DNA of 64,000 nucleotides from a virus, in the IMG/VR virus record IMGVR_UViG_3300049001_000044, positions 1 to 64,000 of that record; one strand, given 5' to 3'. The position numbers were made by a program, and so were the translations under genes. The notes under the pieces are model-generated. The model did no database searches and was not told where the DNA came from. It was given only the letters and a program-made list of their open reading frames with translations. Below, piece after piece: positions 1-64,000 of the stretch; within the stretch, counting starts at the first letter, position 1, and every line of letters starts with the position of its first letter.

Positions 1-2
1 AG

Positions 3-188
3 ATCCTTCGCGATTGGATGGAGTTAAAGAAAGCTGACTTCCATTTCACTGCAGCGAAAGACGAACCTTCCCGCGTAAAGTTGTACGATAGAATGGTAAA
101 GCGGCTGAAGTTGGTTGATGGTTGGAACGTGGAAAGAGTAGTTGGGGTCGTAGACATCATCTACCACTTCACTAAAACCAATAAGTAG
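3..188 (+). CDS. C-terminal part of an unrecognised protein, cut by the window edge
   Basis: The reading frame is open from the left edge to a TAG at 186-188 and gives about 61 residues. It contains EPSRVKLYDRM, which matches EPSRVKLYKRI in the minus-strand gene at 23289-23774, so the two are paralogues. I do not recognise the family. The start lies outside the window. Confidence 0.75.
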   Translation: MLRDWMELKKADFHFTAAKDEPSRVKLYDRMVKRLKLVDGWNVERVVGVVDIIYHFTKTNK

Positions 189-448
189 AAGTATGCAACT
201 CAACCTGAGCCAATTGCCATTGCCCCAATAACGATAACAGCGACCTCTCACACAGCGACACTCGTGACGTACGGGTCCCGGAGGCCCCCAGAACTAACCT
301 CTGCAGAATAGGCCTCCGGAGGCACTGTTCCATATCTATTGCAGAATAGGTGCTTCCTGGAAGCACTCCAGAGGCACCTGCCCAGAGGTGCTTCCAGACA
401 CCTATTCTAACAAACTAATTCTAACCTTCCTACTAAGGAGATATTCAT
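189..448. other. Non-coding leader with two related hairpins before the GIY-YIG gene
   Basis: No convincing gene is present. GCAGAATAGG occurs twice (303-312 and 341-350), each time followed by a palindrome. The larger structure pairs AGAATAGGTG (343-352) with CACCTATTCT (399-408) and, inside it, TGGAAGCAC (358-366) with GGTGCTTCCA (387-396). It could be a terminator for the gene on the left, or it could belong to the homing-endonuclease insertion. The ribosome site AAGGAG lies just before the ATG at 449. Confidence 0.6.
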
Positions 449-1303
449 ATGGGTGGAATATACAAAATCTCTTGTGCAGCAAACAGGCACCTCTACATTG
501 GGTCGGCAAAGGACTTCAACAAGAGGTGGGCTGAGCATCGCCAACTCCTTACCAAGAATAAGCACTATAACAGCGCCATGCAAACGGCATGGAATAGGTT
601 TGGTGATAGGCAGTTTGCCTTTGCCATTGTAGAGAATATAGGTGATGAGGATGTTGAGTATTACCTAGCGAGGGAAGCAAGCTACATCCACTCCTTTCGA
701 AGTAAGGGTGTGCAACTCTTTAATACCAAAGCGATGGGACCTGGTGGTAGGGTGTTTAGCCAAGATAAGATTAGCGCAAAGATCAGCAACACGCTAAAGT
801 ATAAAGCCCTCGACATGAGTAGCGAGGAAAGGAAAGCGGTATGGGGTAAGGGTAGATTAGGAAAGAAGTTGAGTGAAGAGCATAAGAGAAAAATGTCAAC
901 GCAACTTTGTGGTCAGCGAAGAAGTGTGGAGGTGAGGAGAAGGATGTCAGTTGGACAGAAGGAATCTTTCGCGAATAACTTGGAAAGGAAGGAAGCAATT
1001 AGGGTGATGGGTAAGCGGAATGCGGGTAGGATTCCAGCCAATGCGATTAGGTATGTGGTTGATGGAGTGGAGTACCCATCAGGGTCGAGTGCGATGAAGG
1101 CGTTGGGTATTACGTCTCAGGAATTATTCAGGATGGTTAGGTTTGGCAGGGCGAGTAGGAAGTTGAAAGTCGAGGTTGCCTCGTGCGTGAGGAATCCTCC
1201 TAAAGATAATCCTAAGGGAGACCCCTCGTGTGTGCAAGTACAACCTCCTCTCTATAATAGGGAGGATGGGGTGTGTGAGGATGGATTTGGCTTCTATATA
1301 TAG
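449..1303 (+). CDS. GIY-YIG homing endonuclease with NUMOD3-type DNA-binding motif
   Basis: The 284-residue protein starts with a GIY-YIG nuclease domain: GIY at residues 3-5, YIG at 16-18 and an RWAEH stretch near residue 26 where the family has its catalytic arginine. A basic segment near 135-150 (KLSEEHKRKMS) looks like a NUMOD3 DNA-binding motif. A helix-turn-helix-like C-terminus (SGSSAMKALGITSQELFRMV) follows. Free-standing enzymes of this kind (T4 Seg type) cut related phage DNA to spread their own gene. It is preceded by strong inverted repeats and AAGGAG. Its AT-richer, poorly biased codon use differs from the next gene, which fits an inserted element. Confidence 0.93.
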   Translation: MGGIYKISCAANRHLYIGSAKDFNKRWAEHRQLLTKNKHYNSAMQTAWNRFGDRQFAFAIVENIGDEDVEYYLAREASYIHSFRSKGVQLFNTKAMGPGGRVFSQDKISAKISNTLKYKALDMSSEERKAVWGKGRLGKKLSEEHKRKMSTQLCGQRRSVEVRRRMSVGQKESFANNLERKEAIRVMGKRNAGRIPANAIRYVVDGVEYPSGSSAMKALGITSQELFRMVRFGRASRKLKVEVASCVRNPPKDNPKGDPSCVQVQPPLYNREDGVCEDGFGFYI

Positions 1304-1373
1304 CGCAAGTTCCGTGTAGGTATGTTTCCCACCAGAACTATCCCATCGTTACAACTGGTTACACTTTAACCTG

Positions 1374-1401
1374 TGTACTTTTTCCCAGCCCATGGTATTA
1401 T
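1374..1401 (+). promoter_or_regulatory. Early promoter, plus strand
   Basis: TGTACT at 1374-1379, a 16-base spacer ending in CCATGG and TATTAT at 1396-1401 match the element found before six minus-strand units. It lies 66 bases before the start of the gene at 1467. Confidence 0.8.
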
Positions 1402-1466
1402 AACAACATCGGCAGAACAACTACCGAAAAAACGAAAACTGAAAAACTTCTTAAAGGAGAAACACC

Positions 1467-1907
1467 ATGGCTAAGAACCCTACCATCGCTCAACTGATCG
1501 CTAAAGCAATCGAACTGAACGCCAACCTGACCGAAGACCAGGCCAAGGAAATCATCAAGGCCGCTGGTGCAAAATCCTACAAGAAAGTTGCCGAGGCGGT
1601 CGAAGCTGCAGCCAAGGCCTCCAAGAAGAAGCCCGCCACCCCCAAGGAAAACAAAGAAGTGAAGATCGTCGAACCTGGTCCTCGCGGCTTCCAGTTCGGT
1701 GCAACCTACGTCCAGTCCGTAATCGAGGCCAGCCGGATCGCGATGAAGGAAGCCAACAAGATGAAGCTGGTCGCCTTCGCAACTACCCTCGGCCTGGAAG
1801 GAATCACGATGAAGTCGGACATCGCTGAAGCGATCAAGTCGATGAAGGCAGCAGCCAAGAAATACCTGAAGGAAAACTTCGAAGTCGCTGAAGAAGCCGC
1901 AGCCTAA
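1467..1907 (+). CDS. Small early protein of the RGF(Q/R)FG family (paralogue 1)
   Basis: 146 residues. The N-terminal half is helical and followed by a lysine/alanine/proline linker (ASKKKPATPKENKE). Residues from about 70 on hold a domain starting PGPRGFQFGATYVQSV that recurs in three other genes here (2360, 4387, 57146); the 57146 product is the closest relative. It follows a strong early promoter and AAGGAG, has strongly biased codons and is probably made in quantity soon after infection. Function unknown; the basic linker would allow nucleic-acid or host-protein binding, but that is a guess. Confidence 0.88.
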   Translation: MAKNPTIAQLIAKAIELNANLTEDQAKEIIKAAGAKSYKKVAEAVEAAAKASKKKPATPKENKEVKIVEPGPRGFQFGATYVQSVIEASRIAMKEANKMKLVAFATTLGLEGITMKSDIAEAIKSMKAAAKKYLKENFEVAEEAAA

Positions 1908-1915
1908 ATCAAGCT

Positions 1916-1937
1916 GGGAGGATCTTCGGATCCTCCC
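1916..1937 (+). terminator. Stem-loop with TTCG tetraloop after the early gene
   Basis: GGGAGGATC, TTCG, GATCCTCCC forms a perfect 9-bp stem directly after the stop at 1907. No T tract follows, so it may act as an mRNA-stabilising or processing hairpin rather than a terminator, since the next gene continues in the same direction. Confidence 0.6.
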
Positions 1938-1958
1938 CCTCCCCAAGCAAAAGGATTA

Positions 1959-2168
1959 ATGATGAGCAGCAATGAACCCCAAGTTGGCGATGAGTGCAAG
2001 GCGGACTTCGAGGAAGAAGGGAAGTTCGAATTTGGCAAGATCACCAAGATCGAAGATGGACTCGCCTACACGGACATGGACCTTGGCCTGTCCTCCCGCT
2101 TCGAAGCATTCGTGGGTGACACGCCTACCCGCAAGGAAGACGGAGTCTGGGTGTTCGACGCCTTTTAA
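1959..2168 (+). CDS. Small acidic protein of unknown function
   Basis: 69 residues, rich in Asp/Glu (GDECKADFEEEGKFEFGK). Two adjacent ATGs (1959 and 1962) are possible starts behind AAAGGA. It shares the early transcript with the gene at 1467 and ends before a hairpin terminator. No family recognised. Confidence 0.75.
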   Translation: MMSSNEPQVGDECKADFEEEGKFEFGKITKIEDGLAYTDMDLGLSSRFEAFVGDTPTRKEDGVWVFDAF

Positions 2169-2189
2169 ATCCCGCCTGTAGTACGCAGA

Positions 2190-2210
2190 AGCCGCCTCGT
2201 GCGGCTTTCG
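2190..2210 (+). terminator. Hairpin terminator of the plus-strand early unit
   Basis: AGCCGC, CTCGT, GCGGCT followed by TTCGT, with an outer TACGCA/TGCGTA pairing around it. It stands after the last plus-strand gene and before the convergent minus-strand gene. Confidence 0.65.
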
Positions 2211-2237
2211 TGTGCGTAGCAATCGGGTAGATACAAG

Positions 2238-2261
2238 AAAGGGAACCAATTGGTTCCCTTT
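2238..2261. terminator. Perfect palindrome, likely two-way terminator
   Basis: AAAGGGAACC, AATT, GGTTCCCTTT is a perfect 24-base palindrome between convergent genes, with A and T runs on both sides. Confidence 0.65.
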
Positions 2262-2271
2262 GACATACGAA

Positions 2272-2353
2272 CTTACCAGAGGTGCTCAGTGGTGTTCGAA
2301 CTTTTGCAATGTAGTTGCTAGCATCGCGTATCGTCGAGGTCTCTGAGCACCTC
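2272..2353. repeat. Repeat element R1 (CTTACCAGAGGTGCTC...GAGGTCTCTGAGCACCTC)
   Basis: First of six approximately 75-90-base elements whose ends are imperfect inverted repeats around a variable centre of about 40 bases. The right arm GAGGTCTCTGAGCACCTC is identical in R1, R4 and R5. R1 lies between convergent genes, just past the stop of the minus-strand gene at 2360. Confidence 0.8.
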
Positions 2354-2359
2354 CTACTT

Positions 2360-2887
2360 TTACTCGCCGCCTTCCTCGTTCGACTCTTCCGCCGCTGCGT
2401 CTTCGTCCATTTTCACGACGATTGCTGCAGCCAACTCCTTTGCCGTCATCTCTTCAGGGTTGGCAACTCCCATGTGGGTACCGTGCATGTTCAATTTCTC
2501 GCGATTGTTCACATTCACTGCGATGCCCTTGCCGTTGCGGACCGACAGGCACCAAACTTCGCCGAAGGAGAACCTCACTCCACTCGCGGAGATGGCTTCG
2601 ATGCGTTTGCCTTTCATCACCGGCTTGATCTTGTAAACGCGCTCTTTTGGCTGTTGGGCTTCGACGAAGCCAGCAAAGAGTTGGTTGAAGGCGGTGCGGC
2701 CGATGACACTGATCTCTTCCTCGGCTTGCTCGACTTGCGTGAGGAAATCCACATCGCCCGGATTCGCCTGCACTTTTTGCGAGATGCGTTGGGCACGTTC
2801 GATCATGATGTGATTGTCTGCGTCCATGCCCAGCTGGTTGATGATCGCGTTGACTTTCAGGGAGAGCGAGGTGTTCATGTTCAGCAT
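2360..2887 (-). CDS. RGFRFG-family small protein (paralogue 2)
   Basis: 175 residues from the ATG at 2887, which has GAAGGA upstream; an in-frame TTG further up is less likely. The segment SGVRFSFGEVWCLSVRN matches the domain in the protein at 4387 (RGFRFGEVWCNSVRN), and the 60 residues after it align too. The C-terminus is acidic (DEDAAAEESNEEGGE). No early promoter could be found upstream, unlike its paralogues. Function unknown. Confidence 0.82.
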   Translation of the reverse strand: MLNMNTSLSLKVNAIINQLGMDADNHIMIERAQRISQKVQANPGDVDFLTQVEQAEEEISVIGRTAFNQLFAGFVEAQQPKERVYKIKPVMKGKRIEAISASGVRFSFGEVWCLSVRNGKGIAVNVNNREKLNMHGTHMGVANPEEMTAKELAAAIVVKMDEDAAAEESNEEGGE

Positions 2888-3411
2888 TTCATTTTCCTTC
2901 AACAAGGTTAAACAAATTTTGGGCGTGTTCTAAACGCGCCCGGGTTCAGGGCAAAAAGAGGCCTATGGAGGGCCGAGTCCGGAGCATAAGCTAACGCTCT
3001 CAGTCCGACGCGGACTTACACGACTGCTCTAAATTGTCTGCTTTGGGGGAATACGGATCCCTAAGCCAATCATCCGACCGCCAGTTAAGCGGTAAAGCTT
3101 ACTACTTTTTCCAGTACCGTTGGAATGTTCTCCAACTTTTTGTTCGTGTTCTTAACTGTGGGTGGATGTCGCGCTTGTGAATCCTTTAAACGGAAATGTC
3201 TCTTAACCAAATCGACGCAGGAATGCCCACGTGAAATGCCCTAGTATCCCTCGCGCATCATAGTATGCGAGGTATTCACGCTCATCGTTATGTGTGCGTG
3301 TTTGTATTTGAATAGCATCATATCCTATAGGAAATCTTGTGTACAATATTTTTTTCATACATGACATTTTTGTTACTCTGAAGATACAGTTCCATATCAA
3401 CAAGCCCTGAG

Positions 3412-3500
3412 CTTACCAGAGGACCCCAGAGGTGTTCGTACTGCTCGATGATAATACTCACATCTACAGTTTATAAACACTACTGAGCACCTCTGGTAAG
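3412..3500. repeat. Repeat element R2
   Basis: Outer arms CTTACCAGAGG (3412-3422) and CCTCTGGTAAG (3490-3500) are perfect inverted repeats; inside them lie CCCAGAGGTGTTCG and CTGAGCACCTC as in the other copies. It is the copy with the longest perfect outer stem. Confidence 0.8.
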
Positions 3501-3533
3501 TCCCAGAATTTATTCAAAGTGAATAATGTTTGC

Positions 3534-3576
3534 TGTGTAGTCCTAGGACTACACAGGTTCGTAATCCTAGGATTAC
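3534..3576. promoter_or_regulatory. Two tandem perfect palindromes with CCTAGG centres
   Basis: TGTGTAGTCCTAGGACTACACA (3534-3555) is followed five bases later by GTAATCCTAGGATTAC (3561-3576). Two palindromes on the same core, spaced about two helical turns centre to centre, resemble paired operators for a dimeric DNA-binding protein. They could equally be RNA hairpins; no regulator is known. Confidence 0.45.
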
Positions 3577-3647
3577 AAAGTGACAATTTGAACTGTTGTC
3601 AGAGTGACAACAAATTTGGTAGAAGAAAGGCCCGTCAAGGGCGCGCA

Positions 3648-3668
3648 CGAAAGCCCCTAAAGGGCTTC
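3648..3668 (-). terminator. Terminator after the release-factor-like gene
   Basis: GAAAGCCC, CTAA, GGGCTTC hairpin downstream of the stop at 3696, with T residues after it on the minus strand. Confidence 0.6.
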
Positions 3669-3695
3669 GGATAGGTAGGGTGCTGCAGGTGGGGA

Positions 3696-4304
3696 TTAGG
3701 GGGTCTTCCCCTCGAGTTGCGCAATGCGAAGCTGCAGTTGGGCGATCTCTTCGCGGTCAACTTCCTTCATCCGCATTTCGGCGGCCACACGGAGAATCGC
3801 GAGGGCTTCGTCCTCCTCCTTCGCCCAGTACTTCATGATGACTTGCCCATCCTCGTACCGCTTCATCACCCGCTTCTGCTCGAAGTCCACGACGATCCCG
3901 CACCGCTTGATGAGGAGGTAGCGGTCGCCATCGTTCGAGATCGCGTCGTACACACTCCCATCGTGCTTGCGATAGTAGACGATTTCGGGGGCGGTATCAC
4001 TCAGCTGCTCGCCATGGTATTCCTCACCGATTTTGGCCGCGAGGCAGGCGAGGCGAAGGACATCCCGCATCTGCATCTCCTCCACAGTCTCGCGAGGACC
4101 TGAATTGAAGACCAGGTTGGTCAACTTCTCCATCGCCAGCACTTTGTTGCGGTGTACGCCGCGTTCGGATTCCTCGGTCACGGTGAGGCCGGTGGGGATG
4201 TGCGTGATGCGCACTGCCGTATCTGGCGCGTTCACCCAGCCACTGCCACCAGAAGGGCGGTAGGTGTCCATGCGCAGGTCTTTCGGGTCCAGGTGCTGCT
4301 CCAT
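3696..4304 (-). CDS. Class I release-factor-like (RF-1 domain) protein without GGQ
   Basis: About 203 residues. The N-terminal part reads DTYRPSGGSGWVN, then TAVRITHIPTGLTV, then ER..HRNK..AM..L, which follows bacterial RF2 domain 3 almost position by position. Where RF2 has the catalytic GGQ (SGAGGQHVN) this protein has SGGSGWVN: one residue is missing and there is no glutamine, so normal peptidyl-tRNA hydrolysis is unlikely. The remainder (about 140 residues) is unfamiliar and ends in a coiled-coil-like tail. It is co-transcribed with 4387 from an early promoter. I chose the ATG at 4304 because GGAG lies nine bases upstream; 4310 is possible. It might bind ribosomes or tRNA without cleaving. 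Confidence 0.8.
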   Translation of the reverse strand: MEQHLDPKDLRMDTYRPSGGSGWVNAPDTAVRITHIPTGLTVTEESERGVHRNKVLAMEKLTNLVFNSGPRETVEEMQMRDVLRLACLAAKIGEEYHGEQLSDTAPEIVYYRKHDGSVYDAISNDGDRYLLIKRCGIVVDFEQKRVMKRYEDGQVIMKYWAKEEDEALAILRVAAEMRMKEVDREEIAQLQLRIAQLEGKTP

Positions 4305-4386
4305 TCTCATTTTCTCCCAGGTTTTGTTGAGGAGGATGAGCCGCTTTCGCGGCCCATCTCTCGAGGAGTTCATGCTACCGCCAGCA

Positions 4387-4962
4387 TTATGCCTGGGCGG
4401 ATTCAGCAGCTTCCTGCTTGTCCAGCTTCAGGGTCAGGGACTTGGCGATCTTGACCGGGTCGTTCGACTCGATGACGCTGGCCGCAACACCGAGGGTTTG
4501 TGCGTGCTTGATCAGTTTCGGGCGGTTCGACTCGAGCATTGCCACACCTTCGGCATTGCGGACCGAGTTGCACCAGACTTCGCCGAAGCGGAAGCCGCGG
4601 GTACCTTCGGTCACGATCTTCACTTCACGGGGTTCCTTGCCTTTGCGTTCGAACTTCTTCTCGGCGGGCTTCTTGCCGTCGGTGTTCTTGGCCGCAGGTT
4701 TCTGCTTCGGTGCCGGCTTTTCCTTGGCGACTTCGGCGACCTTGGCGTTCGGCTTGCGGGGTGCGCCTTCCGGTGCCTTGCAGATTTCCGCGATTTCTTC
4801 GGCGGTCTTGCCGGTCAGGTGCTCGGCCAGGAGGGTCTCGAGCTTGGAGTTGGAGCGGATGTTGTGCATGCGGATGAAGCTGCGGGCGGTTTCGTTGTTG
4901 AGCAGATCGTTGATCTGCATTGCTTTGTGGGCCAGGTCTGCGACGGTCGGTTGGGTGGACAT
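4387..4962 (-). CDS. RGFRFG-family small protein (paralogue 3)
   Basis: 191 residues from the ATG at 4962 behind AAGGAGA; the frame is open further upstream, but that would run through the promoter. N-terminal helices are followed by a basic, low-complexity linker (lysine, alanine and proline) and then the shared domain starting GTRGFRFGEVWCNSVRN. First gene after the early promoter at 5042-5069. Probably abundant early; role unknown. Confidence 0.88.
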   Translation of the reverse strand: MSTQPTVADLAHKAMQINDLLNNETARSFIRMHNIRSNSKLETLLAEHLTGKTAEEIAEICKAPEGAPRKPNAKVAEVAKEKPAPKQKPAAKNTDGKKPAEKKFERKGKEPREVKIVTEGTRGFRFGEVWCNSVRNAEGVAMLESNRPKLIKHAQTLGVAASVIESNDPVKIAKSLTLKLDKQEAAESAQA

Positions 4963-5041
4963 CGTATTTCTCCTTAGAGGTTTATCATCGGGTTTAACTT
5001 CCAGCTTTTCGTTTGTTTCTGTTTGATCAGCTGATAAGGCT

Positions 5042-5069
5042 ATATTACCATGGTCTTGGAATATGTACA
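5042..5069 (-). promoter_or_regulatory. Early promoter
   Basis: On the minus strand: TGTACA (5069-5064), 16 bases ending CCATGG, TAATAT (5047-5042), then AGCCTTATC. Same spacing and downstream word as the other early sites; drives 4387-4962 and 3696-4304. Confidence 0.85.
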
Positions 5070-5149
5070 CAACTTTTGCAGGCTAAATTGTAACAGGTTT
5101 GGAATCCTGTTACAAATTGAGTTCAAGGGGAACTACTCTATTATAGAGT

Positions 5150-5223
5150 GAGGCCCAGAGGTGTTCTAATATGTAGCATGTGGTAGCATATACATGCGTA
5201 TGCTTGAGGTCTCTGAGCATCAC
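5150..5223. repeat. Repeat element R3
   Basis: Left arm GAGGCCCAGAGGTGTTC (5150-5166), right arm GAGGTCTCTGAGCATCAC (5206-5223). It sits between the terminator of the unit at 5275 and the early promoter at 5042. Confidence 0.78.
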
Positions 5224-5244
5224 TAGACCCCTCACAGAGGAAAA

Positions 5245-5260
5245 GGGAGCTAAGGCTCCC
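5245..5260 (-). terminator. Terminator of the 5275-9077 unit
   Basis: GGGAGC, TAAG, GCTCCC hairpin followed on the minus strand by TTTTCC, just past the stop at 5275. Confidence 0.75.
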
Positions 5261-5274
5261 TGACGTTCCTACTA

Positions 5275-5847
5275 CTATTTGTGTCCCACACTTGCCACGT
5301 ATTCCTCCCAACTTTGCAAGTGCATCTCGGCATCGATGTTGTTAACCTCGGAAGCGTGTACGATCAGTTCCCTCTGGTACGTGTGTATGTCCAGCTGTTT
5401 GGCCATTTCCTCGATCGTGTGCAAGGCCTCGCTGATCTCCTCACCTGCTTCCCCATCCAAGGACATCACTTGCTTGTCCTGTCCTTCCACCCACTGATCT
5501 TGGTAAGCCAACACGATTGTTTGGACTGCATGATGAAGGTTCTCGGCGATTTGATCGTCGTCGAAGTGGAGGTGGGCAAGCCTGCGGCCGAACATGACGC
5601 GTGAATACATTAAGGACATGTCGTCTTCGTCGCCCGCATGGATCCTCAGCCTAGTCAGTGAGACGGCCATCTTGTTGAGGGCGTTGGGATTTTCCTGGTT
5701 CTGCCCGAAGGAACGAGCCAAGATGGATGGGTGGATCGAAGGCTGCCCTACTGGCATGATCACCTTGACCCCTTGCATCCGCTTGGCCTGTTTGGCCACG
5801 TCCTTAGCCTCCCTCTTCAGTTTGCCCTTGTTGCGTTTTTCCTGCAT
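5275..5847 (-). CDS. Conserved-looking protein of unknown function
   Basis: 190 residues with a strongly basic first 30 residues (KGKLKREAKDVAKQAKR) and an otherwise acidic, helical body. Good AGGGAGG site. It overlaps the end of the previous gene by 44 bases, so the two are probably translated together. No family recognised. Confidence 0.78.
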   Translation of the reverse strand: MQEKRNKGKLKREAKDVAKQAKRMQGVKVIMPVGQPSIHPSILARSFGQNQENPNALNKMAVSLTRLRIHAGDEDDMSLMYSRVMFGRRLAHLHFDDDQIAENLHHAVQTIVLAYQDQWVEGQDKQVMSLDGEAGEEISEALHTIEEMAKQLDIHTYQRELIVHASEVNNIDAEMHLQSWEEYVASVGHK

Positions 5848-6313
5848 GTGTTCCTCCCTTGAGTACTACTTCAGCGATTTGGGCAGGAGTCCAGGCAGTC
5901 CTACGATACCTACTGATTTTGATATCGCACTGCTTACAGATCAAAACGTGCTCCTCATCTGCAGGAATGCCTTTCAACTCTGTGCCGAAGTCCATCTGTG
6001 TCTTGCAGAATGGACAAGGTATCTCGTCGTTGGGTTCCTTCAAGAACGATTCCAACAACTCTTGTTCTTCAGGCGTGGCATGGATCGGTAACCAAAATTG
6101 CCGATGATTGCCATACTTCAACACATAGCCATCCCCACGCCAACCATCAGCGCGCAGTGCATGAGGGTCCCAATGGCATATCTTGAGATAGGCAATGAGT
6201 CCTGTAACGGTGGGTGGCTGCACCTCAGGCATGTGTTCCCATGGGTGGACCATCGCATCGTTCACCACCTTGCGGAAGTTCACAATTTGGGGGTCGCGCT
6301 GTCCTGGTTTCAT
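5804..6313 (-). CDS. Zinc-ribbon protein of unknown function
   Basis: 169 residues. CPFC and CKQC pairs in the C-terminal half form a likely four-cysteine zinc site. AGGAGGAG precedes the ATG. Its ATG overlaps the stop of 6310 by four bases, typical of this tightly packed early unit. Confidence 0.78.
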   Translation of the reverse strand: MKPGQRDPQIVNFRKVVNDAMVHPWEHMPEVQPPTVTGLIAYLKICHWDPHALRADGWRGDGYVLKYGNHRQFWLPIHATPEEQELLESFLKEPNDEIPCPFCKTQMDFGTELKGIPADEEHVLICKQCDIKISRYRRTAWTPAQIAEVVLKGGTHAGKTQQGQTEEGG

Positions 6314-6807
6314 TTCTCCTCCTTCAGTCCGAATTGAGGGATATGGTAGATGTGCAGCATTTGTTCCACGGACTCGTAGCTGGAGTCGTCGTCTGCGAGC
6401 GGCTTAGCACGCAGCATTTCCACGCGCTCGTCTTTTGAATATTCCACAACGTTGAATTCGATCTGCCTCAGCTGCTCATTGGCGATGCGTATTGCCTCTG
6501 TGATATGGTCACGCAGCCGGTCCGCCATCAACTTCTTTTCGATAGTGAGGGGTCCGCGCAGCTCCAAGATCTTCAGTACGCGGTCGAGCTCGCCAAAGTT
6601 GGCAGTAACTGGGTTGTCCTCAGGCAACTCCTCACCGTCCATGGGCGTCAACCTGTTGCACCATCCGTAGATGAAGCCGCCCTGCATCACGGACTGCTTG
6701 CAGGCGAAATCGTAGTGGAGCTTTCCCATCTCGGTCAGAAGGCGCACCTCTTCCAAGGTGACGTTCAGGTAAAAGCGTGGGTCGCAGCGGATCGTGATCT
6801 TGTTCAT
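6310..6807 (-). CDS. Unknown helical protein
   Basis: 165 residues, mostly charged helices, with a CKQ...GWCN segment near residues 36-51. Four-base ATGA overlaps join it to both neighbours. No family recognised. Confidence 0.75.
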   Translation of the reverse strand: MNKITIRCDPRFYLNVTLEEVRLLTEMGKLHYDFACKQSVMQGGFIYGWCNRLTPMDGEELPEDNPVTANFGELDRVLKILELRGPLTIEKKLMADRLRDHITEAIRIANEQLRQIEFNVVEYSKDERVEMLRAKPLADDDSSYESVEQMLHIYHIPQFGLKEEK

Positions 6808-7223
6808 TTGAGTTGTCCCCTTGCCTCGTCAATGTGCCTACATGGTTTCCTGTGCTGCCCCGCAGGGCAATTGCAGATCCACATCTTCCCATCGAAGGTC
6901 ACCGAGTACTGGGCTCCCTTGGACCCTTCGATGGTAAAGGTCTGCTTGGTAAACACCTTGCCTTGTTTGAGGGCCACTCCATCAATGGCCAACACGTTGC
7001 GAATGTCAATGACGCGCAGCGGAACCATACTGCCCATTACCAACACTGAGAAGTTATTGGGGTCACGATCCGTCCTTGGCTTAGCAGCTATCTTACCCAC
7101 CACGTCGAAGGTGTCTGGGGTGACCACTGCCAACGGCCCCGTCTTCATGGGACTCTTCATGTTGCTGAGGGTGATGATGACGTCCTCACCCGCTTGAGGA
7201 AGTTTGTTGATGTTGGAGTTCAT
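6804..7223 (-). CDS. SWIM-type zinc-finger protein
   Basis: 139 residues. The C-terminal end reads W-CNCPAGQHRKPCRHI, the CxC...CxH pattern of SWIM zinc fingers, which bind nucleic acids or proteins. The N-terminal 100 residues are beta-rich and unfamiliar. ATGA overlaps on both sides place it in the middle of the early operon. Confidence 0.82.
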   Translation of the reverse strand: MNSNINKLPQAGEDVIITLSNMKSPMKTGPLAVVTPDTFDVVGKIAAKPRTDRDPNNFSVLVMGSMVPLRVIDIRNVLAIDGVALKQGKVFTKQTFTIEGSKGAQYSVTFDGKMWICNCPAGQHRKPCRHIDEARGQLK

Positions 7224-7528
7224 TTCTTTACCCAGGAAAGTTGATCTCGAAGGGATGGCAAGCTCACCGTCACGCTGTCAAACCCCTCACGCTTCGTGCC
7301 CACTATCACGGCCTTACCCATGAACAAGTGCCCAAAGAGATAGAACCCTACCTCACTCTCAGGCTGTTCCGCGAACAGTAGCACATGCCGGGAATCGCAC
7401 TGCAGGTGCTCAACATAGTCCGCCTTGACCAACTGGTAGACGTGCTCGAGACTTCCATTCGACTCCACCACCGCTGCGACTCGCGTGTCTGGATCGATGA
7501 GGATAATCTCGATCGTGGGTTTACTCAT
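7220..7528 (-). CDS. Unknown small protein, possibly DUF3846-like
   Basis: 102 residues starting with IEIILIDPDTRVAAVVE and containing GKAVIVGT near residue 75. The order of a DPDT strand, a central helix and a G-x-A-x-VG strand is reminiscent of DUF3846 phage proteins, but the match is by eye and weak. Confidence 0.7.
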   Translation of the reverse strand: MSKPTIEIILIDPDTRVAAVVESNGSLEHVYQLVKADYVEHLQCDSRHVLLFAEQPESEVGFYLFGHLFMGKAVIVGTKREGFDSVTVSLPSLRDQLSWVKK

Positions 7529-7537
7529 GTGCCTCCC

Positions 7538-8164
7538 TCAAAAACTGTAGTTGCGATGGGGGATCCGGACCTTGACCTGCCATGCATTGTTGCTGGTCTG
7601 CTTCAGGCAGGGGTCGAGCTTGGCATTCATCTGCTTGAAGACCAATCCCTCGTCCTCAGGTTTTAGCTTTTTCCAAAGCTCCCGGAACCCGCTAGTGAAG
7701 ACCTTGGCCACGCTCACGTACTTGTGTACCCTAATCTGGTCTCCCTCATCCACGCCGCCTTTCCAAAGTCCGTGCAAAATTGCCTGACGTTCTTCGAAAG
7801 TTTTACCGACTAGCTGTACACCCTCGTGGACGATGATGTCGAAGATGTAGAGCTGGTCCTTGATGTGCGGGGTCTTGGAGTGCACGAGCTCGGCCACGTA
7901 CACGTTCCATTCCTTGCCCTTCGTCTCGAAGAACTTCTTGTGCTCTGGTTTCGGTACCCAGGACCGGTGGTTGCCCTCGTTGATGTCCAGGTGCCGCGTT
8001 TTGAAAATGACTTCCTTACTGCGAGCGAAGATCACCGTGCAAGTTCCGTTTTTCTTGATCTGTGCACCGAATTTCTTGGTGCCTTCCAAGAAGGTGATCG
8101 CGCTTTCCGGCATTGCCTTTTCCGGGCGTGGAGGCCAGAGGTAAGTAAATTCCGAGTAGTTCAT
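7538..8164 (-). CDS. Nucleotidyltransferase-fold protein: minimal ATP-dependent nucleic-acid ligase or capping-like enzyme
   Basis: 208 residues. The order of superfamily motifs is visible: QIKKNGT (motif I, with the lysine that would carry AMP), YVAELVHSK (motif III), LYIFDI (IIIa), DEGLVFKQ (IV) and WQVKVR (V). It ends right after motif V, so the OB-fold that DNA and RNA ligases normally carry is missing. It may seal breaks, act with a partner, or transfer nucleotides to another substrate. It starts one base after the stop of the tiny gene at 8165. Confidence 0.8.
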   Translation of the reverse strand: MNYSEFTYLWPPRPEKAMPESAITFLEGTKKFGAQIKKNGTCTVIFARSKEVIFKTRHLDINEGNHRSWVPKPEHKKFFETKGKEWNVYVAELVHSKTPHIKDQLYIFDIIVHEGVQLVGKTFEERQAILHGLWKGGVDEGDQIRVHKYVSVAKVFTSGFRELWKKLKPEDEGLVFKQMNAKLDPCLKQTSNNAWQVKVRIPHRNYSF

Positions 8165-8299
8165 TTAGAAGTCCCATGCTCCGCAAATAAATCCCATCAT
8201 CAAACCAGTATCGGGAGTAAAGATGAAATTCCCGAAGTCGTCCATGAACCAGCACCTACTCGTTGCTTCGGCGAAATGTTCTCTCGAGTAAAATTCCAT
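8165..8299 (-). CDS. Tiny protein of 44 residues
   Basis: ATG at 8299 with CTAGGAG upstream; the TAA is followed directly by the ATG of the next gene. The product (MEFYSREHFAEATSRCWF, then a Gly/Phe-rich tail ending GAWDF) is aromatic-rich and unrecognised. Ribosome site and tight spacing support it. Confidence 0.7.
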   Translation of the reverse strand: MEFYSREHFAEATSRCWFMDDFGNFIFTPDTGLMMGFICGAWDF

Positions 8300-8310
8300 G
8301 CATTCTCCTA

Positions 8311-8331
8311 GGAGAGGTGTTTAGCCTCTCC
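8311..8331 (-). terminator. Hairpin after the gene at 8346
   Basis: GGAGAGG, seven bases, CCTCTCC. Lies between a strongly expressed gene and a downstream operon; may be a partial terminator or an mRNA end. Confidence 0.55.
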
Positions 8332-8345
8332 GTCCGGTATCGTGA

Positions 8346-9077
8346 TTAGGCTTTCTTGGCTGCAGCTTTGCGTGCCGGCTTCTTCACTTCCTTGACTTCG
8401 GCCGGAGCTTCCGGTGCCGGGGCTTCTTCTTCCTGGGCGGTACCGAGGATTTCTTCCATCGTCTTGGCGAGATCGCCAGGTACCACCTTCTCAAGGGTAG
8501 GCTTGAAGGCCAGGGTGGTGGAGAGGCGGATGACGTCCTTGTCTTGGGAGCGGAGCGCCTTGTCCAGGGTTTCGTCGTCAACCACGTACTTGACCTTTTC
8601 TTCCTGCATCACGATGAAGTCGGCCGGCAATCCCAACTTCGCGAGAGCTTTCTCCACCTGTCCCAGCATCTGCTCGTTCTCGGCATATTCCGGGTTGATC
8701 GCGAAGAGTTGCGGGGTGATCACCTCTTTCTTGAACTTGATCCCCTTGGTTTCGAAGATCGCGCGTTCCTCTTCGTTGAGGGCCGAGTTGGCACCGCGTT
8801 TGCGGAGTTGGCAGTTGATCACTGCTTCACCCTCACGGGCATCGAAGCTTTCCGGCTTCATCCCGCCGGTGCGTTCGATTTCCTTCTCGAACTCTTCCCG
8901 GACCTCGTCCTGCACGAGGCTCTCCATCACTGCTTTCGCGGAGGTTGCTGCCTTGATGATTGCATCGAGGTGGGCCAACTTGCGAACTCCGCTGAGCAAG
9001 ATTGAGCGGCGTTCTTTCTTTTTGCCCTTGGTTTCAGCTTTGGCTTCGATTGCTTTTGCGTTCTTAAACATACTCAT
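8346..9077 (-). CDS. Abundant early protein with histone-like basic tail, function unknown
   Basis: 243 residues. Basic at the start (KGKKKERRS), a helical middle, an acidic/proline stretch and then an H1-like tail (KKPARKAAAKKA). First gene behind the early promoter at 9116-9143; strongly biased codons. The tail suggests DNA or RNA binding. No family recognised. Confidence 0.85.
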   Translation of the reverse strand: MSMFKNAKAIEAKAETKGKKKERRSILLSGVRKLAHLDAIIKAATSAKAVMESLVQDEVREEFEKEIERTGGMKPESFDAREGEAVINCQLRKRGANSALNEEERAIFETKGIKFKKEVITPQLFAINPEYAENEQMLGQVEKALAKLGLPADFIVMQEEKVKYVVDDETLDKALRSQDKDVIRLSTTLAFKPTLEKVVPGDLAKTMEEILGTAQEEEAPAPEAPAEVKEVKKPARKAAAKKA

Positions 9078-9115
9078 CGTTTTCTCCAGCAGGTTGTTTT
9101 GTTGTTGATAAGGCT

Positions 9116-9143
9116 ATATTACCATGGAACCAGGACATGTACA
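9116..9143 (-). promoter_or_regulatory. Early promoter
   Basis: TGTACA, 16 bases ending CCATGG, TAATAT, then AGCCTTATC on the minus strand, 39 bases before the start at 9077. Confidence 0.85.
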
Positions 9144-9188
9144 CAGTTTTTGCAGGCGAAATTGTAACCAACGTTACAAGTTCTTCAA

Positions 9189-9234
9189 GGAAATTTATTT
9201 CCTGAAAGAAACAACGAAGGACCCGAAGGCCCTT
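9189..9234 (-). terminator. Two hairpins ending the 9238-12461 unit
   Basis: AAGG-ACC-CGAA-GGC-CCTT (9217-9234) has a TTCG loop on the minus strand; AGGAAA-TTTA-TTTCCT (9189-9204) follows. They separate the unit from the early promoter downstream. Confidence 0.6.
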
Positions 9235-9237
9235 ATA

Positions 9238-9414
9238 TTAGAGTAGTTCGCGAGGTTTTTTCCCCTTGTATTGTTTAGTGTATTTTCCTCGGGGTAAAAC
9301 GAATGGCATTCGGGCGAGGAAGCTGGATGGTTTCTCTTTTCGCACCCTCTGTCGACGATGATAACCAAATCCCTTACCAACGTACCACCCTTCTTCTATA
9401 TTTCGGCTCATCAT
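9238..9414 (-). CDS. Small basic protein of 58 residues
   Basis: ATG at 9414 overlaps the stop of 9411 as ATGA; GGGGAGG precedes it. The product is rich in Arg/Lys/Gly (GYHRRQRVRKEKP, KYTKQYKGKKPRE) and may bind nucleic acid. The other frame across this stretch has no good start. Confidence 0.75.
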   Translation of the reverse strand: MMSRNIEEGWYVGKGFGYHRRQRVRKEKPSSFLARMPFVLPRGKYTKQYKGKKPRELL

Positions 9415-9956
9415 TTTCCTCCCCTCAGTTTCTTTGCGTTTTTAAAGGACTTGAATTTTGGAGTGGTGTCGAGTTGCTCAACCACCTCTTTCAATTGGGA
9501 TTTCCAAGCGGGTACCTCGTCCTTCGGCTGCAATCCCCTCTTGATGGCGTCCAACGCTGCAACGCAATCCTCCATCTCGAACATCCCAAAGTGGCATGAG
9601 GAGACGTGGATGTTCATCGCAGCTGCCAAGGACTGATAGGCCAAAGTCCTGCTCATCTTCCCGCTTTGCCAGATCGGATTGAAGAGGTTCTTCACTTCCA
9701 TCCGCAACTTCCTGAGCTTGTTGTTCGCGAGGATTCCCAGAGGGATATTGGTTTCGGGATGCATCCCGATGCAGGCACTGCACTTGAGGCAGACGAAGAT
9801 CCATGGGTACCCACCGTACGAGGTGCCGTTATAGATGAAGGAGTTGTTAGCCATGATGACTTCACCTTCACAATACCTGCACTTCGTCGGCGCGGGCAGC
9901 TTGTCCTTCACCTTCTCAATTGCCTTGGGGTTGGGGTGCCATGGATCGTACGTCAT
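9411..9956 (-). CDS. DUF3268-type zinc-finger protein
   Basis: 181 residues. CRYCEG and CLKCSACIGMHPET form a split zinc site, followed by IPLGILANNKLRKLRMEVK and a C-terminal SSCHFGMFEMEDC segment. This order is the hallmark of the DUF3268 family, common in phages and of unknown function. Confidence 0.85.
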   Translation of the reverse strand: MTYDPWHPNPKAIEKVKDKLPAPTKCRYCEGEVIMANNSFIYNGTSYGGYPWIFVCLKCSACIGMHPETNIPLGILANNKLRKLRMEVKNLFNPIWQSGKMSRTLAYQSLAAAMNIHVSSCHFGMFEMEDCVAALDAIKRGLQPKDEVPAWKSQLKEVVEQLDTTPKFKSFKNAKKLRGGK

Positions 9957-9961
9957 ATCTC

Positions 9962-10393
9962 TTAACCTTCCGTTTTCGGAGTACCGTAGTTGTGAGGGGC
10001 GTTCTGCGGGTTAAGCCTATCCAATACCTTGTCCATATCTGCCATGAAGGCGATCCCCACGTCCATGTTCCCTCGACCTTTGCTCATGTCCACGGCTGTG
10101 TTCAAGAGGTTGTTCAGATCAAGGTCGTAGATCGTGTACTCAGGGGTTCGTTTGACGTTGGGATTCTCGAAGCCGTGGCGTTCGAGATATTGGACGAAGT
10201 GTTTGCCACTTGCCATGCCCGTGTTCGGGAACCCAGTGCCGATCGTGATGTCGCGGAATTGCTCGCACAGCTCGTAGGACCGGCGTTTCTCGGCACGGAG
10301 TTTGTCGAAGATCATGATGATCGCCAGTGCCATGAAGATGATCGTGATCGTGAACAGCATCACCCACGAAAGCCAATGAGAGTTGAGTTGCAT
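9962..10393 (-). CDS. Membrane-anchored protein of unknown function
   Basis: 143 residues. One N-terminal transmembrane helix (about residues 9-29, WVMLFTITIIFMALAIIMIF) is followed by a soluble domain. Repeat R4 lies just upstream. No family recognised. Confidence 0.78.
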   Translation of the reverse strand: MQLNSHWLSWVMLFTITIIFMALAIIMIFDKLRAEKRRSYELCEQFRDITIGTGFPNTGMASGKHFVQYLERHGFENPNVKRTPEYTIYDLDLNNLLNTAVDMSKGRGNMDVGIAFMADMDKVLDRLNPQNAPHNYGTPKTEG

Positions 10394-10419
10394 GTTTGCA
10401 CCTTTCTGGTCATCTCAGT

Positions 10420-10492
10420 GAGGCCCAGAGACCTCACTGCTTGTTGTATGTAAGCTGCATCACACTGCAGTGTGGAGGTCTCTGAGCACCTC
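10420..10492. repeat. Repeat element R4
   Basis: Left arm GAGGCCCAGAGACCTC (10420-10435), right arm GAGGTCTCTGAGCACCTC (10475-10492). The right arm overlaps the last codons of the gene ending at 10491, so the element can be tolerated inside coding sequence. Confidence 0.8.
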
Positions 10493-10805
10493 AGGTTTTA
10501 GGCACCCACTGTTTCTTCTGGAACATTCCCAAAGTCGTGACCATCCAGACCAGGGCTTGCGCGCGATTCATGTCAGGATTCACCTTCAGGATTTCCTCGA
10601 CCGCGAGTTTCTCAAGGCGTTTCGCTTCCTCGTCCTGGTCATTGACCCACGCGTGAAGGGTTTGGGTGACAAGGTTGAGGAGGTTGGTATTGATCTCCTT
10701 CTTCAGCACCTTGTCCGCGTTCACGTGGTGGACCGTGATCCGCATGTTCTCGAAGTCCTTGATGTCCTTCAACTTGCCGGTGCCACTGCCTTTTTTGGTT
10801 GCCAT
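10491..10805 (-). CDS. Unknown small protein
   Basis: 104 residues from the ATG at 10805 (AAGGAG seven bases upstream). Basic start (MATKKGSGTGK), helical rest. Its ATG overlaps the stop of 10805-11110 as TGATG. Its 3' end runs into repeat R4. Confidence 0.78.
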   Translation of the reverse strand: MATKKGSGTGKLKDIKDFENMRITVHHVNADKVLKKEINTNLLNLVTQTLHAWVNDQDEEAKRLEKLAVEEILKVNPDMNRAQALVWMVTTLGMFQKKQWVPKT

Positions 10806-11110
10806 CACTCTTCTCCTTCCATGTATTCACCCTTGACCCACGATTTCGCGAACTCGAGAGCAGTGTTCGGATCTTCGAAGGGCTTGGTCAGGGCAGGTTT
10901 TTCGTCCATGCACTCGATCGACTGGAACTCGTAGCAGATGGCGTTCCACGGCGATTGGCTCTCGAGGGTGGAGGTGATCAGCACTTGCTTCAACTCGCAG
11001 GTGACGAGGAAACCACCCTCGATCTTGTGCGCGGTAACCACCTTCACATCGTCGACTTCCGGCCTGTCCACTCGAATGCGGACGGTGTAGTCCTCAGGCT
11101 TGATTCCCAT
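10805..11110 (-). CDS. Unknown small protein, paralogue of 11122
   Basis: 101 residues; ATG at 11110 behind GGGAG. It shares a pattern with the next gene: L(V/I)T, then PWN(A/V)I, then ALE-A at similar spacing, so the two look like tandem duplicates of one small fold. Function unknown. Confidence 0.78.
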   Translation of the reverse strand: MGIKPEDYTVRIRVDRPEVDDVKVVTAHKIEGGFLVTCELKQVLITSTLESQSPWNAICYEFQSIECMDEKPALTKPFEDPNTALEFAKSWVKGEYMEGEE

Positions 11111-11121
11111 TTTTGCTCCCT

Positions 11122-11409
11122 TTATTCCGCGTTGATGGTGCCAGTGGAGACGTAGCGTTCGGCCATCTCGAGGGCGAGTTCCTTGCTCGAGGCCGGCTGC
11201 ACTTGATCGTTGTCTTCGTTTGCGGGGCCGTAGATGACGTTCCACGGTGCACCAACCTCGCTCATGTCCGGGGTAACCAGGGCCGCGCGGTAGTGGTTGA
11301 AGACGTACACTCCGCCGTATTCGCGGTCCTCCTTCGAGATCGTGTTTCGTGCGGCTTCGAGAGCCTTGCGGTGATTTTCATCGCCGTCAACGAGTACAAA
11401 TCCGATCAT
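11122..11409 (-). CDS. Unknown small protein, paralogue of 10805
   Basis: 95 residues; AAAGGAG precedes the ATG. The motif GAPWNVIYGP aligns with SPWNAICYEF of its neighbour. Part of the operon downstream of the AAA+ gene. Confidence 0.78.
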   Translation of the reverse strand: MIGFVLVDGDENHRKALEAARNTISKEDREYGGVYVFNHYRAALVTPDMSEVGAPWNVIYGPANEDNDQVQPASSKELALEMAERYVSTGTINAE

Positions 11410-11429
11410 GATGTTCTCCTTTGAGAGGA

Positions 11430-11451
11430 GAGCTAGGGTTTCCCCTAGCTC
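11430..11451 (-). terminator. Hairpin after the AAA+ gene
   Basis: GAGCTAGGG, TTTC, CCCTAGCTC is a perfect 9-bp stem. Genes continue beyond it, so it may only attenuate. Confidence 0.55.
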
Positions 11452-11462
11452 GTGGATTTGGA

Positions 11463-12461
11463 TTAGTTCGAGGAAGTCAGCAGGTATTCTGCAGGGCGCT
11501 TCCAGTCATCGCCTTCAGCAACCACCTTTGTGACCGAGATCAGGGTGCGGAAGGAGAGTTCCCTTGCGACATCCTTCATTTCGCCGAGGAACTCGAGAGC
11601 TGCTTTCTTGTGCTCCATCTCGTACTCAGGCAGGAATTTCTCGCTCTTGATGATTTCGCCCATCCGCTCGATCTTCTGCGAGGCGTTCATCGAGAGGTCC
11701 ACGGGGATGGAGCGGCTGCGAACTGCTTGGTCGACCTTGTGCATCGGCAGGTTCGAGATGAAGATCACTCCGCCCTTGAACTCGAAGCTGCGAGGGAGAT
11801 CGTCGTCGCCGAAGGATTCAGCATTCCACGAGATGATCCGGCGTTCGTAGGAATCCAACGCTCCCTTGAGGAGGTTGAGAGAGACAGGATCGCGGAGGAC
11901 CGAGTCGCAGTCATCGAAGACGATAATGCGGTTGCGGTTTTCGTAGAGGGTCCGGTAGAGGCCCTTGGCAGTGGAGTAACCCTTGACCACGGTGTAGAGC
12001 TTCCGCGATTCCGAGGGGGAGAGAACCGAGTCGCTGCCCGTTCCCACTTCCACGCTCCCCATGTAATCGGTGGTGTTGATCAAGCCAGCCGCCCCGAGTG
12101 CTTCCGTGACCGTGAAGGTTTTACCCAGACCACCTTCGCCGGTAACCACGAGGGAAGGAGCAGTCCGCCTGGCAACCATCGTCACGAACTTGGTGAGGAA
12201 GTCGAAGCGCTCGTTAATCGTGAAGCGTTCTTCCGGCATTTCCATCACCACTCCCGAGGAATTCTCCCCCACCGTCATCGTGCCTTCCGGCTCGTACACT
12301 TGGGAAACCCCAGCGTCGTTTGCTTTGTTGCAGCGGCCGGAGGTGATCATCTCGATCACGTAGGCTTTCGAACGGGAGGCCGCGAGAATTTGACCGTTGT
12401 ACTTGGCTTCCCACTTGCCGGTGCGTTCATTCAGTTTCAGTTCAGCGATTTTGTTGCTCAT
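11463..12461 (-). CDS. AAA+ ATPase
   Basis: 332 residues. Walker A GEGGLGKT at 108-115, Walker B RIIVFDD at about 177-183, a sensor-like VIFISNLP near 225-240 and an arginine-rich QAVRSRSIPVD after it. The N-terminal 80 residues are a separate small domain. First gene of an early unit (promoter at 12520-12547). The domain order resembles phage and plasmid AAA+ proteins that remodel DNA-bound complexes; the partner is unknown. Confidence 0.85.
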   Translation of the reverse strand: MSNKIAELKLNERTGKWEAKYNGQILAASRSKAYVIEMITSGRCNKANDAGVSQVYEPEGTMTVGENSSGVVMEMPEERFTINERFDFLTKFVTMVARRTAPSLVVTGEGGLGKTFTVTEALGAAGLINTTDYMGSVEVGTGSDSVLSPSESRKLYTVVKGYSTAKGLYRTLYENRNRIIVFDDCDSVLRDPVSLNLLKGALDSYERRIISWNAESFGDDDLPRSFEFKGGVIFISNLPMHKVDQAVRSRSIPVDLSMNASQKIERMGEIIKSEKFLPEYEMEHKKAALEFLGEMKDVARELSFRTLISVTKVVAEGDDWKRPAEYLLTSSN

Positions 12462-12519
12462 CGTGGTTTCCTTCAGCTAGTTAAAGTTGTTGTTGCGTTG
12501 TTGTTTTGTCGATAAGGCT

Positions 12520-12547
12520 ATAGTACCATGGTCTGGAGAAATGTACA
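12520..12547 (-). promoter_or_regulatory. Early promoter
   Basis: TGTACA, 16 bases ending CCATGG, TACTAT, AGCCTTATC on the minus strand, 59 bases before the AAA+ gene. Confidence 0.85.
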
Positions 12548-12596
12548 CACTTCTGGAGAAGAAAAGTGTAACAAATGTAACCGCGCACCCCCAAAA

Positions 12597-12614
12597 GGCG
12601 CTATATATAGCGCC
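12597..12614 (-). terminator. Perfect 18-base palindrome, end of the 12658 unit
   Basis: GGCGCTATATATAGCGCC. A similar GGCGCTATATAATAGCGC lies at the same relative place upstream of the early promoter at 42678, suggesting a repeated terminator-promoter arrangement. Confidence 0.6.
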
Positions 12615-12657
12615 TGTTCTAGGATGTTACTAGTAGGAAACTGTTACTAGCAGGAAA

Positions 12658-13239
12658 TTACTGCAGGGAAACTCCCAAGTCTCGATACTCCTTCCTCACC
12701 ATCCCCACTATTTCCCGGAGATTCGCTTTGCCTTTGGGCAACTCCTTGTAGATTTGGATGGGATTTTGGGTTGCAACCCACACCATCTCCGCCATCGTCA
12801 TGTCGTTGCCTCGCTTCTCGTTGCACTTGGAACACGCGCATCGCCCGTTGATGGGGTTGTTCGAACCATCGTAGGACTTAGGGAGGATGTGGTCCCACGT
12901 AAGCATGCGATTGTTGGCGTAGAGGTTCAGTTGGAAGGGCATCACCCTGTCGTTGCGATGCTTCTCAACTTGGAAGTGAGTGGCCTCAACACCGCAGCGA
13001 AAGCACTTCAACTGGACGGAGGTCAGCACCGCAAATCGATCGAAGTCGCGCTTGACGATTTGCTCCATAATCCGCAGCTTCTCTACACCGCGACCGTGGT
13101 TGAGGACGTGGTTGAGAAGATCCAAACCCTCTTGCACTTCCATCTGCGCCAAGTACATCATTTGGACTTTGCTCTTCTTCCCCTTGCGTTCGCGATTGGT
13201 GAGAGGACGTGGGTACATCGAGTAATCAGTAGTCGTCAT
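12658..13239 (-). CDS. HNH endonuclease
   Basis: 193 residues. CFRCG, then LTWDHILPKSYDGSNNP and CSKCNEKRGN form an HNH nuclease domain with its zinc cysteines. The ATG at 13239 has GGAG nine bases upstream and overlaps the end of the preceding gene by 14 bases, so it is built into the operon rather than free-standing. It might be a packaging or DNA-modification-related nuclease as well as a homing enzyme. Confidence 0.85.
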   Translation of the reverse strand: MTTTDYSMYPRPLTNRERKGKKSKVQMMYLAQMEVQEGLDLLNHVLNHGRGVEKLRIMEQIVKRDFDRFAVLTSVQLKCFRCGVEATHFQVEKHRNDRVMPFQLNLYANNRMLTWDHILPKSYDGSNNPINGRCACSKCNEKRGNDMTMAEMVWVATQNPIQIYKELPKGKANLREIVGMVRKEYRDLGVSLQ

Positions 13240-13408
13240 CGTGCAGTGCTCCATAATCCGGGTCATGCAAGGCTTCAAAGCTGTCGTCGTACACAGGGCC
13301 GTCAGGGTCGAAGGGTGCGCCTTCAGCGTTGGTGGGTTCGCAGTCGCTGAGGGCGCCGATGTAGGCGGCAGTAATTGCGAGTCCTGCGAGGGCAATAACC
13401 CAAATCAT
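13226..13408 (-). CDS. Small membrane-anchored acidic protein
   Basis: 60 residues: an N-terminal hydrophobic helix (IWVIALAGLAITAAYIGAL) and a very acidic tail (DPDGPVYDDSF...DPDYGALHDDDY). ATGA overlap with the Nudix gene. Function unknown. Confidence 0.72.
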   Translation of the reverse strand: MIWVIALAGLAITAAYIGALSDCEPTNAEGAPFDPDGPVYDDSFEALHDPDYGALHDDDY

Positions 13409-13992
13409 AGCAGCACCTTCAACAGATGGGGGATGAGGTCGATGTTGAATTCGCCGAAGGTCTTCACCATCACTTCACGGTAGGGAACCAGCGTTACCAA
13501 AATGCCTGGCTCGATCTCACGAGGATCGCAGCGGAATTCGTCACAGATCATTTTGGCTTCCACGCGATCGGTTACGATGTAGACGTGGATATCCCAGTCC
13601 TCTTCATCCTTGAAGCAACCTACGTAGTCAGGGACAGCAATGAGAGCACGGCCCGTCTCTTCCTGGAACTCGCGGAGTGCAGCATCGAGTGGAGCTTCGC
13701 CATCAGTCTTGCCACCGATAAAGCCCCAATCATCAGTGGTACCGCGACGAGTGGCTGCGAGAACATGACCAGTGACGGGGTCGAACACGACGATCACCAC
13801 CGCAATCTTGATCATCTCTCCGTTGCCGGTCTTCAGGTACTGCTGGATGCAGTCACGAACGCCAGCCGAGTAGCTGTCCTTCAAGTCTGCGTGATGACGA
13901 TAGATGCTGTTTGGATCTTCCCCTTTGTCGAGGAGGTCCTTCGTTACTGCCCAACCCTTGTTGTATTTGATTGCGTGATCGACTGCGCTCAT
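13405..13992 (-). CDS. Nudix hydrolase
   Basis: 195 residues. A complete Nudix box is seen: GGKTDGEAPLDAAL followed by REFQEETG. Nudix enzymes cleave nucleoside diphosphates linked to another group; the substrate cannot be told. About 60 residues precede the domain. It is one of three Nudix proteins in this window and the only one without the SSD-YGGP segment shared by the other two. Confidence 0.9.
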   Translation of the reverse strand: MSAVDHAIKYNKGWAVTKDLLDKGEDPNSIYRHHADLKDSYSAGVRDCIQQYLKTGNGEMIKIAVVIVVFDPVTGHVLAATRRGTTDDWGFIGGKTDGEAPLDAALREFQEETGRALIAVPDYVGCFKDEEDWDIHVYIVTDRVEAKMICDEFRCDPREIEPGILVTLVPYREVMVKTFGEFNIDLIPHLLKVLL

Positions 13993-14195
13993 ACTTTCTC
14001 CAGTGCTTTGCGTGCGCCTTCATCGAATGGGTTGCGCCCATCAAAGAATTCGCCATTCTCGATTTGTGCTTCGATTACTTCTACACGAGTTCCCCTGCGT
14101 AGCTCTCCTTGCGCCCATGCATAGCCGCGTTCTTCATCTCGCTTAGCTTGCAACTCTTTCCGAGCAGCAATCCATCCCTTAATGAGGGCGATCAT
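13989..14195 (-). CDS. Unknown small protein
   Basis: 68 residues, helical and charged, with ATGA overlap into the Nudix gene. No family recognised. Confidence 0.7.
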   Translation of the reverse strand: MIALIKGWIAARKELQAKRDEERGYAWAQGELRRGTRVEVIEAQIENGEFFDGRNPFDEGARKALEKV

Positions 14196-14197
14196 GA

Positions 14198-14512
14198 TTA
14201 GCCTCGCAGAATGAGTTCGTCGGTGGAGGGATCGTAGCCGAAGATTTGCATCGCTGGCCCCTTGATACGCCCGATGTAGCTACGCATTACCCAGCAGCCT
14301 TCACGGAACCAGCGCACGCAGCTCTTCTTGTTCCAAATACCTGCGCGAGGCATGCGAGTCCTTCGTTGCTCACGGATTTTCCAATCGAGGTAAGCGAGGT
14401 AAGGGGTGTTGCCATAGCCAAAGATGTAGAGGTCGTCGTGGCAGCGCCAACCTCCGCCATGGGTCTTCTGAATCGTCGGTTTGGCTGGGAGCCTGCGTTG
14501 AGTGTAGTGCAT
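14198..14512 (-). CDS. Unknown small protein
   Basis: 104 residues. I chose the ATG at 14512 because AAAGGAA stands before it; the upstream ATG at 14539 falls inside the promoter. Rich in Trp, Tyr, Arg. First gene of the middle unit from the promoter at 14538-14566. Confidence 0.75.
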   Translation of the reverse strand: MHYTQRRLPAKPTIQKTHGGGWRCHDDLYIFGYGNTPYLAYLDWKIREQRRTRMPRAGIWNKKSCVRWFREGCWVMRSYIGRIKGPAMQIFGYDPSTDELILRG

Positions 14513-14537
14513 CGTGTTCCTTTCATCTGATAGGTAC

Positions 14538-14566
14538 ATTGTACTCTACAATCTGTGACTCAAAAA
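14538..14566 (-). promoter_or_regulatory. Middle-type promoter
   Basis: TTTTTG (14566-14561), 17 bases, TACAAT (14543-14538) on the minus strand. Same pattern as seven other sites in the window. Confidence 0.7.
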
Positions 14567-14582
14567 CTAGCGCGCACTAAAA

Positions 14583-14600
14583 AGGAGCCCGAAGGCTCCT
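14583..14600 (-). terminator. Terminator after the gene at 14619
   Basis: AGGAGCC and GGCTCCT stem followed on the minus strand by TTTTT. Confidence 0.8.
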
Positions 14601-14618
14601 GAGAAGAGGGAGAGGAGG

Positions 14619-14846
14619 TTACTTGATGCGAGTAACTTTGAATGTGTGGTTGGGTTGACCCATGGTAGGTTCTTCACTTACACCCGGACCACGAGTGTAG
14701 GAGTGCTTGCCCAACGTAAGTTTGGAAATCATCTCCCGATCGAAGTCGTTGAAGCCATTCTCGGGGGAGAAGTATTCAATCCCAACATTTTCTTGGGTCT
14801 CGTTTTTGCCCTTGAACTGTTTGAAGGTGATGGTGAATTTGGCCAT
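14619..14846 (-). CDS. Unknown small protein
   Basis: 75 residues, MAKFTITFKQFKGKNE..., beta-rich. It has its own promoter (14876-14904) and terminator, so it is a single-gene unit. Confidence 0.78.
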   Translation of the reverse strand: MAKFTITFKQFKGKNETQENVGIEYFSPENGFNDFDREMISKLTLGKHSYTRGPGVSEEPTMGQPNHTFKVTRIK

Positions 14847-14875
14847 GGGATCTCCACGTAGTTATGGTATTTCTG

Positions 14876-14904
14876 ATTGTACCATAAAACGCAGAGAATG
14901 TACA
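14876..14904 (-). promoter_or_regulatory. Promoter with mixed early/middle features
   Basis: TGTACA like the early class, but with 17 bases to TACAAT like the middle class. Stands 30 bases before the gene at 14846. Confidence 0.7.
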
Positions 14905-14908
14905 CATG

Positions 14909-15502
14909 TTAGCAGCTACAAGAGAAGAACGAGCCTCGATGATTCTCGTCCACTTTTTCTCCCATGACGATCTCATACTGGTTCCAGAATTCGTCTGAGA
15001 CGTATTCACCTTCCAGGAGACCGCCAAGAACCAGGTAGTCACCCCACTGGCCGTTGCGTTGCGAGCGAACCCAATCTTCAGCGTATTCCATCAGCATGTC
15101 AACGCTGAGAGGGAAGCTCATTGCATACTCGTGGATCCACTGCTTGGCCTTCTCCACTTCAGTCAGTACCTTCGCATCCTCAGCGACTTCCGCAACAACA
15201 GGAAAATCAGGGTGGGTCCAGACGTGGCGAAGGCTGGTGATCATTCGAGGGTAGACGACGAGCCAGAACTTCTCTCCCTTCTTAACCTTGCCTTTCAGGA
15301 ACGGATCAACGATGCCAACCGGGTTCTTGCACTTGCCAACACCACCTTCGACGAAGCCAACATCTTCGCCAGGGAGCAGGCTTTGAGCAGCGATGACAGG
15401 CTCAACAGCCAGGTGGATTGCATCGCGACGTTCGTTATCACCGATGATGGTGCCCAGGGTATCCAGTGCGTCGGTGTGAGGGGTACGTTTATCAGCGCTC
15501 AT
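14909..15502 (-). CDS. Unknown soluble protein
   Basis: 197 residues with KVKKGEKFWLVVYPRMITSLRHVW in the middle (a beta-rich segment) and a Cys-containing end (FFSCSC). Looks like a conserved phage protein but I cannot name the family. Confidence 0.75.
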   Translation of the reverse strand: MSADKRTPHTDALDTLGTIIGDNERRDAIHLAVEPVIAAQSLLPGEDVGFVEGGVGKCKNPVGIVDPFLKGKVKKGEKFWLVVYPRMITSLRHVWTHPDFPVVAEVAEDAKVLTEVEKAKQWIHEYAMSFPLSVDMLMEYAEDWVRSQRNGQWGDYLVLGGLLEGEYVSDEFWNQYEIVMGEKVDENHRGSFFSCSC

Positions 15503-15528
15503 TCAAATTCCTTTCGTTCAAAAAGAAA

Positions 15529-15544
15529 GGAGCCCGAAGGCTCC
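15529..15544 (-). terminator. Terminator after the membrane protein gene
   Basis: GGAGCC, CGAA, GGCTCC stem with TTTCTTTTT after it on the minus strand, past the stop at 15566. Confidence 0.8.
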
Positions 15545-15565
15545 CTTGTACTGCATTGGTTGGTA

Positions 15566-16192
15566 TTACAGCTTGGCGAATTTCTCGTTCGACATCTTCT
15601 GGAAGTAGCCGCCGACTGCGTTATAGATCGCGGTGCCGATGTCCTTGCAGATGTCTGCGATCAGGTACCATACCAGGTAAACCGGCCAGTAACCGATCCA
15701 CATGACGATCGATGCTTTGTTGTCGCTGGCTTTCGGTGCGATTGCAGCGTTGATGCCTGCCACGCTCATCACCTTCGGATACACGCCGCGGCCTGTCTTG
15801 TTACCCAGATATTCGGCGTAGTCAGCCAGGATTTTCTCGTCGGGGGTTTCGTTCGACTTGAAGTAATCGTTCGGCAGCTTGCGCGAGATCAGGAAGCCGT
15901 CACGGATGTTCGACAGACGTTCGAACTGCGTGCCCAGGAATCGCGACCATTTGAAGCGACCGACGAACAGACCGCCGATGACGTAGGCCAGAGCGATGCC
16001 GATCAGGAAGGTGGGGTTAGTCGCCAGCTCAGGATTTTGCGAGCCGACCAGGTAAACTGCAGCTGCGGTTGCGATGAAGGACAGGAAGCCTTTCTCCAGC
16101 ACAGCGCAGATGAACAGAATCAGGCCAATGACGCTGAGCACGATGTAGAATGCCAGCGGTGCAGCCAGGAAAGTTGCGATTTCAGTGATCAT
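15566..16192 (-). CDS. Multi-pass membrane protein
   Basis: 208 residues with hydrophobic helices at about 8-30, 35-50, 62-78 and 155-175, and a soluble loop of about 75 residues between the third and fourth. Co-transcribed with two lipoprotein genes, so the unit seems directed at the host envelope (exclusion, lysis timing or similar). Family not recognised. Confidence 0.78.
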   Translation of the reverse strand: MITEIATFLAAPLAFYIVLSVIGLILFICAVLEKGFLSFIATAAAVYLVGSQNPELATNPTFLIGIALAYVIGGLFVGRFKWSRFLGTQFERLSNIRDGFLISRKLPNDYFKSNETPDEKILADYAEYLGNKTGRGVYPKVMSVAGINAAIAPKASDNKASIVMWIGYWPVYLVWYLIADICKDIGTAIYNAVGGYFQKMSNEKFAKL

Positions 16193-16220
16193 GAAGTTTT
16201 TCTTTCTATGTAGGGTTGAA

Positions 16221-16655
16221 TTACTTGGCCAGTTCTGCTTGCAGTTGGCGCAGCAGTTGGACGATGCGCTGATCGCCCTCCGTCAGTTGAGCGTTCGGTT
16301 CCACTGCCTTCTTCTCGATGACATCGATGCTGGTCAGGAAGTGGTTGCCTGAATCCGACCGGCACAGAGTTGCGAACTCCGAGCTGTACGTGATCTTGAC
16401 TTCCTTCTGACCTTCCATGGCTTCCTTAACCTTCTTCGCCATGTCTTCGCTTTCTACAGTGAAGTGGAAGGAAGCACCATTCACGCCTGAGCCACCATTC
16501 AGGCCGCCGCGAACGATTTCGCCTTCGTAAGTGGGGCACATGACACCTTGCTTTGCGAGCTTGGTGACCATGCCGATCTTTTCGCCATCACCAGTTTTGA
16601 GGCAGCCAGTCAGCGTGGTTGCTGCAACGATGGCTGCCAGAATCATCTTCTTCAT
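16221..16655 (-). CDS. Lipoprotein
   Basis: 144 residues. N-terminus MKKMILAAIVAATTLTGC is a lipoprotein signal with lipobox LTGC; lipidation is expected at Cys18. The mature part contains two more cysteines and an SFHFTVES strand. Behind a middle-type promoter at 16686-16714. Phage lipoproteins often block superinfection; here that is inference. Confidence 0.85.
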   Translation of the reverse strand: MKKMILAAIVAATTLTGCLKTGDGEKIGMVTKLAKQGVMCPTYEGEIVRGGLNGGSGVNGASFHFTVESEDMAKKVKEAMEGQKEVKITYSSEFATLCRSDSGNHFLTSIDVIEKKAVEPNAQLTEGDQRIVQLLRQLQAELAK

Positions 16656-16685
16656 ATTGAAGTCTTTCGTTGTTGAGGTATATGC

Positions 16686-16714
16686 ATTTTATGCTGTGTG
16701 CCTCATAATAAAAA
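16686..16714 (-). promoter_or_regulatory. Middle-type promoter
   Basis: TTTTTA, 17 bases, TAAAAT on the minus strand, 31 bases before the lipoprotein gene at 16655. Confidence 0.55.
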
Positions 16715-16715
16715 C

Positions 16716-16958
16716 TCACTTCACGCATTGCTTTGAATCTACTTGCTCGCCCTCATCCATGCAGACGTTGTAACCGGTATCACAGACATCCACAGTCGTG
16801 GGCATCATGTACATCATCGTACCTCCACTTCCATTTGGCATGGTCATCGGAATGAATCCACTCTCCAGATGGGAGGAGGTACAGACGAATTCTACATGAG
16901 GACCTTTAGGGGCGCACGAACCTATTAGCAAGGCTAGGGGTAGGATGCACCACTTCAT
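16716..16958 (-). CDS. Small lipoprotein
   Basis: 80 residues. MKWCILPLALLIGSC carries the lipobox IGSC (lipidated Cys15). The mature part is Met/Gly-rich with four further cysteines. Adjacent to the lipoprotein at 16221. Confidence 0.8.
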   Translation of the reverse strand: MKWCILPLALLIGSCAPKGPHVEFVCTSSHLESGFIPMTMPNGSGGTMMYMMPTTVDVCDTGYNVCMDEGEQVDSKQCVK

Positions 16959-16967
16959 GTTCTCTCC

Positions 16968-17615
16968 TTACGCTGCTCTTCGTAGCTTGTCAACATTGTG
17001 AAGGATCGCCTTGAGGTTCTCAGATGGATGCGCATCGCCATTCAGCACCACATCCCAATGACACAGTTGGAACCAGTTCTTCTCCACAGTCAACATCGTC
17101 TCCAGCCTACTCAGTGATGCGAACTGCGCTTTGAACGTTGCTGCCTTCAATGCAGCGTAGTCCTCATGGTTTTGGATCACTGCCTTTTCCAAATCTTTTG
17201 CAGCGCGATCCTTGAAGCGTTGCAGACGAAGAGCGGGATCGACGCTCACATACGTCTTCAGATGCAATGCACCCACCTCAATGGCTGGAGCGGCGTAGTG
17301 TTCGATGCCGGACGGCTCAACAATGAGGAAGGCCACACCTTGTGCGAGCTTAGTGTGGAACTCCTGCTTGGTCACGCCATACCTCGCACCGTTAAATTTG
17401 GCCAGCTCAGCGAATTCACCTGCCTCTTCCAGTCGCAGAGACTCTTCCTCGCTGATGAAGAAGTAATCCACACCATCAACTTCACCGGCGCGAGGTGCAC
17501 GGGTGGTAGTACTGATCAGGCAAGGTAGTTTGGCCTCGTCACGAATGAAGTTGAAGAGGTAGGATTTACCGGCGCAGCTCGGCGCGGTCAGAGTTACGAG
17601 GACTTGCTTTTCCAT
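16968..17615 (-). CDS. Guanylate-kinase-like nucleotide kinase
   Basis: 215 residues from the ATG at 17615. The P-loop is APSCAGKS (the usual first glycine is alanine), followed by STTTRAPRAGEVDGVDYFF, the classic nucleotide-binding segment of guanylate kinases. The start lies inside the end of the nucleotidyltransferase gene, so the two are translated together. It may supply a (deoxy)nucleoside diphosphate for DNA synthesis or for making a sugar nucleotide with its neighbours. Confidence 0.85.
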   Translation of the reverse strand: MEKQVLVTLTAPSCAGKSYLFNFIRDEAKLPCLISTTTRAPRAGEVDGVDYFFISEEESLRLEEAGEFAELAKFNGARYGVTKQEFHTKLAQGVAFLIVEPSGIEHYAAPAIEVGALHLKTYVSVDPALRLQRFKDRAAKDLEKAVIQNHEDYAALKAATFKAQFASLSRLETMLTVEKNWFQLCHWDVVLNGDAHPSENLKAILHNVDKLRRAA

Positions 17616-18367
17616 TTGTCGTTGATTTCCTGTTGAATTTCTTTGACCTCTTCCACGGTGTTGAATGAAAGAGTTGGGTAATTGGTCTCGTACACAGTTG
17701 CTGGTCGACGCCTGTTGTAGAGATAGTGGAAGGCAAAGAGTAGAGATAGCTCTCCGCCAGGGGTGATGTAGCGACCATTTTTCCACAGTGCATGGTGCAG
17801 ATCCCAAAGAGCATCACCTAGAGTGTAGCGATGGAACCTAAACACCGACTGATCGTGGAAACCGGTTGGGTGGCTCTCACCATACTTCGAGAAGTCCGCC
17901 GAGATGATGCGAAGCTTGTCGTCAGAAAGTAGCGTGACGTAGGGATTATCCTTCATCACTGCTGGGATAATGCCTACTCCATTCTGAGGTTGAGCAAGCA
18001 GCTCATCGATGATCTCGCCGTGTGGGAAGAAGACGTCGCCCCATGCAATAACGATCTCGTGATGGATATAGTCTCTGGTGGCCATGAGAGCCTGCAGTAC
18101 GGCATGGCCATCACCCAACCCACTTTCAATTGGGACGTTCACGACGTTCTTGCTCAGCTCTGGATCAAGTTGATCGAAGTACGTAGTCCATTGGTCTTGG
18201 ATGTTGACGTTGGTGACGACGAAGACAGTGCTGAATTTGCTACCCACTTGCTTCAACGTCGTCGTGAGGTTTGGTTCGTCAGTGATGGGGACAAGTGCTT
18301 TTGGCACGTTGCCACCCATCCTTGAACCTTTACCTGCTGCAATGATGTAAAGGTCTGCTTTTGACAT
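17594..18367 (-). CDS. Sugar-1-phosphate-type nucleotidyltransferase
   Basis: 257 residues. It begins with IIAAGKGSRMGGNVPKALVPI, the G-x-G-x-R...PK signature of the GlmU/RfbA/GalU class, and has GDGHAV near 90 and a metal-binding AWGDVFF near 110-116. Such enzymes join an NTP to a sugar phosphate. It overlaps the fusion gene upstream by one base and the kinase gene downstream by 22, so the three form one unit. The sugar cannot be read from sequence. Confidence 0.85.
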   Translation of the reverse strand: MSKADLYIIAAGKGSRMGGNVPKALVPITDEPNLTTTLKQVGSKFSTVFVVTNVNIQDQWTTYFDQLDPELSKNVVNVPIESGLGDGHAVLQALMATRDYIHHEIVIAWGDVFFPHGEIIDELLAQPQNGVGIIPAVMKDNPYVTLLSDDKLRIISADFSKYGESHPTGFHDQSVFRFHRYTLGDALWDLHHALWKNGRYITPGGELSLLFAFHYLYNRRRPATVYETNYPTLSFNTVEEVKEIQQEINDKWKSKSS

Positions 18368-20244
18368 TAGATTGAGAAACTAGGATTGGAGAAAGAGAAG
18401 AGAGCCAGAAGCAGTAGAGCGGTGTCTGCAGGATTCTTGACTTCATGGCAGACGATACGAGGGTTCTGTTTTGCCAGCTCTGCGACTGGTGCATCGTTGC
18501 CACTCTTGAGTTCATCACCAATATACACCACTTTGGCAATTGGCGAAACTCGCTTCAGCACTTCCATCACTGCTACATCTTTGCTGACTTCCTTCTTGTT
18601 GATCTCAATCGTGGTGCGACCAGTAGCTTTCACTTCAAAGGCAGAACCGCAAACATGCTTGACGAGGTTGGTGATAGCAAGCCGATATTCCGGATCGATC
18701 GGCTTGATCGACACCATCACATCTCCGCGGTTTTCGAACTTTGCGGCGGGGATGCCAGCAGCGCACAGACTCGTGGTAACGTTCTCGATTGAGTACGGGC
18801 CTTTTGAATCGAAGCGCGCTGCTTCGTCAAGGCATCGGACAAAGTGGAAGCGGCGCTGGTCTTCAGCAGCAGTGCCGAGAGGGTCGTACGAGTATTCATT
18901 AATGCCTCCATCTGCAAATACAGTGATTGGTAAAGTATCTTCGCCCGTCAGCCAGCTATCAACTTGTGGAAGATGAATAGCCTTGATGGTGTTGCCGGTG
19001 CAAATCATGAATTTCTTGTTCTTCAGACCGTGCGCGATCCTCGATACATTGAAGTTCGACGCGTCCTTGAACGTGTTGCCACGACCAACGAGAGTATCGT
19101 CGTAATCGAAAACGTACGCTTCAGCGTCGAGGACGTCCTTGTAGATCGTCTTCAGCACTGCTGCTGCGAGGTTCTCGGGGATGTGCTTGCTGTCCAGCTT
19201 CTCGCCCGTCAGAGGAGTGCGACCCAGACGGAAGTAGTTGACGGACTGCAGCAGCGGTTCCGCTTTCTCATCGATCGTCTTCATCATGTCGTGACCAGTG
19301 TAGTCCACGATTACGTTGACACGCTTCTCTGGGAAGTATTTTGGAACGATAGTTTGAACAATGTCGCTTGCGGTTTGGTTTGGTGCGTCCTTGTCTGGAA
19401 CTCGATTCATCACCATCAGCACCTTCGCCTTCGATGCTTCGATTGCTTCACGGAAACCAACCGATGCGTAGGTAGGAATGAGCGAAGACCATTGAGTACC
19501 GCTCGACATGATCACCACATCAGCTTCTTCGATTGCCTTCTTGCTTTCTTGGTTGAGATGAGGAACTGCTTCTACACCGTTGGCATCGACGAAGAAGACA
19601 TCGATGATTGGATCATCTGGGTTGTTCCAGGAAACGATGTCGCCTTCGTCTGTGATGCGCTTACCACTCTTCGTGATCGCACCCAGGAACAGAGACTTGT
19701 CATCGTTCACCAGCACGTTGTCAGGGATGCCAAGGAAGTCTGCCATCACCGACGCTGCAATACGTAGTGAGTTATTGTACTTTGCAGCAAGCCCAGCGTA
19801 AACGACGTTCGCAATGCTGAAGTCATCGTAGTCGATCAATTGGGAGCCAGGAGAAGCGAAGAAGAAGTTGATGCCGTCTTGGATGATGTCCATGCGACGG
19901 TCGGCTCGAGGAGAGCAAACCTTCCACATCTCATTCATCTTTTCCCAGCAGTATTGACGGGCTTTGTTGGCCTCAACAGTGAAGCGGTGATCGAGGAAGT
20001 TGTTGATGCAACTCTCTGCTCCACCCGCCAGCTTGTAGAGAGTGGTTTGGTTTTTGCGGACGTCGGATGGACCGAGGATTTTTCCACCCAGCGCTTTGCG
20101 AACGGCACCAGTCGAGAGACCATTGTCGTATGCGTTGACGATGACCTTCACGTCCACACCGCGAAATTCCTTGGTGATCAGAGTGTTGAGGCCGGTTTGC
20201 AGTGCGATAGAGCCGGTGCCACCGGCCAGAATAACGATGTTCAT
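18367..20244 (-). CDS. Fusion: CofD/YvcK-like domain plus HAD phosphatase
   Basis: 625 residues. Residues 1-360 start with VILAGGTGSIALQTGL and continue IVNAYDNGLSTGAVRK, the fold and motifs of the CofD/YvcK (UPF0052) family; family members bind sugar nucleotides (YvcK) or transfer phospho-lactate (CofD). From about 385 a HAD domain begins: VFDYDDTL (nucleophile Asp), MICTGNT (motif II), FADGGIN and YIGDELKSGNDA (motif IV), most like the phosphomannomutase / trehalose-phosphatase subclass. A fusion of these two is unusual. It lies between a nucleotidyltransferase and a DNA glycosyltransferase. Confidence 0.85.
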   Translation of the reverse strand: MNIVILAGGTGSIALQTGLNTLITKEFRGVDVKVIVNAYDNGLSTGAVRKALGGKILGPSDVRKNQTTLYKLAGGAESCINNFLDHRFTVEANKARQYCWEKMNEMWKVCSPRADRRMDIIQDGINFFFASPGSQLIDYDDFSIANVVYAGLAAKYNNSLRIAASVMADFLGIPDNVLVNDDKSLFLGAITKSGKRITDEGDIVSWNNPDDPIIDVFFVDANGVEAVPHLNQESKKAIEEADVVIMSSGTQWSSLIPTYASVGFREAIEASKAKVLMVMNRVPDKDAPNQTASDIVQTIVPKYFPEKRVNVIVDYTGHDMMKTIDEKAEPLLQSVNYFRLGRTPLTGEKLDSKHIPENLAAAVLKTIYKDVLDAEAYVFDYDDTLVGRGNTFKDASNFNVSRIAHGLKNKKFMICTGNTIKAIHLPQVDSWLTGEDTLPITVFADGGINEYSYDPLGTAAEDQRRFHFVRCLDEAARFDSKGPYSIENVTTSLCAAGIPAAKFENRGDVMVSIKPIDPEYRLAITNLVKHVCGSAFEVKATGRTTIEINKKEVSKDVAVMEVLKRVSPIAKVVYIGDELKSGNDAPVAELAKQNPRIVCHEVKNPADTALLLLALFSFSNPSFSI

Positions 20245-20312
20245 GTTTGCTCCTTTAAAGTGGTTGGCCCATCAGCTTAGCTTCCGGGCCCGTGCACTTA
20301 TTTACGCCAAGT

Positions 20313-20927
20313 TCAATCTGCTTTTTTCTGATCGAAGTCGAATTCAGTCGCCACGAAGTTGAAGTAGGCACACAGCTCGCAGCTTACTGGATCAGCAAGG
20401 TTCTTACCCGCGTTGACGCGAACTTGGGCGCCTTGCAGAGTGTTGAGGACTGCTGCGGCAACTGGGTTCTCACTGATGAGATCGGTGATTTGACCAACAC
20501 GGTGAGGGAAGTACGCGTCGAATTCCAGCTCGTGCTTCGATCCAAACGCAGCGTAATCCAGCTTGGCGTGCCCAAAGGACAGCAGTTTGGTACCTTGCAG
20601 ATAGGTAGTGCGAAGGATGGTGTCCGCTCCATCCAAGATGTCGATCGCAACGATGAACGACTCCATCTCCTGCAGTTTAAGCAGACCTTTGAAGGCCACG
20701 TTGGTGACATCATCTTGGAAGTCGATGATAGTGCTATTCAACATGCCCATGTCCACCCTACGTTGTTCAAGTCCATCAACGCGGATGGCCTGTGCGGACA
20801 GTTGATCGCTCACGTCCAGCTTCTGCTTCTCCTCGTTGAGGAAGCGAACACGAAAACGATTCTTCAGATTGGGAGCACGAATGCCAACACCACCTATTCC
20901 TGGGATTGGATTACCGATTGACGCCAT
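20313..20927 (-). CDS. Unknown protein, perhaps tail-tube-like virion protein
   Basis: 204 residues from the ATG at 20927, overlapping the glycosyltransferase stop. N-terminus is Gly/Pro-rich (ASIGNPIPGIGGVGIRAP), then RFRVRFLNEE...LSAQAIRVDGL, and later LLSFGHAKLDY and ELEFDAYFP. The alternation of strands is reminiscent of T4 gp19-type tail-tube folds, but this is a weak impression. Its place inside a DNA-modification operon argues for another role. Confidence 0.7.
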   Translation of the reverse strand: MASIGNPIPGIGGVGIRAPNLKNRFRVRFLNEEKQKLDVSDQLSAQAIRVDGLEQRRVDMGMLNSTIIDFQDDVTNVAFKGLLKLQEMESFIVAIDILDGADTILRTTYLQGTKLLSFGHAKLDYAAFGSKHELEFDAYFPHRVGQITDLISENPVAAAVLNTLQGAQVRVNAGKNLADPVSCELCAYFNFVATEFDFDQKKAD

Positions 20928-22050
20928 AGTTGACAGTGTCCTTGATGAGGTTAACAAATTGCGAGCAGTAAGTGTTGGCATCGAAGTTAATGGCCTTCAG
21001 CTGCGCAGAGAGAATTTCGTTGCGTAGGTTTGGATCAGTCTTCAAGAGCATGATCTTCTCGCTGACTTCTTTCCGCTCGCCCACGTACAGGAAGTCAGCG
21101 AGTTCTTTGTCCACGCCATACACGCGGCGTAGCTGGTCCAGATCCTTATCGATGAAGGTGACGACGTTCGACCAAATCGACTCATACGCTCGTTGGGCCA
21201 TGTCGTTGATTTGCTCGTAGTAGGGGTCACCAATCACGATGTGAGCCATTGCCTTGTTCATCTTTGGCAGCATCTCATCGTACTTGATGGGGCCTGTGAA
21301 GGTTGGAGTACGAGTCACGCCAAGCAAATGCTTCTCTTCGAAGTCTTCCAACTTGATCTTGCCGAACATCTCCACCGAGATTTCTTCTGGATGGTTGAAG
21401 TAGAACTTCACCATCTTCTTCGAGCGCTTGCCACCACGCATGGTTCCACCATACGAGAGATCGACTTCAGGGGTCGGATTGATGGGCAGCTGTTCATTAA
21501 GGCAGGGGAACTGCTCGAACGGGAAGTGGATCGCAGTCGATGGGGTGACTTCGTTCTTGCTCAGTTTCTCCAGCACCTTGTTCACGTCGTAGGGCTGGCT
21601 GAGATAGATGATGTCGTTACGGGTAATGTTCAAATCTTTCTCTGACCAATTACCAGCCCATGGCTTCCTACTTACTGACGGCCACACTTGCTTGAGAGTC
21701 AGGGATGGATCACAGTAGACGTAGAAGACTGGTCCTTTGAACTCGTTGATGATGACATAGTTCAGGAGCTGCTCAGGGTCTTCTGCTCCACCGAAGAAGT
21801 TGACGTTGCCGTTCAGCACAATAAGGGCCTGAGCACGAAGACCATCTGCGAGAGTAGCCGGATCGCTAAGATCGAACCACTCGTATTCAGGGAGTAGGTT
21901 ATCCTTCTTCAGGATTTTGGTGTAGATTTGGACTTTCGCTCCACCGCCCTGCAGCATTTTGATGATGCTTCGCGCTTCACCATTGCCGCCTGACGTATCG
22001 TTCGCATTGAACGAGATGCGCGAGCCCAGTTTAATTACTGCTACCTGCAT
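20911..22050 (-). CDS. DNA glycosyltransferase related to T4 beta-glucosyltransferase
   Basis: 379 residues. Segments run parallel to T4 beta-gt along the whole length: VAVIKLGSRISF at the start, VNFFGG near 85, then VWPSVSRKPWA near 130, LSYGGTMRGG(K/R)RSKKMV near 205, PTFTGPI near 250, HIVIGDPYY near 275 and FLYVG/RKEV near 330. T4 beta-gt moves glucose from UDP-glucose to 5-hydroxymethylcytosine in DNA. With the dCMP hydroxymethylase at 27723 this predicts glycosylated DNA. Donor sugar unknown; the neighbouring cassette hints that it may not be plain glucose. Confidence 0.88.
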   Translation of the reverse strand: MQVAVIKLGSRISFNANDTSGGNGEARSIIKMLQGGGAKVQIYTKILKKDNLLPEYEWFDLSDPATLADGLRAQALIVLNGNVNFFGGAEDPEQLLNYVIINEFKGPVFYVYCDPSLTLKQVWPSVSRKPWAGNWSEKDLNITRNDIIYLSQPYDVNKVLEKLSKNEVTPSTAIHFPFEQFPCLNEQLPINPTPEVDLSYGGTMRGGKRSKKMVKFYFNHPEEISVEMFGKIKLEDFEEKHLLGVTRTPTFTGPIKYDEMLPKMNKAMAHIVIGDPYYEQINDMAQRAYESIWSNVVTFIDKDLDQLRRVYGVDKELADFLYVGERKEVSEKIMLLKTDPNLRNEILSAQLKAINFDANTYCSQFVNLIKDTVNYGVNR

Positions 22051-22258
22051 AGTTGTTCCTTATGATGAGGGTGAGCATCAGGATGATCGTCACCAAGTGA
22101 AGGAATGGAACACTTAGCAAGATGATCAAACTGATCATGATTGGGTTTTTGAAGTTGTACCCGAATTTTGGGTGATGAGGTCCGCGTAAGTCCTCCTTAA
22201 CGGCCAACATTGTCAGGCCAAGAAAGATTGTACCACAAATGAAGAGATAAGCAACCAT
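22031..22258 (-). CDS. Small two-helix membrane protein
   Basis: 75 residues with hydrophobic helices at about 3-19 and 40-66 and a short polar loop (KEDLRGPHHPKFGYN). Overlaps the glycosyltransferase start by 20 bases. Function unknown. Confidence 0.75.
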   Translation of the reverse strand: MVAYLFICGTIFLGLTMLAVKEDLRGPHHPKFGYNFKNPIMISLIILLSVPFLHLVTIILMLTLIIRNNYAGSSN

Positions 22259-22263
22259 AAATA
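22256..22263 (+). promoter_or_regulatory. T4-type late promoter
   Basis: CATAAATA, 26 bases before the plus-strand ATG at 22289. Confidence 0.7.
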
Positions 22264-22288
22264 TGGGATCAATATCCTGGAGATCATC

Positions 22289-22675
22289 ATGAAACTTTCC
22301 GAACTACTTGAATCAGACGACGATAACCTGCGCAAATTCCACAAGAGCCTAGGTGACGAGATCAGAGCAGGGGCCGCAGCCAGAAAGGCGACGCACGATG
22401 CGATGTTCAAAGACCACAAATGGAGATACGACGAAGGCGACATGATCATGTCGAACAAGACGGGTAAGGTCTACAAAATCACAGCACGGATTTCGCAATA
22501 CTATACGCCTAGGGACGAGAAGTTTAAACCCACCGGTCCCAAGCAGCTTGTTCCTGCCTACCGCTACAAAGCTGGTGAAGAGGAAGGCACGCTGCTTGAG
22601 CCAAAAATTACCGATGGGATGTTCACCCTTATGACTAAGGGTAAGAACGTCAAGACATCTCCTGACGAGGATTAA
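22289..22675 (+). CDS. Late protein with capsid-targeting leader, function unknown
   Basis: 128 residues. Begins MKLSELLES; L-L-E fits the L-x-E cleavage site of T4-type prohead proteases. Behind a late promoter and CTGGAG. The lone plus-strand gene in this stretch, convergent with 22672 and overlapping it by four bases at the stop codons. Basic, Tyr-containing body with no recognised fold. Likely packaged in the head. Confidence 0.8.
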   Translation: MKLSELLESDDDNLRKFHKSLGDEIRAGAAARKATHDAMFKDHKWRYDEGDMIMSNKTGKVYKITARISQYYTPRDEKFKPTGPKQLVPAYRYKAGEEEGTLLEPKITDGMFTLMTKGKNVKTSPDED

Positions 22676-23247
22676 TCCGCTGTTGCCTCCGCGAGGATGT
22701 CTTCTTTCGAACGGAAGCTGCCGTCCTCAGCAGTGACGCAGATGATCTTCTTGTCGGGGAATGCGGAGCGGTTGAATGCATCGATGAAGAGCAGTTGTTC
22801 TTGAGCTCGCTTCTCAACACTGCCCAGGCTCAGGCCATCATCGACGAAGTGCTTGCTCTTGGAGAAATCTTCGACTAGGAGAATCAGGCGGGTGTCGATG
22901 TCTTCTTCCACCCCATAGATTTCTTCAAGACCGAAGACATAGCTGCCGTCATAGCCGCGGTACATGGGAGCGTACACGCATTCACCAAGGTGAGCGCGAT
23001 CAAAGATTAATGGGGTCTCCATCCCAGCACCAAGCAGTTCGAACATGGCGACAAAGCCATCATACTGGTACAGGAATTCTGGTGACTGCTCCAGGCCGTC
23101 TTCTTCCTTGATTTGCACATAGGAATCCAAACGCTTTGGCTTGGAGTAGTGGATGACGGTGTGGAAACCTTCCTTGTGTTGGATGCCCTCGATGAGGGAG
23201 GACTTGCCAAGGCGATCAAGTCCTTCGATGATGTAGTTAAATGGCAT
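22672..23247 (-). CDS. Thymidylate-kinase-like deoxynucleotide kinase
   Basis: 191 residues. P-loop IEGLDRLGKSSL near the start, and LIFDRAHLGECVY near 80-92 where TMP kinases have their DR(Y/H) segment. Likely phosphorylates dTMP or hydroxymethyl-dCMP, feeding DNA synthesis. A possible promoter (TATAAT at 23254-23259) lies just upstream. Confidence 0.82.
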   Translation of the reverse strand: MPFNYIIEGLDRLGKSSLIEGIQHKEGFHTVIHYSKPKRLDSYVQIKEEDGLEQSPEFLYQYDGFVAMFELLGAGMETPLIFDRAHLGECVYAPMYRGYDGSYVFGLEEIYGVEEDIDTRLILLVEDFSKSKHFVDDGLSLGSVEKRAQEQLLFIDAFNRSAFPDKKIICVTAEDGSFRSKEDILAEATAD

Positions 23248-23288
23248 ATGAGTATTATATACGGGCGAGACGTAAAAGTAATCTCAAA

Positions 23289-23774
23289 TCAGTCAAAGCT
23301 GTCTTTGACACCGAAGATGCTCTTTGACAGCTCAGATGGCTCAGGGGTATCCTTGTTAAGGAATGTCCACCTTGTCGCTGTTCCATAGGGGTGCGTCAGC
23401 TGGCCACGGTAGTGTTCACCATATTTTGACAGCATTGCCTTCGCAATGCGCTTGTAGAGCTTGACACGAGACGGCTCCTGGTTAACCGCAAGGAACGTGA
23501 ACGATGGCCAATCACCTTTAGCAGTGACTAGATGATTGATGATAGCGACGACAGTAGAGAACACTTCGATTGAATCACCAGTACCAAGAATCTCTTCGCT
23601 CTTACCACCCCAACCTTGGGCAAATCGAATATCAAAGGGGTCTCTCTTCGAGTCACGATCGGCCTTGAACCGATACTGTTTTCCATTGATTTCGAAATTA
23701 GCAGCAAATTCGAAATCCGAATAGTAGCTAACGTCAAAGTGGGAAGGCTTGTCAAAAATTTCGTCTATTCGCAT
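23289..23774 (-). CDS. Unknown protein, paralogue of the gene at the left edge
   Basis: 161 residues. Starts MRIDEIFDKP, similar to but not fitting the L-x-E leaders. EPSRVKLYKRIAKAM is shared with the truncated protein at 3-188. The family is widespread in large phages as I remember it, but has no known function. Confidence 0.78.
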   Translation of the reverse strand: MRIDEIFDKPSHFDVSYYSDFEFAANFEINGKQYRFKADRDSKRDPFDIRFAQGWGGKSEEILGTGDSIEVFSTVVAIINHLVTAKGDWPSFTFLAVNQEPSRVKLYKRIAKAMLSKYGEHYRGQLTHPYGTATRWTFLNKDTPEPSELSKSIFGVKDSFD

Positions 23775-23792
23775 GTTTAAAAAGTACCTTGC

Positions 23793-24038
23793 TTAAAAAT
23801 CCTGCTCCATCCAATCGAAAGCATCCATTGGGATAATCGCTGGGTGGTCAGTGGGTGGCTCACGTAGCGCTCGGCTTTTCGCCTGAATTTCTGCGAGCTT
23901 AGACCGCGTTGCGGTCGATGGAGTATGACACTCGACGTGCTCGACAACCCATGCGTTGCCCACCTTCTCGCACACTCCTTCGTAGGCTGGCACTGTCACG
24001 TTACACTTCGCGCACTGCTTTGCGTACTTATTCTGCAT
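23793..24038 (-). CDS. Small zinc-binding protein
   Basis: 81 residues; ATG at 24038 five bases after AAGGAG. CAKC followed by a single Cys and a HVEC gives a four-ligand zinc site in the first half. Function unknown. Confidence 0.75.
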   Translation of the reverse strand: MQNKYAKQCAKCNVTVPAYEGVCEKVGNAWVVEHVECHTPSTATRSKLAEIQAKSRALREPPTDHPAIIPMDAFDWMEQDF

Positions 24039-24047
24039 CATCTCTCC

Positions 24048-24392
24048 TTAAAATGGAATGTCATTGTCGATCAAATCAGAGATGTCCACTCCATTATCCA
24101 CACATCTCTTTTCTAACTTCTCCACCCTACTCTCCAAACTTTCAATCACGTTGTGAAGGTGGTGCCGGTAGTTCTTGCCATCGTCTGCCGGATTGAAGAC
24201 CTTCTCCCAGAGATTGGCGCGATCATAGAAGATCTTTGCGAACTTCGAATCATTAGTGATGAGGTCAGCGGCGTGGCGAAGATCATAGGCGCATCTCCTG
24301 CCCGCCTTTACTAACAGTTCGACCTGTTCTCTCTGCGCCGCCTCAGGTGAGTAGTCCTCCGGCTTAAAAACTCTGTTGACGTACCAGTTCAT
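24048..24392 (-). CDS. Unknown protein with C-terminal coiled coil
   Basis: 114 residues; heptad-like IESLESRVEKLEKR near 83-97. ATGA overlap with the HD-domain gene upstream. Confidence 0.75.
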   Translation of the reverse strand: MNWYVNRVFKPEDYSPEAAQREQVELLVKAGRRCAYDLRHAADLITNDSKFAKIFYDRANLWEKVFNPADDGKNYRHHLHNVIESLESRVEKLEKRCVDNGVDISDLIDNDIPF

Positions 24393-24820
24393 TTCACCAG
24401 CAGTTGCAGTTGGTTGCTATACTTCTTCACACGATAGGCGGAGTCGGCCATAATCGATTCGGTCAAGTTACAGAGGGTGTCATGGATCTTCACCTCCTTT
24501 GAGTAGTGATACTCCTTGACACGGTAGATGTAGGCGTCGTAGGCTTCGCCTTCCACCTTTGTCAGAGCCACCACAAACTTCGTGATGTCCTTACCCACTG
24601 CCGCCTTCAGTTCTTCTTCGGTCAGATCGGTGTCTTCCAAGATGTCATGAAGGATTGCGACAGCGAGGAGGGCTCGGTTGCCATCACCCCACTTTCGACG
24701 AATGGAATCAACCACTGCGCTGAGGTGGTACATGTAGGGATGGTCGCCATACATCTGGCCGGCGTGCCACTTCTCTGCTAGCGCATAGGCGATGTCAAAT
24801 ACATCACGAGGTTTGGACAT
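24389..24820 (-). CDS. HD-domain hydrolase of the SpoT/MESH1 type
   Basis: 143 residues from MSKPRDVF. YMYHLSAVV, ILHDILEDTDLTEEEL and VVALTKVEG reproduce the H...HD...ED signature of the small alarmone hydrolase (MESH1) and SpoT hydrolase domains at their usual spacing. No synthetase domain is present. The enzyme could break down (p)ppGpp, or another nucleotide, during infection. It lies just after the helicase gene in one operon. Confidence 0.8.
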   Translation of the reverse strand: MSKPRDVFDIAYALAEKWHAGQMYGDHPYMYHLSAVVDSIRRKWGDGNRALLAVAILHDILEDTDLTEEELKAAVGKDITKFVVALTKVEGEAYDAYIYRVKEYHYSKEVKIHDTLCNLTESIMADSAYRVKKYSNQLQLLVK

Positions 24821-24836
24821 GGTATGACTCCTTAGG

Positions 24837-26567
24837 TTAGAGGAACTTGGTGAAGCGCAGATTGAACTCGTCTTTCCAAATGTTGGTGTTGGAGTTGAAG
24901 ATGCGTTGAGCATTCAAATCCAGCACGTAGGTGGTGGCGAAGTCTTCAGCCGATCGGACACTTCGCCCAGCGCCCTGAACCATCTTCATACAGGTGATGG
25001 TGTTGTACAGGTCTGGGTGGTGATCGAGGATGAACTTCATTCGCTTATCGCCAAGCGATGGGAACGGAGCCTTCACCAGAATTTGGAAGCGGGACAGATC
25101 ACCTGGTAAGTCGACACCTTCAAACATGGCCGGTGAAATCAGAACAGCAGGGCCGCCAGTGTAGGCCTTGAACGCAGTCAGAACGTGCTCCAGCTTCTCA
25201 CCTTGGCGATGGTCGAAGAGACGCATCTTACCAGCCTTGACGAGTGGTTCCAGCTCCTGTACGATTTCTTCCGTCAATTTGAAGGAAGGAGTCAAGATGA
25301 TGCCACGCTCACCGTCTTGGATGTGGTGCTTGACGATCTTGGCCGCATTCTTGCGCAGCTTGGCGACGGTTGCTGGGTCCTTCAATGAGGTGAAGTTCAA
25401 AGAGAGCGGATCGAAGAAGACCACTTCCTTGTTCTCTTTCGGGAAGGTAGGATCCAACTTGATGAACTTGGTCCGCTTAGGATCCAGATTCATAGTCTTG
25501 GTGATGAAGGCTTCGGAGATGGTTGCGGACATGAACAGATTGTGGGCTGCGCATTCCAACGCTTCCATCATAGTACCCACGAAGACAGGCTTCACAGTCA
25601 CCGCCTTGTCCTCTTCCTTGTACTCAAAGACGTGAGCATAGCCGTACTTCTCGAAGTCATCGATCTTGCAACCCAAGCCTTCGTACTTCTTCGTGAAGCG
25701 GGACAGCTTGGTGAACTGACCATGATTGCCACTGCGCAGAGCTTTCTCCTGCATCACAGAGCCGCGGGTCTTGGCGTAGGTGTAGACCGAATGCAACGCT
25801 TTCAGGTACGCCTGGTAGTTGGTGTCGTTGATCTTGCCCTTCACACCAACATCAGTCGACAGCTGCTTCAACGTCTTGATAATGGACATGTCGGTGATTT
25901 GGACCATGTCAGCAATCTCTTGCGCCATCTTCTGGATTCCCTTTTGGGAGAAGTGGATGGCGTTGTGCTCGCTAAACAGATCATTGACGAGGTGTGCTTC
26001 GTCCCACACGATCAGATCACGGTCTTCAAACTTGCCCGTGTACATGCGATCGATGAAGTAGTAGGAGTAGTTCGTCGCGAGGTGACGAGCCGCGTTGCGC
26101 TTATCCTTGATGTGCTTGTACTCGCACTTGGCGCACTCGCTATCCAGAATGGATTGGAACTCGGATGCGTGCTGGACCATGGTGTACCAGGCACAGGCAT
26201 CGGCAGTCTCGGTCTGTTCTTCAGTGCTAAGAGCGGAACACTCGTAGTTGTTCGCACCCTTGATCATGATGAAGTCGTTCTTCAACCCACCGAAAGTTCC
26301 CTCATACTGCTTGGCGAGGACGTTCGTTGCAGTGAGGGAGATGCTGGACTTGGACTGCTCCAGATTGTTCTTCAGGGCAGATAGGGTGTCTGCTGTGACC
26401 GCACCGATGATCGACTTACCAGTACCAGTCGATGCGTTCAAGATGACATTCACCATCTTTTCGTCGATGAAAGCAACCAACACTTCGTTCACTGCTTCGA
26501 CTTGGCCAGCGCGAGGAGTGAATTTCAATCGCTCGAATGCCGCCAAAATTTGCTTTTCGTATTTCAT
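24837..26567 (-). CDS. DinG/XPD-type superfamily 2 helicase
   Basis: 576 residues from the ATG at 26567 (ATGA overlap with 26564). Walker A STGTGKS near 46-52, VWDEAHL (DEAH box) near 190, MSATIS, and GAGRSVRS (motif VI) near the end. Four cysteines between about 100 and 150 (ECSAL, DACAW, ECAKCEY) could hold an iron-sulphur cluster as in XPD and DinG. Unwinds DNA or R-loops; role in replication or recombination is likely. Confidence 0.88.
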   Translation of the reverse strand: MKYEKQILAAFERLKFTPRAGQVEAVNEVLVAFIDEKMVNVILNASTGTGKSIIGAVTADTLSALKNNLEQSKSSISLTATNVLAKQYEGTFGGLKNDFIMIKGANNYECSALSTEEQTETADACAWYTMVQHASEFQSILDSECAKCEYKHIKDKRNAARHLATNYSYYFIDRMYTGKFEDRDLIVWDEAHLVNDLFSEHNAIHFSQKGIQKMAQEIADMVQITDMSIIKTLKQLSTDVGVKGKINDTNYQAYLKALHSVYTYAKTRGSVMQEKALRSGNHGQFTKLSRFTKKYEGLGCKIDDFEKYGYAHVFEYKEEDKAVTVKPVFVGTMMEALECAAHNLFMSATISEAFITKTMNLDPKRTKFIKLDPTFPKENKEVVFFDPLSLNFTSLKDPATVAKLRKNAAKIVKHHIQDGERGIILTPSFKLTEEIVQELEPLVKAGKMRLFDHRQGEKLEHVLTAFKAYTGGPAVLISPAMFEGVDLPGDLSRFQILVKAPFPSLGDKRMKFILDHHPDLYNTITCMKMVQGAGRSVRSAEDFATTYVLDLNAQRIFNSNTNIWKDEFNLRFTKFL

Positions 26568-27205
26568 TGCCACCTTAGGAAGTATGCGTCAACGTCTTCG
26601 AGATGGTCATGCATCTCTTTGGCCTTTCGCTCGGCCTCTGCTGAAGTTTCAGCGATGACTTCGATCTCTTGGCTGAAGAGGGCAGCTAAGAATTCTTCTT
26701 CGCTCACGTCAATCAACTCTTCAACACCCCTAGACCAGCCATCGACTTTGACGATTGCAGTGCGTTCGATTTTAGGGAGGGTTTGTAAGTCTATTGTACT
26801 ACCAAAGTGCTTCGCAACAAAACTGCGCATCGCCGCTTCAGGACCTGTGTTACCATCGCACTCATGCAGAACATCGTCCCCATCATCGTCAGGGTAGTAG
26901 GCCCACGAATAGGGTTCTTCGCCATTCGACTTGTCGCTGTACATGACACAGATCCGTTCCTTCTCGATGATAGGTCCAGCAAGTTCCCAATCCTTGGTAG
27001 GTTGGTAAAAGCGGAACATGCAGCTATGATCAGATGGGAAGACGTTCGCTGGACCTTCAGGGGAGAAGGGCAAGCGCTGAGCGACGAACTCTTGCCCATC
27101 CCTACTCTTGTAAATCTCCACCTCAACGCCCTCCAGCTTTGCAACCAGAAGATCGATGTTTTGGTTTGTGAGTCGCTGAGTTTGCGCTTTCAATTCGGCT
27201 CCCAT
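26564..27205 (-). CDS. Unknown protein
   Basis: 213 residues from ATG 27205, overlapping the preceding gene by 16 bases. Contains YYPDDDGDD and an acidic C-terminal helix. The start is the first ATG that does not lie deep in its neighbour. No family recognised. Confidence 0.7.
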   Translation of the reverse strand: MGAELKAQTQRLTNQNIDLLVAKLEGVEVEIYKSRDGQEFVAQRLPFSPEGPANVFPSDHSCMFRFYQPTKDWELAGPIIEKERICVMYSDKSNGEEPYSWAYYPDDDGDDVLHECDGNTGPEAAMRSFVAKHFGSTIDLQTLPKIERTAIVKVDGWSRGVEELIDVSEEEFLAALFSQEIEVIAETSAEAERKAKEMHDHLEDVDAYFLRWQ

Positions 27206-27402
27206 CCTCTTTCGTCGTAGTCGTAGGTCACTAGCTTCGAGTGACGTGTTAGTCGCCAATCATAAGTAAGCAACATTTGGACGGCCTCTTCTACATCTCC
27301 CTTGCTGATGTAGAGGGCCTTCTTGCATTCCATCATGGGAGCATCGGTCCTTTCGCGGACTTGCTTCACCACTTCTGGTGTTACGAAAGGACCCTTCTCC
27401 AT
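27190..27402 (-). CDS. EF-Ts N-terminal (UBA/TS-N) domain protein
   Basis: 70 residues. Residues 8-45 read VTPEVVKQVRERTDAPMMEC, then KKAL and GDVEEAVQMLL, which follow the first domain of elongation factor Ts. The rest of EF-Ts (core and dimerisation parts) is absent. In EF-Ts this domain touches the G domain of EF-Tu. The protein may bind host EF-Tu; Q-beta replicase shows that phages do recruit EF-Tu/EF-Ts. Confidence 0.85.
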   Translation of the reverse strand: MEKGPFVTPEVVKQVRERTDAPMMECKKALYISKGDVEEAVQMLLTYDWRLTRHSKLVTYDYDERGWEPN

Positions 27403-27602
27403 TAGACGAGTTCCTCGACGACGTTCAGGTACTGCATGATCTGTTCGTAGCCCGCTTCTGGGTCTTCCAGATTGTCGAGCACGTGAATGACATCGTCAGT
27501 GACGACATTGAGATAGCCCTTGTTATCGATGTAGACTTGGGTGATCGCATCGATGCGAACAAGTTGGGTAGGGCCGAGCTTGATGAAGTCTGGTTGTTCC
27601 AT
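27402..27602 (-). CDS. Unknown small protein
   Basis: 66 residues from the ATG at 27602 behind AAAGG. Acidic; its TAA overlaps the ATG of the EF-Ts-like gene (TAATG). No family recognised. Confidence 0.72.
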   Translation of the reverse strand: MEQPDFIKLGPTQLVRIDAITQVYIDNKGYLNVVTDDVIHVLDNLEDPEAGYEQIMQYLNVVEELV

Positions 27603-27603
27603 T

Positions 27604-27726
27604 TTATGCCTTTGATTTGGGAATGTAGTAGATGACGAAGCCATGAGGATGAACGCATTTGCGAAAGTCGTCCAGGTTCGCTGGCTCTTTTCGTAGTTCT
27701 TCTGCAGGAGGAATCTTGATGTTCAC
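27604..27726 (-). CDS. Tiny protein of 40 residues (GTG start)
   Basis: GTG at 27726 overlaps the stop of the dCMP hydroxymethylase as GTGA; the stop is two bases before the next gene's ATG. Product: MNIKIPPAEELRKEP..., ending HPHGFVIYYIPKSKA. It fills a gap of otherwise empty coding strand exactly. Unrecognised. Confidence 0.68.
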   Translation of the reverse strand: MNIKIPPAEELRKEPANLDDFRKCVHPHGFVIYYIPKSKA

Positions 27727-28475
27727 TTTGCGTGGCCCACGGGATCAACGAGGTGGTAGTGACGAGCGTAAACGTGGAGAGAACCGACTTGCCAGATCAG
27801 ATCACCAACCTCGACGTTCAGTTCTGCTGCGAGCTTCTCTTGCACGTGGCGTTGCCATGCACGATCGTTCTTGTAGCCGAAGACTGCGTCATTCGAGCGC
27901 ATGTTCACGATCGATATCAGCTTACCACCACGAATGAGGTACTGAACTGTGTTGGTGCACATGAAGTCAGAGCGGCCGTTCAGGTTGTAGTCCAGCCACA
28001 TCGAAGGACGAGTGTAGATGGCGATGGCACGGCGTGACTCTGGATTTTTCTTCAGCTCTTGAACGACTTGTTCATACTGCGAAGGGGCCAGAGACAGGAG
28101 ACGAGTGGAAGCGCTGGTCTCACGTGCTTCATACTCATTCATCATGAAGCCGTTCTCATGCGAGTAGAGGGTCCAGCCGTAGTTGGAGTTGATGAAGCCA
28201 TCTTTGTCAGCGACGGCTTTCCAAATCTGTGGAGCACCACCAGGGATGTCATTGACGTTCAGCGACATGGAGTTGTACCACGCCTCTTCACGTGCGACAT
28301 AGTCCCAGTTCACTTCACCGAAGATCGCTTCCTCATCAGCGAGAAACGTTGCACCGACAATTTCGATGGTGGTGTTGCCAGTCAGGGAAGTCATGCTACC
28401 TTCTCTGTTGACAGATGTGAACTGACCTGCTGCGAGCAGGTCTTCAAATTGCTTGCGGATATCTTTGGTTTGCAT
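27723..28475 (-). CDS. dCMP hydroxymethylase (T4 gp42 type)
   Basis: 250 residues. IEIVGATFLADE, INSNYGWTLYS, SRRAIAIYTRPSMWLDYN, DFMCTNTVQYLIR, VVNMRSND-like NMRSNDAVFGYKND and SLHVYARHYHLVD match T4 gp42 almost segment by segment, and differ from thymidylate synthase at the places where gp42 does. Catalytic Cys is in FMCTNT (residue 173). It makes 5-hydroxymethyl-dCMP from dCMP and methylene-tetrahydrofolate, so the phage should carry modified cytosine. DHFR (38422) would recycle folate only if thymidylate synthase is also present. Confidence 0.95.
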   Translation of the reverse strand: MQTKDIRKQFEDLLAAGQFTSVNREGSMTSLTGNTTIEIVGATFLADEEAIFGEVNWDYVAREEAWYNSMSLNVNDIPGGAPQIWKAVADKDGFINSNYGWTLYSHENGFMMNEYEARETSASTRLLSLAPSQYEQVVQELKKNPESRRAIAIYTRPSMWLDYNLNGRSDFMCTNTVQYLIRGGKLISIVNMRSNDAVFGYKNDRAWQRHVQEKLAAELNVEVGDLIWQVGSLHVYARHYHLVDPVGHAK

Positions 28476-28548
28476 TTTTGAGAATGGAATTGAAAGAGAT
28501 ACTTATGAAGCGTTCCATTCATCGTGGTGGCCCAGGACGGGCCAGTCA

Positions 28549-28767
28549 TCAGAGACGTTTGAGTTCGTCGGAGTGAACGCACCCCTGCACAATGACGGAG
28601 GGGTCAGTAGTGCATTTTAACTCGATGTGATCGTAGTGGTAAACTCCTACCACTTCAAAGTGATGACCCTTGTAGGCGTCGTAGTATGGAGTGTAGGGTG
28701 CTTCGAACACTTTGGATCGGAAGCACACATTCATCCCCACACCAATGTGTGGAGTAGCGGAGTTCAT
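28549..28767 (-). CDS. Unknown small beta-rich protein
   Basis: 72 residues; HHFEVVGVYHYDHIELKC looks like a small barrel. ATGA overlap with 28764. Unrecognised. Confidence 0.72.
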   Translation of the reverse strand: MNSATPHIGVGMNVCFRSKVFEAPYTPYYDAYKGHHFEVVGVYHYDHIELKCTTDPSVIVQGCVHSDELKRL

Positions 28768-28985
28768 GAGTCTGGAGTTGTGTAGAAAGGAGGGACGAAG
28801 CGGGCGTTGAATGCTACGATTGCTGCATCAGCGACTTGGGTTGCGACATAGCTGTCCCGGCCGTGGTTGACCGCCGCGGTGAATGTGTTCGCCCACAAAT
28901 CCTGTTGCGTCTTCTGTAGCTCACTCATCGAGCGGGTCTGGCCATTGAAGTTGGGATGGCTGAGAAATTTTGCTTGATCAATCAT
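28764..28985 (-). CDS. Unknown small protein
   Basis: 73 residues from the ATG at 28985 (ATGA overlap with the membrane protein gene). Helical, alanine-rich. Unrecognised. Confidence 0.72.
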   Translation of the reverse strand: MIDQAKFLSHPNFNGQTRSMSELQKTQQDLWANTFTAAVNHGRDSYVATQVADAAIVAFNARFVPPFYTTPDS

Positions 28986-29176
28986 CTTGTAATCCCATCC
29001 CAATCATCGCCGTTCGGCGCGCGGCAAAGACTGTTGAAAACCCCATACATCACGAAGATAATCAGGGCGAGCAGGAGACCAACAGCGATGAACTTAATGG
29101 CCGTGAACCCAACCCAAGCAATGCAGATCAGGGCGAAGACGATCACGAGGGAAGCGATGATGGACTTTAGCCGCAC
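28982..29176 (-). CDS. Small two-helix membrane protein
   Basis: 64 residues with two hydrophobic helices (about 6-25 and 28-50) and a short charged tail. Could be a holin-like or envelope protein; nothing decides this. Confidence 0.72.
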   Translation of the reverse strand: MRLKSIIASLVIVFALICIAWVGFTAIKFIAVGLLLALIIFVMYGVFNSLCRAPNGDDWDGITR

Positions 29177-29463
29177 TTCTTCACCTCTTTAACCTTCGTC
29201 ACCGACTTCTTCGTCGGATTGAAGCTGCCTTGGTAGAAGCGCGTGTTGGATTCCAGCACTTTGCCTTCTACCGCATCTTCCTTGGCGAGGATCTGGGTGG
29301 AGCAGGTTTCTCCCAGCTTGTCCTTGATATGGGACCACGGCGAGAGCGACCAGCGGGAGAGCTTGTTGCAGACCTTCACTTCGCAATAGCCAGGTGGCGG
29401 AGTTGCAGCGAAGGTCTGAGTGGAGATGAGAGTTGCGATCAGCAGCAGAATGGTCTTCTTCAT
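29167..29463 (-). CDS. Periplasmic protein with signal peptide
   Basis: 98 residues. MKKTILLLIATLISTQTFAA is a standard signal peptide with cleavage near A-A. The mature part has four cysteines, likely two disulphides. Its ribosome site (GAGG) lies in one arm of the perfect hairpin at 29466-29505. Confidence 0.8.
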   Translation of the reverse strand: MKKTILLLIATLISTQTFAATPPPGYCEVKVCNKLSRWSLSPWSHIKDKLGETCSTQILAKEDAVEGKVLESNTRFYQGSFNPTKKSVTKVKEVKKCG

Positions 29464-29465
29464 AA

Positions 29466-29505
29466 GCACCTCAAGTTAGAGTAAGTATATTCTAACTTGA
29501 GGTGC
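29466..29505 (-). promoter_or_regulatory. Perfect 15-bp hairpin covering a ribosome site
   Basis: GCACCTCAAGTTAGA (29466-29480), 10-base loop, TCTAACTTGAGGTGC (29491-29505). It lies between the stop of 29519 and the ATG of 29463. As RNA it would hide the GAGG of the periplasmic gene, or end the late transcript. Confidence 0.6.
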
Positions 29506-29518
29506 ATCTCAGTAAAAC

Positions 29519-30535
29519 TTAGACCTCTACTTTCTTGCTTAGCTCGTGGTCCTTCTGCACTTTGTCACGGAGGATGGTGAGGAACTTGACAAGCTTGTCC
29601 TCATTGAAGTCGAGAAGATCATAGCGCTTGATTGCGATGTATGGGCCTTCGAACCAAATTTCGTTGTTGCTATCTGCATCAGGATCAACGGGTAGGTTCT
29701 GAAGTGTATGAGCAGATGCTTCGAAGTCTGCAGGTTTGATGTCGTCGAGGAACTCTCCAACTAGTGAATAGCCTTGGCTTTCCACTTCCTCATAGAGTCG
29801 ATCAAACATCTGATGAACTGGCCAGCCGATATCACCAGCCTTCATGCCAATCTTATTCATTCGCTTTGCGAATGTGTCAGAAAAGCGGACAGCCATCTCG
29901 AAGGACCCACCATTCAATCTGTCCGTCACTGGCTCTTTGAGTAGAGCGAGCGTGTTGGTTTGAGTTGCGACTTCGATGAAAGTGTTGCGCAATTTACTGC
30001 TCTCGTTCCCATCTTGGTAGTGCTCGCGAGCATTCGAAATCGACGCATAAAGTAAGGTACCAACAGAGCGAAGATTCTGTTCGGTTCTAAATGCTTTCGA
30101 GCCAATGTCTGCTTCATTCACGTCGTAGGGCATGTAACCGAAAAGGTTAGGATGATCAGCCGGAATAATCAGAGCGGAGTCACTGCCGAATTTTCCAATG
30201 TGATTTCTACTTTGAGTGGCGAAGTAGCTTCGCTTGCGATTTGGGAAACCTTTCCACTTCGAGATGACATTCAGAATAGTGCTATCCCCCGTTACTGATT
30301 CACGGTCAGAAGTACGGCCAGCGAAATGATATAAGCCGACGTCATAGCGATCAGCGATGGTGAAGTCGTCCTCGTCGCTCTCAAATTCGACGAATGAATT
30401 TCCAAGCTTCTTGCCGTCTTGGAAGTACATGCCTCTCCACAGGAATAGCTTACGCTCAATCATAGTGTTTAAACTGTGGAGAAAACCGTCGAAGGTGATG
30501 CCGTTGTTCTCCATCAGGTATTGTTTAAATCTCAT
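29519..30535 (-). CDS. ADP-ribosyltransferase-like protein with capsid-targeting leader (copy A)
   Basis: 338 residues. Starts MRFKQYLMEN (L-M-E leader). Then IERKLFLWRGM, GFPNRKRSYFATQS and FGYMPYDVNEAD, a spacing that recalls the R...S/T-x-S/T...E triad of ADP-ribosyltransferases. The same three segments occur in copy B. T4 Alt is a packaged, injected ADP-ribosyltransferase that modifies host RNA polymerase; these may be its functional counterparts. Function rests on motif reading only. Confidence 0.68.
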   Translation of the reverse strand: MRFKQYLMENNGITFDGFLHSLNTMIERKLFLWRGMYFQDGKKLGNSFVEFESDEDDFTIADRYDVGLYHFAGRTSDRESVTGDSTILNVISKWKGFPNRKRSYFATQSRNHIGKFGSDSALIIPADHPNLFGYMPYDVNEADIGSKAFRTEQNLRSVGTLLYASISNAREHYQDGNESSKLRNTFIEVATQTNTLALLKEPVTDRLNGGSFEMAVRFSDTFAKRMNKIGMKAGDIGWPVHQMFDRLYEEVESQGYSLVGEFLDDIKPADFEASAHTLQNLPVDPDADSNNEIWFEGPYIAIKRYDLLDFNEDKLVKFLTILRDKVQKDHELSKKVEV

Positions 30536-31536
30536 GCTTTGTTTCTCAATTCTTTCAATACCGTGACGACGTCTGCTCTATCAAAGTGACGACCGCTTAA
30601 AGGCATTTCCACGAAGAGGAAGTCGCCAACAAACCAAATCTCAGACGCAGTATCTTTCACAGGGATTTGTTCAAGCGAGGTGAAGGCCTTTGCCTTGTAC
30701 TTTTCAGGTGACACACTCTTGAAGACGTCTACGATACTGGCCAAACCTTCTGCCTCCATGTGCTCCTTCAGTGCTGCAATGCTATCAAGTAGTCGGTCAG
30801 AATAGATGGTATCTCTTTCCATCTTTTTCAGCTTGTCGTAATAGCGTATGGCCCAATCAACAAGTTCGGCCACGTTCATTACCTTCTTACCGAAGTTCAT
30901 TCGATAGACTGCAAGACTGTCAATCTCTTCTACACCATAATCCGTTTTGGCGTCGAGAAGGCGAAGCCTAAACTCATTGCTCTTCTCCATGTTAGCGATT
31001 GCCATTGTGAAGTCAGACAGAAGGTTCTGTACGCCTGCCATGACCTTTTCTACTTTGGCGCGATGCTGAGCGGGTGCGCTTTTTGCTTTGCTCTCGTTGA
31101 AGTCAGTGGGTGAGTAGCCGTACAAGTCTACATTGTCGGCGGGAATGACGGCACCGAACTTACCAAACATATCTGTATGGGCGGTCTTTTGGGTAGTAAA
31201 GGTTGACAGTCGTCTGTTTGGGAATCCCTCCCACATTGATCCCAAGTCCAAGAAGACGTTCGAACCGATCTTCGACATGCGAGGTTCTTTACGAGCAGGA
31301 TAATCAAAGACCGACACATCAAACGTCCAGCCCTTTTGTTCGATAGGGTTTCCAGTGGTGATATCGACTGGCCCGCCTGTAGTAGGGATGGTGACGCGAT
31401 AATCGCCAACCTTAAATTTGTCTTCTGTTCGCATACCCCTAAACAGGGCAAGATTGCGCTCGATCATAAGGTCGAGATTCTTGCGGTACTTGGCAAGAGG
31501 GTTGCTTGATTCCGTCAGATAGGTTTTGAATCTCAT
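30532..31536 (-). CDS. ADP-ribosyltransferase-like protein with capsid-targeting leader (copy B)
   Basis: 334 residues. Starts MRFKTYLTES (L-T-E leader). IERNLALFRGM, GFPNRRLSTFTTQ and YGYSPTDFNES line up with copy A; STFTT is a good STS-like motif. ATGA overlaps on both sides make a three-gene late unit with 31533. The two copies differ in the remaining sequence, so they probably modify different targets. Confidence 0.7.
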   Translation of the reverse strand: MRFKTYLTESSNPLAKYRKNLDLMIERNLALFRGMRTEDKFKVGDYRVTIPTTGGPVDITTGNPIEQKGWTFDVSVFDYPARKEPRMSKIGSNVFLDLGSMWEGFPNRRLSTFTTQKTAHTDMFGKFGAVIPADNVDLYGYSPTDFNESKAKSAPAQHRAKVEKVMAGVQNLLSDFTMAIANMEKSNEFRLRLLDAKTDYGVEEIDSLAVYRMNFGKKVMNVAELVDWAIRYYDKLKKMERDTIYSDRLLDSIAALKEHMEAEGLASIVDVFKSVSPEKYKAKAFTSLEQIPVKDTASEIWFVGDFLFVEMPLSGRHFDRADVVTVLKELRNKA

Positions 31537-32420
31537 AGCTCTGTTGGGATAGGAAGGTTGGAATTAGCGAGGTCTTCCTTCGCTGCCTTGATTACCTCAG
31601 CGGCGTTGGGTAGCTTCTTGATCTTTGCCGCGACTTGTTCGGCTGTCATGAGGTCGCTTGCTTTCGTACCTTTACCAAAGATGAAGCTTGCCACTTGATC
31701 AGGGTCGGAAATGATCTCTGCGTCGTGGGAGAACTGGACAGGTTTACCAACCAACTTATTAACTTCCTTTTGAAGGTGAGTGGGTGAAACTTTGTTGCTG
31801 GCTGTTCTACTCCATTCACCAGTCCTCTTGCTCTTACCAGCCATTTTGAAGAGACGTTCAAGTCCAACATCCAGCTTTAGTGCGCGAGATGCACGGGCGA
31901 TTACCTTGTCGCCATCTTTGACGATGAGGTCTTTACCTGCTTCCTGCTTGTAGCGAACTGCAGCCATCAGCATGATGTTACGAACAGCGCCAGGATATTT
32001 GCTACCCACACCTTGCGCAGAGTGGTAGATGAACTTGGCCCATTGCTTGTCTTGTACAAACATCAGGTCGACTTGGACCTTCTTACCGCCTACGTCCACC
32101 GCGTAGGAACCAATCTTCGTTCCCTTGTTCATGCTGCCCTCATTGTTGCAGAGAGCGAGCATCCGCTTGTCAGCTTCGTCAGGATCAATCTGCTCGGTAG
32201 ACATGGCAATGTCTATGTCGCCAGAATCTTTCTTCTTGCCAGCCAGCGTGACTTCGGTGGAGCCAAGAAGAGATGCTTGAATGGTTTGCTTGTCAATGCC
32301 GAGAGCTTTGGATACCAGCTCGATCGCTTTGACGATGTCTTGCTTCGTGGCTCTCTGCACGTTGTACTTTGCCGTTGCAGCACCACCTTCCATGAGGAGG
32401 AATGTTTTGAAATTTATCAT
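31533..32420 (-). CDS. Pol-beta-type nucleotidyltransferase with capsid-targeting leader
   Basis: 295 residues. Starts MINFKTFLLMEGG (L-M-E leader). LLGSTEV, then KKDSGDIDIAM (G-S...D-x-D) and VQVDLMFV (third Asp) form the active site of the pol-beta nucleotidyltransferase superfamily (CCA-adding, kanamycin, MNT/HEPN types). First gene of the late operon. Probably packaged and injected; it could add nucleotides to tRNA, protein or a small molecule. Confidence 0.8.
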   Translation of the reverse strand: MINFKTFLLMEGGAATAKYNVQRATKQDIVKAIELVSKALGIDKQTIQASLLGSTEVTLAGKKKDSGDIDIAMSTEQIDPDEADKRMLALCNNEGSMNKGTKIGSYAVDVGGKKVQVDLMFVQDKQWAKFIYHSAQGVGSKYPGAVRNIMLMAAVRYKQEAGKDLIVKDGDKVIARASRALKLDVGLERLFKMAGKSKRTGEWSRTASNKVSPTHLQKEVNKLVGKPVQFSHDAEIISDPDQVASFIFGKGTKASDLMTAEQVAAKIKKLPNAAEVIKAAKEDLANSNLPIPTEL

Positions 32421-32445
32421 GATGCGATCATGTAGTAGGATCCAC

Positions 32446-32453
32446 TATTTATG
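32446..32453 (-). promoter_or_regulatory. T4-type late promoter
   Basis: CATAAATA on the minus strand, 26 bases before the nucleotidyltransferase ATG at 32420. Confidence 0.7.
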
Positions 32454-32482
32454 AATGTCAGTTCGATCATTCAGGAGAAGAG

Positions 32483-32490
32483 GATAAATA
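32483..32490 (+). promoter_or_regulatory. T4-type late promoter for the fibre genes
   Basis: GATAAATA on the plus strand, 27 bases before the ATG at 32517. Back-to-back with the late promoter at 32446. Confidence 0.72.
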
Positions 32491-32516
32491 TGGAGATCAC
32501 TTAAGGAGATTCCCAC

Positions 32517-35363
32517 ATGCTATTCCAAGGCATAACACTTGTTGAAGGTTCAGAGCGTCAAAACCTGACGGTAGACGCCGGCGCGACTCTGCCTTCTACA
32601 GCAATCAAAGGTCAGCTGTTCTATATGGTGAATGGCACGAGCACCGGTCTGTACTTCTACAGTGGTAGCGCGTGGATTCTTATCAAGGATCAGAACAACG
32701 ACCTAAAATATACCCCAGTGAACAAGGCCGGCGACACCATGTCCGGTAAGCTCACTCTTGCAGTCGACCCTGGCGCACCAATGGACGCAGTAACGAAGCG
32801 CTACGTCGACAACTATCAATTCACGTGGGACAACGTAGGGATGAAACCTACGACCATCGCAGGATTTGGCATCAAGGATGCTCAGCCACTGAATGGTAAT
32901 CTCACATCCATTTCTGCGGTGACTGGAACCGGCTTCCTCACTCGCACAGGTCTGAATACGTACGCTGTCCGTTCATTGACCGGAACAGCAAGTCGAATCA
33001 ACGTCACGAATGCAGATGGTTTGAATGGTGCACCTACGATCGACTTGGCACCGACCGGTCTGCCATCTGGCACCTATGTACGAGTAACCACCGATGAATT
33101 CGGTAGAGTGCTAAATGGCGTCAACACTCTTCCATGGGATTCGATCTCGTCTACCCCAACAACTCTCGCTGGTTATGGCATTGCTGATGCGCAGGCCAAG
33201 AGCATTGACTTGAATGCCATCGCTGCTCTTTCGTCAGGTTATGGTCTGTTGAAAAGAAACAGCGACGGTACATGGGCTCTTGACAGCACCAGCTACGCGC
33301 TGCTTAACTCGCCAGATTTCTTTGGAGTTCCTAAGGCTCCTACTGCACCTAATGGAACCAGCACGACTCAGATCGCAACCACTGCGTTCGTAATGAACAC
33401 AGCATCTGCTCTGCAATCTTCGGTGCAGGGCGGTTCAGTGGCGTCGGCAAACAAGTGGACAACCGCTAGAACCCTGTCACTGGGCGGTGATGGTACTATG
33501 TCGATGGTTGTGGATGGTTCAGGTGATGTCAACGCCACCCTCACCTTTGCGAACGTCAACGCTAACGTAGGTTCCTACGGCACTGCGTCAAGTGTTGCGA
33601 GCTTTACAGTTAATGCGAAAGGTCTTGTCACTGCAGCAAGCAACACTCCAATCGCAATCGCTACCTCACAAGTTACGTCGGGTACTTTAGCTGACGCACG
33701 CATTGCCCAAAGCAACGTTACCCAATATCAAGCAGCCCTGTCGATTGCTGAAAGCCAGATCCCTGATGCAGGCATTCTTGCTCGTGTTGCAAGCGCCGAG
33801 ACTGTTACTGGTGCATGGACCTTCACCACTCCTATCGTTGGTGTTGATCCTACCCTCGCAACGCATCTCGTTACGAAGCAGTATGTGGATAACATCACGA
33901 CTGGTCTGGATTTTAAAGCATCGGTAAAAGCAGCGACGACTGCGAATATTGCGGCTCTGTCCGGTGAGCAGACGATTGACGGCGTGGCGTTGGTTGCTGG
34001 TGACCGTGTCCTCGTCAAAGATCAATCCACTGCTTCCCAAAACGGTATCTACGTCGTGGCCGTTGGCGTATGGAGCAGATCGTCTGATGCTGACAATACT
34101 CCTGGTATTGAGATCACCGCAGGCATGTACTGCTTCGTGGAGCAGGGTACGACGAACGCTGATAGTGGATGGGTGCTCACTACTGACGGCCCAATCACGC
34201 TCGGTACTACCTCACTAGCCTTTGCGCAATTCACCGGTCTCGGTCAAGTAACTGCTGGCAGTGGCCTCACGAAGAATGGCTCAACCATCTCCGTAGCCAC
34301 TGCAGCAGCTTCACGCATTGCTGTTAGTTCTGGTGGTGTTGATTTGGCAACAGTCAGTGACAATGGTTCAGGCGCGTTCAAGAAGGTAAGCGTTGATGCG
34401 TACGGTAGAGTTGTCGGTACGACCCCAGTAGTGACATCTGATCTCTCCTCGCTTCTCACCTCTACGAACATCGCTGAAGGAACGAACCTCTACTACACTG
34501 ATACCCGTGCTCGCACCGCGCTCAGCGTCAGTGGTACCGGTCTTTCATACAACGCATCAACCGGTGTCATTTCATCAAATGCAACTAACGCGAATACCGC
34601 TTCAACACCGGTTGCGCGCGATGCATCTGGTAACTTTAGTGCCGGTACAATCACCGCAACTTTGTCAGGTAGCTTAACCGTTCAACAAACAAATGAAATG
34701 GACCTAGCTAATGGTTTTGCTGGTGGTACTTTGTGGTTGAACTATCGTGGCACCAGCGCGGCGATTACTCAGGTGAATATCGCCAACGGTTTGTCCACTG
34801 GTGCTCTTGCCGCAATCAACGCATCAAACATTAGCGCCGGTGGTAATGTAACTGGTACAGCGACTAACGTCACCGGTACTGTTGCCATTGCTAATGGCGG
34901 TACTGGCGCAACCACTGCCGCCCAAGCAGTTAAAAACCTTGGTGCTGTCGCTGTTGATGGTAGCACCGAAATGAGCGGCAAGCTAGCAATCCAAAAGAAC
35001 AACGCTGCCATTAGTAGCAACTCGTATTCCGGCGGTCATATCGAATTGCGTACCGTGGATGGTTCATACCCAGTGTTGGGCTTCCATCGTGCTGGCTCCA
35101 GCGCGGTAGCTTTGTACCACGATAGCATTAGTTCACTACGCTTGAAAGATGTAAATGGCGGCGATTTTCAAATGTTCCATAGCGGAAATTTGACAAATCT
35201 AAACCAGCTATCGAATGGTCCAGGATATGCAACAGCGGCAAGCGTCCCCGCAGTTAATCCAAGTACTCCAAAAGACGGCGACGTTCAAGTGGCGGCGGGC
35301 CCAACCATTTCAATCTACGCAGCAGGTGCGTGGAGGCAGATCTTCCCAGCGGTGTACTCGTAA
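32517..35363 (+). CDS. Tail fibre protein
   Basis: 948 residues. N-terminal attachment domain (GQLFYMVNGTSTGLYFYSG), then NKAGDTMSGKLTL and AVTKRYVDNY, two T-(T)-LAGYGI-DAQ repeats, a second VTKQYVDN block near 455, YYTDTRARTAL near 660 and a Gly/Ser/Thr-rich shaft. No C-terminal protease or chaperone domain is visible; the end is short (YAAGAWRQIFPA). Receptor-binding or linker fibre of the virion, made late. Confidence 0.9.
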   Translation: MLFQGITLVEGSERQNLTVDAGATLPSTAIKGQLFYMVNGTSTGLYFYSGSAWILIKDQNNDLKYTPVNKAGDTMSGKLTLAVDPGAPMDAVTKRYVDNYQFTWDNVGMKPTTIAGFGIKDAQPLNGNLTSISAVTGTGFLTRTGLNTYAVRSLTGTASRINVTNADGLNGAPTIDLAPTGLPSGTYVRVTTDEFGRVLNGVNTLPWDSISSTPTTLAGYGIADAQAKSIDLNAIAALSSGYGLLKRNSDGTWALDSTSYALLNSPDFFGVPKAPTAPNGTSTTQIATTAFVMNTASALQSSVQGGSVASANKWTTARTLSLGGDGTMSMVVDGSGDVNATLTFANVNANVGSYGTASSVASFTVNAKGLVTAASNTPIAIATSQVTSGTLADARIAQSNVTQYQAALSIAESQIPDAGILARVASAETVTGAWTFTTPIVGVDPTLATHLVTKQYVDNITTGLDFKASVKAATTANIAALSGEQTIDGVALVAGDRVLVKDQSTASQNGIYVVAVGVWSRSSDADNTPGIEITAGMYCFVEQGTTNADSGWVLTTDGPITLGTTSLAFAQFTGLGQVTAGSGLTKNGSTISVATAAASRIAVSSGGVDLATVSDNGSGAFKKVSVDAYGRVVGTTPVVTSDLSSLLTSTNIAEGTNLYYTDTRARTALSVSGTGLSYNASTGVISSNATNANTASTPVARDASGNFSAGTITATLSGSLTVQQTNEMDLANGFAGGTLWLNYRGTSAAITQVNIANGLSTGALAAINASNISAGGNVTGTATNVTGTVAIANGGTGATTAAQAVKNLGAVAVDGSTEMSGKLAIQKNNAAISSNSYSGGHIELRTVDGSYPVLGFHRAGSSAVALYHDSISSLRLKDVNGGDFQMFHSGNLTNLNQLSNGPGYATAASVPAVNPSTPKDGDVQVAAGPTISIYAAGAWRQIFPAVYS

Positions 35364-35378
35364 TAGGAAACAATAATA

Positions 35379-37022
35379 ATGACATACGCAAAAGGCAACA
35401 GTATCCTAGCGACGGACTTTAACTCTCTTGCTGGTACGATTAATGCTTTCACGCCGTATGCTTCATCCGCTGCTGCGACTCAAAAGGTCGCAGCACTTTG
35501 GGGTGTAGGATATGGAGATCGAGGCTACGGGCAAACTTCACCTGCTTTGACTAAGAAGACAGTAGGGCGCACTAACGAACTACTGTGGCTGTGCTCTCCA
35601 TCTGGAGACGGTGATGGAGATGGCGGTTGGAACACGAACGCATTCCCAATTGATCGCACGAAGAAGTACCGTTCAACGGTATGGATCAAAGTACTGAATG
35701 GAAGTGGTAGTGCGTATCACGGTCCTGGTCCTTTCGGTGATACGCAGGTGTGCAACTTGGATGGATCCACCAATACGAACCCGTATTGGTTTTCTAATAG
35801 CGCAAGCATCATGCAACCGGGACAATGGTATCTGAGCGTGGGTATTCTTCATGAGTCCTCCTATGCTGGCGGCTACTCAGGAATCTCAGGACTGTACGAC
35901 ATTCATGGCAACAAGATTTTCCAGTACGTTGAGTACAAGAGTTCGCCGACTGCCACATACTGTGTTCATCGTGCATATCACTACTACGATAGTGACTCTA
36001 CCCAACGTCAGTGGTTTGCAAGACCTCGTTTTGAGGCAATCACCGGCTCTGAGCCTTCAGTTGCATCCCTAATTGCGGCAAGCGTCGATGCGTACCCTCT
36101 TGACACCCTCATTACTCCAAGCGCATGGACTGTTGGTAATGTTGGTTCTCAGGGTGGCATTGGAACGTTTGGCTTGAACCAAACCAACACCAATGAGAAC
36201 AGCATCGTGCTTGCGAATGGCGACGGCCCAACCGGATCGATGGTGAAAGCCCAAGACTTTCTGGACTTGAGAAGCGCCATCGCCAGCATTGCATCGTATC
36301 AAGGAACGGCAACCACGCTGCTTCCTCCAACGACGGAGTTTGCTGCAGGTGGATTGATTAAGGCGGAAGTTCCTGCTACGACCACCTACGATTTTCCTAC
36401 GATGATCGCTAACATCGACAACAACCGTCTAATTGCAGCTCCTGCGAATATGTCGGTTGTGGTTAACTCGTTGAACGTAACCAGATCGACTACATGGGGC
36501 GGTGCTAGTACGGGTATCGTTTGCGAAGTCACTGCTGCATTTGCCTCAGAAGATGCGGCTAGATACTTCTTCAATTCAGGTGGAACGATTAACTTGACGT
36601 TGTCTCACTCGACAACTACCACTCCACAGAACTCGAACTGGAACTCTATCCTCAGCGCGTTGGGTGTTATCAAGGTGGGTGCACGAGCAACGACAAGAAC
36701 CGGTTCAGGTGGAACTCCCGCAGCAATCGGTTACTACAACTTAACCACCGCATATCAGGCTGTCTTTAATGGAACGAACATCGGTGCTGGCGCGTATGTA
36801 GCGAATGACGTGCTAGTTGAAGCGATGGCAGTGTCGGTTGCTGGGGTGAATGGTGGTAATGGAACTACTGTCAAGATACGAATCACTCTATCTGACCAAC
36901 ACACCAACTCGTTCTCAGATATCGTGGCGGCTGGAACTGTTGCATCGTTCGGCTACACTAAGGCCGCACTAGTCCTAGCGGGAATTCCTTCACCCACATT
37001 CACAACGATCACCAACTTCTAA
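35379..37022 (+). CDS. Second virion fibre / adhesin protein
   Basis: 547 residues, 15 bases after the tail fibre gene. N-terminus KGNSILATDFNSLAGTIN and a glycine-rich VGYGDRGYGQTSP; middle part (residues 60-220) looks like a carbohydrate-binding jelly roll with many aromatic residues; C-terminal half carries ARYFFNSGGTINLTLSHS, a segment I associate with virion proteins of large phages. Likely a baseplate or fibre-tip protein. Confidence 0.8.
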   Translation: MTYAKGNSILATDFNSLAGTINAFTPYASSAAATQKVAALWGVGYGDRGYGQTSPALTKKTVGRTNELLWLCSPSGDGDGDGGWNTNAFPIDRTKKYRSTVWIKVLNGSGSAYHGPGPFGDTQVCNLDGSTNTNPYWFSNSASIMQPGQWYLSVGILHESSYAGGYSGISGLYDIHGNKIFQYVEYKSSPTATYCVHRAYHYYDSDSTQRQWFARPRFEAITGSEPSVASLIAASVDAYPLDTLITPSAWTVGNVGSQGGIGTFGLNQTNTNENSIVLANGDGPTGSMVKAQDFLDLRSAIASIASYQGTATTLLPPTTEFAAGGLIKAEVPATTTYDFPTMIANIDNNRLIAAPANMSVVVNSLNVTRSTTWGGASTGIVCEVTAAFASEDAARYFFNSGGTINLTLSHSTTTTPQNSNWNSILSALGVIKVGARATTRTGSGGTPAAIGYYNLTTAYQAVFNGTNIGAGAYVANDVLVEAMAVSVAGVNGGNGTTVKIRITLSDQHTNSFSDIVAAGTVASFGYTKAALVLAGIPSPTFTTITNF

Positions 37023-37032
37023 GCAAAAGAAA

Positions 37033-37050
37033 AGGGAGCCTAGGCTCCCT
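37033..37050. terminator. Two-way terminator after the fibre genes
   Basis: AGGGAGCC, TA, GGCTCCCT with TTTGTT on one side and TTTTCTTTT on the other, between convergent genes. Confidence 0.82.
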
Positions 37051-37068
37051 TTGTTATGTGCGGTCAAC

Positions 37069-37656
37069 TTACTTACCCGCTAATCCCTCTTCCACCACTT
37101 TCATCATCGCCTTGTAGCCGCGAAGGTTCGCTTTAGCATCGCTCAGTGCGTGATGTTGGATTTCACCGGTATCCTTGAAGTACTGGTAGAATTCTTCATC
37201 ATACATAAACTTTGCACGAGTTGCGATCTCACTGTAGATGACATCAGGTGGGTCGATGCGAAGTGCGGCCAGTCGCTGGTGATTTTGCAACAACAGAGCA
37301 GGCGGGGTTTCGATGTGGACTGGATGCTTCTCGATTTTGGGATGCTTCTCGTGGCCGAACAATTCACCCAGTAGTTCCCAGTCGCCGCGATAGTCGATAA
37401 TGATTTCAATCTTCTCATCGCCAGCAACTTCATTCAGCCATTCCCAAACATTCGCACCCAGCGCAGCTCGGGTGTACCCATGCTTGGCGAAGTTGCAAAG
37501 TGGTAGCACGACTTCCTTCACGAACTGTGAACAGGCTTTCTTGTCGTATTCGTAATTCTCGCCGTAAAACTCCCTGCCATCTTCAGTCACCAGACCGATG
37601 GAGATGAGATCACGGTCGCGAAAGTCGGTAAATTCAGTGTCAATGAATACTTTCAA
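37069..37656 (-). CDS. DEDDh 3'-5' exonuclease (exoribonuclease type)
   Basis: 195 residues. FIDTEFTDF (Asp-x-Glu), a central Asp, and HHALSDAKAN (His...Asp) give the DEDDh active site. Size and motif layout match the stand-alone Rv2179c-like exoribonucleases found in phages. Likely RNA trimming or turnover. ATGA overlap with 37653. Confidence 0.85.
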   Translation of the reverse strand: MKVFIDTEFTDFRDRDLISIGLVTEDGREFYGENYEYDKKACSQFVKEVVLPLCNFAKHGYTRAALGANVWEWLNEVAGDEKIEIIIDYRGDWELLGELFGHEKHPKIEKHPVHIETPPALLLQNHQRLAALRIDPPDVIYSEIATRAKFMYDEEFYQYFKDTGEIQHHALSDAKANLRGYKAMMKVVEEGLAGK

Positions 37657-37949
37657 TCGTTTCCTTTCTTGGCCATCGCAACGGCCAGTTTGAGTGTTTC
37701 AATACGCTGCGGATCGCCCTTTGGCCACCACTCCTGCAGGTTCTTCAGGTTCTCGCTGACATGACTGGGCTTGAACGTCATCCATACTTTCATGGCCTTG
37801 CTGACGACATTGTTCGCACCAGTATCCCAGCGGATTTGGGTCTCCACGTCTTGGATTGCAGCGCAGGCAAACTTCTGCTCGCCGCTCTCAATTAAGGCAA
37901 GTGCCTTGGTGAGAACTTCAGACGACTTTACCTTTAGCGTTCCGCTCAT
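37653..37949 (-). CDS. Unknown small protein
   Basis: 98 residues from the ATG at 37949 (AAAGGA upstream); overlaps the previous gene by 32 bases. Contains FACAAIQDVETQIRW, seen in helical phage proteins. Unrecognised. Confidence 0.72.
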   Translation of the reverse strand: MSGTLKVKSSEVLTKALALIESGEQKFACAAIQDVETQIRWDTGANNVVSKAMKVWMTFKPSHVSENLKNLQEWWPKGDPQRIETLKLAVAMAKKGND

Positions 37950-38238
37950 TATCAATCCTTTCATCTTCGGCTGTTCTACGCCATTTTTCGCTGTATTCCG
38001 CCTGCAACACCTTCATCGGTTTGGCCTTGGGATTTTTGCTCCCACCTGCCTTAACCCAGTGCGGCTCGAGGTCATTGGAGTAGGCCACGTACGCCTCGTC
38101 AATTAGCTCGCAATACTCAGAGTGCGTGATTTCTCCAGCGCAATACCGCTTCCAGTGTGGAGCCCTCGCCTCAGCATACACCTTAGAAAGGGCTTCCTTC
38201 GCGGCGAGATATTCAGGCGTTTGTTTGGGAAAAGTCAT
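37918..38238 (-). CDS. Unknown small protein
   Basis: 106 residues, charged and helical, with PHWVKAGGSKNPK near 59-71. ATGA overlap with the membrane gene 38235. Unrecognised. Confidence 0.72.
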   Translation of the reverse strand: MTFPKQTPEYLAAKEALSKVYAEARAPHWKRYCAGEITHSEYCELIDEAYVAYSNDLEPHWVKAGGSKNPKAKPMKVLQAEYSEKWRRTAEDERIDNERNAKGKVV

Positions 38239-38420
38239 TCAAACCTTTCATCGATTTTCGTGCTTATGAAGTTGTAGACATGCCACACGCAGTAGAGGCC
38301 GATGGCAGCCAACACATCATCGCCCAGACTGGGATGTGCAATGCGATTATAAGACGCTTCGATGATGGTGATTGGCAGGATGGCAAACATGAACATCATA
38401 AACTTTATCAGCGTTTTCAT
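38235..38420 (-). CDS. Small membrane protein
   Basis: 61 residues with helices at about 5-22 and 33-52. Directly follows DHFR. Unknown role. Confidence 0.72.
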   Translation of the reverse strand: MKTLIKFMMFMFAILPITIIEASYNRIAHPSLGDDVLAAIGLYCVWHVYNFISTKIDERFE

Positions 38421-38421
38421 C

Positions 38422-38946
38422 TCACGTCCTCACGAAGGTTTTCATGGTGGCTGAGTAGCCGTTTTCTTCCATCGAAGTTGCGTTGGTTGCGATGTAGGGG
38501 TGACCCTCGACGGAGATGACGTCGCTGTAGAGCATGTCTTCACCAGAGATTGGGAAGTGCACATCACCTTTCGGGTTGGTTTCGACGATGGTGATGTAGA
38601 GATGCTTGGGACGGAACGCCAGGCAGTCTTCGTAGATTTGCCCGCCACCGATCACCATCACATTGTCTTCCTTGCGAAGGGCTTCAATGAGGCTAGCGTA
38701 TTGGGCGTCAGCACCCATGAAGCCAGTCTCTTGGCGCGAGATGACGACGTTCCTTCGGCCTTTCAGGGGATGGACAGGTAGGGATGCCCAGGTACGGGAA
38801 CCCATGACGATGGTCTTGCCCAAGGTCATCTGCTTGAAGTGCTGCAGATCACGGGGGAGATACCAGGGAATGGAATTGTCGACGGAGTTACCGATGATGC
38901 CGTTCAAGCCCACGGCAACGATCAGATCGAAGTCTTTGTCGTGCAT
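38422..38946 (-). CDS. Dihydrofolate reductase
   Basis: 174 residues. LIVAVGLNGIIG, then IPWYLPRDLQHFKQMT, IVMGSRTWASLP, NVVISRQ and VIGGGQIYED cover the full DHFR fold. Reduces dihydrofolate with NADPH, keeping folate available for thymidylate and one-carbon chemistry. Has its own middle-type promoter (38971-38999). Confidence 0.95.
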   Translation of the reverse strand: MHDKDFDLIVAVGLNGIIGNSVDNSIPWYLPRDLQHFKQMTLGKTIVMGSRTWASLPVHPLKGRRNVVISRQETGFMGADAQYASLIEALRKEDNVMVIGGGQIYEDCLAFRPKHLYITIVETNPKGDVHFPISGEDMLYSDVISVEGHPYIATNATSMEENGYSATMKTFVRT

Positions 38947-38970
38947 AGAATCCTCTCATGTAAGGATTCT

Positions 38971-38999
38971 ATTGTACTTTTTATTGCTTCGAAGTAAAA
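38971..38999 (-). promoter_or_regulatory. Middle-type promoter of the DHFR unit
   Basis: TTTTAC, 17 bases, TACAAT on the minus strand, 25 bases before the DHFR ATG. Confidence 0.7.
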
Positions 39000-39016
39000 C
39001 TAAGCATATCCTGGAG

Positions 39017-39098
39017 CTTACCAGAGAGGCCCAGAGCACCTCAGCTTAGCATGACATAGACTTTTACATACAAACGATAGGAGGTCTCTGAGCACCTC
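39017..39098. repeat. Repeat element R5
   Basis: Left arm CTTACCAGAGAGGCCCAGAG then CACCTC (39017-39042), right arm GAGGTCTCTGAGCACCTC (39081-39098). Between the DHFR promoter and the terminators of the unit at 39175. Confidence 0.8.
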
Positions 39099-39108
39099 TA
39101 AAGAAAAA

Positions 39109-39167
39109 GGAGGTCCAAAGACCTCCTCCTGTTATACAAGCACGCAACCTTTACAAGGTTGCGTGCT
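39109..39167 (-). terminator. Two strong hairpins ending the 39175-42642 unit
   Basis: GGAGGTC-CAAA-GACCTCC (39109-39126) is followed by TTTTTC on the minus strand; AAGCACGCAACCT (39138-39150) pairs perfectly with AGGTTGCGTGCTT (39155-39167). Confidence 0.8.
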
Positions 39168-39174
39168 TACTGCA

Positions 39175-39519
39175 TTACCCGTACTTCTCCTCGAGTTCCT
39201 TGGCAAGTTTGCTGGCCTTTTCGAGCATGGGTTCGATGGCCGCATCGTTGTCGTGGATTACGGTCCAGCCTTCGTTGCCGTACGTGAATTCGACGATGCC
39301 CACGTACTTGCCGTTCTCGTCATAGACCTCAAAGCCGTCCATGTCCGTACTGCCCACGCCCTCGAGCAGCTTGGCTTTGTCCCGGGATTTCTTGATGGGC
39401 CTTGCTTCACCGTCGTTCAGGGTGATCGTGTAGCCCCCGCGCTCAAGGATGCCATCAATCACCGCGCCGATGATCTGCTTCTCCATGTCCTCGCGTTGTT
39501 CTTGTGTTGTTGCTGCCAT
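39175..39519 (-). CDS. Unknown small protein
   Basis: 114 residues; ends in a coiled-coil-like helix (LEKASKLAKELEEKYG). Last gene of the early unit. Unrecognised. Confidence 0.78.
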   Translation of the reverse strand: MAATTQEQREDMEKQIIGAVIDGILERGGYTITLNDGEARPIKKSRDKAKLLEGVGSTDMDGFEVYDENGKYVGIVEFTYGNEGWTVIHDNDAAIEPMLEKASKLAKELEEKYG

Positions 39520-39520
39520 G

Positions 39521-39703
39521 TCAGTCTCCTATAGGTTGGTCTTTTTGGTCCTTGTAATACCCACGCATGCCGCCCTTGATCCGACGTTTCAACTTGCCGA
39601 TCTTCTTGCTAGGGCGCTCACGCATGGTCTTCTTGGTGGGGAACTTTCCTACCCATTGCTCGGGAATCTCCACCACCTTCCCACGTCGAACACGTGTAGC
39701 CAT
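39521..39703 (-). CDS. Small very basic protein
   Basis: 60 residues: MATRVRRGKVVEIPEQWVGK, then many Lys/Arg (KKIGKLKRRIKGG). Its ATG shares one base with the preceding stop (TGATG). Similar in size and charge to the protein at 9238. Likely nucleic-acid binding. Confidence 0.75.
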   Translation of the reverse strand: MATRVRRGKVVEIPEQWVGKFPTKKTMRERPSKKIGKLKRRIKGGMRGYYKDQKDQPIGD

Positions 39704-39813
39704 CAGTGGAAGAACTTCCAGATCAGGTGGATGTTCGGGATACCCCAGACCGCCAGCACGCAGACGGAGAGGAATGCGATGGTCGTGCCAACTTTTTGTG
39801 CGAGAGTTTCCAT
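39703..39813 (-). CDS. Tiny membrane protein of 36 residues
   Basis: One hydrophobic helix (TTIAFLSVCVLAVWGIP). It is linked to both neighbours by one-base overlaps (TAATG and TGATG), the best evidence that it is translated. Confidence 0.7.
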   Translation of the reverse strand: METLAQKVGTTIAFLSVCVLAVWGIPNIHLIWKFFH

Positions 39814-40184
39814 TAGTCGAAGAGCCTTCCCAGTTCGTATTGATCATAGTCCGGCAGGACAGTCGCCCACGCCGGGTTAACCACCCACTTGCCCGACCGT
39901 TTAATGGACGTGCACATGAGGAGGGTGGTAAAGGTTTCCGCGCCCACGAACTTGATGAAGGCCGGGGTTTCCAACATGATCCGCTGGCACACGGCCACGG
40001 CTTCGGGGATTTGGTAGATGCGGCGGGGATCGTCGTTGTACCCGTCGAACATGAGTTGATGACGGGGTTGCCCACCAGCCTGGATGATCAGCTCGATGCT
40101 CTTGAAAACATCCTGCATTTTCTCCTTGTTCCCCAGGTCCTGCTTGGGCAGGATGAGGAACACTGCGTCGTTGGGTTGAATCAT
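39813..40184 (-). CDS. Unknown small protein
   Basis: 123 residues from the ATG at 40184, one base after the stop of 40186. Contains IQAGGQPRHQLMFDGYNDDPR. Unrecognised. Confidence 0.75.
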   Translation of the reverse strand: MIQPNDAVFLILPKQDLGNKEKMQDVFKSIELIIQAGGQPRHQLMFDGYNDDPRRIYQIPEAVAVCQRIMLETPAFIKFVGAETFTTLLMCTSIKRSGKWVVNPAWATVLPDYDQYELGRLFD

Positions 40185-40185
40185 G

Positions 40186-40683
40186 TTACGCTCCAATCGT
40201 GAGGTAGTAGCCGTTGGCCTTGACGTGGACTTTTCCTTCGCCGGCCTTCGTAATGGTGGGAACGCTGCCCGTGAAGTAGATGACCGCTTCACGCAAGCAC
40301 ACGAGATTTTCTGCGCCCGGATCGTCGATGATCTTGTCGATTGGGTTCTTCCAGTCGGTGGCGTCTTGCACGTTCTCGAACGCAACCTTCAGCTGTTCGT
40401 GGGTGAATTTGCCGAGTGCCATAAGTTTTTGCTCCACAATCTTCAGCATTCCCTGGTACTTGTCCCGCTGCTTGCAGGCATGCGCGTACGCCCAGGGGGT
40501 GGGCCGAGTCCAAACATTTTCCTTCTCATCCTTCCACGTCTCGGTGAGGACCTCGTGGTTGGTGCGAAGGGCCTTGATGATTCTGACAATTCCTTGTTCT
40601 GAGGGATCCTTCTCCAGGCGCTTCAGGAACCGCCCGAGTTCCTTGAGCTCGCTCTCCTCGATGTGGTGCTGAATTGCTGCCAT
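40186..40683 (-). CDS. Unknown helical protein
   Basis: 165 residues; AAAGGAG precedes the ATG. Charged helices for 110 residues and a short beta-rich end. Unrecognised. Confidence 0.78.
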   Translation of the reverse strand: MAAIQHHIEESELKELGRFLKRLEKDPSEQGIVRIIKALRTNHEVLTETWKDEKENVWTRPTPWAYAHACKQRDKYQGMLKIVEQKLMALGKFTHEQLKVAFENVQDATDWKNPIDKIIDDPGAENLVCLREAVIYFTGSVPTITKAGEGKVHVKANGYYLTIGA

Positions 40684-40695
40684 GAAGATTCTCCT

Positions 40696-41004
40696 TTAGA
40701 TTTTTTCAAACCCCATCATCGCGACGACGTACAGCTCGCCGTCCTTTTCCATGATGTCGCCCATGGATGTGCTGCGGGCACCTTTGACCCCCTTGACCTC
40801 GACCAGGTTGAAGGTCTCCAGGATCATGGCATTTTTCACCCACAGATCTTCGATGTTGTTCGTCTGCTCGTAGGCGACGTTGAGGTCGTCAGTATTCACG
40901 ACCGCGATTTTCTGGTACGCACCGCCGGCATTCCACAGCTGGCGGGCCTTCACTGCATTCCCACTGAAGGTGGGATCGATTGCGTGGTGGACGATGATCG
41001 TCAT
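40696..41004 (-). CDS. Conserved phage protein with RSTSxGD motif
   Basis: 102 residues. VNTDDLNVAYEQTNNIEDLW followed by ARSTSMGDIM and ELYVVAMMGFE. This order is common to small proteins in many phages and plasmids; the function is not known. Confidence 0.8.
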   Translation of the reverse strand: MTIIVHHAIDPTFSGNAVKARQLWNAGGAYQKIAVVNTDDLNVAYEQTNNIEDLWVKNAMILETFNLVEVKGVKGARSTSMGDIMEKDGELYVVAMMGFEKI

Positions 41005-41023
41005 TGCCTTCTCCTTTTCCAGT

Positions 41024-41041
41024 AAGGGAGGGGAAACCCTC
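41024..41041 (-). terminator. Hairpin after the helicase gene
   Basis: GGGAGGG, GAAA, CCCTCCC between 41050 and 41004; probably a partial terminator. Confidence 0.55.
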
Positions 41042-41049
41042 CCATCCGA

Positions 41050-42642
41050 TTACTTCTTGTCTGCGTTGTAAGGTACGTCGATCATTTCCTCGATTGCGCG
41101 GGTGATTGCGACGTATTCAAGGTTGCGTTCCTGCTCCAGCTGCCAGTCTTTCTTGGCGTAGGGAGAAGGCATGAAGCGTTGGCGACCGAGGATGTAGACG
41201 CGCTTCCATTCGCGGCCTTTCGACTTATGGACTGTGGAGAGTACCAGCACTTCCGGCGGGGTACCTTCCTTCGTGTTACCGAACATCACGTTGATGTCGT
41301 TGACCATCTCGTCGATCGTGTACTTCTTCAGGGTGAGCTGGCGGTTGATGATAACCCGCAAGCATTCCACCTGATCAACCAGCTTGTCGACGAGGTCCTG
41401 CCGATTCTTGGACATGTGCTTCGCGGTTTCCCGCTCTTCGTAGTCCTGCAGTTTGTCCAGGAGGTCGCTCAACTGGGTCAACTTCCAGCGCCGAGCCAGC
41501 TTGATTAGCCCTTGGCCGATCTCACGACCTTCAACCCGGCATGGTACCCCTTTCGCCAACAGCATGTAGGCGGTTTGAACCAGGGGTGCAGTGTTCCGGC
41601 AGAGGATTGCATCCGTCTTGGTGAGTTTCTCCAGGTGCAGATTCTCGTATTCGAGGGTACGAACCTTGCCTTCGGGGTTGTCCTTGTATGCGACGAAGTC
41701 CGGTACCAGTTTCTTGGCTTCCTCGACCACCGCTTTCGGGCAGCGCCTGGTCACGTTCAGCACCAAGGTCTTCGCGTTCGTCTGCTTCTTGATCTGCTCC
41801 ATCGCGTCGTTGTCGGCACCTGCGAATCCGTTGATCGCCTGCTTGTCGTCGCCGACGAAGATGAGGCGGCCAGTGCGGGGCTTCAGCATCGCGAGGGCGA
41901 GAGCCCGGCGGGCGGGGTTGGTATCCTGCGATTCGTCGATGAGGATCCAATCCTTCGGCCAGAACTTCGCCCGGAAGTAGAGAGGAGCGAGGATCATGTC
42001 GTCGAAGTCGATCGTTTCCCGGCACTGATCGAGGGAGATTTTGTACACCTTCTTGGCGCACTGGATGATCTCGTCCGGGGAGTAATTCTCCGTGGTGTCG
42101 TTGTCGAGATCATGGTGGTCCCAGATGTCCATCCAGACGTTGGGATCCTCGAGGTGGCAGAGGTGGCCGATGGCACGTTGTTTCCCAAGGGAAACCAGCC
42201 GGTCAATTACACCCATGCAATCGACCCAGATGTTCGGGGATTTGTGGTGGGTATCTGCGAAGGAGCGGATAATCCGGATCACCTTGTCGTCCACCAGCTT
42301 CGCGTTGGGGGCGGCCTTGCGCCAGACGTTGAAGCCGAAGGAGTGAGAGGTTCCCGCCTGGGCGATCCGCCAGTCGTATTTCGCGGCCTCGAGTTTCGCC
42401 TTGATCTCACCGGCGATCGATTTGTTGAAGGCCATCAACGCGACATCACCGAGGTTGAATTCGACGATCGCCTCCACCACCTGCATGAGGGTGAACGTTT
42501 TTCCGCAACCTGCCCGAGCCATCAGCTCGAGGTTACCGGTATCGTCGAGAACCCACTTGATCACCGCTTGTTGCTGATCCGAGAGTTTCGACCAACGCTT
42601 CTTCGAGAAGCGGGATTTTGCTGCTGCGGGACGTTCTACCAT
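41050..42642 (-). CDS. UvrD/PcrA-type superfamily 1 helicase
   Basis: 530 residues. Motif I ARAGCGKT at 42-49, motif II ILIDESQDTNPARR near 232-245, motif III VGDDKQAINGFAGA near 260-273, motif V/VI STVHKSKGREWKRVYILG and EYVAITRA near 475-520. A 3'-5' translocase for replication or recombination. First gene after the early promoter at 42678. Confidence 0.92.
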   Translation of the reverse strand: MVERPAAAKSRFSKKRWSKLSDQQQAVIKWVLDDTGNLELMARAGCGKTFTLMQVVEAIVEFNLGDVALMAFNKSIAGEIKAKLEAAKYDWRIAQAGTSHSFGFNVWRKAAPNAKLVDDKVIRIIRSFADTHHKSPNIWVDCMGVIDRLVSLGKQRAIGHLCHLEDPNVWMDIWDHHDLDNDTTENYSPDEIIQCAKKVYKISLDQCRETIDFDDMILAPLYFRAKFWPKDWILIDESQDTNPARRALALAMLKPRTGRLIFVGDDKQAINGFAGADNDAMEQIKKQTNAKTLVLNVTRRCPKAVVEEAKKLVPDFVAYKDNPEGKVRTLEYENLHLEKLTKTDAILCRNTAPLVQTAYMLLAKGVPCRVEGREIGQGLIKLARRWKLTQLSDLLDKLQDYEERETAKHMSKNRQDLVDKLVDQVECLRVIINRQLTLKKYTIDEMVNDINVMFGNTKEGTPPEVLVLSTVHKSKGREWKRVYILGRQRFMPSPYAKKDWQLEQERNLEYVAITRAIEEMIDVPYNADKK

Positions 42643-42677
42643 TTTTGCTACCTCCGCTGTTTTTCTGTTGATAAGGC

Positions 42678-42705
42678 TATAATATCATGATCCTGAAAAA
42701 AGTAC
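42678..42705 (-). promoter_or_regulatory. Early promoter
   Basis: TGTACT, 16 bases, TATTAT, AGCCTTATC on the minus strand, 36 bases before the helicase. Confidence 0.85.
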
Positions 42706-42745
42706 ACAGGCAAAATTGTAACAAGCCTACAGAAATTGTAACAGG

Positions 42746-42800
42746 GCCATGTTTCCTGAAAGAAACAATGGCCCCTGGGAGGCGCTATATAATAGCGCTA
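42746..42800 (-). terminator. Double hairpin ending the 42808 unit
   Basis: GGGCCAT and GTTTC pair with GAAAC and ATGGCCC (42746-42776), followed by GGCGCTAT/ATAGCGC (42781-42798). Same layout as at 12597 upstream of another early promoter. Confidence 0.7.
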
Positions 42801-42807
42801 ACCCTGA

Positions 42808-43305
42808 TTACGAAGGTTGACCTTCCGAGGTACCAGGTTGGGCAGCGGCCGCGTCGGCTTCCATCTTGGCGAGGAGCTCGTCCTTCAGCTGCTGGGTGAT
42901 CGACTCAATCGTTGCCTGGACGGCGCCGATGCCGTGGACGTTGAAGGCCTTCTCTTCCTCCTTGCGGCTGTCCTTGACCACCAGGGTGAAGTCCTGGTCG
43001 CCCTCTTCTTCAGTGCCATAGGCGGAGAAGTTGATGAAGATGGGTTCACCCTTGTACATCATGATGCAGGAGTGGAGCTCGACCAACTGCTTGCCATCGC
43101 GGGTCGGGTTTTCCAGCAGCTTGATGCTCTGGTCCAGGGCGGTGCGTTCTGCGTAGGCCGTCTTCAGTGCCAGTGCGGTGGCATCTGCGAGGCTGGGCTT
43201 TTCGCCGTCAAGGCAGTGGCCGCAGAAGCATTCACCTGCACGACGTTGGCCGAGTGCGCCCATGAACAGAGCTGCGAGAGCTGCGACGGATGGATTGCGA
43301 ATCAT
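42808..43305 (-). CDS. Unknown protein
   Basis: 165 residues from the ATG at 43305 (AAAGGA six bases upstream). A short hydrophobic start, CFCGHC near 25-32 and a beta-rich middle (EPIFINFSAYG). Strong codon bias suggests high expression. Unrecognised. Confidence 0.8.
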   Translation of the reverse strand: MIRNPSVAALAALFMGALGQRRAGECFCGHCLDGEKPSLADATALALKTAYAERTALDQSIKLLENPTRDGKQLVELHSCIMMYKGEPIFINFSAYGTEEEGDQDFTLVVKDSRKEEEKAFNVHGIGAVQATIESITQQLKDELLAKMEADAAAAQPGTSEGQPS

Positions 43306-43364
43306 GGTGTTTCCTTTCATCTCTATATCATCGTAAAAGCCGGGTTTGCCCCTCGGCGATGGGC

Positions 43365-43775
43365 TCAAGTGGAGCTGCTCGCCCCATTGATCATTGCGGA
43401 CAGGCTGGATACTTTCAATCCACCCTGCACCTTTGCATCCTTGACGCGGACCACCGCACCTTCCTCGTGCTTGGCCTTCATGTGGGCTTTCAGGCCGGTG
43501 GTCTCACCTACTTTCTTGCCACACACCGGACACGGCACCTTGTTCTCCATGTTCTTGTAGTACCAGAACGTGGCCGGCTGGGGCGGCGGCTTCGGGTTGA
43601 AGGTCTCGTAAATCTCATCGAAGCGAGCACGATCCTTCTCAGTGCATTCCCGTTCCCAGGCATCGCCTTGGCAGTAGGACATCACACCGCTCGCGACCTC
43701 CAAACCTTCCTTCGCCAGCGCCAACTGTTCTTCCAAGTCGGCAACTTTCTTCTTCAACTCTTCCACTTCATCCAT
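43365..43775 (-). CDS. Coiled-coil protein with C2H2 zinc finger
   Basis: 136 residues; ATG at 43775 has GGGGAGA upstream. Residues 1-35 form a coiled coil (VEELKKKVADLEEQLALAKE). CPVCGKKVGETTGLKAHMKAKH near 80-105 is a good C2H2 finger. Probably a small DNA-binding regulator. Confidence 0.82.
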   Translation of the reverse strand: MDEVEELKKKVADLEEQLALAKEGLEVASGVMSYCQGDAWERECTEKDRARFDEIYETFNPKPPPQPATFWYYKNMENKVPCPVCGKKVGETTGLKAHMKAKHEEGAVVRVKDAKVQGGLKVSSLSAMINGASSST

Positions 43776-44286
43776 GGACTTTCTCCCCATGCAATTGCGT
43801 GAACATCTTTTCCAGGTCTTTCGGCGAGGGGATGCGGAGGGTGGGCATGCTCACGAAGCGGTACTGCACGCCATCCTCGTCCTCGACAATCCGCTCCCCA
43901 TACCGTACTGGATTCAGGGTAGGCTCCCTTCCATTCTTGGCCCGCAGGTAATCATGAAGAGCGCCTGCAGTGCACGACTTGATCTCGTAGATCGGTTCCC
44001 ACTCGGAGTGGAGGGTCGGACTCAGCGAAATCCTGTTCTCCACATAATGCGTGGGAGTGGTTTGCTCTTCTCGCGGCCAACCACGGCAGATGGGAATCTG
44101 CGCCGTGTCGTGGATGAACCACGCCTTAGTCCACACCTCGATCGGGAGGAATCTGGAGAGCTTAGCCGACTCACGCTCTTTCCTATCTTCCAGCGCCATG
44201 CGCAGGGCGTGGGCACGTGCGATTGCTTGACGCGAGGCCTCGACATTCAAGACTGCTTCCAGGTATTCGAGCGGGTAGCGGATCAT
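43768..44286 (-). CDS. Unknown protein
   Basis: 172 residues, mixed helix and strand, overlapping the zinc-finger gene by eight bases. Unrecognised. Confidence 0.76.
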   Translation of the reverse strand: MIRYPLEYLEAVLNVEASRQAIARAHALRMALEDRKERESAKLSRFLPIEVWTKAWFIHDTAQIPICRGWPREEQTTPTHYVENRISLSPTLHSEWEPIYEIKSCTAGALHDYLRAKNGREPTLNPVRYGERIVEDEDGVQYRFVSMPTLRIPSPKDLEKMFTQLHGEKVHG

Positions 44287-44289
44287 TTC

Positions 44290-44664
44290 TTATCCCTCGA
44301 TCTTGCCTTCGGTTTCGGCCCACGAGCCGAATTCGGTATTGCCGCACTCAGTGCACGCACCCTCAGGGGTCTGCGTGTGAGCATGGCACTTTGTGCAGTG
44401 GGGCAACCCCGTGGTATCGTAGGGATCGTAGGGATCGTACTTGCCCAGGAAGATGAACGGGTTCTTCAAACCGATGTTCACGATCTCCGCGATCCCCAAC
44501 TTCACCAGCTGCTCAGCAGTTCGAGGGTCGATCCCCGAGATGATGCGACTCACTTCGATGCCGCGATCGTCCCTGCTAAGCCGCTCGCCCTTGTCGTGGC
44601 GGGTTCTCCACCAGCGATCCACCTCGATGAGGCGCTTGAGAAGTTCCAACGCTTTCGGGGTCAT
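44290..44664 (-). CDS. Zinc-ribbon protein
   Basis: 124 residues from ATG 44664 (GGGAG eight bases before). C-terminal CTKCHAHTQTPEGACTEC gives a rubredoxin-like zinc ribbon. One base separates it from the upstream stop. The PYDPYD repeat before the ribbon is odd. Confidence 0.78.
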   Translation of the reverse strand: MTPKALELLKRLIEVDRWWRTRHDKGERLSRDDRGIEVSRIISGIDPRTAEQLVKLGIAEIVNIGLKNPFIFLGKYDPYDPYDTTGLPHCTKCHAHTQTPEGACTECGNTEFGSWAETEGKIEG

Positions 44665-44665
44665 A

Positions 44666-44983
44666 TCATGTTCTCCCTGCAAAATAATCCAACATGAAGC
44701 GGATTATGGTCTGTGGTTTCTCGGAGTAGTGGAAGGTCTTCACCTCGTCACCACCCTCGTCTTTCAACGTCATGAACTCCTTGCTCCGTCCGTTGTGGTG
44801 GACGTAAGCCTTGAGCATCTTCCCCTGCGAGCGGATGTAGATCACTGACCTACCAACCTCGATGGTGCACGTCCGCTTGATCTCGCGATCGTCGAAGACC
44901 GTCTTGGCAGTCTCGAAGAACAGGTGGGAAGACCACCCTCTCGCCTCGAGATACTCGTCGATGGATTTCGTCAGCCTGCTCAC
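44666..44983 (-). CDS. Unknown small protein (GTG start)
   Basis: 105 residues. The GTG at 44983 overlaps the stop of 44980 as GTGA and has GGAGGTG five bases upstream; the longer frame with an ATG inside the neighbour is less likely. Beta-rich (CTIEVGRSVIYIRSQGKM). Unrecognised. Confidence 0.76.
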   Translation of the reverse strand: MSRLTKSIDEYLEARGWSSHLFFETAKTVFDDREIKRTCTIEVGRSVIYIRSQGKMLKAYVHHNGRSKEFMTLKDEGGDEVKTFHYSEKPQTIIRFMLDYFAGRT

Positions 44984-45264
44984 AGCTTCACCTCCTTGGG
45001 GGTCCTGCTCGCGCCACCGGCTTTCACCCACGCCTCGATGACCACGTCTTTCACAAGCATGCCCGCTGCATTAGTTTCCGGCAGCGCCACATAGGTTTTG
45101 GCCTTCGTGGGATGAACGTAGAATCGGACGAAAGCACCGCTCTCCTTGTCCTCGTAGGAGTAGGCAACCACGTGTTTCAGGTTCTTGCCCCTGCCAACCG
45201 TGATATTTGCCTGCCCCTTCAATTTGAAGGTTGCATCGGTGATCAAATCTTTCATCTTGCTCAT
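44980..45264 (-). CDS. Unknown small early protein
   Basis: 94 residues from the second of two ATGs, six bases after AGGAG. Lysine-rich and beta-rich. First gene after the early promoter at 45301. Confidence 0.78.
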   Translation of the reverse strand: MSKMKDLITDATFKLKGQANITVGRGKNLKHVVAYSYEDKESGAFVRFYVHPTKAKTYVALPETNAAGMLVKDVVIEAWVKAGGASRTPKEVKL

Positions 45265-45300
45265 CATCTACTCCTGTGTGTTACTGCATTCGATAAGGCT

Positions 45301-45328
45301 ATATTAACACTGACTGGCCGAAAGTACA
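45301..45328 (-). promoter_or_regulatory. Early promoter
   Basis: TGTACT, 16 bases, TAATAT, AGCCTTATC on the minus strand, 37 bases before the gene at 45264. Confidence 0.85.
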
Positions 45329-45383
45329 CAGGCAAAATTGTAACGAACACACCTTTGCTGTTACAATTACTCCGAGGAAATAA

Positions 45384-45405
45384 AAAGGGACCCGAAGGCC
45401 CCTTT
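45384..45405 (-). terminator. Terminator after the gene at 45428
   Basis: GGGACC, CGAA, GGCCCC stem with TTTTTA following on the minus strand. Confidence 0.75.
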
Positions 45406-45427
45406 ATATAGAGGAGGAAATTTCTCC

Positions 45428-46021
45428 TCAATCCTGCCGTATGAAAGTGATGTCGATATCGTTCCTGCACACGCGATCATTTTCCGGACGAACTGCGCCG
45501 CAAATAGGGGCAGTGAAGTCGTACTTACCTTCTGCTTCAATGTGCTTCACGATTTCCTTCGGCATATCCGCGCGACACCAGAAAGTCAACGCCACTTCCA
45601 CCTCGTACAATCCGTACTTGTCGTCGTAGAAGTCCTTCACCTCGTCAAACGCGTACACATCGAGGGAGATGAATTTCGACTTTAGGAAAGGCGTGTTCTC
45701 GAAGATGTAATTGAGCATTGCGTTGCCAATCCACTCTTTATTTTCTTCATCGATTTCGAAGTCGATGAATCCCACTTGCCGTTCCGGCCATGCGTTGAAG
45801 GAAAGGACGAGGGTTTCTTCCCGATATCCCATCAACTCCAAGATGACCAAGTCCAATTCGTCAGGCGTTACCTTCTCAATGTAAGTGGTACCGTTCTTGA
45901 GATGGACTTCCAACTCTTTATCGTTGAGTTGGCGGACCAGCTGTACTGGGTCTGTGTCCTTCACCGCGCTGATGATGAAGCGGTTACGGGACTTGCGTGC
46001 AACAATCGGTTCTTTCAGCAT
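45428..46021 (-). CDS. Unknown protein
   Basis: 197 residues, acidic, with alternating strands (LVLSFNAWPERQVGFIDFEI). Follows the Ro60 gene after a terminator. Unrecognised. Confidence 0.78.
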   Translation of the reverse strand: MLKEPIVARKSRNRFIISAVKDTDPVQLVRQLNDKELEVHLKNGTTYIEKVTPDELDLVILELMGYREETLVLSFNAWPERQVGFIDFEIDEENKEWIGNAMLNYIFENTPFLKSKFISLDVYAFDEVKDFYDDKYGLYEVEVALTFWCRADMPKEIVKHIEAEGKYDFTAPICGAVRPENDRVCRNDIDITFIRQD

Positions 46022-46040
46022 GTTCCTCTTTCAGAAAAGA

Positions 46041-46058
46041 AAAGGGAGTCCGAAGACT
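46041..46058 (-). terminator. Terminator of the Ro60 gene
   Basis: GGGAGTC, CGAA, GACTCCC with TTTTCTTTT after it on the minus strand, directly past the stop at 46070. Confidence 0.85.
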
Positions 46059-46069
46059 CCCAAGTTCGA

Positions 46070-47680
46070 TTAGAACTCTTGGATCAGCTGCGGAGCCGAG
46101 CTGTCGAAGCCAACAATGTCCAGCATACCCGGATCTTTCGGATCCGCGATGGTGAAGTTGGTGACCGAAGTACCGCACACGATCAGCTTGGACTGACGGT
46201 TGTACTGCTGACGGTAGTCGCGCAGTGCCTGGACGGGCTGCTGACGACCAGCGTAGGTTTCGTTGTCAGTGATGACCACGAACTTGTCTACACCCGACAT
46301 CTTGTGCTCGATTGCGTGGCGCATCGGCAGGGAGCAGTCGGTGGAACCCCAGCTAAAGCGCTGCATGACAGCGAGGACTTGGTCCAGGCGCATGGACGGG
46401 GAAATCTTCAGTTCACCCATGCGGGAGTTGAAGCCACCGATCCAGTAGTTGGGCTCACGCTTTGCAACTGCCAAAGCCATGACTGCTGCAACTTCAGCAG
46501 CGGTGAGGTTAGGTGCGCCGGTGACGCGAGATCCCCACATCGAACCCGAGCAGTCAACGCCGATCAGGTGGCCCTGGCCGGTGGTGTCGACGTAGTTGAA
46601 CGATTCGTAGAACGCGTCGTTCAGTGCATCGAGGATTCGCTGGTCCGGACGCCAGCTCAGGCTACCTTTGTCGCCATGACCTTGCTTGTACTGGTTGAAG
46701 GCGTTGAGGATCGTGATCGGGTGAACACGTCCACGCTTGATCGCTTCCACGTCCGTCAGCTTGGCGATTGCCAGCTTCGAACCTTCCGACAGATTGCCGA
46801 TCACACCGACGTTGGTCAGTTGACCCAGCTTTCGGATCAGAGCGGTCATGCCCATGTTCGGAAGCAGAGCATTCCAAACGTCGACATCACGCTGCAGTTC
46901 GGTTGGGATCATCTCCCACGACAGATCACGGTTGGACTCGATCAGCTGGATGGCCAGCTTCTTGTCCGCGCCGGCACGCTTCAGGGTTTCGAAGTCGACC
47001 AGCAGTTGTGGTACTTGCGCACCAGCTGCGATCGCCTCTGCACCTTTCGTTGCGTAGCGGAACATTGCGTTCTGCAGCTCGTTCTGCGGCTTAGCGTGAG
47101 CCAGACGGAGAACGTCGCGGTGAGACCAGCCATCACGCTGTTGGTACTTCAGCATCTGCAGGGCCAGCTTGTCTTCACGGCGGTTGGTGTACCACGCAGA
47201 GATACCGCGCTTTGCAGCAGCGTTCCACTTGCCCATCGAGTCGATGGCGGAGACGAACTGGAACAGCATGGTGCCAGTACGAGCGACTTTCGGCAGAGCT
47301 GCGTAAGCAGCCGAGACAGTGTCAGGGTTGCCGTTGATAGCGGCGAGAGCCAGAGCGAAGACCGCAGGGTCATTCTTCGGCGCACGGCCTGCTTCGGAGA
47401 TTTCGACGATGCGATTGACGGTACGGATACCATCGTTCTTGATGCAGTCGATGACGTTCTTAGCCGCCTTAATGGTCAGCTCTTTCTTGCCCGCGTAGTA
47501 CGAAGGCGTGTCAGAACCCAGGATCAGAAAGCGATCGAGGTAGCCCCACATGTCCAGTTGGAACGTGAAGCCGCCTGCGCTGTTACGCACCATCTCACTC
47601 TCACGACCAGGGATCGGAGCAGTTTGTGGGGTTGCGCGGGTGTTAACCTTCGGTGCGAGGATATCAGTGTAAGACGACAT
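46070..47680 (-). CDS. Ro60 (TROVE-module) RNA-binding protein
   Basis: 536 residues. A TROVE alpha-solenoid (residues about 30-365, with FTFQLDMWGYLDRFLILGSD and ALRGISAWY-like SAWYTNRRED segments) is followed by a von Willebrand A domain whose metal site is VDCSGSMWGS (376-380) and VVITDNET. This is the layout of Ro60/Rsr, a ring that binds Y RNAs and misfolded RNAs and, in bacteria, works with exonucleases on rRNA and damaged RNA. It has AAGGAG, its own terminator, and a 400-base non-coding leader that is rich in secondary structure. Phage Ro60 homologues are known; a partner Y RNA is normally encoded next door. Confidence 0.95.
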   Translation of the reverse strand: MSSYTDILAPKVNTRATPQTAPIPGRESEMVRNSAGGFTFQLDMWGYLDRFLILGSDTPSYYAGKKELTIKAAKNVIDCIKNDGIRTVNRIVEISEAGRAPKNDPAVFALALAAINGNPDTVSAAYAALPKVARTGTMLFQFVSAIDSMGKWNAAAKRGISAWYTNRREDKLALQMLKYQQRDGWSHRDVLRLAHAKPQNELQNAMFRYATKGAEAIAAGAQVPQLLVDFETLKRAGADKKLAIQLIESNRDLSWEMIPTELQRDVDVWNALLPNMGMTALIRKLGQLTNVGVIGNLSEGSKLAIAKLTDVEAIKRGRVHPITILNAFNQYKQGHGDKGSLSWRPDQRILDALNDAFYESFNYVDTTGQGHLIGVDCSGSMWGSRVTGAPNLTAAEVAAVMALAVAKREPNYWIGGFNSRMGELKISPSMRLDQVLAVMQRFSWGSTDCSLPMRHAIEHKMSGVDKFVVITDNETYAGRQQPVQALRDYRQQYNRQSKLIVCGTSVTNFTIADPKDPGMLDIVGFDSSAPQLIQEF

Positions 47681-47729
47681 TAGTAATTCTCCTTAAAAAG
47701 CGGCTGCGTCCGCAGCAAATGGCAACGAA

Positions 47730-48088
47730 AAAGAAATTCAGTGAGGCTAGCAAAGGGTGTTGTCGGAGATTTCAGCTGCTCTTCATCTCTTTCGAGTCTT
47801 GCGAAGGGCAACCTACACTTCAAAATTCCGTTAAGATAGAGTTGAAGTTCTCACGGCCTGTTTCATGGCTTATTCAGTTTGACGACGCTGACAAACGCTC
47901 ATGGATAACGTTCACATGAGAGGACGACCACCGATTGGGCGAGGACAACGATGATAGCCTCCGACCATGCCTAACTTAGTGAGCTCGAACGGTGATAAGC
48001 ACCTTGCTCCTAAGGTTTACACAATCGAAACCGCTTACAGTTCACTTGGCTATTTTAGGTAACCAACAACTACGGCTAGCTCGACTGA
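47730..48088 (-). ncRNA. Structured non-coding RNA upstream of Ro60, candidate Y RNA
   Basis: The minus strand between the promoter at 48095 and the Ro60 start has no gene but many stems. CCTAA (48059-48055) pairs with TTAGG (47974-47970), AGTGA (48046-48042) with TCACT (47982-47978). Between them stand hairpins GGTTT/AAACC (48032-48014) and GGTG/CACC (48003-47991), and a TTCGAGC sequence like a tRNA T-loop. Further hairpins: CTCATG/CATGAG (47920-47898), GTTTG/CAAAC (47896-47877) and ACTTCAA/TTGAAGT (47848-47817). Bacterial Y RNAs carry a tRNA-like module and lie beside Ro60; this fits, though the leader could be an mRNA 5' region instead. Confidence 0.5.
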
Positions 48089-48094
48089 AATTAA

Positions 48095-48123
48095 ATTGTA
48101 CAACAGGGGGAGTATTGAAAAAA
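48095..48123 (-). promoter_or_regulatory. Middle-type promoter for the RNA / Ro60 unit
   Basis: TTTTTT, 17 bases, TACAAT on the minus strand. The T run is also the tail of the terminator at 48123-48148, so the two are merged. Confidence 0.68.
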
Positions 48124-48148
48124 CTGCAACCAGAACAGTTGCAGTTTC
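48123..48148 (-). terminator. Terminator of the 48178-49488 unit
   Basis: AACTGCAAC, eight bases, GTTGCAGTT, followed by TTTTTT on the minus strand. Confidence 0.82.
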
Positions 48149-48177
48149 AGAAGTAGAAAAGTATATATTGGTGGGCG

Positions 48178-48750
48178 TTAACCTGCCGCGTTCTCTTCTT
48201 TGACTTCCTCGTCTTCTGGGAACTCCAGACGGAAGAGGATGCCAGGCGGGATCAGCATGTGACCATCAGGAATTGCGTAGGTGGCCATCTGCTTGGGGTT
48301 GATCGTGTCTTCAAAGTAGGCAGTGACCAAGTTGCCTTGAGGACTGCGTACTTTGATCCATTCGTAAATCTCCGCATCGTAGTAATGGCCGATGGGAGCA
48401 GGTGGGAGTTCCTCGATAGTGAACTCCATCTGCATTGCGGGATTTTCAGTTGGCTCTGGCTCTTCGACTTTCGCCATCCTCTTCTGTTGCTGTGCGATGA
48501 CGTTTTGAGCATCATCGTACATGAGTTGCGGATTGAAGCCGTAGACGACCCAAACAATTGCAACCTCTAGCAACTTGAAGAGGAAGAAGACACCAAGAGC
48601 TGACACCACGGCGAGGATAATCCATTCAAAAGCGGTACCATGCGGAAGCCAGTTGTACACTCCGAAAGGAACACCGAAAAGAGTGAGAAGGGCTGCAAGT
48701 CTACGCAGTGCAACTACCTTCTTCAGGCGTGGAGTCAGTTCATATTCCAT
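48178..48750 (-). CDS. Membrane protein of unknown function
   Basis: 190 residues. Two hydrophobic helices (about 17-30 and 38-72), then an acidic soluble domain. Its ATG overlaps the stop of the HNH gene. Unrecognised. Confidence 0.78.
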   Translation of the reverse strand: MEYELTPRLKKVVALRRLAALLTLFGVPFGVYNWLPHGTAFEWIILAVVSALGVFFLFKLLEVAIVWVVYGFNPQLMYDDAQNVIAQQQKRMAKVEEPEPTENPAMQMEFTIEELPPAPIGHYYDAEIYEWIKVRSPQGNLVTAYFEDTINPKQMATYAIPDGHMLIPPGILFRLEFPEDEEVKEENAAG

Positions 48751-49322
48751 TAAGTGAGATCCTTTTTGATGCGGCTGTTGTCAGGGAGGAAGTCGATTAA
48801 GAAGTCCATCTGGTCTTTCAAGATGTTTCTGTTTGCCAAGATCAAGTGCTCTGCACGGGTAGGAACGTATGGCACGTAAAGCAGTTCCATCCGAGCTTCC
48901 TTCAAGGACTTGTCGTCCTTGTACTGGTTGCAACGACGGCAGCAGGTCACCACGTTCATCCAAGTATCCTTACCACCCTTCGATCTTGGAACGATGTGGT
49001 CACGGGTAAGGTTCGTATCGGTGAAGACACCACCGCAGTAACCACACAGATGGCGGTCACGACGGAACAACTCGCGGTTGCTCAGTGATGGTGGACGATT
49101 GCGACGCTTACCGGCTGCTCCCTTCAGAGCAATGATCGACGAAGTCTTGATGATCGACGTACGACCCGTGACCGCATTTTCGCCACCACGGAATTCGAAT
49201 TCAACTTCACCAAGTGACCATGCAATCAGATCCTTCGCCTGGTAGACGACGGCATCTTGCCATGTGATCCATTTGTTTGGTTGACCTTGTGAGTCAAGCT
49301 GCAGAATTTGTGGGTAGCTCAT
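48750..49322 (-). CDS. HNH endonuclease
   Basis: 190 residues. CGYCGGVF, then LTRDHIVPRSKGGKDTW and CCRRCNQYKDDKS, the HNH fold common in bacterial and phage stand-alone nucleases. An N-terminal 80-residue domain contains WSLGEVEFEF, as in the family found next to many bacterial genes. Homing, restriction or processing; not decided. Confidence 0.88.
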   Translation of the reverse strand: MSYPQILQLDSQGQPNKWITWQDAVVYQAKDLIAWSLGEVEFEFRGGENAVTGRTSIIKTSSIIALKGAAGKRRNRPPSLSNRELFRRDRHLCGYCGGVFTDTNLTRDHIVPRSKGGKDTWMNVVTCCRRCNQYKDDKSLKEARMELLYVPYVPTRAEHLILANRNILKDQMDFLIDFLPDNSRIKKDLT

Positions 49323-49356
49323 TTTGTTTTCTCTTTATGGTAGGTTCGGTTGACCT

Positions 49357-49488
49357 CTAGAAGTGCACGACGAAGCGTAAGAATGCGAAGTCAACAACAA
49401 GGGCACGAGGGATATCCTCGTCGGGGAAAGGATGGATGTACTCCACCCCAAATGACAAACCTAGGATTAGATCGATTTCGAAGTCCAT
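49357..49488 (-). CDS. Tiny protein of 43 residues
   Basis: MDFEIDLILGLSFGVEYIHP, then a hydrophobic strand-rich end (ALVVDFAFLRFVVHF). Weak GGGA five bases upstream. I recall similar small proteins in other large phages. It ends 35 bases before the HNH gene. Confidence 0.6.
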   Translation of the reverse strand: MDFEIDLILGLSFGVEYIHPFPDEDIPRALVVDFAFLRFVVHF

Positions 49489-49565
49489 TGCGGTCCCAGA
49501 ATATTTGCGATCTACGTTTATTGTAAGTGTTGTAACACCTCACGAAAACTTCGACCACGAAAGTT

Positions 49566-49573
49566 GTAAATAG
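49566..49573 (+). promoter_or_regulatory. Possible late promoter
   Basis: GTAAATAG/TGTAAATA differs from NATAAATA by one base; 24 bases before the nuclease ATG at 49597. Confidence 0.35.
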
Positions 49574-49596
49574 ACAGACAACATACAAGGATCACC

Positions 49597-50283
49597 ATGA
49601 AGAAAATCATCCTAGGCTCTGCCGTCTTTCTATTTACTGCCTCATCGTTCGCAAAAAGTGGATGTGAGGACTTCACTTACAACGGGGTGTTTCCAACCAC
49701 TAGGGACAAGGTCACCATCCTTTGCAAGAACGGCTTCGCTGTTGGTTACTCCACCGAGAAGAAGACTCTGTTGTGGGTAGTAGAGAGGATTGACCCTAAC
49801 GCCAAGTACACCATCAAGCATCGCCCATCCTTCCACAAAGACGACGCGCTTCCTCATGACGTTCAATCCAGTAATCAGGACTTCGTCGGTACAGGTTACG
49901 ACAAGGGCCACATGGTTCCATTTGAGGACATGTCCTACAGCAGGGAGTCCGCTTACGATAGCATGAGCCTAACCAATATCGTGCCACAGAACTTTGCGAA
50001 CAATAGAGGCGGATGGAAATCGCTGGAAATGTACGCGCGAAAAAGTGCGAGCTATGGAGTTGTGTACGTGGTGAGTGGCCCTATCTTCGAAGGCAAAATG
50101 GACTATCTCAACAAGCGCGTCCCTATCCCTACCTCGCTCTTTAAGGTCATCATCAATCCCAAGACAAAAAAGACCGAGGCATGGGTCCTACCTAATACGC
50201 CAATCTCCAGCTACGAGGTAGACCACTTCAAAACTACCCCTCAAGCAATTGGGAAGCTAGGAGTGCAAATCACCACCCCATGA
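49597..50283 (+). CDS. Secreted DNA/RNA non-specific endonuclease (NUC1 family)
   Basis: 228 residues. MKKIILGSAVFLFTASSFA is a signal peptide. The mature enzyme has TGYDKGHMVPFEDM (the DRGH motif with Arg changed to Lys), then MSLTNIVPQNFANNRGGWKSLE with the metal-binding Asn. It should act in the periplasm; it may degrade DNA of later-arriving phages or of the host at lysis. One of few plus-strand genes here. Confidence 0.9.
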   Translation: MKKIILGSAVFLFTASSFAKSGCEDFTYNGVFPTTRDKVTILCKNGFAVGYSTEKKTLLWVVERIDPNAKYTIKHRPSFHKDDALPHDVQSSNQDFVGTGYDKGHMVPFEDMSYSRESAYDSMSLTNIVPQNFANNRGGWKSLEMYARKSASYGVVYVVSGPIFEGKMDYLNKRVPIPTSLFKVIINPKTKKTEAWVLPNTPISSYEVDHFKTTPQAIGKLGVQITTP

Positions 50284-50320
50284 GTTGACGCCCGTCATAG
50301 TTGACAGGTTTCAATGCTGC

Positions 50321-50350
50321 AGAAAAAGGGCTCCACGAGGGAGCCCTTTT
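50321..50350. terminator. Two-way terminator between convergent genes
   Basis: AAAAAGGGCTCC, ACGA, GGGAGCCCTTTTT. Confidence 0.88.
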
Positions 50351-50368
50351 TCTTTCGAGTTACAGAGG

Positions 50369-51184
50369 TTACGGTGTTACCGGCAATGCACGCTTGTGGA
50401 TTGTCTTCGAGAACTGGTCGATGATGCGCTGCTCTGAGGTCGAGCTGATCTCCTTGCCCTCTAGGTAATCGTCGATCTCGTCGTATGTCACCCCATAGGC
50501 CACTTCGTCTGGCTTGCCTGGGTCCAGATTCTCTAGGTCAGCAGTTGGGGTCTTGTTCACCAACTTATCTGGTGCGCCCAGCGCTTTTCCAATGGCCTTC
50601 ACCTGTCGTTTCGTCAGGCCAGCCAGAGGCATGATGTCAGCAAACCCATCACCGCCTTTCGTGAAGAAGCCCATCACTGCTTCGGCCGCATGGTCAGTAC
50701 CAATCACCAAGCCACCAGTTGCCCCAGCGATTGCATACTGCATGATCATCCGCTGTCGAGCCTTGATATTGCCCATCACGAAGTCTTCATGCTCAATGCT
50801 GTTGAACTTGACTTCGTTGTGGACTTCAAACAGGACAGCTTCGCTTGCACGTCCGATGTTGCAGGTCAACGTGATATCTGGCTGGATGAAGTTGAGAGCT
50901 GCCTGCGCATCCGCTTCGTCACGTTGAGTATGGTAAGGCAGACGGACAGCGATGAACTCTGCATCGTAGCCTTCCGACTTTAGTTTATAGATGGCAAGTT
51001 GTGCGAGCTTACCAGCAGTTGTCGAGTCGACACCACCAGAAATGCCCAGCGTGTAGGTGCGCTGGCCAGATTTCCGCAGATAGTCGGCGAGGAAGTCAAC
51101 ACGACGGTTGATCTCTTGGTCAACATCAATAACTGGTTTAACGTTCAACTCACGAATGATTGCGTCTTGGACTACTTTAAACAT
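50369..51184 (-). CDS. nadE: NAD synthetase, ammonia type
   Basis: 271 residues from the ATG at 51184 (overlapping the previous gene by eight bases). PP-loop LGISGGVDSTTAGKLAQLA, VIGTDHAAEAVMGFFTKGGD and IMPLAGLTKRQV are the deamido-NAD-binding signatures of NadE. It turns nicotinate adenine dinucleotide, ATP and ammonia into NAD+. No glutaminase domain. The phage may raise NAD+ for its ADP-ribosyltransferase-like proteins and DNA metabolism. Confidence 0.95.
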   Translation of the reverse strand: MFKVVQDAIIRELNVKPVIDVDQEINRRVDFLADYLRKSGQRTYTLGISGGVDSTTAGKLAQLAIYKLKSEGYDAEFIAVRLPYHTQRDEADAQAALNFIQPDITLTCNIGRASEAVLFEVHNEVKFNSIEHEDFVMGNIKARQRMIMQYAIAGATGGLVIGTDHAAEAVMGFFTKGGDGFADIMPLAGLTKRQVKAIGKALGAPDKLVNKTPTADLENLDPGKPDEVAYGVTYDEIDDYLEGKEISSTSEQRIIDQFSKTIHKRALPVTP

Positions 51185-51470
51185 TCTCTTGTTCCTTTTC
51201 AATTTGATTGGCGCATTGACGCATCAGATAGATGGCGTCGACAAAATCCCATTTGTTCCTGGGTAGTCTTGGGAGGGTGAAGCGAACACTCAATGCCCAG
51301 CGGTCGAAGTCAGCGATTTTGGCACCGACTTGGAACTCGCCGTACATGTTCACTCTCCACCTTCGCCCTTTACCAACGAGGTAGAACCAACGGGACTGGC
51401 GCTGTCCACTGCTCTCAGGCTTGAGGCCCGCCTTCTTGCACCAATCTGCCCATTGCTTAGGTAGCTTCAT
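51177..51470 (-). CDS. Unknown small protein
   Basis: 97 residues, Trp/Arg-rich (KPESSGQRQSRWFYLVGKGR). Possibly a small RNA- or DNA-binding beta protein. Overlaps both neighbours. Confidence 0.72.
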   Translation of the reverse strand: MKLPKQWADWCKKAGLKPESSGQRQSRWFYLVGKGRRWRVNMYGEFQVGAKIADFDRWALSVRFTLPRLPRNKWDFVDAIYLMRQCANQIEKEQENV

Positions 51471-51633
51471 CTCGAATCAGCTCTTTCAGAAGATCCATCC
51501 CACTGTCGTAGTCGCCTTCGTTGAATTCGATGACTGCAGCGCGGATGATGTTGGTGGTTTGGGTGAGGGACATCGTCAGCAACTTCACCTGCTCTTCCAG
51601 TTGCTGGATTTTGAGTTGGTCACCGATGCTCAT
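51457..51633 (-). CDS. Small coiled-coil protein of 58 residues
   Basis: ATG at 51633 overlaps the preceding stop (ATGA); MSIGDQLKIQQLEEQVKLLT is a coiled coil, followed by an acidic helix. Linked to the next gene by a 14-base overlap. Confidence 0.68.
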   Translation of the reverse strand: MSIGDQLKIQQLEEQVKLLTMSLTQTTNIIRAAVIEFNEGDYDSGMDLLKELIRDEAT

Positions 51634-51800
51634 CGCTTTAGCTTCTCGTATGCTGCCATCGCTGCTTGGGCTTCTTCAACGATGTTCTTAGTCAGGGACG
51701 CCAGGCCCCATCCACCACTTCGTGAGATGTTGCCAGTGAGAGAGGCAGCAATGAACTGCGCAATCTTCTCATTGTACTCGCTAATTGGAATGTGGCTCAC
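51630..51800 (-). CDS. Small protein of 56 residues (GTG start)
   Basis: GTG at 51800 overlaps the stop of the nucleotidase gene as GTGA. Product SHIPISEYNEKIAQFIAASL, then a Gly-rich turn and a helix. Unrecognised. Confidence 0.66.
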   Translation of the reverse strand: MSHIPISEYNEKIAQFIAASLTGNISRSGGWGLASLTKNIVEEAQAAMAAYEKLKR

Positions 51801-52342
51801 GAAGTAAGTTCCTTCAGAATGCGGATGGTGCGTTCACCATCGTTCGTGTCGTGTAAGATGCCGATACCACCCGCAGCAATCCATTCCTGGATATTGTCGT
51901 GGCGGTCATCGATGAGGATGTCACCCTTGTTCTTCACGTGCTTCCACTTGTCACGAGAGTAGGGACCAATCACGACAGGAATTTCGATGTGTGGGAAGCG
52001 GTCTGCCATCCAGTCGATCTTGTCTTTCTCTGCTGAGGGGACAGACGCACGACGAGGAATTGCAGTCAGCATCCTACGTGCTTTAGCTGGGGTCGCCATC
52101 ACCGCCTGCAGCAAGTCTTCTGCATACGGGGTGGTTGGCAGTTCGAAATACAGGCGATCCCACTTTGACAGGAACGACCACATTTCTGCGTCAGCGCCTG
52201 GACCGGCTTGGTGGGAGAAGGTTCGACCCATGTGAATGAAGACGAACGCGTCGAAGTCGGCAACGACGCCGTCCATATCGACGTTGATCTCATTTACGTT
52301 GGGATCAAACGTGGTGATTACTTGGGTTAGTAGATGTTCCAT
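51797..52342 (-). CDS. HAD-type 5'(3')-deoxyribonucleotidase
   Basis: 181 residues. INVDMDGVVADFDAF is the HAD nucleophile motif; LTAIPRR, YSRDKWKHV and DILIDDRHDNIQEW are motifs II-IV. Fits deoxynucleotidases that remove phosphate from dNMPs, perhaps to clear unmodified dCMP or recycle host nucleotides. Confidence 0.85.
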   Translation of the reverse strand: MEHLLTQVITTFDPNVNEINVDMDGVVADFDAFVFIHMGRTFSHQAGPGADAEMWSFLSKWDRLYFELPTTPYAEDLLQAVMATPAKARRMLTAIPRRASVPSAEKDKIDWMADRFPHIEIPVVIGPYSRDKWKHVKNKGDILIDDRHDNIQEWIAAGGIGILHDTNDGERTIRILKELTS

Positions 52343-52363
52343 AGGCTCCTCTTGTTATGAGTT

Positions 52364-52392
52364 ATTGTACGTCGCCATCACTCAATAAAAAT
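52364..52392 (-). promoter_or_regulatory. Middle-type promoter
   Basis: ATTTTT, 17 bases, TACAAT on the minus strand, 22 bases before the nucleotidase ATG. Confidence 0.6.
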
Positions 52393-52417
52393 CTGCGACC
52401 AGATCCGGAGCAAAAGA

Positions 52418-52437
52418 AAGCCCGACGAATCGGGCTT
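52418..52437 (-). terminator. Terminator after tRNA-Thr
   Basis: AAGCCCGA, CGAA, TCGGGCTT with TTCTTTTG after it on the minus strand. Confidence 0.82.
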
Positions 52438-52446
52438 GTGTCTTGG

Positions 52447-52519
52447 TGCTGTAGAAGGGAATCGAACCCATGACCTCTTCCTTACCAAGAAAGTGCTCTA
52501 CCGACTGAGCTACTACAGC
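52447..52519 (-). tRNA. tRNA-Thr (GGT)
   Basis: Acceptor GCTGTAG/CTACAGC, D-stem GCTC/GAGC, anticodon loop TTGGTAA, T-loop TTCGATT, discriminator A. It stands alone, 5.5 kb from the main array, between two coding genes. A second Thr(GGT) lies at 61830. Confidence 0.93.
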
Positions 52520-52525
52520 ATGAGA

Positions 52526-52906
52526 TTATTTATGGGCTTCCATCCGTTCCCGGATATCAGCAAACGCTACCTCGAATTCATGCTCCGCTTTGAAGTATTC
52601 ATCTGCATAGTCCGCATATCCCACGGCGATATTGCTCGTACTACTTAATACACCAAATCGGTTCTTCACGATGCGAGCGAGTTGGCAGAGACGGTCGAGG
52701 TCCTCCACCGTCACCTTTGTCAGGACACGCGGTGGTTGCTCATTGCTCAAGAAGGCGTGCTCGTATTTCCAAGTAGCACGCGGCCACGCCTTCGCCTGGT
52801 TAGGATGCAGGATCTTGGGACCGAACTCCACGTGCCCATCCTCGATGTGGTTGTGCTCGAAGACGCCCTTGTCGTTCTTGCGAGTCCAAATGGTAATGGG
52901 CGTCAT
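52526..52906 (-). CDS. Unknown protein
   Basis: 126 residues, charged, Trp-containing start (MTPITIWTRKNDKGVFEHNH). ATGA overlap with the Nudix gene. Its last codons (HK-stop) by chance read CATAAATA. Unrecognised. Confidence 0.75.
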   Translation of the reverse strand: MTPITIWTRKNDKGVFEHNHIEDGHVEFGPKILHPNQAKAWPRATWKYEHAFLSNEQPPRVLTKVTVEDLDRLCQLARIVKNRFGVLSSTSNIAVGYADYADEYFKAEHEFEVAFADIRERMEAHK

Positions 52907-53637
52907 TCCTCCACCTCTTGAAAATCGGAGAGGTCCACATCTACTGACTTCTCTTTGTAGCCCAGCACCTTCGCGATTTGGATGAAGGCCTGCTTCACCA
53001 GCTCTTTGTGCGCCTCACGGCCACCATTCATGAACTGCTCAGCAGTCATCCAAACCACAGCACCGGTTTCGAAGTGCGGTTGGTTGAAGTCGAACTCATC
53101 CTTCACCTCGACAGCATAAAGAGCGAAGGTGTATTCCTTCTCGTCTTGAATCGTACCCTTCAGCACGTTGTAGACGGATTGTTCCTGGTATGTGGTGTTG
53201 TCCAGCTTCAGACCCAGCTCTTCTTCACCCTCACGAATTGCTGCGTGCTTTGAGGATTTGTCGGTAGGATCAACATACCCCTTGCTGATTTGCGGAAGAG
53301 GACCACCATATTTCGGGTCAGACGAAATCATGAACATCATACGCAGCTCCCTGCCATCGTGACGGTAAGGGATGATGCCTGCCTTCTCGACAGGTGGATG
53401 CCAAGTCCAGCAGCCACAGTACTTGCAACCCACTGGGTCCCAGTTCTCGTATCCATCGAAGTGACGGTAGTATGCGTGACCACAGTCGCATTTCGCATCG
53501 TCAGGGAAGTCAGGATTCATGCGCAGCTCGGTGCGCTCTACCATCACCTTCGTGCGAAGATATGGACCCGTGGTGTCAGCATCCGGCTCGGACGACAACA
53601 CCTTGTCTTGGTTTATGCAGTTGAAAATTCTTGCCAT
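52903..53637 (-). CDS. Nudix hydrolase with zinc ribbon
   Basis: 244 residues from MARIF. CDCGHAYYRHFDGY followed by CKYCGCWTWH is a zinc ribbon at about 50-80. The Nudix domain has MFMISSDPKYGGPLPQISKG and AAIREGEEELGL; the box carries one extra residue, but the REx-EExG core is intact. MISSD-YGGP is shared with the Nudix at 56482, so the two are paralogues. Confidence 0.87.
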   Translation of the reverse strand: MARIFNCINQDKVLSSEPDADTTGPYLRTKVMVERTELRMNPDFPDDAKCDCGHAYYRHFDGYENWDPVGCKYCGCWTWHPPVEKAGIIPYRHDGRELRMMFMISSDPKYGGPLPQISKGYVDPTDKSSKHAAIREGEEELGLKLDNTTYQEQSVYNVLKGTIQDEKEYTFALYAVEVKDEFDFNQPHFETGAVVWMTAEQFMNGGREAHKELVKQAFIQIAKVLGYKEKSVDVDLSDFQEVEE

Positions 53638-53658
53638 CGTTCCTCCTTTGTACTTGTT

Positions 53659-53687
53659 ATTGTACAACGATGGCGATCGTGTTGAAA
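53659..53687 (-). promoter_or_regulatory. Middle-type promoter
   Basis: TTTCAA, 17 bases, TACAAT on the minus strand, 22 bases before the Nudix ATG; the -35 weaker than in the other sites. Confidence 0.5.
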
Positions 53688-54608
53688 CTAAGTCCTGGTC
53701 TCCAACACTTTGGGATGTAAGCTGATTACGTTATCGACGTATTTCACTTGTCTTGTAAATCGATATCGATGCAAGATGTCGAATACCCTCTTGCTGGGGT
53801 ATTTGCCAAACTCAAGTCTGTCTCTTTGCGTTACGAGCTCAGACTTCTCATCGTATATTTCCTTCACTCGTTCGAAGCCGGTCATCTTGAACTTTTGTGG
53901 GATGACGTCGAACCCCGCTCTAGAGTACAAGTCGCATTTATTGGCGTACCCAGTCGAGGAACATCGTGCCGTCCTGAAGAATCTACGGAATGAACCGACT
54001 AACTCAGGATCATGTATGAAGAAGAATGGGATGATACTTCTTTGGGTATTTGTCGCGTAGCGAAGTAAACCCAAAATCGTGTAATTGACATTTGGACCTT
54101 CTGAGTAACAGTTACCGCTAAAGATGACGGTACCCTCAGTTACCAGCTCACTCATCTTCATGTGCGTGCAGATTTGCGGACTAGTACAGCTATGCGTTAA
54201 GACGTAGGACTCAAGCTCCCGTTCTATGAAGTCAATGATCTTGAAGTCTTTGAACTCAACCGCCAATCCATTCATGTCTACGAAAGTCTTCAGCGTTTCC
54301 AAGTCTTCAACATTGAGTACCTCACCGTCATCAGTCACATACTGCACCGACATTAGCTTGAATGGAACACCTGACTTCATCCAAGCGCAAACCATCGCTT
54401 GACTATCGACCCCTCCTGATACCATTAGAGTGAATGGTGCGGGATACTTATCAGCGATCCTTCTTACAGAATTAACGGCAGCCGTCAGTGGTGGTAGATC
54501 ATTCTCATCTACCACACTAAAGTCCATCACGTATGGGATAGATCGACTGGGCGTCTGAGATAACTTAAGGCCCCATCCCTTTTTCACCCAATCCAAAATC
54601 ACCCCCAT
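53688..54608 (-). CDS. PP-loop ATP pyrophosphatase-like protein
   Basis: 306 residues. FTLMVSGGVDSQAMVCAWM near 60-78 is the N-type PP-loop of asparagine synthetase, GMP synthetase and QueC/TilS enzymes. THSCTSPQICTHMKMSEL and GNCYSEGPN contain cysteines that could bind metal. No glutaminase part. Four bases after the subtilase stop. It may activate a substrate by adenylation for tRNA, DNA or peptide modification. Confidence 0.82.
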   Translation of the reverse strand: MGVILDWVKKGWGLKLSQTPSRSIPYVMDFSVVDENDLPPLTAAVNSVRRIADKYPAPFTLMVSGGVDSQAMVCAWMKSGVPFKLMSVQYVTDDGEVLNVEDLETLKTFVDMNGLAVEFKDFKIIDFIERELESYVLTHSCTSPQICTHMKMSELVTEGTVIFSGNCYSEGPNVNYTILGLLRYATNTQRSIIPFFFIHDPELVGSFRRFFRTARCSSTGYANKCDLYSRAGFDVIPQKFKMTGFERVKEIYDEKSELVTQRDRLEFGKYPSKRVFDILHRYRFTRQVKYVDNVISLHPKVLETRT

Positions 54609-54612
54609 ATCG

Positions 54613-56208
54613 TTACATGCACGCAACACCGGTGCAATAGCAGTCCATCTGTTTTGCGCTACCACAGTTGTGGCAAGCGGTACAGCCGTTCGTTGCGCAT
54701 GTTGTGACATTACAAGTACCGCCGGTCGCGTAAGGCGTGATCTTCAACTGTGGATCAACAGTTGGGTCGCTCTCGTCTAGCGTATCAGCAACAACCCACA
54801 TTCTAACTTGGTAGGGGACTTCTCCGCCTTCACGAAGGGAGAGAGTGAAATTGATGTCGAAGTATTTCCAAGTCGAACCATCTGTGATGTCGATCTTACC
54901 AAGTAGCAGGCCGTTGTCAAATGTCATGCCTTCAGGCAAGCCGTCGCAAGTTGCACTTGACACCGTTAGTCTGTTGAAGAGGTCGAAGCCCCACTCTTGC
55001 CCACTCTTGACCTTTAGCTCAGCCAGGGCGCCAACACCGACATCATATGGCTTGGTCTTGAATGTAGTGACTAGGTTAACGGACGAGGAGTATTTTGGAT
55101 CATCCAGATGAATCAAATTTCTGCGGTAGAAGCCCACTGTGCCAACGAAGGTTTGCACAAACGTATCTTCACTGATCGATTTGATAGCAATTTGCCCGTC
55201 GCTAGTAACAGCAGTGGCGAGATTATACGCAGTTGCTGCAGTATGGATCGCAGCTGCGATAGATGTTCCGGATACCAATCCATATCCACCACCAACCAGC
55301 GCGACGTAGATGTCTTCACCTGGTGCCCAGCCATCTAGCTGTCCACCATTCGTAGCGCCAGTAGTCAAGCTGGTCGCTGACGAGTAATTGGAGAAATCTG
55401 ATGGCATGAAATCCTGGCTATAAGAGCCGATCGTGGTCACCATATCCATGCCAGCAGGGGTCACATCGCCGATCTCAACTCCACTGTTACCTGCAGCGGC
55501 GACAGCGTAGACGCCGGCTTCGATAAGCTTGGCGATTTTGGATTCGATGAATGTGTTCTTAGCAATACCCCAGCTCATGTTCACGACAGAGGCGGTCTTT
55601 CCATTTGCCACAAAGTCAGAGATGATGGCATCGAATGCGTCAAGCAAATCACTCTGCAGAGTCTCGACGGAATTGTCGAACACCTTAACCACCTTGACAC
55701 TTGCAGACGTCATGCCGCATGTCTTACCAGCGATGACGCTTGCGAGAGATGTGCCGTGACCAGTGGTGTCAGTGAAGTCACTCGTGAACGAGTGCATGGT
55801 TTGAATCTTCGCATCCGCAAATTCAGGGTGTGTCAAGTCAATACCACTGTCCATGATATAGATGGTGACATTATTACCCAAGATAGGGTAGGTCTCTACA
55901 TCGGTGGAAAAGTCTGGGGTCATGATACTAGCGACCTTCCACCAATCCTTCGAGTCGGTATTTGAGAACTGTCCGTATTGGAAATCTGTACCTAGATCGA
56001 AACTTACACCCATCAGATTGATTGGGTTCGATTCGTTCTTAATAGCTGTCTCCACGATGTCAGTGACAGGCGGCTCAATGTCGGTGTCTACCAGATAAAC
56101 TTCTTCATAGTTCTGGTACTGCTTCACCACATTGCAGTTGTTTGCCTGGAGGTAAGCTTGGATATCTGCAAGGGTAGCGTCTTGCTTAAAGTCGACTAGG
56201 AATTTCAT
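54613..56208 (-). CDS. Subtilisin-like serine protease (S8) with Cys-rich tail
   Basis: 531 residues from MKFLVDF. An inhibitor-like N-terminal prodomain is followed by the catalytic triad: YIMDSGIDLTHPE (Asp), DTTGHGTSLASVIAG (His), VSGTSIAAAI (Ser), with AAAGNSG as oxyanion-hole Asn. After a beta domain, the last 35 residues hold ten cysteines and one histidine (TCATNGCTACHNCG, DCYCTGVACM), unlike usual subtilases. No secretion signal. It is in a late unit with a zinc-ribbon and a PP-loop protein, so it may be a virion or head-maturation protease or act on host proteins at the end of infection. Confidence 0.9.
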   Translation of the reverse strand: MKFLVDFKQDATLADIQAYLQANNCNVVKQYQNYEEVYLVDTDIEPPVTDIVETAIKNESNPINLMGVSFDLGTDFQYGQFSNTDSKDWWKVASIMTPDFSTDVETYPILGNNVTIYIMDSGIDLTHPEFADAKIQTMHSFTSDFTDTTGHGTSLASVIAGKTCGMTSASVKVVKVFDNSVETLQSDLLDAFDAIISDFVANGKTASVVNMSWGIAKNTFIESKIAKLIEAGVYAVAAAGNSGVEIGDVTPAGMDMVTTIGSYSQDFMPSDFSNYSSATSLTTGATNGGQLDGWAPGEDIYVALVGGGYGLVSGTSIAAAIHTAATAYNLATAVTSDGQIAIKSISEDTFVQTFVGTVGFYRRNLIHLDDPKYSSSVNLVTTFKTKPYDVGVGALAELKVKSGQEWGFDLFNRLTVSSATCDGLPEGMTFDNGLLLGKIDITDGSTWKYFDINFTLSLREGGEVPYQVRMWVVADTLDESDPTVDPQLKITPYATGGTCNVTTCATNGCTACHNCGSAKQMDCYCTGVACM

Positions 56209-56225
56209 GGTGTCCTTATTTTGGT

Positions 56226-56453
56226 TTACCACTTGTTAAGTGGGCACTCAACGTTCAATAGCTTTGTCTTTGCCGTCATAAAGCACCCGCACTCCTTGCA
56301 AGTCTTCGTGAGCTTGATAAGTGAGGGGCACTCGACACAAATCTCGATGCGCTTCTTCGCGACATCTGTTGGTGCAAGCTGGCCTTGGACGCGTTCAGCA
56401 ACTTCTTCAGCAACTTCCTGCACTCTAGCCTTTAGTTTGTCTGCGAATGACAT
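56226..56453 (-). CDS. Small zinc-ribbon protein
   Basis: 75 residues; N-terminal helix, then CVECPSLIKLTKTCKECGCF and CPLNKW. This cysteine layout is familiar from short proteins in many T4-like phages; function unknown. First gene of the late unit. Confidence 0.82.
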   Translation of the reverse strand: MSFADKLKARVQEVAEEVAERVQGQLAPTDVAKKRIEICVECPSLIKLTKTCKECGCFMTAKTKLLNVECPLNKW

Positions 56454-56478
56454 GTTAAGCCTTCTATGGTTGATGGGA

Positions 56479-56486
56479 TATTTATT
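56479..56486 (-). promoter_or_regulatory. T4-type late promoter
   Basis: AATAAATA on the minus strand, 26 bases before the ATG at 56453. Confidence 0.7.
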
Positions 56487-56949
56487 GGGCTAGCTTTCGA
56501 ATCTTCTCCGCACACGCGGACACGATGTGACGTTGGGAACGTCGACCCTTCTTGTTGAATTCCGCTTCAGTGAACCAAACAACTTCCTTGGTCTCATAGT
56601 GCGGTTTGCCGAAGTCGCGAACGTCATCGACCCGGCAGATCATGACAGTAAAAGGATACTTGGCGTCTAGCCCTTCCAACTCGCCCGTCCATCCCGTGGT
56701 TAGGGTACCATCCACGATGTTCGAACGACGAAGTCCAAGTTCTTCTTCGGCTTCCCTAACACCTGCAACTTCCTCAGTCTCTCCTGGGTCAATGCCACCC
56801 TTAGCAATCATGGGGTCTGGACCACCATAGGCCGCGTCGGACGAGATCATGAAAGCCATGCGAGGTTCGCCATTGGCTTCCAATACGTAGGGAATGCATC
56901 CTGCTTTCCCACGCTTCTTGGGTGCTTCGAAAAGTTGATGTAGTTTCAT
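56482..56949 (-). CDS. Nudix hydrolase with capsid-targeting leader
   Basis: 155 residues from the ATG at 56949. Starts MKLHQLFEAPKKR (L-F-E leader). MAFMISSDAAYGGP, AKGGIDPGETEEVAGV and REAEEELGL give a complete Nudix box. Own late promoter. If the leader is cut as in T4 internal proteins, this enzyme is carried in the head and enters the host with the DNA, where it could act on a nucleotide signal such as an alarmone or ADP-ribose. Confidence 0.87.
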   Translation of the reverse strand: MKLHQLFEAPKKRGKAGCIPYVLEANGEPRMAFMISSDAAYGGPDPMIAKGGIDPGETEEVAGVREAEEELGLRRSNIVDGTLTTGWTGELEGLDAKYPFTVMICRVDDVRDFGKPHYETKEVVWFTEAEFNKKGRRSQRHIVSACAEKIRKLAQ

Positions 56950-56978
56950 GTTGGGATGAGTGTAAGTGATAGTGAAGC

Positions 56979-56986
56979 TATTTATC
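56979..56986 (-). promoter_or_regulatory. T4-type late promoter
   Basis: GATAAATA on the minus strand, 30 bases before the Nudix start. Confidence 0.7.
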
Positions 56987-57003
56987 CAGCGCATAGCTCA
57001 GGA

Positions 57004-57082
57004 CTTACCAGTGAGGCCCAGAGACCTCCACCACGTCACGATGTAGAAGCCCATAGACAACGAAGGGACCTCTCTGGGCCCC
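57004..57082. repeat. Repeat element R6
   Basis: Left arm CTTACCAGTGAGGCCCAGAG and ACCTCC (57004-57029), right arm GGGACCTCTCTGGGCCCC (57065-57082). The most diverged copy. Downstream of the terminator of 57146. Confidence 0.75.
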
Positions 57083-57104
57083 TTGGAAAATGCGAACGCA
57101 AAAA

Positions 57105-57125
57105 GGCCCCTCCTCGAGAGGGGCC
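57105..57125 (-). terminator. Terminator after the gene at 57146
   Basis: GGCCCCTC, five bases, GAGGGGCC with TTTTTG following on the minus strand. Confidence 0.85.
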
Positions 57126-57145
57126 GGCTGGAGAAGGCCGCCGGA

Positions 57146-57436
57146 TTAGTGGACGGTCGGGGCTTCCCAGTGGGTGTTGCGGAACTTCGTGGCCGCCTTC
57201 TTCATCGACTTCAGGGCCGTCTCGATGTCCGTTTTCATGGTGACACCCTCAACGCCGATTTCTTTTGCGAAGGCAACCAGCTTGGCCTTGTTCGCTTCCT
57301 TCGAGGCGATCGGGCCGGCGTCGATGACGGACTGAACGTAGGTGTAACCGAAGCGGAAACCGCGGGGACCCGGTTGGACGTGGTTCGCGGCGGCGTTTTT
57401 CTTGGTGTTCTTCGATGCGGTAGCTGCGTTTGCCAT
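57146..57436 (-). CDS. RGFRFG-family small protein (paralogue 4)
   Basis: 96 residues: a short basic start (ATASKNTKKNAAANH) and the shared domain QPGPRGFRFGYTYVQSVIDA, closest to the protein at 1467. It is almost only the domain, which helps to define its limits. Own early promoter and terminator. Confidence 0.88.
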   Translation of the reverse strand: MANAATASKNTKKNAAANHVQPGPRGFRFGYTYVQSVIDAGPIASKEANKAKLVAFAKEIGVEGVTMKTDIETALKSMKKAATKFRNTHWEAPTVH

Positions 57437-57504
57437 GGTCGTTCTCCTTTGAAAATTTCAGTTTACTTTCGGGTTTTACTTCGTTTGTTTCTGTTGATGA
57501 GGCT

Positions 57505-57532
57505 ATAGTACCACAACCTGGGTGGATGTACA
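57505..57532 (-). promoter_or_regulatory. Early promoter
   Basis: TGTACA, 16 bases, TACTAT, AGCCTCATC (one base off consensus) on the minus strand, 69 bases before the gene at 57436. Confidence 0.83.
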
Positions 57533-57647
57533 CAGTAATTTGTGTAAAAGTTGTAACAGGTAGTTGTTACCGCTAGGAAACATACGAACCGAAACGACCT
57601 CTATTATAGAAGGGACCTCCTCTATATAAGGAGCGCAGAAACGACAA

Positions 57648-57667
57648 GAGGAACCCGAAGGTTCCTC
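57648..57667 (-). terminator. Hairpin after the gene at 57690
   Basis: GAGGAACC, CGAA, GGTTCCTC. On the minus strand a TTCG loop, moderately T-rich tail. Confidence 0.65.
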
Positions 57668-57689
57668 TCATTGATATGAATCACAAAAC

Positions 57690-58022
57690 TTACGCAGCTT
57701 TGTCGGGATACTGAGCGTCCAGCATCTCGATATAGCCATGGGGAGAAGTTCCTGGCTCAAGGTTGTGGACCTTGTTGAAGCCATTCTCCAGAGAGATCAT
57801 GCTTTCTGCTGGGGTTATTCCACCGGTATACTTACCGTCCCCTTTCTTGTGCATGAGCTCCTTTTCGCCAGGGTTGATGGAACCCCAGTTACCGTCGCGA
57901 GGGGTTCCACGTTCCATCACTGGCTCAACGAAGTATCGTTTGCCAGTGCGAAGGGAGCTCACGATGAATCTGCCTGTCTCATCAGTATTGGTGAGGAACT
58001 TCTTGGTGAAGTCAGCGTCCAT
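57690..58022 (-). CDS. Unknown small protein
   Basis: 110 residues, MDADFTKKFLTNTDETGRF..., beta-rich with KRYFVEPVMERGT. Directly follows tRNA-Val. Unrecognised. Confidence 0.74.
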   Translation of the reverse strand: MDADFTKKFLTNTDETGRFIVSSLRTGKRYFVEPVMERGTPRDGNWGSINPGEKELMHKKGDGKYTGGITPAESMISLENGFNKVHNLEPGTSPHGYIEMLDAQYPDKAA

Positions 58023-58038
58023 GTGGTGCTCCTTGTGT

Positions 58039-58112
58039 TGGTACTCCCTAGTGGAATCGAACCACTGTGTCTGTCGAGTCAGGACAGTGCTCTACCATTG
58101 AGCTAAGGGAGT
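58039..58112 (-). tRNA. tRNA-Val (GAC)
   Basis: Acceptor ACTCCCT/AGGGAGT, discriminator A, encoded CCA. Anticodon loop CTGACTC: anticodon GAC with a pyrimidine at 37, which is unusual. Stem CTGTC/GACAG is perfect. Confidence 0.82.
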
Positions 58113-58125
58113 AGGGTTGAGAAAA

Positions 58126-58323
58126 TTATTTGGACTTCCTTACGTGCTTCTTACAGGAAGTGCGGTCAACGCATTCTAACTTTGACGCGTTGTGATGAAT
58201 TACTGCTTCGATGTTGAGAACGCTTTCGCTGGGAGTGCGACCACATCGTACACACGATCTGTTTTTCCAGAGAGGTGATTTGCCGTTGTGGACATTCCAC
58301 GAAGTGTCGGTGTCATTGATCAT
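58126..58323 (-). CDS. Small zinc-finger protein
   Basis: 65 residues. NRSCVRCGRTPSES, IEAVIHHNASKLEC and SCKKH give a Cys/His zinc site. The ATG shares its A with the CCA end of the tRNA upstream, so the two genes touch. No clear ribosome site. Confidence 0.65.
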   Translation of the reverse strand: MINDTDTSWNVHNGKSPLWKNRSCVRCGRTPSESVLNIEAVIHHNASKLECVDRTSCKKHVRKSK

Positions 58324-58400
58324 GGTAGGCCAAGTCGGATTCGAACCGACGATCTCGCGATTATGAGTCGCTTGCTTTAGGCCATCTAAGCTATTGGCCC
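58323..58400 (-). tRNA. tRNA with anticodon CAT (Met or Ile2)
   Basis: Acceptor GGGCCAA/TTGGCCT, T-stem GTCGG/CCGAC, loop CTCATAA. CCA encoded. CAT could be elongator Met or lysidine-modified Ile; not decided. Confidence 0.88.
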
Positions 58401-58407
58401 CGTTGTT

Positions 58408-58590
58408 TGGTGTCTCCTGTGGGAATTGAACCCACTCTATTCATTCTTAGTAAATGACAGTGCCCTAAACCATCTCCACTCCACCCTCGCGGATGAGTAT
58501 CGGCCGATTCCAACAACCGAAATGATGAAGCTTTGAAAGGTTTAGTCCCGCTCTGCTCTAGAATCAGAGCAAGCCTTACACTAAGGAGAC
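58408..58590 (-). tRNA. tRNA-like gene with approximately 100-base insertion (type 1)
   Basis: The ends fit a tRNA: 5' GTCTCCT, 3' T-arm GTGGGTTCAATTCCCAC then AGGAGAC and ACCA. Between them are about 183 bases instead of about 75. Joining TTAGTGTAA near the 5' end to TGGTTTAGGGCAC would rebuild a D-arm, which places the insertion in the D-loop. CTAAACC and GGTTTAG near its borders pair. The anticodon is not certain (stem TCATT/AATGA has no T33). Confidence 0.5.
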
Positions 58591-58598
58591 GATGTTCT

Positions 58599-58728
58599 TG
58601 GCGCCGATGGATAGGATTCGAACCTACCGACCACCCTCGAGATAGGAGATAACCATCCACGGGCGGTTGCAATACAACAAAGATTGCGGACGATGTTTTA
58701 GGTGCTCTAACCACTGAGCTACATCGGC
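58599..58728 (-). tRNA. tRNA-like gene with approximately 55-base insertion (type 2)
   Basis: Acceptor GCCGATG/CATCGGC, D-arm GCTC/GAGC and T-arm GTAGG-TTCGAAT-CCTAT are good, GCCA end. The stretch from position 27 to the T-arm is about 75 bases and contains GCAAT/ATTGC and CTCGAGGG structures. It could be a class II tRNA with an insertion in the anticodon or variable arm. Anticodon not determined. Confidence 0.55.
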
Positions 58729-58747
58729 ATTTTGGAAGTGATGAGTA

Positions 58748-58776
58748 ATTATACTCTGTAGTGCATGCTACTAAAA
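58748..58776 (-). promoter_or_regulatory. Middle-type promoter inside the tRNA array
   Basis: TTTTAG, 17 bases, TATAAT on the minus strand, between tRNA-Met and the insertion-bearing tRNA at 58599. Confidence 0.65.
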
Positions 58777-58779
58777 CTG

Positions 58780-58855
58780 TGGTGGTGAGAGTGGGAATCG
58801 AACCCACCTGTTCTTCCTTATGAGGGAAGTGCATAAACCTCTCTGCCATCTCACC
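58780..58855 (-). tRNA. tRNA-Met (CAT), elongator-like
   Basis: Acceptor GGTGAGA/TCTCACC, loop CTCATAA, stem CTTCC/GGAAG, CCA encoded. The G1-C72 pair excludes an initiator type. Confidence 0.9.
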
Positions 58856-58860
58856 ATGCT

Positions 58861-58935
58861 TGGACCCTCCGATTGGATTCGAACCAACGTCTGTCGCTTT
58901 AGAAGAGCGATGCATTTCCGCTATGCTACAGAGGG
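58861..58935 (-). tRNA. tRNA-Arg (TCT)
   Basis: Acceptor CCCTCTG/CGGAGGG, loop CTTCTAA, T-loop TTCGAAT, CCA encoded. Reads AGA, rare in many bacteria. Confidence 0.92.
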
Positions 58936-58941
58936 ATTGTT

Positions 58942-59013
58942 TGGAGCCTCGAACTGGAGTCGAACCAGTCATTTGACCTTCGGACGGTCAATGCTAAGTC
59001 CCTTAGTCGAGAC
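58942..59013 (-). tRNA. tRNA-Arg (CCG)
   Basis: Acceptor GTCTCGA/TCGAGGC, strong anticodon stem TGACC/GGTCA, loop GTCCGAA. D-arm is short (CTAAGGGACTTAG). The 5' end overlaps the last codons of the gene at 59003. Confidence 0.85.
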
Positions 59014-59173
59014 AAACTTCTTCGAACTTACCTGCCTCGATGGCGTCAAGCGCGCGGTTAATCGCGGCGGCTATCTGTTCAGGGGTTGCGTTTGGATTGG
59101 TGCCAGGAAAGATGTTGAATTTCCTAACGTCCATCTCAACCAAACGCGCATGCAGTTTAGTAAGTTCGGTCAT
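59003..59173 (-). CDS. Small protein of 56 residues ending inside a tRNA gene
   Basis: ATG at 59173 with a weak TTTGGAA site; TAA at 59003-59005, 11 bases into tRNA-Arg(CCG). Product MTELTKLHARLVEMDVRKFN, then PEQIAAAINRALDAIEAGKF. Codon use is normal. Processing of the tRNA would cut this message. Confidence 0.68.
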   Translation of the reverse strand: MTELTKLHARLVEMDVRKFNIFPGTNPNATPEQIAAAINRALDAIEAGKFEEVCLD

Positions 59174-59277
59174 TTAAAGTTCCAAAGTAAGAAAGGAGAG
59201 CCAACAAAAGAGTGGTAGACGGGATTGGGTTTGAGTAAAAGTCAAAGATAACCATCGTACCTGTCGGTTGGCAAACT

Positions 59278-59351
59278 TGGTGCCCAATGTAGGAATCGAA
59301 CCTACGCCTGTTGATTACGAAACAACTAGACTACCACTATCCTAAGTGGGC
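59278..59351 (-). tRNA. tRNA-Thr (CGT)
   Basis: Loop TTCGTAA, T-loop TTCGATT, CCA encoded. Acceptor GCCCACT/ATTGGGC has one mismatch. Confidence 0.88.
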
Positions 59352-59356
59352 AAATC

Positions 59357-59429
59357 TGGTACCGCGTGAAGGAGTCGAACCTTCTTAATCGGGCTTCGTA
59401 GACCCAACACCGGTTCCGCCGGCCGCGGT
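59357..59429 (-). tRNA. tRNA-Arg (ACG), copy 1
   Basis: Acceptor ACCGCG/CGCGGT, loop CTACGAA, CCA encoded. D-arm is unusually GC-rich (CCGG/CCGG). Overlaps the 3' end of the gene at 59385. Confidence 0.85.
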
Positions 59430-59600
59430 ATTGTCTTGTGTATCCAGTTCATCCACACCGTTAAAGAGCCACTCACTGCAGTCTTCGCTTAAGTGCATGC
59501 CTGGGATTTCTACTGCTGTTCTGTTGTCGTCATCATCTACGTGAATGATGACGATTGGTCCTGCAATTCCTACGATACCTAGTTCGAACATTCTAGTCAT
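59385..59600 (-). CDS. Small acidic protein running into a tRNA gene
   Basis: 71 residues; ATG at 59600 overlaps the preceding stop. FELGIVGIAGPIVIIHVDDDD is followed by an acidic domain, and the last 14 codons lie in tRNA-Arg(ACG). Unrecognised. Confidence 0.66.
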   Translation of the reverse strand: MTRMFELGIVGIAGPIVIIHVDDDDNRTAVEIPGMHLSEDCSEWLFNGVDELDTQDNTAAGGTGVGSTKPD

Positions 59601-59904
59601 GCCACTCACCATAACGGCAGTGCCACAGTTCGTGACCTATAATCGAAAGGCGTTGTTCATCGTACATGAAGCGTTGTGGCATAACGTAGATAACGCACTT
59701 CTTCTCAACTGGATAGAAGGCGTTGCAGCCATTTGCTTCGTACTGTACACCAAGCTTGTTGCATGTCTCGGTGATTTTGTTGTCAGGAACGATCACGATC
59801 TCAGTCGTGAAGTTAGGATCATCCCTCGTATGCATCAGTGGCTTTGGCGAATTGTCGCAAGCGGACAGTGCTAGGAAGGAGAGAAGAATTGCAAGTCGTT
59901 TCAT
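59593..59904 (-). CDS. Lipoprotein with HExxH metalloprotease motif
   Basis: 103 residues. MKRLAILLSFLALSAC ends in lipobox LSAC. GHELWHCRYGEWHD carries HExxH with a second histidine nine residues on, as in zincin metalloproteases. Two further cysteines before it (NGCNAF, KKCVIY). Late promoter at 59928. It would sit in the host envelope late in infection, perhaps to help lysis or change the surface. Confidence 0.85.
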   Translation of the reverse strand: MKRLAILLSFLALSACDNSPKPLMHTRDDPNFTTEIVIVPDNKITETCNKLGVQYEANGCNAFYPVEKKCVIYVMPQRFMYDEQRLSIIGHELWHCRYGEWHD

Positions 59905-59927
59905 GATGACCTCCAGGTTTGTGAAGG

Positions 59928-59935
59928 TATTTATC
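59928..59935 (-). promoter_or_regulatory. T4-type late promoter
   Basis: GATAAATA on the minus strand, 24 bases before the lipoprotein ATG at 59904. Confidence 0.7.
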
Positions 59936-59949
59936 AGGCCGACTGATTG

Positions 59950-60023
59950 TGGAGTCCCAGGCAGGAATCGAACCCGCGTCTGTGAGGTTGCAGCTCACCG
60001 TCTTACCATTGGACCACTGGGAC
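59950..60023 (-). tRNA. tRNA-Cys (GCA)
   Basis: Acceptor GTCCCAG/CTGGGAC, loop CTGCAAC, stem GTGAG/CTCAC, CCA encoded. Confidence 0.93.
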
Positions 60024-60029
60024 ATTGTT

Positions 60030-60105
60030 TGGTACACGAGGTCGGACTCGAACCGACGATAGCCCACTTGTAAGGAGGGTGATTTAGCCGCTAATCTACT
60101 CGTGC
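60030..60105 (-). tRNA. tRNA-Val (TAC)
   Basis: Acceptor GCACGAG/CTCGTGT (G1-T72 wobble), loop CTTACAA, CCA encoded. Confidence 0.92.
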
Positions 60106-60113
60106 ATTGTGAT

Positions 60114-60189
60114 TGGACCCGCGGAGAGGGTTCGAACCTCCGACCTCTACGTTCGTAGCGTAGTGCTCTTCCAACTGAGCTACCGCGAG
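60114..60189 (-). tRNA. tRNA-Arg (ACG), copy 2
   Basis: Acceptor CTCGCGG/CCGCGGG, loop CTACGAA, stem CTACG/CGTAG, CCA encoded. Same anticodon as the tRNA at 59357 but a different sequence. Confidence 0.92.
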
Positions 60190-60195
60190 TTAGTT

Positions 60196-60268
60196 TGGCA
60201 ACGGTGTAGAGAGTCGAACTCTATCCGATCTGGGTCAGAGCCAGACGTGCATTCCAATGCTCACCGCA
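60196..60268 (-). tRNA. tRNA-Gln (CTG)
   Basis: Loop CTCTGAC, stem TCTGG/CCAGA, G discriminator, CCA encoded; weak first acceptor pair as in other Gln tRNAs. Sister of the tRNA at 60721. Confidence 0.9.
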
Positions 60269-60275
60269 ATTGTTC

Positions 60276-60686
60276 TTAAATTATCTTTTTCCATTCATCA
60301 TCGAAATCTCCGACTTCGATAATTCGTGGATTTGGAAATGATTTATCAAATTGACGCGCTGTAAAGTCCACAACATACATGCCAACTTGAACAGCTGTAT
60401 GGCCATCACCTTCGCCATACTCTTTAGGAATGTCATTCCATTTTCTATTTGTTGCTGCTTCACCAGTGATAAACGTCGAGTGAATGCCTCTGTCATTTAA
60501 CCAATCAATGAAAGTATTCGACACCATCGAGCATGTTCCATTTTCATCTTCTAGCTCTCTTAAAGGAGCGCCCCATTCTTTACGGCCTTTCTCACCATCA
60601 AATTCTTTTTTGAATTCATTGGCAAGTTTTACTAACTCTTGGTAAGTCGGACTATGAGAAGATTCAAAGAGCTCTCTAATTTTCAT
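60276..60686 (-). CDS. Papain-like fold protein with capsid-targeting leader
   Basis: 136 residues. Starts MKIRELFESS (L-F-E leader). GTCSMVSNTFIDWL (Cys), GDGHTAVQVG (His) and MYVVDFTARQF (Asp) appear in the order and spacing of small papain-like or transglutaminase-like cysteine enzymes. Its AT-rich codon use differs from the neighbours, so it may be a recent arrival. Late promoter upstream; probably injected, possibly a protease or protein deamidase. The family is not certain. Confidence 0.72.
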   Translation of the reverse strand: MKIRELFESSHSPTYQELVKLANEFKKEFDGEKGRKEWGAPLRELEDENGTCSMVSNTFIDWLNDRGIHSTFITGEAATNRKWNDIPKEYGEGDGHTAVQVGMYVVDFTARQFDKSFPNPRIIEVGDFDDEWKKII

Positions 60687-60711
60687 GCTTATACTCCTAA
60701 TTTTGATGGAG

Positions 60712-60719
60712 TATTTATG
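60712..60719 (-). promoter_or_regulatory. T4-type late promoter
   Basis: CATAAATA on the minus strand, 26 bases before the ATG at 60686. Confidence 0.72.
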
Positions 60720-60720
60720 T

Positions 60721-60793
60721 TGGCAACGGTGTAGAGAATCGAACTCTATCCAGTCTGGTTCAAAGCCAGATGTACCTACCTAGGTTCACCGCA
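60721..60793 (-). tRNA. tRNA-Gln (TTG)
   Basis: Loop CTTTGAA, stem TCTGG/CCAGA, G discriminator. Nearly the same acceptor and T-arm as Gln(CTG) at 60196, so a duplication. Confidence 0.92.
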
Positions 60794-60922
60794 ATTGTTC
60801 TTTTAAGAAATTTACTTTCAGAAACTGTATTGAATGCTGTCAAGCCGCGGGTTCCTATTAACGAGGATCAAACGACGTGAATTTTTTAAGCATACAATTG
60901 AACTTATCTACAGGACGATGCT

Positions 60923-61084
60923 ATGAACAAACCCTTGACCGATGAGCTTCTAGATGAGCTGGAAAGCAAACTCACCGAGCTTCTTACGGCGGAACTCGAT
61001 CATTTTGAGCTGATACCCATCGATGAATTCTCAAACGAGTTCATCATGTCACATGACACCGATTATAGATGTAAGGAGGAGTAA
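60923..61084 (+). CDS. Small acidic protein on the opposite strand within the tRNA array
   Basis: 53 residues from the ATG at 60923, AGGA seven bases before. MNKPLTDELLDELESKLTEL, then DHFELIPIDEFSNEF. Stop three bases before tRNA-Lys. The only plus-strand gene in the array; unrecognised. Confidence 0.68.
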   Translation: MNKPLTDELLDELESKLTELLTAELDHFELIPIDEFSNEFIMSHDTDYRCKEE

Positions 61085-61085
61085 A

Positions 61086-61161
61086 TGGTGGATCCTCAGG
61101 GAATCGAACCCTGCAATGTCTGGTTAAAAGCCAGGTGCCTAAACCGATCGGCCTAAGATCC
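61086..61161 (-). tRNA. tRNA-Lys (TTT)
   Basis: Acceptor GGATCTT/AGGATCC, loop CTTTTAA, CCA encoded. Confidence 0.93.
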
Positions 61162-61166
61162 ATGTT

Positions 61167-61245
61167 TGGTAGAGGGTCTCGGAATCGAACCGAGTTCTTA
61201 TGCTCTTCAGGCATACGCTGGAATGACCACACTAGCTCACCCTCC
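61167..61245 (-). tRNA. tRNA-Phe (GAA)
   Basis: Acceptor GGAGGGT/ACCCTCT, loop CTGAAGA, stem TATGC/GCATA, CCA encoded. Confidence 0.9.
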
Positions 61246-61254
61246 ATTGAATTT

Positions 61255-61330
61255 TGGTGCCGCCAACTGGTAACGATCCAGTCTCTCCTGTTTTTCAGAC
61301 AAGCGCTTTCACCTGATTAGCTTTAGCGGC
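61255..61330 (-). tRNA. tRNA-Phe-like (GAA) with odd T-loop
   Basis: Acceptor GCCGCTA/TGGCGGC, loop CTGAAAA, CCA encoded. The T-loop is ATCGTTA instead of TTCRANN, and the D-arm is GCTAATCAGGTGAAAGC. Confidence 0.82.
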
Positions 61331-61332
61331 AT

Positions 61333-61415
61333 TGGTCCTTGAGGTAGGAATTGAACCTACGTTGTCTTTCGACCCGCCTTATCAAGACGGTGCCTAACCA
61401 TTCGGCCACCCAAGG
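61333..61415 (-). tRNA. Class II tRNA with anticodon GAT
   Basis: Acceptor CCTTGGG/CTCAAGG, Leu/Ser-like D-arm (TGGCCGAATGGTTAGGC), stem CCGTC/GGCGG with loop TTGATAA (anticodon GAT) and a variable arm GTCGAAAGAC that forms its own hairpin. A long variable arm belongs to Leu, Ser and Tyr tRNAs, yet GAT is an Ile anticodon. Discriminator A. Confidence 0.82.
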
Positions 61416-61424
61416 AATGAAATC

Positions 61425-61500
61425 TGGCGGAACTGACGGGTTTCGATCCCGCTTCCTCACCCGTGACAGGGGTGCGCTCTCCCGATTGAGCTACAGCTCC
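61425..61500 (-). tRNA. tRNA-Asp (GTC), copy 1
   Basis: Acceptor GGAGCTG/CAGTTCC, loop CTGTCAC, stem CACCC/GGGTG, G discriminator, CCA encoded. T-loop ATCGAAA. Confidence 0.9.
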
Positions 61501-61501
61501 A

Positions 61502-61577
61502 TGGTCCCTGCAGCTGGATTCGAACCAACGACCTAAGCGTTATCAACACTTTGCTCTACCGACTGAGCTATGCAGGG
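61502..61577 (-). tRNA. tRNA-Ile (GAT)
   Basis: Acceptor CCCTGCA/TGCAGGG, loop TTGATAA, ordinary short variable region, CCA encoded. Confidence 0.92.
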
Positions 61578-61584
61578 AATGTTT

Positions 61585-61659
61585 TGGCGATCCATACGAG
61601 AATCGAACTCGTTTCTCCGGTTAGACAGACCAGAATAATAACCAATATAAGAATGGACC
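61585..61659 (-). tRNA. tRNA-Asp-like (GTC), copy 2, degenerate D-arm
   Basis: Acceptor GGTCCAT/ATGGATC, stem CTGGT/ACCGG, loop CTGTCTA, G discriminator. The D-arm region (TTATATTGGTTATTAT) is AT-rich and barely pairs. Confidence 0.75.
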
Positions 61660-61665
61660 AATGTT

Positions 61666-61740
61666 TGGCATCGCGTACGGGAGTCGAACCCGTCTGAACT
61701 GGTTGAAAGCCAGGTGACCTCACCCGAAGTCGAACGCGAT
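61666..61740 (-). tRNA. tRNA-Glu (TTC), copy 1
   Basis: Acceptor ATCGCGT/ACGCGAT, loop CTTTCAA, G discriminator, CCA encoded. Confidence 0.92.
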
Positions 61741-61746
61741 AATGTT

Positions 61747-61822
61747 TGGCGGTGCCGTGAAGGAATCGAACCCTCGATTTGAAGTTTGGAGCTTCATGTG
61801 TTACCAACTACACTAACGACCC
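61747..61822 (-). tRNA. tRNA-Trp (CCA)
   Basis: Loop CTCCAAA, stem TGAAG/CTTCA, D-arm GTGTAGTTGGTAACAC, CCA end encoded. The acceptor GGGTCGT pairs with ACGGC-A-CC with a bulged A. Confidence 0.85.
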
Positions 61823-61829
61823 GTTGATT

Positions 61830-61905
61830 TGGTGCTGACGACAGGATTCGAACCTGCAACCTATTCCATACCAAGGAATTGCACAGCCAGTTGTGCTACG
61901 TCAGC
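61830..61905 (-). tRNA. tRNA-Thr (GGT)
   Basis: Acceptor GCTGACG/CGTCAGC, loop TTGGTAT, stem ATTCC/GGAAT, CCA encoded. Second Thr(GGT) after 52447. Confidence 0.92.
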
Positions 61906-61912
61906 AATGTTT

Positions 61913-61988
61913 TGGCTCCCCAGGCTGGACTCGAACCAACGACCATCTGATTAACAGTCAGACACTCTACCAACTGAGCTACTGGGGA
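61913..61988 (-). tRNA. tRNA-Asn (GTT), copy 1
   Basis: Acceptor TCCCCAG/CTGGGGA, loop CTGTTAA, stem TCTGA/TCAGA, G discriminator, CCA encoded. Confidence 0.93.
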
Positions 61989-61995
61989 ATTGTTT

Positions 61996-62073
61996 TGGCT
62001 CCGTACCCTGGAGTCGAACCAGGCTCTATACTGATTAACAGTCAGTCGCATACACCACGCTTGCTCGTACGGA
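61996..62073 (-). tRNA. tRNA-Asn (GTT), copy 2
   Basis: Acceptor TCCGTAC/GTACGGA, loop CTGTTAA, G discriminator. Positions 8-9 are GA instead of TA and the D-arm is long (GCAAGCGTGGTGTATGC). Confidence 0.88.
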
Positions 62074-62080
62074 ATTGATT

Positions 62081-62155
62081 TGGTGGGGGCAGTGAGAATC
62101 GAACTCACCTCTCTCCGGTTAAGAGCCGGGACTTCGCCAGCAAAGTTTCACCCCC
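62081..62155 (-). tRNA. tRNA-Lys (CTT)
   Basis: Acceptor GGGGGTG/TGCCCCC, loop CTCTTAA, stem CCGG/CCGG with a mismatch at the end, CCA encoded. Confidence 0.85.
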
Positions 62156-62162
62156 AATGTTT

Positions 62163-62237
62163 TGGCATCGCCGAGGAGAGTCGAACTCCCGTCTCCAGAT
62201 TGAAAGTCTAGCGTCCTAACCATTAGACGACGGCGAT
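62163..62237 (-). tRNA. tRNA-Glu (TTC), copy 2
   Basis: Acceptor ATCGCCG/CGGCGAT, loop CTTTCAA, G discriminator, CCA encoded. Confidence 0.92.
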
Positions 62238-62246
62238 ATTGAATTT

Positions 62247-62319
62247 TGGTGTGACGTCGGGTTTCGATCCCTATCTCCAAGTTTCACAGACTTGAGTGCT
62301 CCCATTACACTATCGTCAC
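62247..62319 (-). tRNA. tRNA-His (GTG)
   Basis: Acceptor GTGACG/CGTCAC, loop CTGTGAA, T-loop ATCGAAA, CCA encoded; a G stands at position -1 as His tRNAs need. Confidence 0.88.
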
Positions 62320-62331
62320 CACTGAATTTTT

Positions 62332-62570
62332 CCATTTGTAAGAGCACTAACGTTTCAACCATTCTTAGAAGACGGGGTATTGCAACCGTTCTCATTAGAA
62401 CTCTAACAAATGGAAGCTGCGCGATTTCTCTAGCAGCATACTTCCATTGCCAAATTCATTTTGCCTTTGTCGCACTCGTCTATCTGAAGGCTACTCGATA
62501 GGTTCATCGCGGTCCGGGTTTGTTAGCTCGGATACCCTGTCCGAGGATCGCTGTTTCCCAACAGCTAAAA
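62332..62570 (-). other. Gene-free stretch with RNA-like structure
   Basis: TCCATTTGT-AAGAG (62332 on) pairs with CTCT-ACAAATGGA (ending about 62415), enclosing about 60 bases. A second region to 62560 has GGTCCGGGTTTG and short pairings such as CTCGGAT/GTCCGAG. No gene or tRNA could be fitted. It may be a processed transcript or an unknown small RNA. Confidence 0.4.
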
Positions 62571-62576
62571 ACAAAG

Positions 62577-62602
62577 AAGGGATAATCTTTCGATTATCCC
62601 TT
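62577..62602 (-). terminator. Strong terminator after the gene at 62630
   Basis: AAGGGATAATC, TTTC, GATTATCCCTT (11-bp stem) followed on the minus strand by CTTTGTTTTT. Confidence 0.87.
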
Positions 62603-62629
62603 AGTGTTTGCTTGGATTTAGTCTTCGAC

Positions 62630-62761
62630 TTAACAGTCTGGACGTTTATCCCCTACACTAAGGGTGGTGCTAATATTCTCGACGCGTTCAAAGCGCACGG
62701 TATCGCGTTGGCAATCATGCTGCCAATTTTGATTCGTGTGTTTAAACATTGCGTTGATCAT
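62630..62761 (-). CDS. Small protein of 43 residues behind a late promoter
   Basis: ATG at 62761 with GGAG six bases upstream. MINAMFKHTNQNWQHDCQRD, then RFERVENISTTLSVGDK. Own late promoter (62807) and terminator (62577) make it a single-gene late unit. Unrecognised. Confidence 0.7.
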   Translation of the reverse strand: MINAMFKHTNQNWQHDCQRDTVRFERVENISTTLSVGDKRPDC

Positions 62762-62806
62762 ATCAAGCTCCAGAATTTTCCAATGCAACAATTTGCATTG
62801 TGAAGT

Positions 62807-62814
62807 TATTTATA
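62807..62814 (-). promoter_or_regulatory. T4-type late promoter (perfect)
   Basis: TATAAATA on the minus strand, exactly the T4 consensus, 46 bases before the ATG at 62761. Confidence 0.75.
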
Positions 62815-62897
62815 GGGATGCCGAAAAATTCAGCAACCTGAAGAACGAAGATGTTGTTGCATCGTCGTTGTGAAGTTATTTACGTGGGGTTTTAACC

Positions 62898-63027
62898 TGG
62901 TCGGGAATGATGGAATCGAACCATGGTTTCTTCTGTCCAACCGAAGAGTCCTAACACAAGTCGGTGTGTTACTAACTTGCTGAAAGTATCTTCGGCCAGG
63001 AGCGTTCTGCCATTGAACTAATTCCCG
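62898..63027 (-). tRNA. tRNA-like gene with approximately 55-base insertion (type 3)
   Basis: Acceptor CGGGAAT/ATTCCCG, D-arm GTTC/GAAC, T-loop TTCGATT and ACCA end are intact. Between position 26 and the T-arm lie about 75 bases. They contain CTGGCCGAAGA pairing with TCTTCGGTTGG (11 bp with wobbles), AACACA/TGTGTT, and TCTTC/GAAGA, which could be a long variable arm. First tRNA of the array, right after two tandem promoters. Anticodon not determined. Confidence 0.55.
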
Positions 63028-63054
63028 ATAACTCGTAGTAGAGTTGATGGAGTA

Positions 63055-63083
63055 ATTATAGCTTATTTTGTAAGCAACAAAAA
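63055..63083 (-). promoter_or_regulatory. Middle-type promoter of the tRNA array (proximal)
   Basis: TTTTTG, 17 bases, TATAAT on the minus strand, 28 bases before the first tRNA. Confidence 0.78.
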
Positions 63084-63129
63084 CTGCATTTTGGTTTGTT
63101 GCAACTGCAAGAGCAGCAGCGACAATGAA

Positions 63130-63158
63130 ATTATAGCTTAAGGGCACGCCAACAAAAA
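63130..63158 (-). promoter_or_regulatory. Middle-type promoter of the tRNA array (distal)
   Basis: TTTTTG, 17 bases, TATAAT on the minus strand, directly after the stop at 63159. Both array promoters share AAGCTATAAT. Confidence 0.75.
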
Positions 63159-63437
63159 CTACTTTTGTGCGCCAACGTATTTGTCGTAGAGTAGATCGAA
63201 CCCTTTCAATCTACCTCGTGGCACGTTCAGCGCCAACTCAAACTGGCTAACAGCACGAGAGCCGTTCCCCGCCATCCTCTTCAATGTCCTACTGTAGCGA
63301 AGGAGCAAGTCACCGCTAGAAATCTTCAGCTCGCCAGCAATGCGAACAATCTCCCGCCTCGCTCTCGCTGCTTCTAGTCCAGGCGTCTCTATCTTCTCAA
63401 CCAAATCCATCTCTTTGAGGTACTCTTTCAGTCTCAT
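63159..63437 (-). CDS. Helical late protein with capsid-targeting leader
   Basis: 92 residues. Starts MRLKEYLKEM (L-K-E leader). The rest is an Arg/Leu-rich helical bundle (ARARREIVRIAGELKISSGD, LLLRYSRTLKRM). ATGA overlap with the gene upstream. Function unknown; likely packaged. Confidence 0.74.
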   Translation of the reverse strand: MRLKEYLKEMDLVEKIETPGLEAARARREIVRIAGELKISSGDLLLRYSRTLKRMAGNGSRAVSQFELALNVPRGRLKGFDLLYDKYVGAQK

Positions 63438-64000
63438 GATACCACCGCCGGAATTGTCTTGTACCCTGCTTGATCGAGGAGGAAGATGCGGTGGTGACCG
63501 TCCTGTAGATGGTAGGAGTCGTCGGGTAGCTTGATCACTTTCGCAGGATGCTTCTTCATGAAGGCTAGCAGGTTAGCTTGAGCCGACTTATCTCTCTTGA
63601 ACTCATCGACGAGGGTGCGCATATCCGCTTTAGGATCCACGCCCATCTTGCAGACGTTGATAAGAACGCCGGCGACTTGCGTGCTAGATACTCCCTGTGT
63701 TCCAATGGCGCCATTCTTTCTCTTGACGTTAGCGATTGGGAAGTCAACGATACCGGCGTCCTCATCCAACTTTGGCTTGCGGAATTTGTTCAGTACTTGA
63801 CCCGCCGCAGCGTGAGACTTACTAAAATCGCGTGTAGCCTTCTTCGCCCCTTGATGCGTTACCGTGAAGACTGCTTTGCTGTCAAGCATGACGTTGATTT
63901 GGACTTGTCTGAACTTGCAGTCGATAATGTCTTGGTTGTCGTGGATTAGTCCAACGTACTTACCGTTCTCAGCGCGTGAGAAGGTGACTGCGATATTCCT
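63434..64000 (-). CDS. ParB/sulfiredoxin-fold protein, start beyond the right edge
   Basis: The frame is open to the window edge, so at least 188 residues are seen and the true start is outside (an internal ATG at 63889 is not the start: RNIAVTFSRAENGKYVGLIH precedes it in frame). The C-terminus IKLPDDSYHLQDGHHRIFLL has the DGHHR motif of ParB-like nuclease or sulfiredoxin folds. Co-transcribed with 63159. Confidence 0.78.
   Translation of the reverse strand, partial: RNIAVTFSRAENGKYVGLIHDNQDIIDCKFRQVQINVMLDSKAVFTVTHQGAKKATRDFSKSHAAAGQVLNKFRKPKLDEDAGIVDFPIANVKRKNGAIGTQGVSSTQVAGVLINVCKMGVDPKADMRTLVDEFKRDKSAQANLLAFMKKHPAKVIKLPDDSYHLQDGHHRIFLLDQAGYKTIPAVVS

Follow-up and report, generated by a model that had tools for sequence, protein, structure and literature searches.

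A putative sugar-nucleotide supply cassette beside a T4 beta-glucosyltransferase homologue in huge phages

INTRODUCTION

Does a phage that encodes a homologue of the T4 beta-glucosyltransferase (BGT) also make the activated sugar that this enzyme would place on its DNA, and if so, which sugar? The question is raised by a minus-strand gene run in a 343-kb phage record, IMGVR_UViG_3300049001_000044, of which we analysed positions 1 to 64,000 (hereafter the window). Whether a given restriction, CRISPR or type IV system can act on a phage genome is determined by the sugars on its DNA.

An initial annotation of the window proposed that the phage makes its own activated sugar and transfers it to hydroxymethylcytosine (hmC), and that no described pathway has this gene set. 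The gene set does differ from those described, but phage-encoded sugar-nucleotide supply is itself known, with other genes: for the arabinosyl-hmC of RB69 the SIS isomerase ORF055c and the NTP-transferase/APH fusion ORF53_52c are implicated (PMC6024577), and for the pentose-cytosine of Shewanella phage Thanatos TH1_063 is a UDP-xylose pyrophosphorylase (PMC12838424). Our search of the open literature found no paper on CofD together with phage glycosyltransferases or on phosphomannomutase (PMM) together with phage DNA modification, and a jumbo-phage review mentions neither CofD nor YvcK. Here we compute the gene identities, folds and retained key residues at this locus, the near-universal linkage of its genes, and the alternation of two cassettes among related phages.

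RESULTS

Gene content of the locus

All four genes of the initial annotation are present and intact on the minus strand (Table 1), and the run has overlapping genes as described, with overlaps of 1 and 19 bases. The T4 beta-gt-like, nucleotidyltransferase and guanylate-kinase-like assignments stood; 'CofD' gave way to a YvcK/GlmR-like domain, fused to a HAD domain of the alpha-phosphoglucomutase (alpha-PGM)/PMM type. Not reported earlier were a dCMP hydroxymethylase gene 6 kb off, a kinase gene near BGT and a 222-aa ORF within the run; the last is not conserved, with a similar gene at two other loci only (L030 and L039). No DNA-level similarity to the window was found among GenBank phages, of which LR756500 is the only one with protein-level relatives of the fusion and of the nucleotidyltransferase (NtpT), together termed the pair. 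A phmmer search of the genome gave no homologue of T4 gp56, a-gt or gp1.

Table 1. Features of the locus, in window positions
Feature	Position	Strand	Length	Matches
Guanylate-kinase-like enzyme	16968..17612	-	214 aa	Pfam Guanylate_kin, PHROG 1815
NtpT, GlmU/RmlA-fold nucleotidyltransferase	17594..18367	-	257 aa	NTP_transf_3
CofD-superfamily (YvcK/GlmR-like)–alpha-PGM/PMM-type HAD fusion	18367..20244	-	625 aa	Pfam CofD, Hydrolase_3
ORF with no assigned function, between BGT and fusion	20313..20981	-	222 aa	no Pfam match
BGT (T4 beta-glucosyltransferase homologue)	20911..22050	-	379 aa	PHROG 7922, Pfam T4-Gluco-transf
Thymidylate-kinase-like kinase	22672..23247	-	191 aa	PHROG 761
dCMP hydroxymethylase (T4 gp42 homologue)	27723..28475	-	250 aa	PDB 1b49

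Acceptor synthesis and neighbouring kinases

The dCMP hydroxymethylase matches gp42 at E=7e-68, far better than any thymidylate synthase (5e-11 at best), and has Asp at the site of T4 D179 (pyrimidine specificity; RSNDAVFGYKND). Elsewhere, at 333518-334417 in genome coordinates, the phage encodes a true thymidylate synthase, in which the corresponding residue is Asn. This, together with the E-values and the Asp, rules out thymidylate synthase as the identity of the gene at 27723-28475. The hydroxymethylase was found in most loci, with the D179-type Asp in every one, and it would make the hmC acceptor. The thymidylate-kinase-like gene (PHROG 761, 1.6e-4), near BGT in 12 of the 16 loci compared, is a candidate hm-dCMP kinase.

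The guanylate kinase (Pfam 2e-16; PHROG 3.5e-28), counted in the sugar cassette by the initial annotation, is excluded from it by its distribution: it is retained in BGT phages that have no pair and goes undetected beside most of the divergent pair-bearing BGTs. It is probably a neighbour belonging to general nucleotide metabolism.

The glycosyltransferase

BGT matches the PHROG beta-glucosyltransferase family at E=2e-50 and the Pfam family at 6.5e-17. At 28–32% identity to T4-like BGTs it is homologous along its length and keeps T4 E22, D100, R191, R195, D258, R269 and E272, which we take to be the key catalytic and UDP-contact residues, D100 presumably being the catalytic base. It is thus a putative DNA glycosyltransferase with hmC as its acceptor. 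Two positions depart from T4: V18 is replaced by Gly and I162 by Phe. This combination occurs in all 23 BGTs that have the pair and in none of 15 that do not, which suggests that the donor may differ from UDP-glucose.

The fusion protein and NtpT

The fusion consists of a YvcK/GlmR-like domain (residues ∼1–340; Pfam CofD 6e-25) and the HAD domain (residues ∼372–617; Hydrolase_3 5e-6). Its AlphaFold2 model (pLDDT 88.7) matches YvcK and the alpha-phosphoglucomutase 4bnd in Foldseek searches. By profile the N-domain is closer to the YvcK structure 2ppv (1.4e-25) than to true CofD, 3c3d, whose E-value of only 0.14 led us to reject CofD proper (2-phospho-L-lactate transferase) as its identity; a weak fold similarity to FbiA persists in Foldseek. 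It shares with GlmR of Bacillus subtilis and Listeria monocytogenes the fold and the GGTG, D40 and N280 positions, N280 being invariant in the phage set and aligning with Asn217 of B. halodurans YvcK. Members of the YvcK/GlmR family bind UDP-glucose and UDP-GlcNAc (PMC5482804) and have GlcNAc-1-P uridyltransferase activity (PMC10128056). In an active-site test GlmR D40, D41 and N198 were mutated together (PMC10128056); at these sites the fusion keeps the first Asp, has Asn at the second (as does 2ppv) and apparently Thr at the third, so that one of the three appears to be conserved. GlmR differs further in being a single-domain protein of UDP-GlcNAc metabolism, without the fused PMM-type HAD.

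The best profile match of the HAD domain is 4bnd, an atypical alpha-phosphoglucomutase (1e-11), followed by PMM2 (∼7e-10). The HAD-IIB features are present: the DxD, the motif-III Lys, the GD(x)nND and the cap arginines. D380, D382, K555, G576-D577-E578 and G582-N583-D584 are invariant in 15 phage sequences, as are R506 and R521, which we equate with the PMM cap arginines by manual alignment. On this evidence the domain may be a sugar-phosphate mutase, with a phosphatase as a possible alternative.

NtpT (NTP_transf_3, 3e-12) is closest to GlmU among solved sequences; Foldseek with its AlphaFold2 model (pLDDT 88.6) gives GlmU, UDP-glucose pyrophosphorylase and RmlA as top matches (E from 4e-17 to ∼1e-14). 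It has the G-rich loop, the Arg, the Lys and the two metal-binding positions of nucleotidyltransferases, with R16, K23, D111 and N236 invariant, and it lacks the C-terminal acetyltransferase domain of GlmU. We regard it as a putative sugar-1-phosphate nucleotidyltransferase; its use of UTP is not assured because, in a manual alignment, Ile80 occupies the site of the uracil-contacting Gln76 of GlmU.

Linkage of the pair to BGT

NtpT accompanies the CofD domain on every contig that carries the fusion. On 30 of these 31 viral contigs BGT is also near, and the remaining one starts inside the fusion gene at the contig end, so the gene set was not encountered in phages without a glycosyltransferase. 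The gap between fusion and BGT is -3 to 1516 bases on 29 contigs and 5.9 kb on one. The grouping is not due to chance, since the three genes recur together on 30 contigs whose BGTs range from 85% down to 37% identity to that of the window. Gene order varies while the cluster is kept: the pair lies upstream of BGT at one locus (L090) and the genes spread over 6 kb at another (L093).

Alternation of two cassettes

Six related BGTs have no pair nearby, and five of these records have no fusion when searched whole. All five (G001–G005) carry an RB69-type cassette: a SIS isomerase 46–53% identical to RB69 ORF055c, adjoined by an NTP-transferase/APH fusion. The NTP-APH gene was found in none of 16 pair-bearing records, none of those tested has the full RB69-type cassette, and that cassette was not found in the window's genome; these absences are provisional, as most viral records are fragments and the genome search overlooked one gene that hmmscan detects. 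Related phages without the pair thus have another sugar cassette, and the sugar coat of the DNA therefore looks exchangeable. The alternation was seen in one BGT clade and so may reflect a single event. In the BGT tree this clade falls inside the pair-bearing group; a single clade of pair-bearing BGTs is not rejected by the AU test (p=0.25).

In bacteria the pair is adjacent in polysaccharide-type loci of Firmicutes and Bacteroidales; in two of them (L051 and L054) the NTP-APH gene of the RB69 type lies a few kb away.

DISCUSSION

We consider it quite probable that in huge phages the fusion and NtpT form a self-contained cassette that supplies a sugar for hypermodifying the DNA, whatever that sugar may be. 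The individual reactions, the sugar, its nucleotide base and its transfer to DNA are inferred, as follows. The dCMP hydroxymethylase would make hm-dCMP, which the candidate kinase would phosphorylate for incorporation as hmC. The HAD domain would interconvert sugar-6-phosphate and sugar-1-phosphate, as alpha-PGM/PMM enzymes do, and NtpT would activate the sugar-1-phosphate with a nucleoside triphosphate, UTP being the likeliest. Binding of the nucleotide-sugar would fall to the YvcK/GlmR-like domain, as a sensor or as a second uridyltransferase, and BGT would put the sugar onto hmC in DNA. The supply cassette would be exchangeable, the RB69-type cassette taking its place in related phages. The initial proposal of a phage-supplied sugar for hmC is thereby well supported, given the hydroxymethylase, the near-universal linkage, the fitting folds and residues, and the alternative cassette where the pair is missing.

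The supplied compound is probably a UDP-hexose other than glucose. As to the sugar itself, we lean towards some other hexose, or a hexose derivative, rather than glucose, as the initial annotation had suggested; the two BGT positions and the cassette alternation point that way without proving it. We put forward a more specific reading tentatively, at close to an even chance: the pair makes for hmC an activated sugar not yet described, different from both glucose and arabinose; a widespread group of uncultured huge phages would change their DNA sugar by swapping whole cassettes, which they share with polysaccharide loci of bacteria, and retain a single glycosyltransferase family with a donor pocket that adjusts.

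The alternative that survives best is the glucose form of the supply-cassette model, and its probability is counted within that of the model. Here the cassette would supply plain UDP-glucose where that of the host is scarce, with the HAD domain as alpha-phosphoglucomutase, NtpT as UTP:Glc-1-P uridylyltransferase and glucosyl-hmC as the product of BGT. The 4bnd match, the UDP-glucose pyrophosphorylases among the top folds of NtpT, UDP-glucose binding by YvcK (PMC5482804) and the retained BGT residues all suit it. We nevertheless think it unlikely: positions 18 and 162 set every pair-bearing BGT apart from the T4-like enzymes, homologues in bacteria belong to variable polysaccharide loci, a frequent source of unusual sugars, and the counterpart with which the cassette alternates is associated with a sugar that is not glucose.

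In F420 synthesis, CofD-superfamily enzymes with an NTP-transferase partner transfer a phospho-group. By analogy, NtpT could produce a phospho-compound in NDP-activated form, whose phospho-group the CofD-superfamily domain could pass on to a hydroxyl, either of hmC or of the sugar on the DNA, leaving a phosphodiester-linked substituent and releasing NMP. That precedent, the FbiA structures among the fold matches and the constant company of NtpT and the CofD domain are in keeping with such chemistry. We hold it to be improbable, as the profile favours YvcK/GlmR so strongly over CofD and a mutase-like HAD domain would be superfluous. Most improbable of all is action of the pair on cell-surface glycans, for host envelope remodelling or superinfection exclusion with BGT adjacent by accident: the surface-polysaccharide-type loci of the bacterial homologues would fit, against which stand the proximity to BGT on 30 contigs despite differing gene orders, neighbours shared across the compared loci with no conserved surface glycosyltransferase among them, and alternation with a cassette that is linked to the glycosylation of DNA.

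Like the RB69 set, the supply cassette is proposed to feed a sugar nucleotide to a DNA glycosyltransferase on hmC, and both sets have related genes in polysaccharide loci of bacteria. The two have no gene in common: SIS isomerase, NTP-APH and an a-gt-like transferase in RB69 stand against the GlmR-PMM fusion, NtpT and a BGT-type transferase here, and the huge-phage BGT family was never seen with both cassettes in one record. Thanatos is similar, by its description, in that a phage nucleotidyltransferase makes a UDP-sugar in vitro and is linked to cytosine modification; it differs in that TH1_060 has glycosyltransferase and phosphotransferase domains, and no CofD/PMM fusion is described (PMC12838424). 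With T4 the locus shares a homologous transferase and hydroxymethylase, key residues kept, but T4 uses host UDP-glucose with no supply cassette, and its BGT differs at positions 18 and 162.

If the supply can be swapped, natural DNA modifications would exceed glucose and arabinose, could change in one step, and would be predictable from gene neighbourhoods. We found no described function for the pair in bacterial polysaccharide loci; through the phage it becomes directly testable, and identifying a product bound to phage DNA may be simpler than working out the identity of a rare sugar in a capsule. In the fusion tree the phage and bacterial groups each occupy one side of a branch.

Gene content of the locus

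The four genes that the initial annotation had brought together, encoding a T4 beta-glucosyltransferase homologue (BGT), a CofD-HAD fusion, a nucleotidyltransferase (NtpT) and a guanylate kinase, were all found on the minus strand of the window, which covers the initial 64 kb of a virus record of 343,229 bases. NtpT overlaps the fusion gene by one base and the guanylate kinase gene by 19 bases. Two genes were added to those first listed, for a dCMP hydroxymethylase and a thymidylate-kinase-like protein. The hydroxymethylase carries Asp at the site that sets dCMP enzymes apart from dUMP enzymes, and since a true thymidylate synthase is encoded in the same genome, it does not serve dTMP production. 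The genome also encodes a gp43-like polymerase; searching it for gp56 and a-gt homologues found none. A second sugar-type nucleotidyltransferase lies far from the cassette. The RelA/SpoT-type protein possibly acts on (p)ppGpp, and most of the tRNA genes are packed closely on the minus strand at 58-62 kb.

Features of the locus, of its genome (whole-record coordinates) and of related phage loci
Feature	Location	Strand	Basis or remark
Guanylate kinase	16968-17612	-	
NtpT, 257 aa	17594-18367	-	
CofD-HAD fusion, 625 aa	18367-20244	-	
222-aa ORF	between BGT and fusion		no assigned function
BGT	20911-22050	-	
Thymidylate-kinase-like gene	22672-23247		
RelA/SpoT-type domain protein	24389-24913	-	TIGR00691, 1.8e-14
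dCMP hydroxymethylase	27723-28475		7e-68 to T4 gp42, 5e-11 for thymidylate synthases
tRNA genes (26)	52444-62320		
Second nucleotidyltransferase, 243 aa	genome 321617-322348 = L016:17617-18348	-	PF00483, hmmscan 1.8e-10
Thymidylate synthase	genome 333518-334417 = L017:9518-10417	-	PF00303, 1.4e-99; Asn at specificity site
Class I SAM methyltransferases near BGT	L073:7171-8127; L079:1498-2322; L081:4786-5598; L082:11101-11907		

Conservation among phages

LR756500 (462 kb) is the only GenBank phage with both the fusion and NtpT (together termed the pair), and it carries BGT too. Scanning IMG/VR with fusion, NtpT and BGT queries gave 31 contigs with the fusion, part of them collected through the BGT query; BGT and NtpT lie close by in 30, and the other contig is truncated within the fusion gene. 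With the fusion as sole query, BGT was present at 16 of 17 loci, the remaining one being this same truncated contig. Neighbours recurring over divergent loci are BGT, the fusion, NtpT, the dCMP hydroxymethylase and the thymidylate-kinase-like gene. The guanylate kinase, originally counted in the set, is excluded because its distribution does not follow the pair: it is kept in BGT phages lacking the pair and was not detected near most divergent pair-bearing BGTs. A class I methyltransferase, which might methylate the sugar, accompanies BGT in four pair-bearing lineages; three of these have it placed between BGT and the fusion.

Predicted functions

Profiles derived from homologues in phages and bacteria assign the fusion's N-terminal domain to YvcK/GlmR (2ppv, 1.4e-25); CofD proper, at 0.14, was rejected for it. 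The C-terminal domain groups with alpha-phosphoglucomutase (4bnd, 1e-11) and with phosphomannomutases (PMM). PDB matches of an AlphaFold2 model (pLDDT 88.7) fall in the same two groups. YvcK binds UDP-sugars (PMC5482804) and Listeria GlmR makes UDP-GlcNAc from GlcNAc-1-P and UTP (PMC10128056), so by analogy either UDP-sugar binding or uridyltransfer is a plausible role for the N-terminal domain. Invariant residues of the phage fusions include the catalytic aspartates of the HAD domain, its motif-III lysine and two arginines that seem equivalent to those of the PMM cap.

The NtpT model (pLDDT 88.6) matches GlmU, UDP-glucose pyrophosphorylase and RmlA, and the active-site Arg, Lys, Asp and Asn are kept. 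By manual alignment the uracil-binding Gln of GlmU is Ile in NtpT, so NtpT may use a base other than uracil. A shorter NtpT, of about 190 aa, is found in one clade (L087, L091, L092).

T4 BGT residues E22, D100, R191, R195, D258, R269 and E272 are kept in nearly all BGT sequences; D100 serves as catalytic base, and UDP is contacted by E272 and the arginines. When 23 BGTs with the pair were aligned with 15 without (six from huge phages, nine from T4-like or Enterococcus phages), Gly18 and Phe162 (T4 numbering) each occurred in 23/23 of the former and 0/15 of the latter. These positions, chosen from the data with the groups already known, are the only ones invariant with the pair and never the same residue without it, and would fit an altered donor or acceptor pocket. 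The E163 position also varies in pair-bearing BGTs (E, Y, Q, D). An alpha-phosphoglucomutase/PMM-type mutase together with a GlmU-fold enzyme would point most readily to a hexose or hexosamine as the sugar supplied; plain glucose is possible.

Alternation with the RB69-type cassette

Six BGT loci have no pair nearby (L072, L074, L076, L077, L078, L080), and the fusion was not found in the records of five, each searched whole. All five fusion-less records encode a SIS isomerase (46-53% identity to RB69 ORF055c) adjoined by an NTP-transferase/APH fusion (NTP-APH, 538-575 aa) like RB69 ORF53_52c. RB69 DNA contains arabinosyl-hydroxymethylcytosine (arabinosyl-hmC), and these two RB69 genes are proposed candidates for UDP-arabinose synthesis (PMC6024577). 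NTP-APH was absent from all 16 pair-bearing records searched, two giving merely trivial partial matches near E=1e-4; one of the 16 had a weak SIS match. Since fusion-less records carry the RB69-type cassette and pair-bearing ones are without NTP-APH, two sugar-supply cassettes alternate within one transferase family, provisionally as regards the absences, because many compared records are fragments and a PF00483 profile search of our phage's genome overlooked the second nucleotidyltransferase gene, which hmmscan finds. The six pair-less BGTs form one clade, so the alternation may be one event; in the tree the clade is nested inside the pair-bearing group, a placement whose alternative was not rejected (AU test, p=0.25). 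L072, L074, L076, L077 and L080, with their huge-phage records, are candidate cases in which a BGT-type transferase would make arabinosyl-hmC.

Phage-encoded sugar-nucleotide supply is already known in outline, from RB69 and from Thanatos, whose TH1_063 made UDP-xylose in vitro (PMC12838424). Descriptions of these systems include neither a GlmR-PMM fusion nor a BGT-type transferase, whereas the huge-phage set has both. The activated-sugar supply for BGT acting on hmC that was initially proposed is filed as a variant of self-supplied hmC glycosylation, outside both the RB69 and T4 systems.

Bacterial relatives

In a scan of 84,980 species, the full-length fusion was found at 11 loci, all in Firmicutes and Bacteroidales MAGs. 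An NtpT homologue lies directly upstream at 10 by tblastn, and the eleventh (L057) has a similar ORF in that position. Where annotation exists, the neighbouring genes encode glycosyltransferases, polysaccharide flippase-type proteins, epimerases and cytidylyltransferases. Two bacterial polysaccharide loci, L051 (8735-10829) and L054 (13798-15366), have the pair and an NTP-APH relative of the ORF53_52c type a few kb apart, L051 with an ORF055c relative as well. Phage and bacterial fusions separate at one strongly supported branch of the tree, which indicates that their exchange is old. HAD motif IV is GNE in the bacterial fusions (L048-L058) and GDE in phages, and the GND that follows is often GNE or another variant; for these reasons the bacterial domains may differ in activity.
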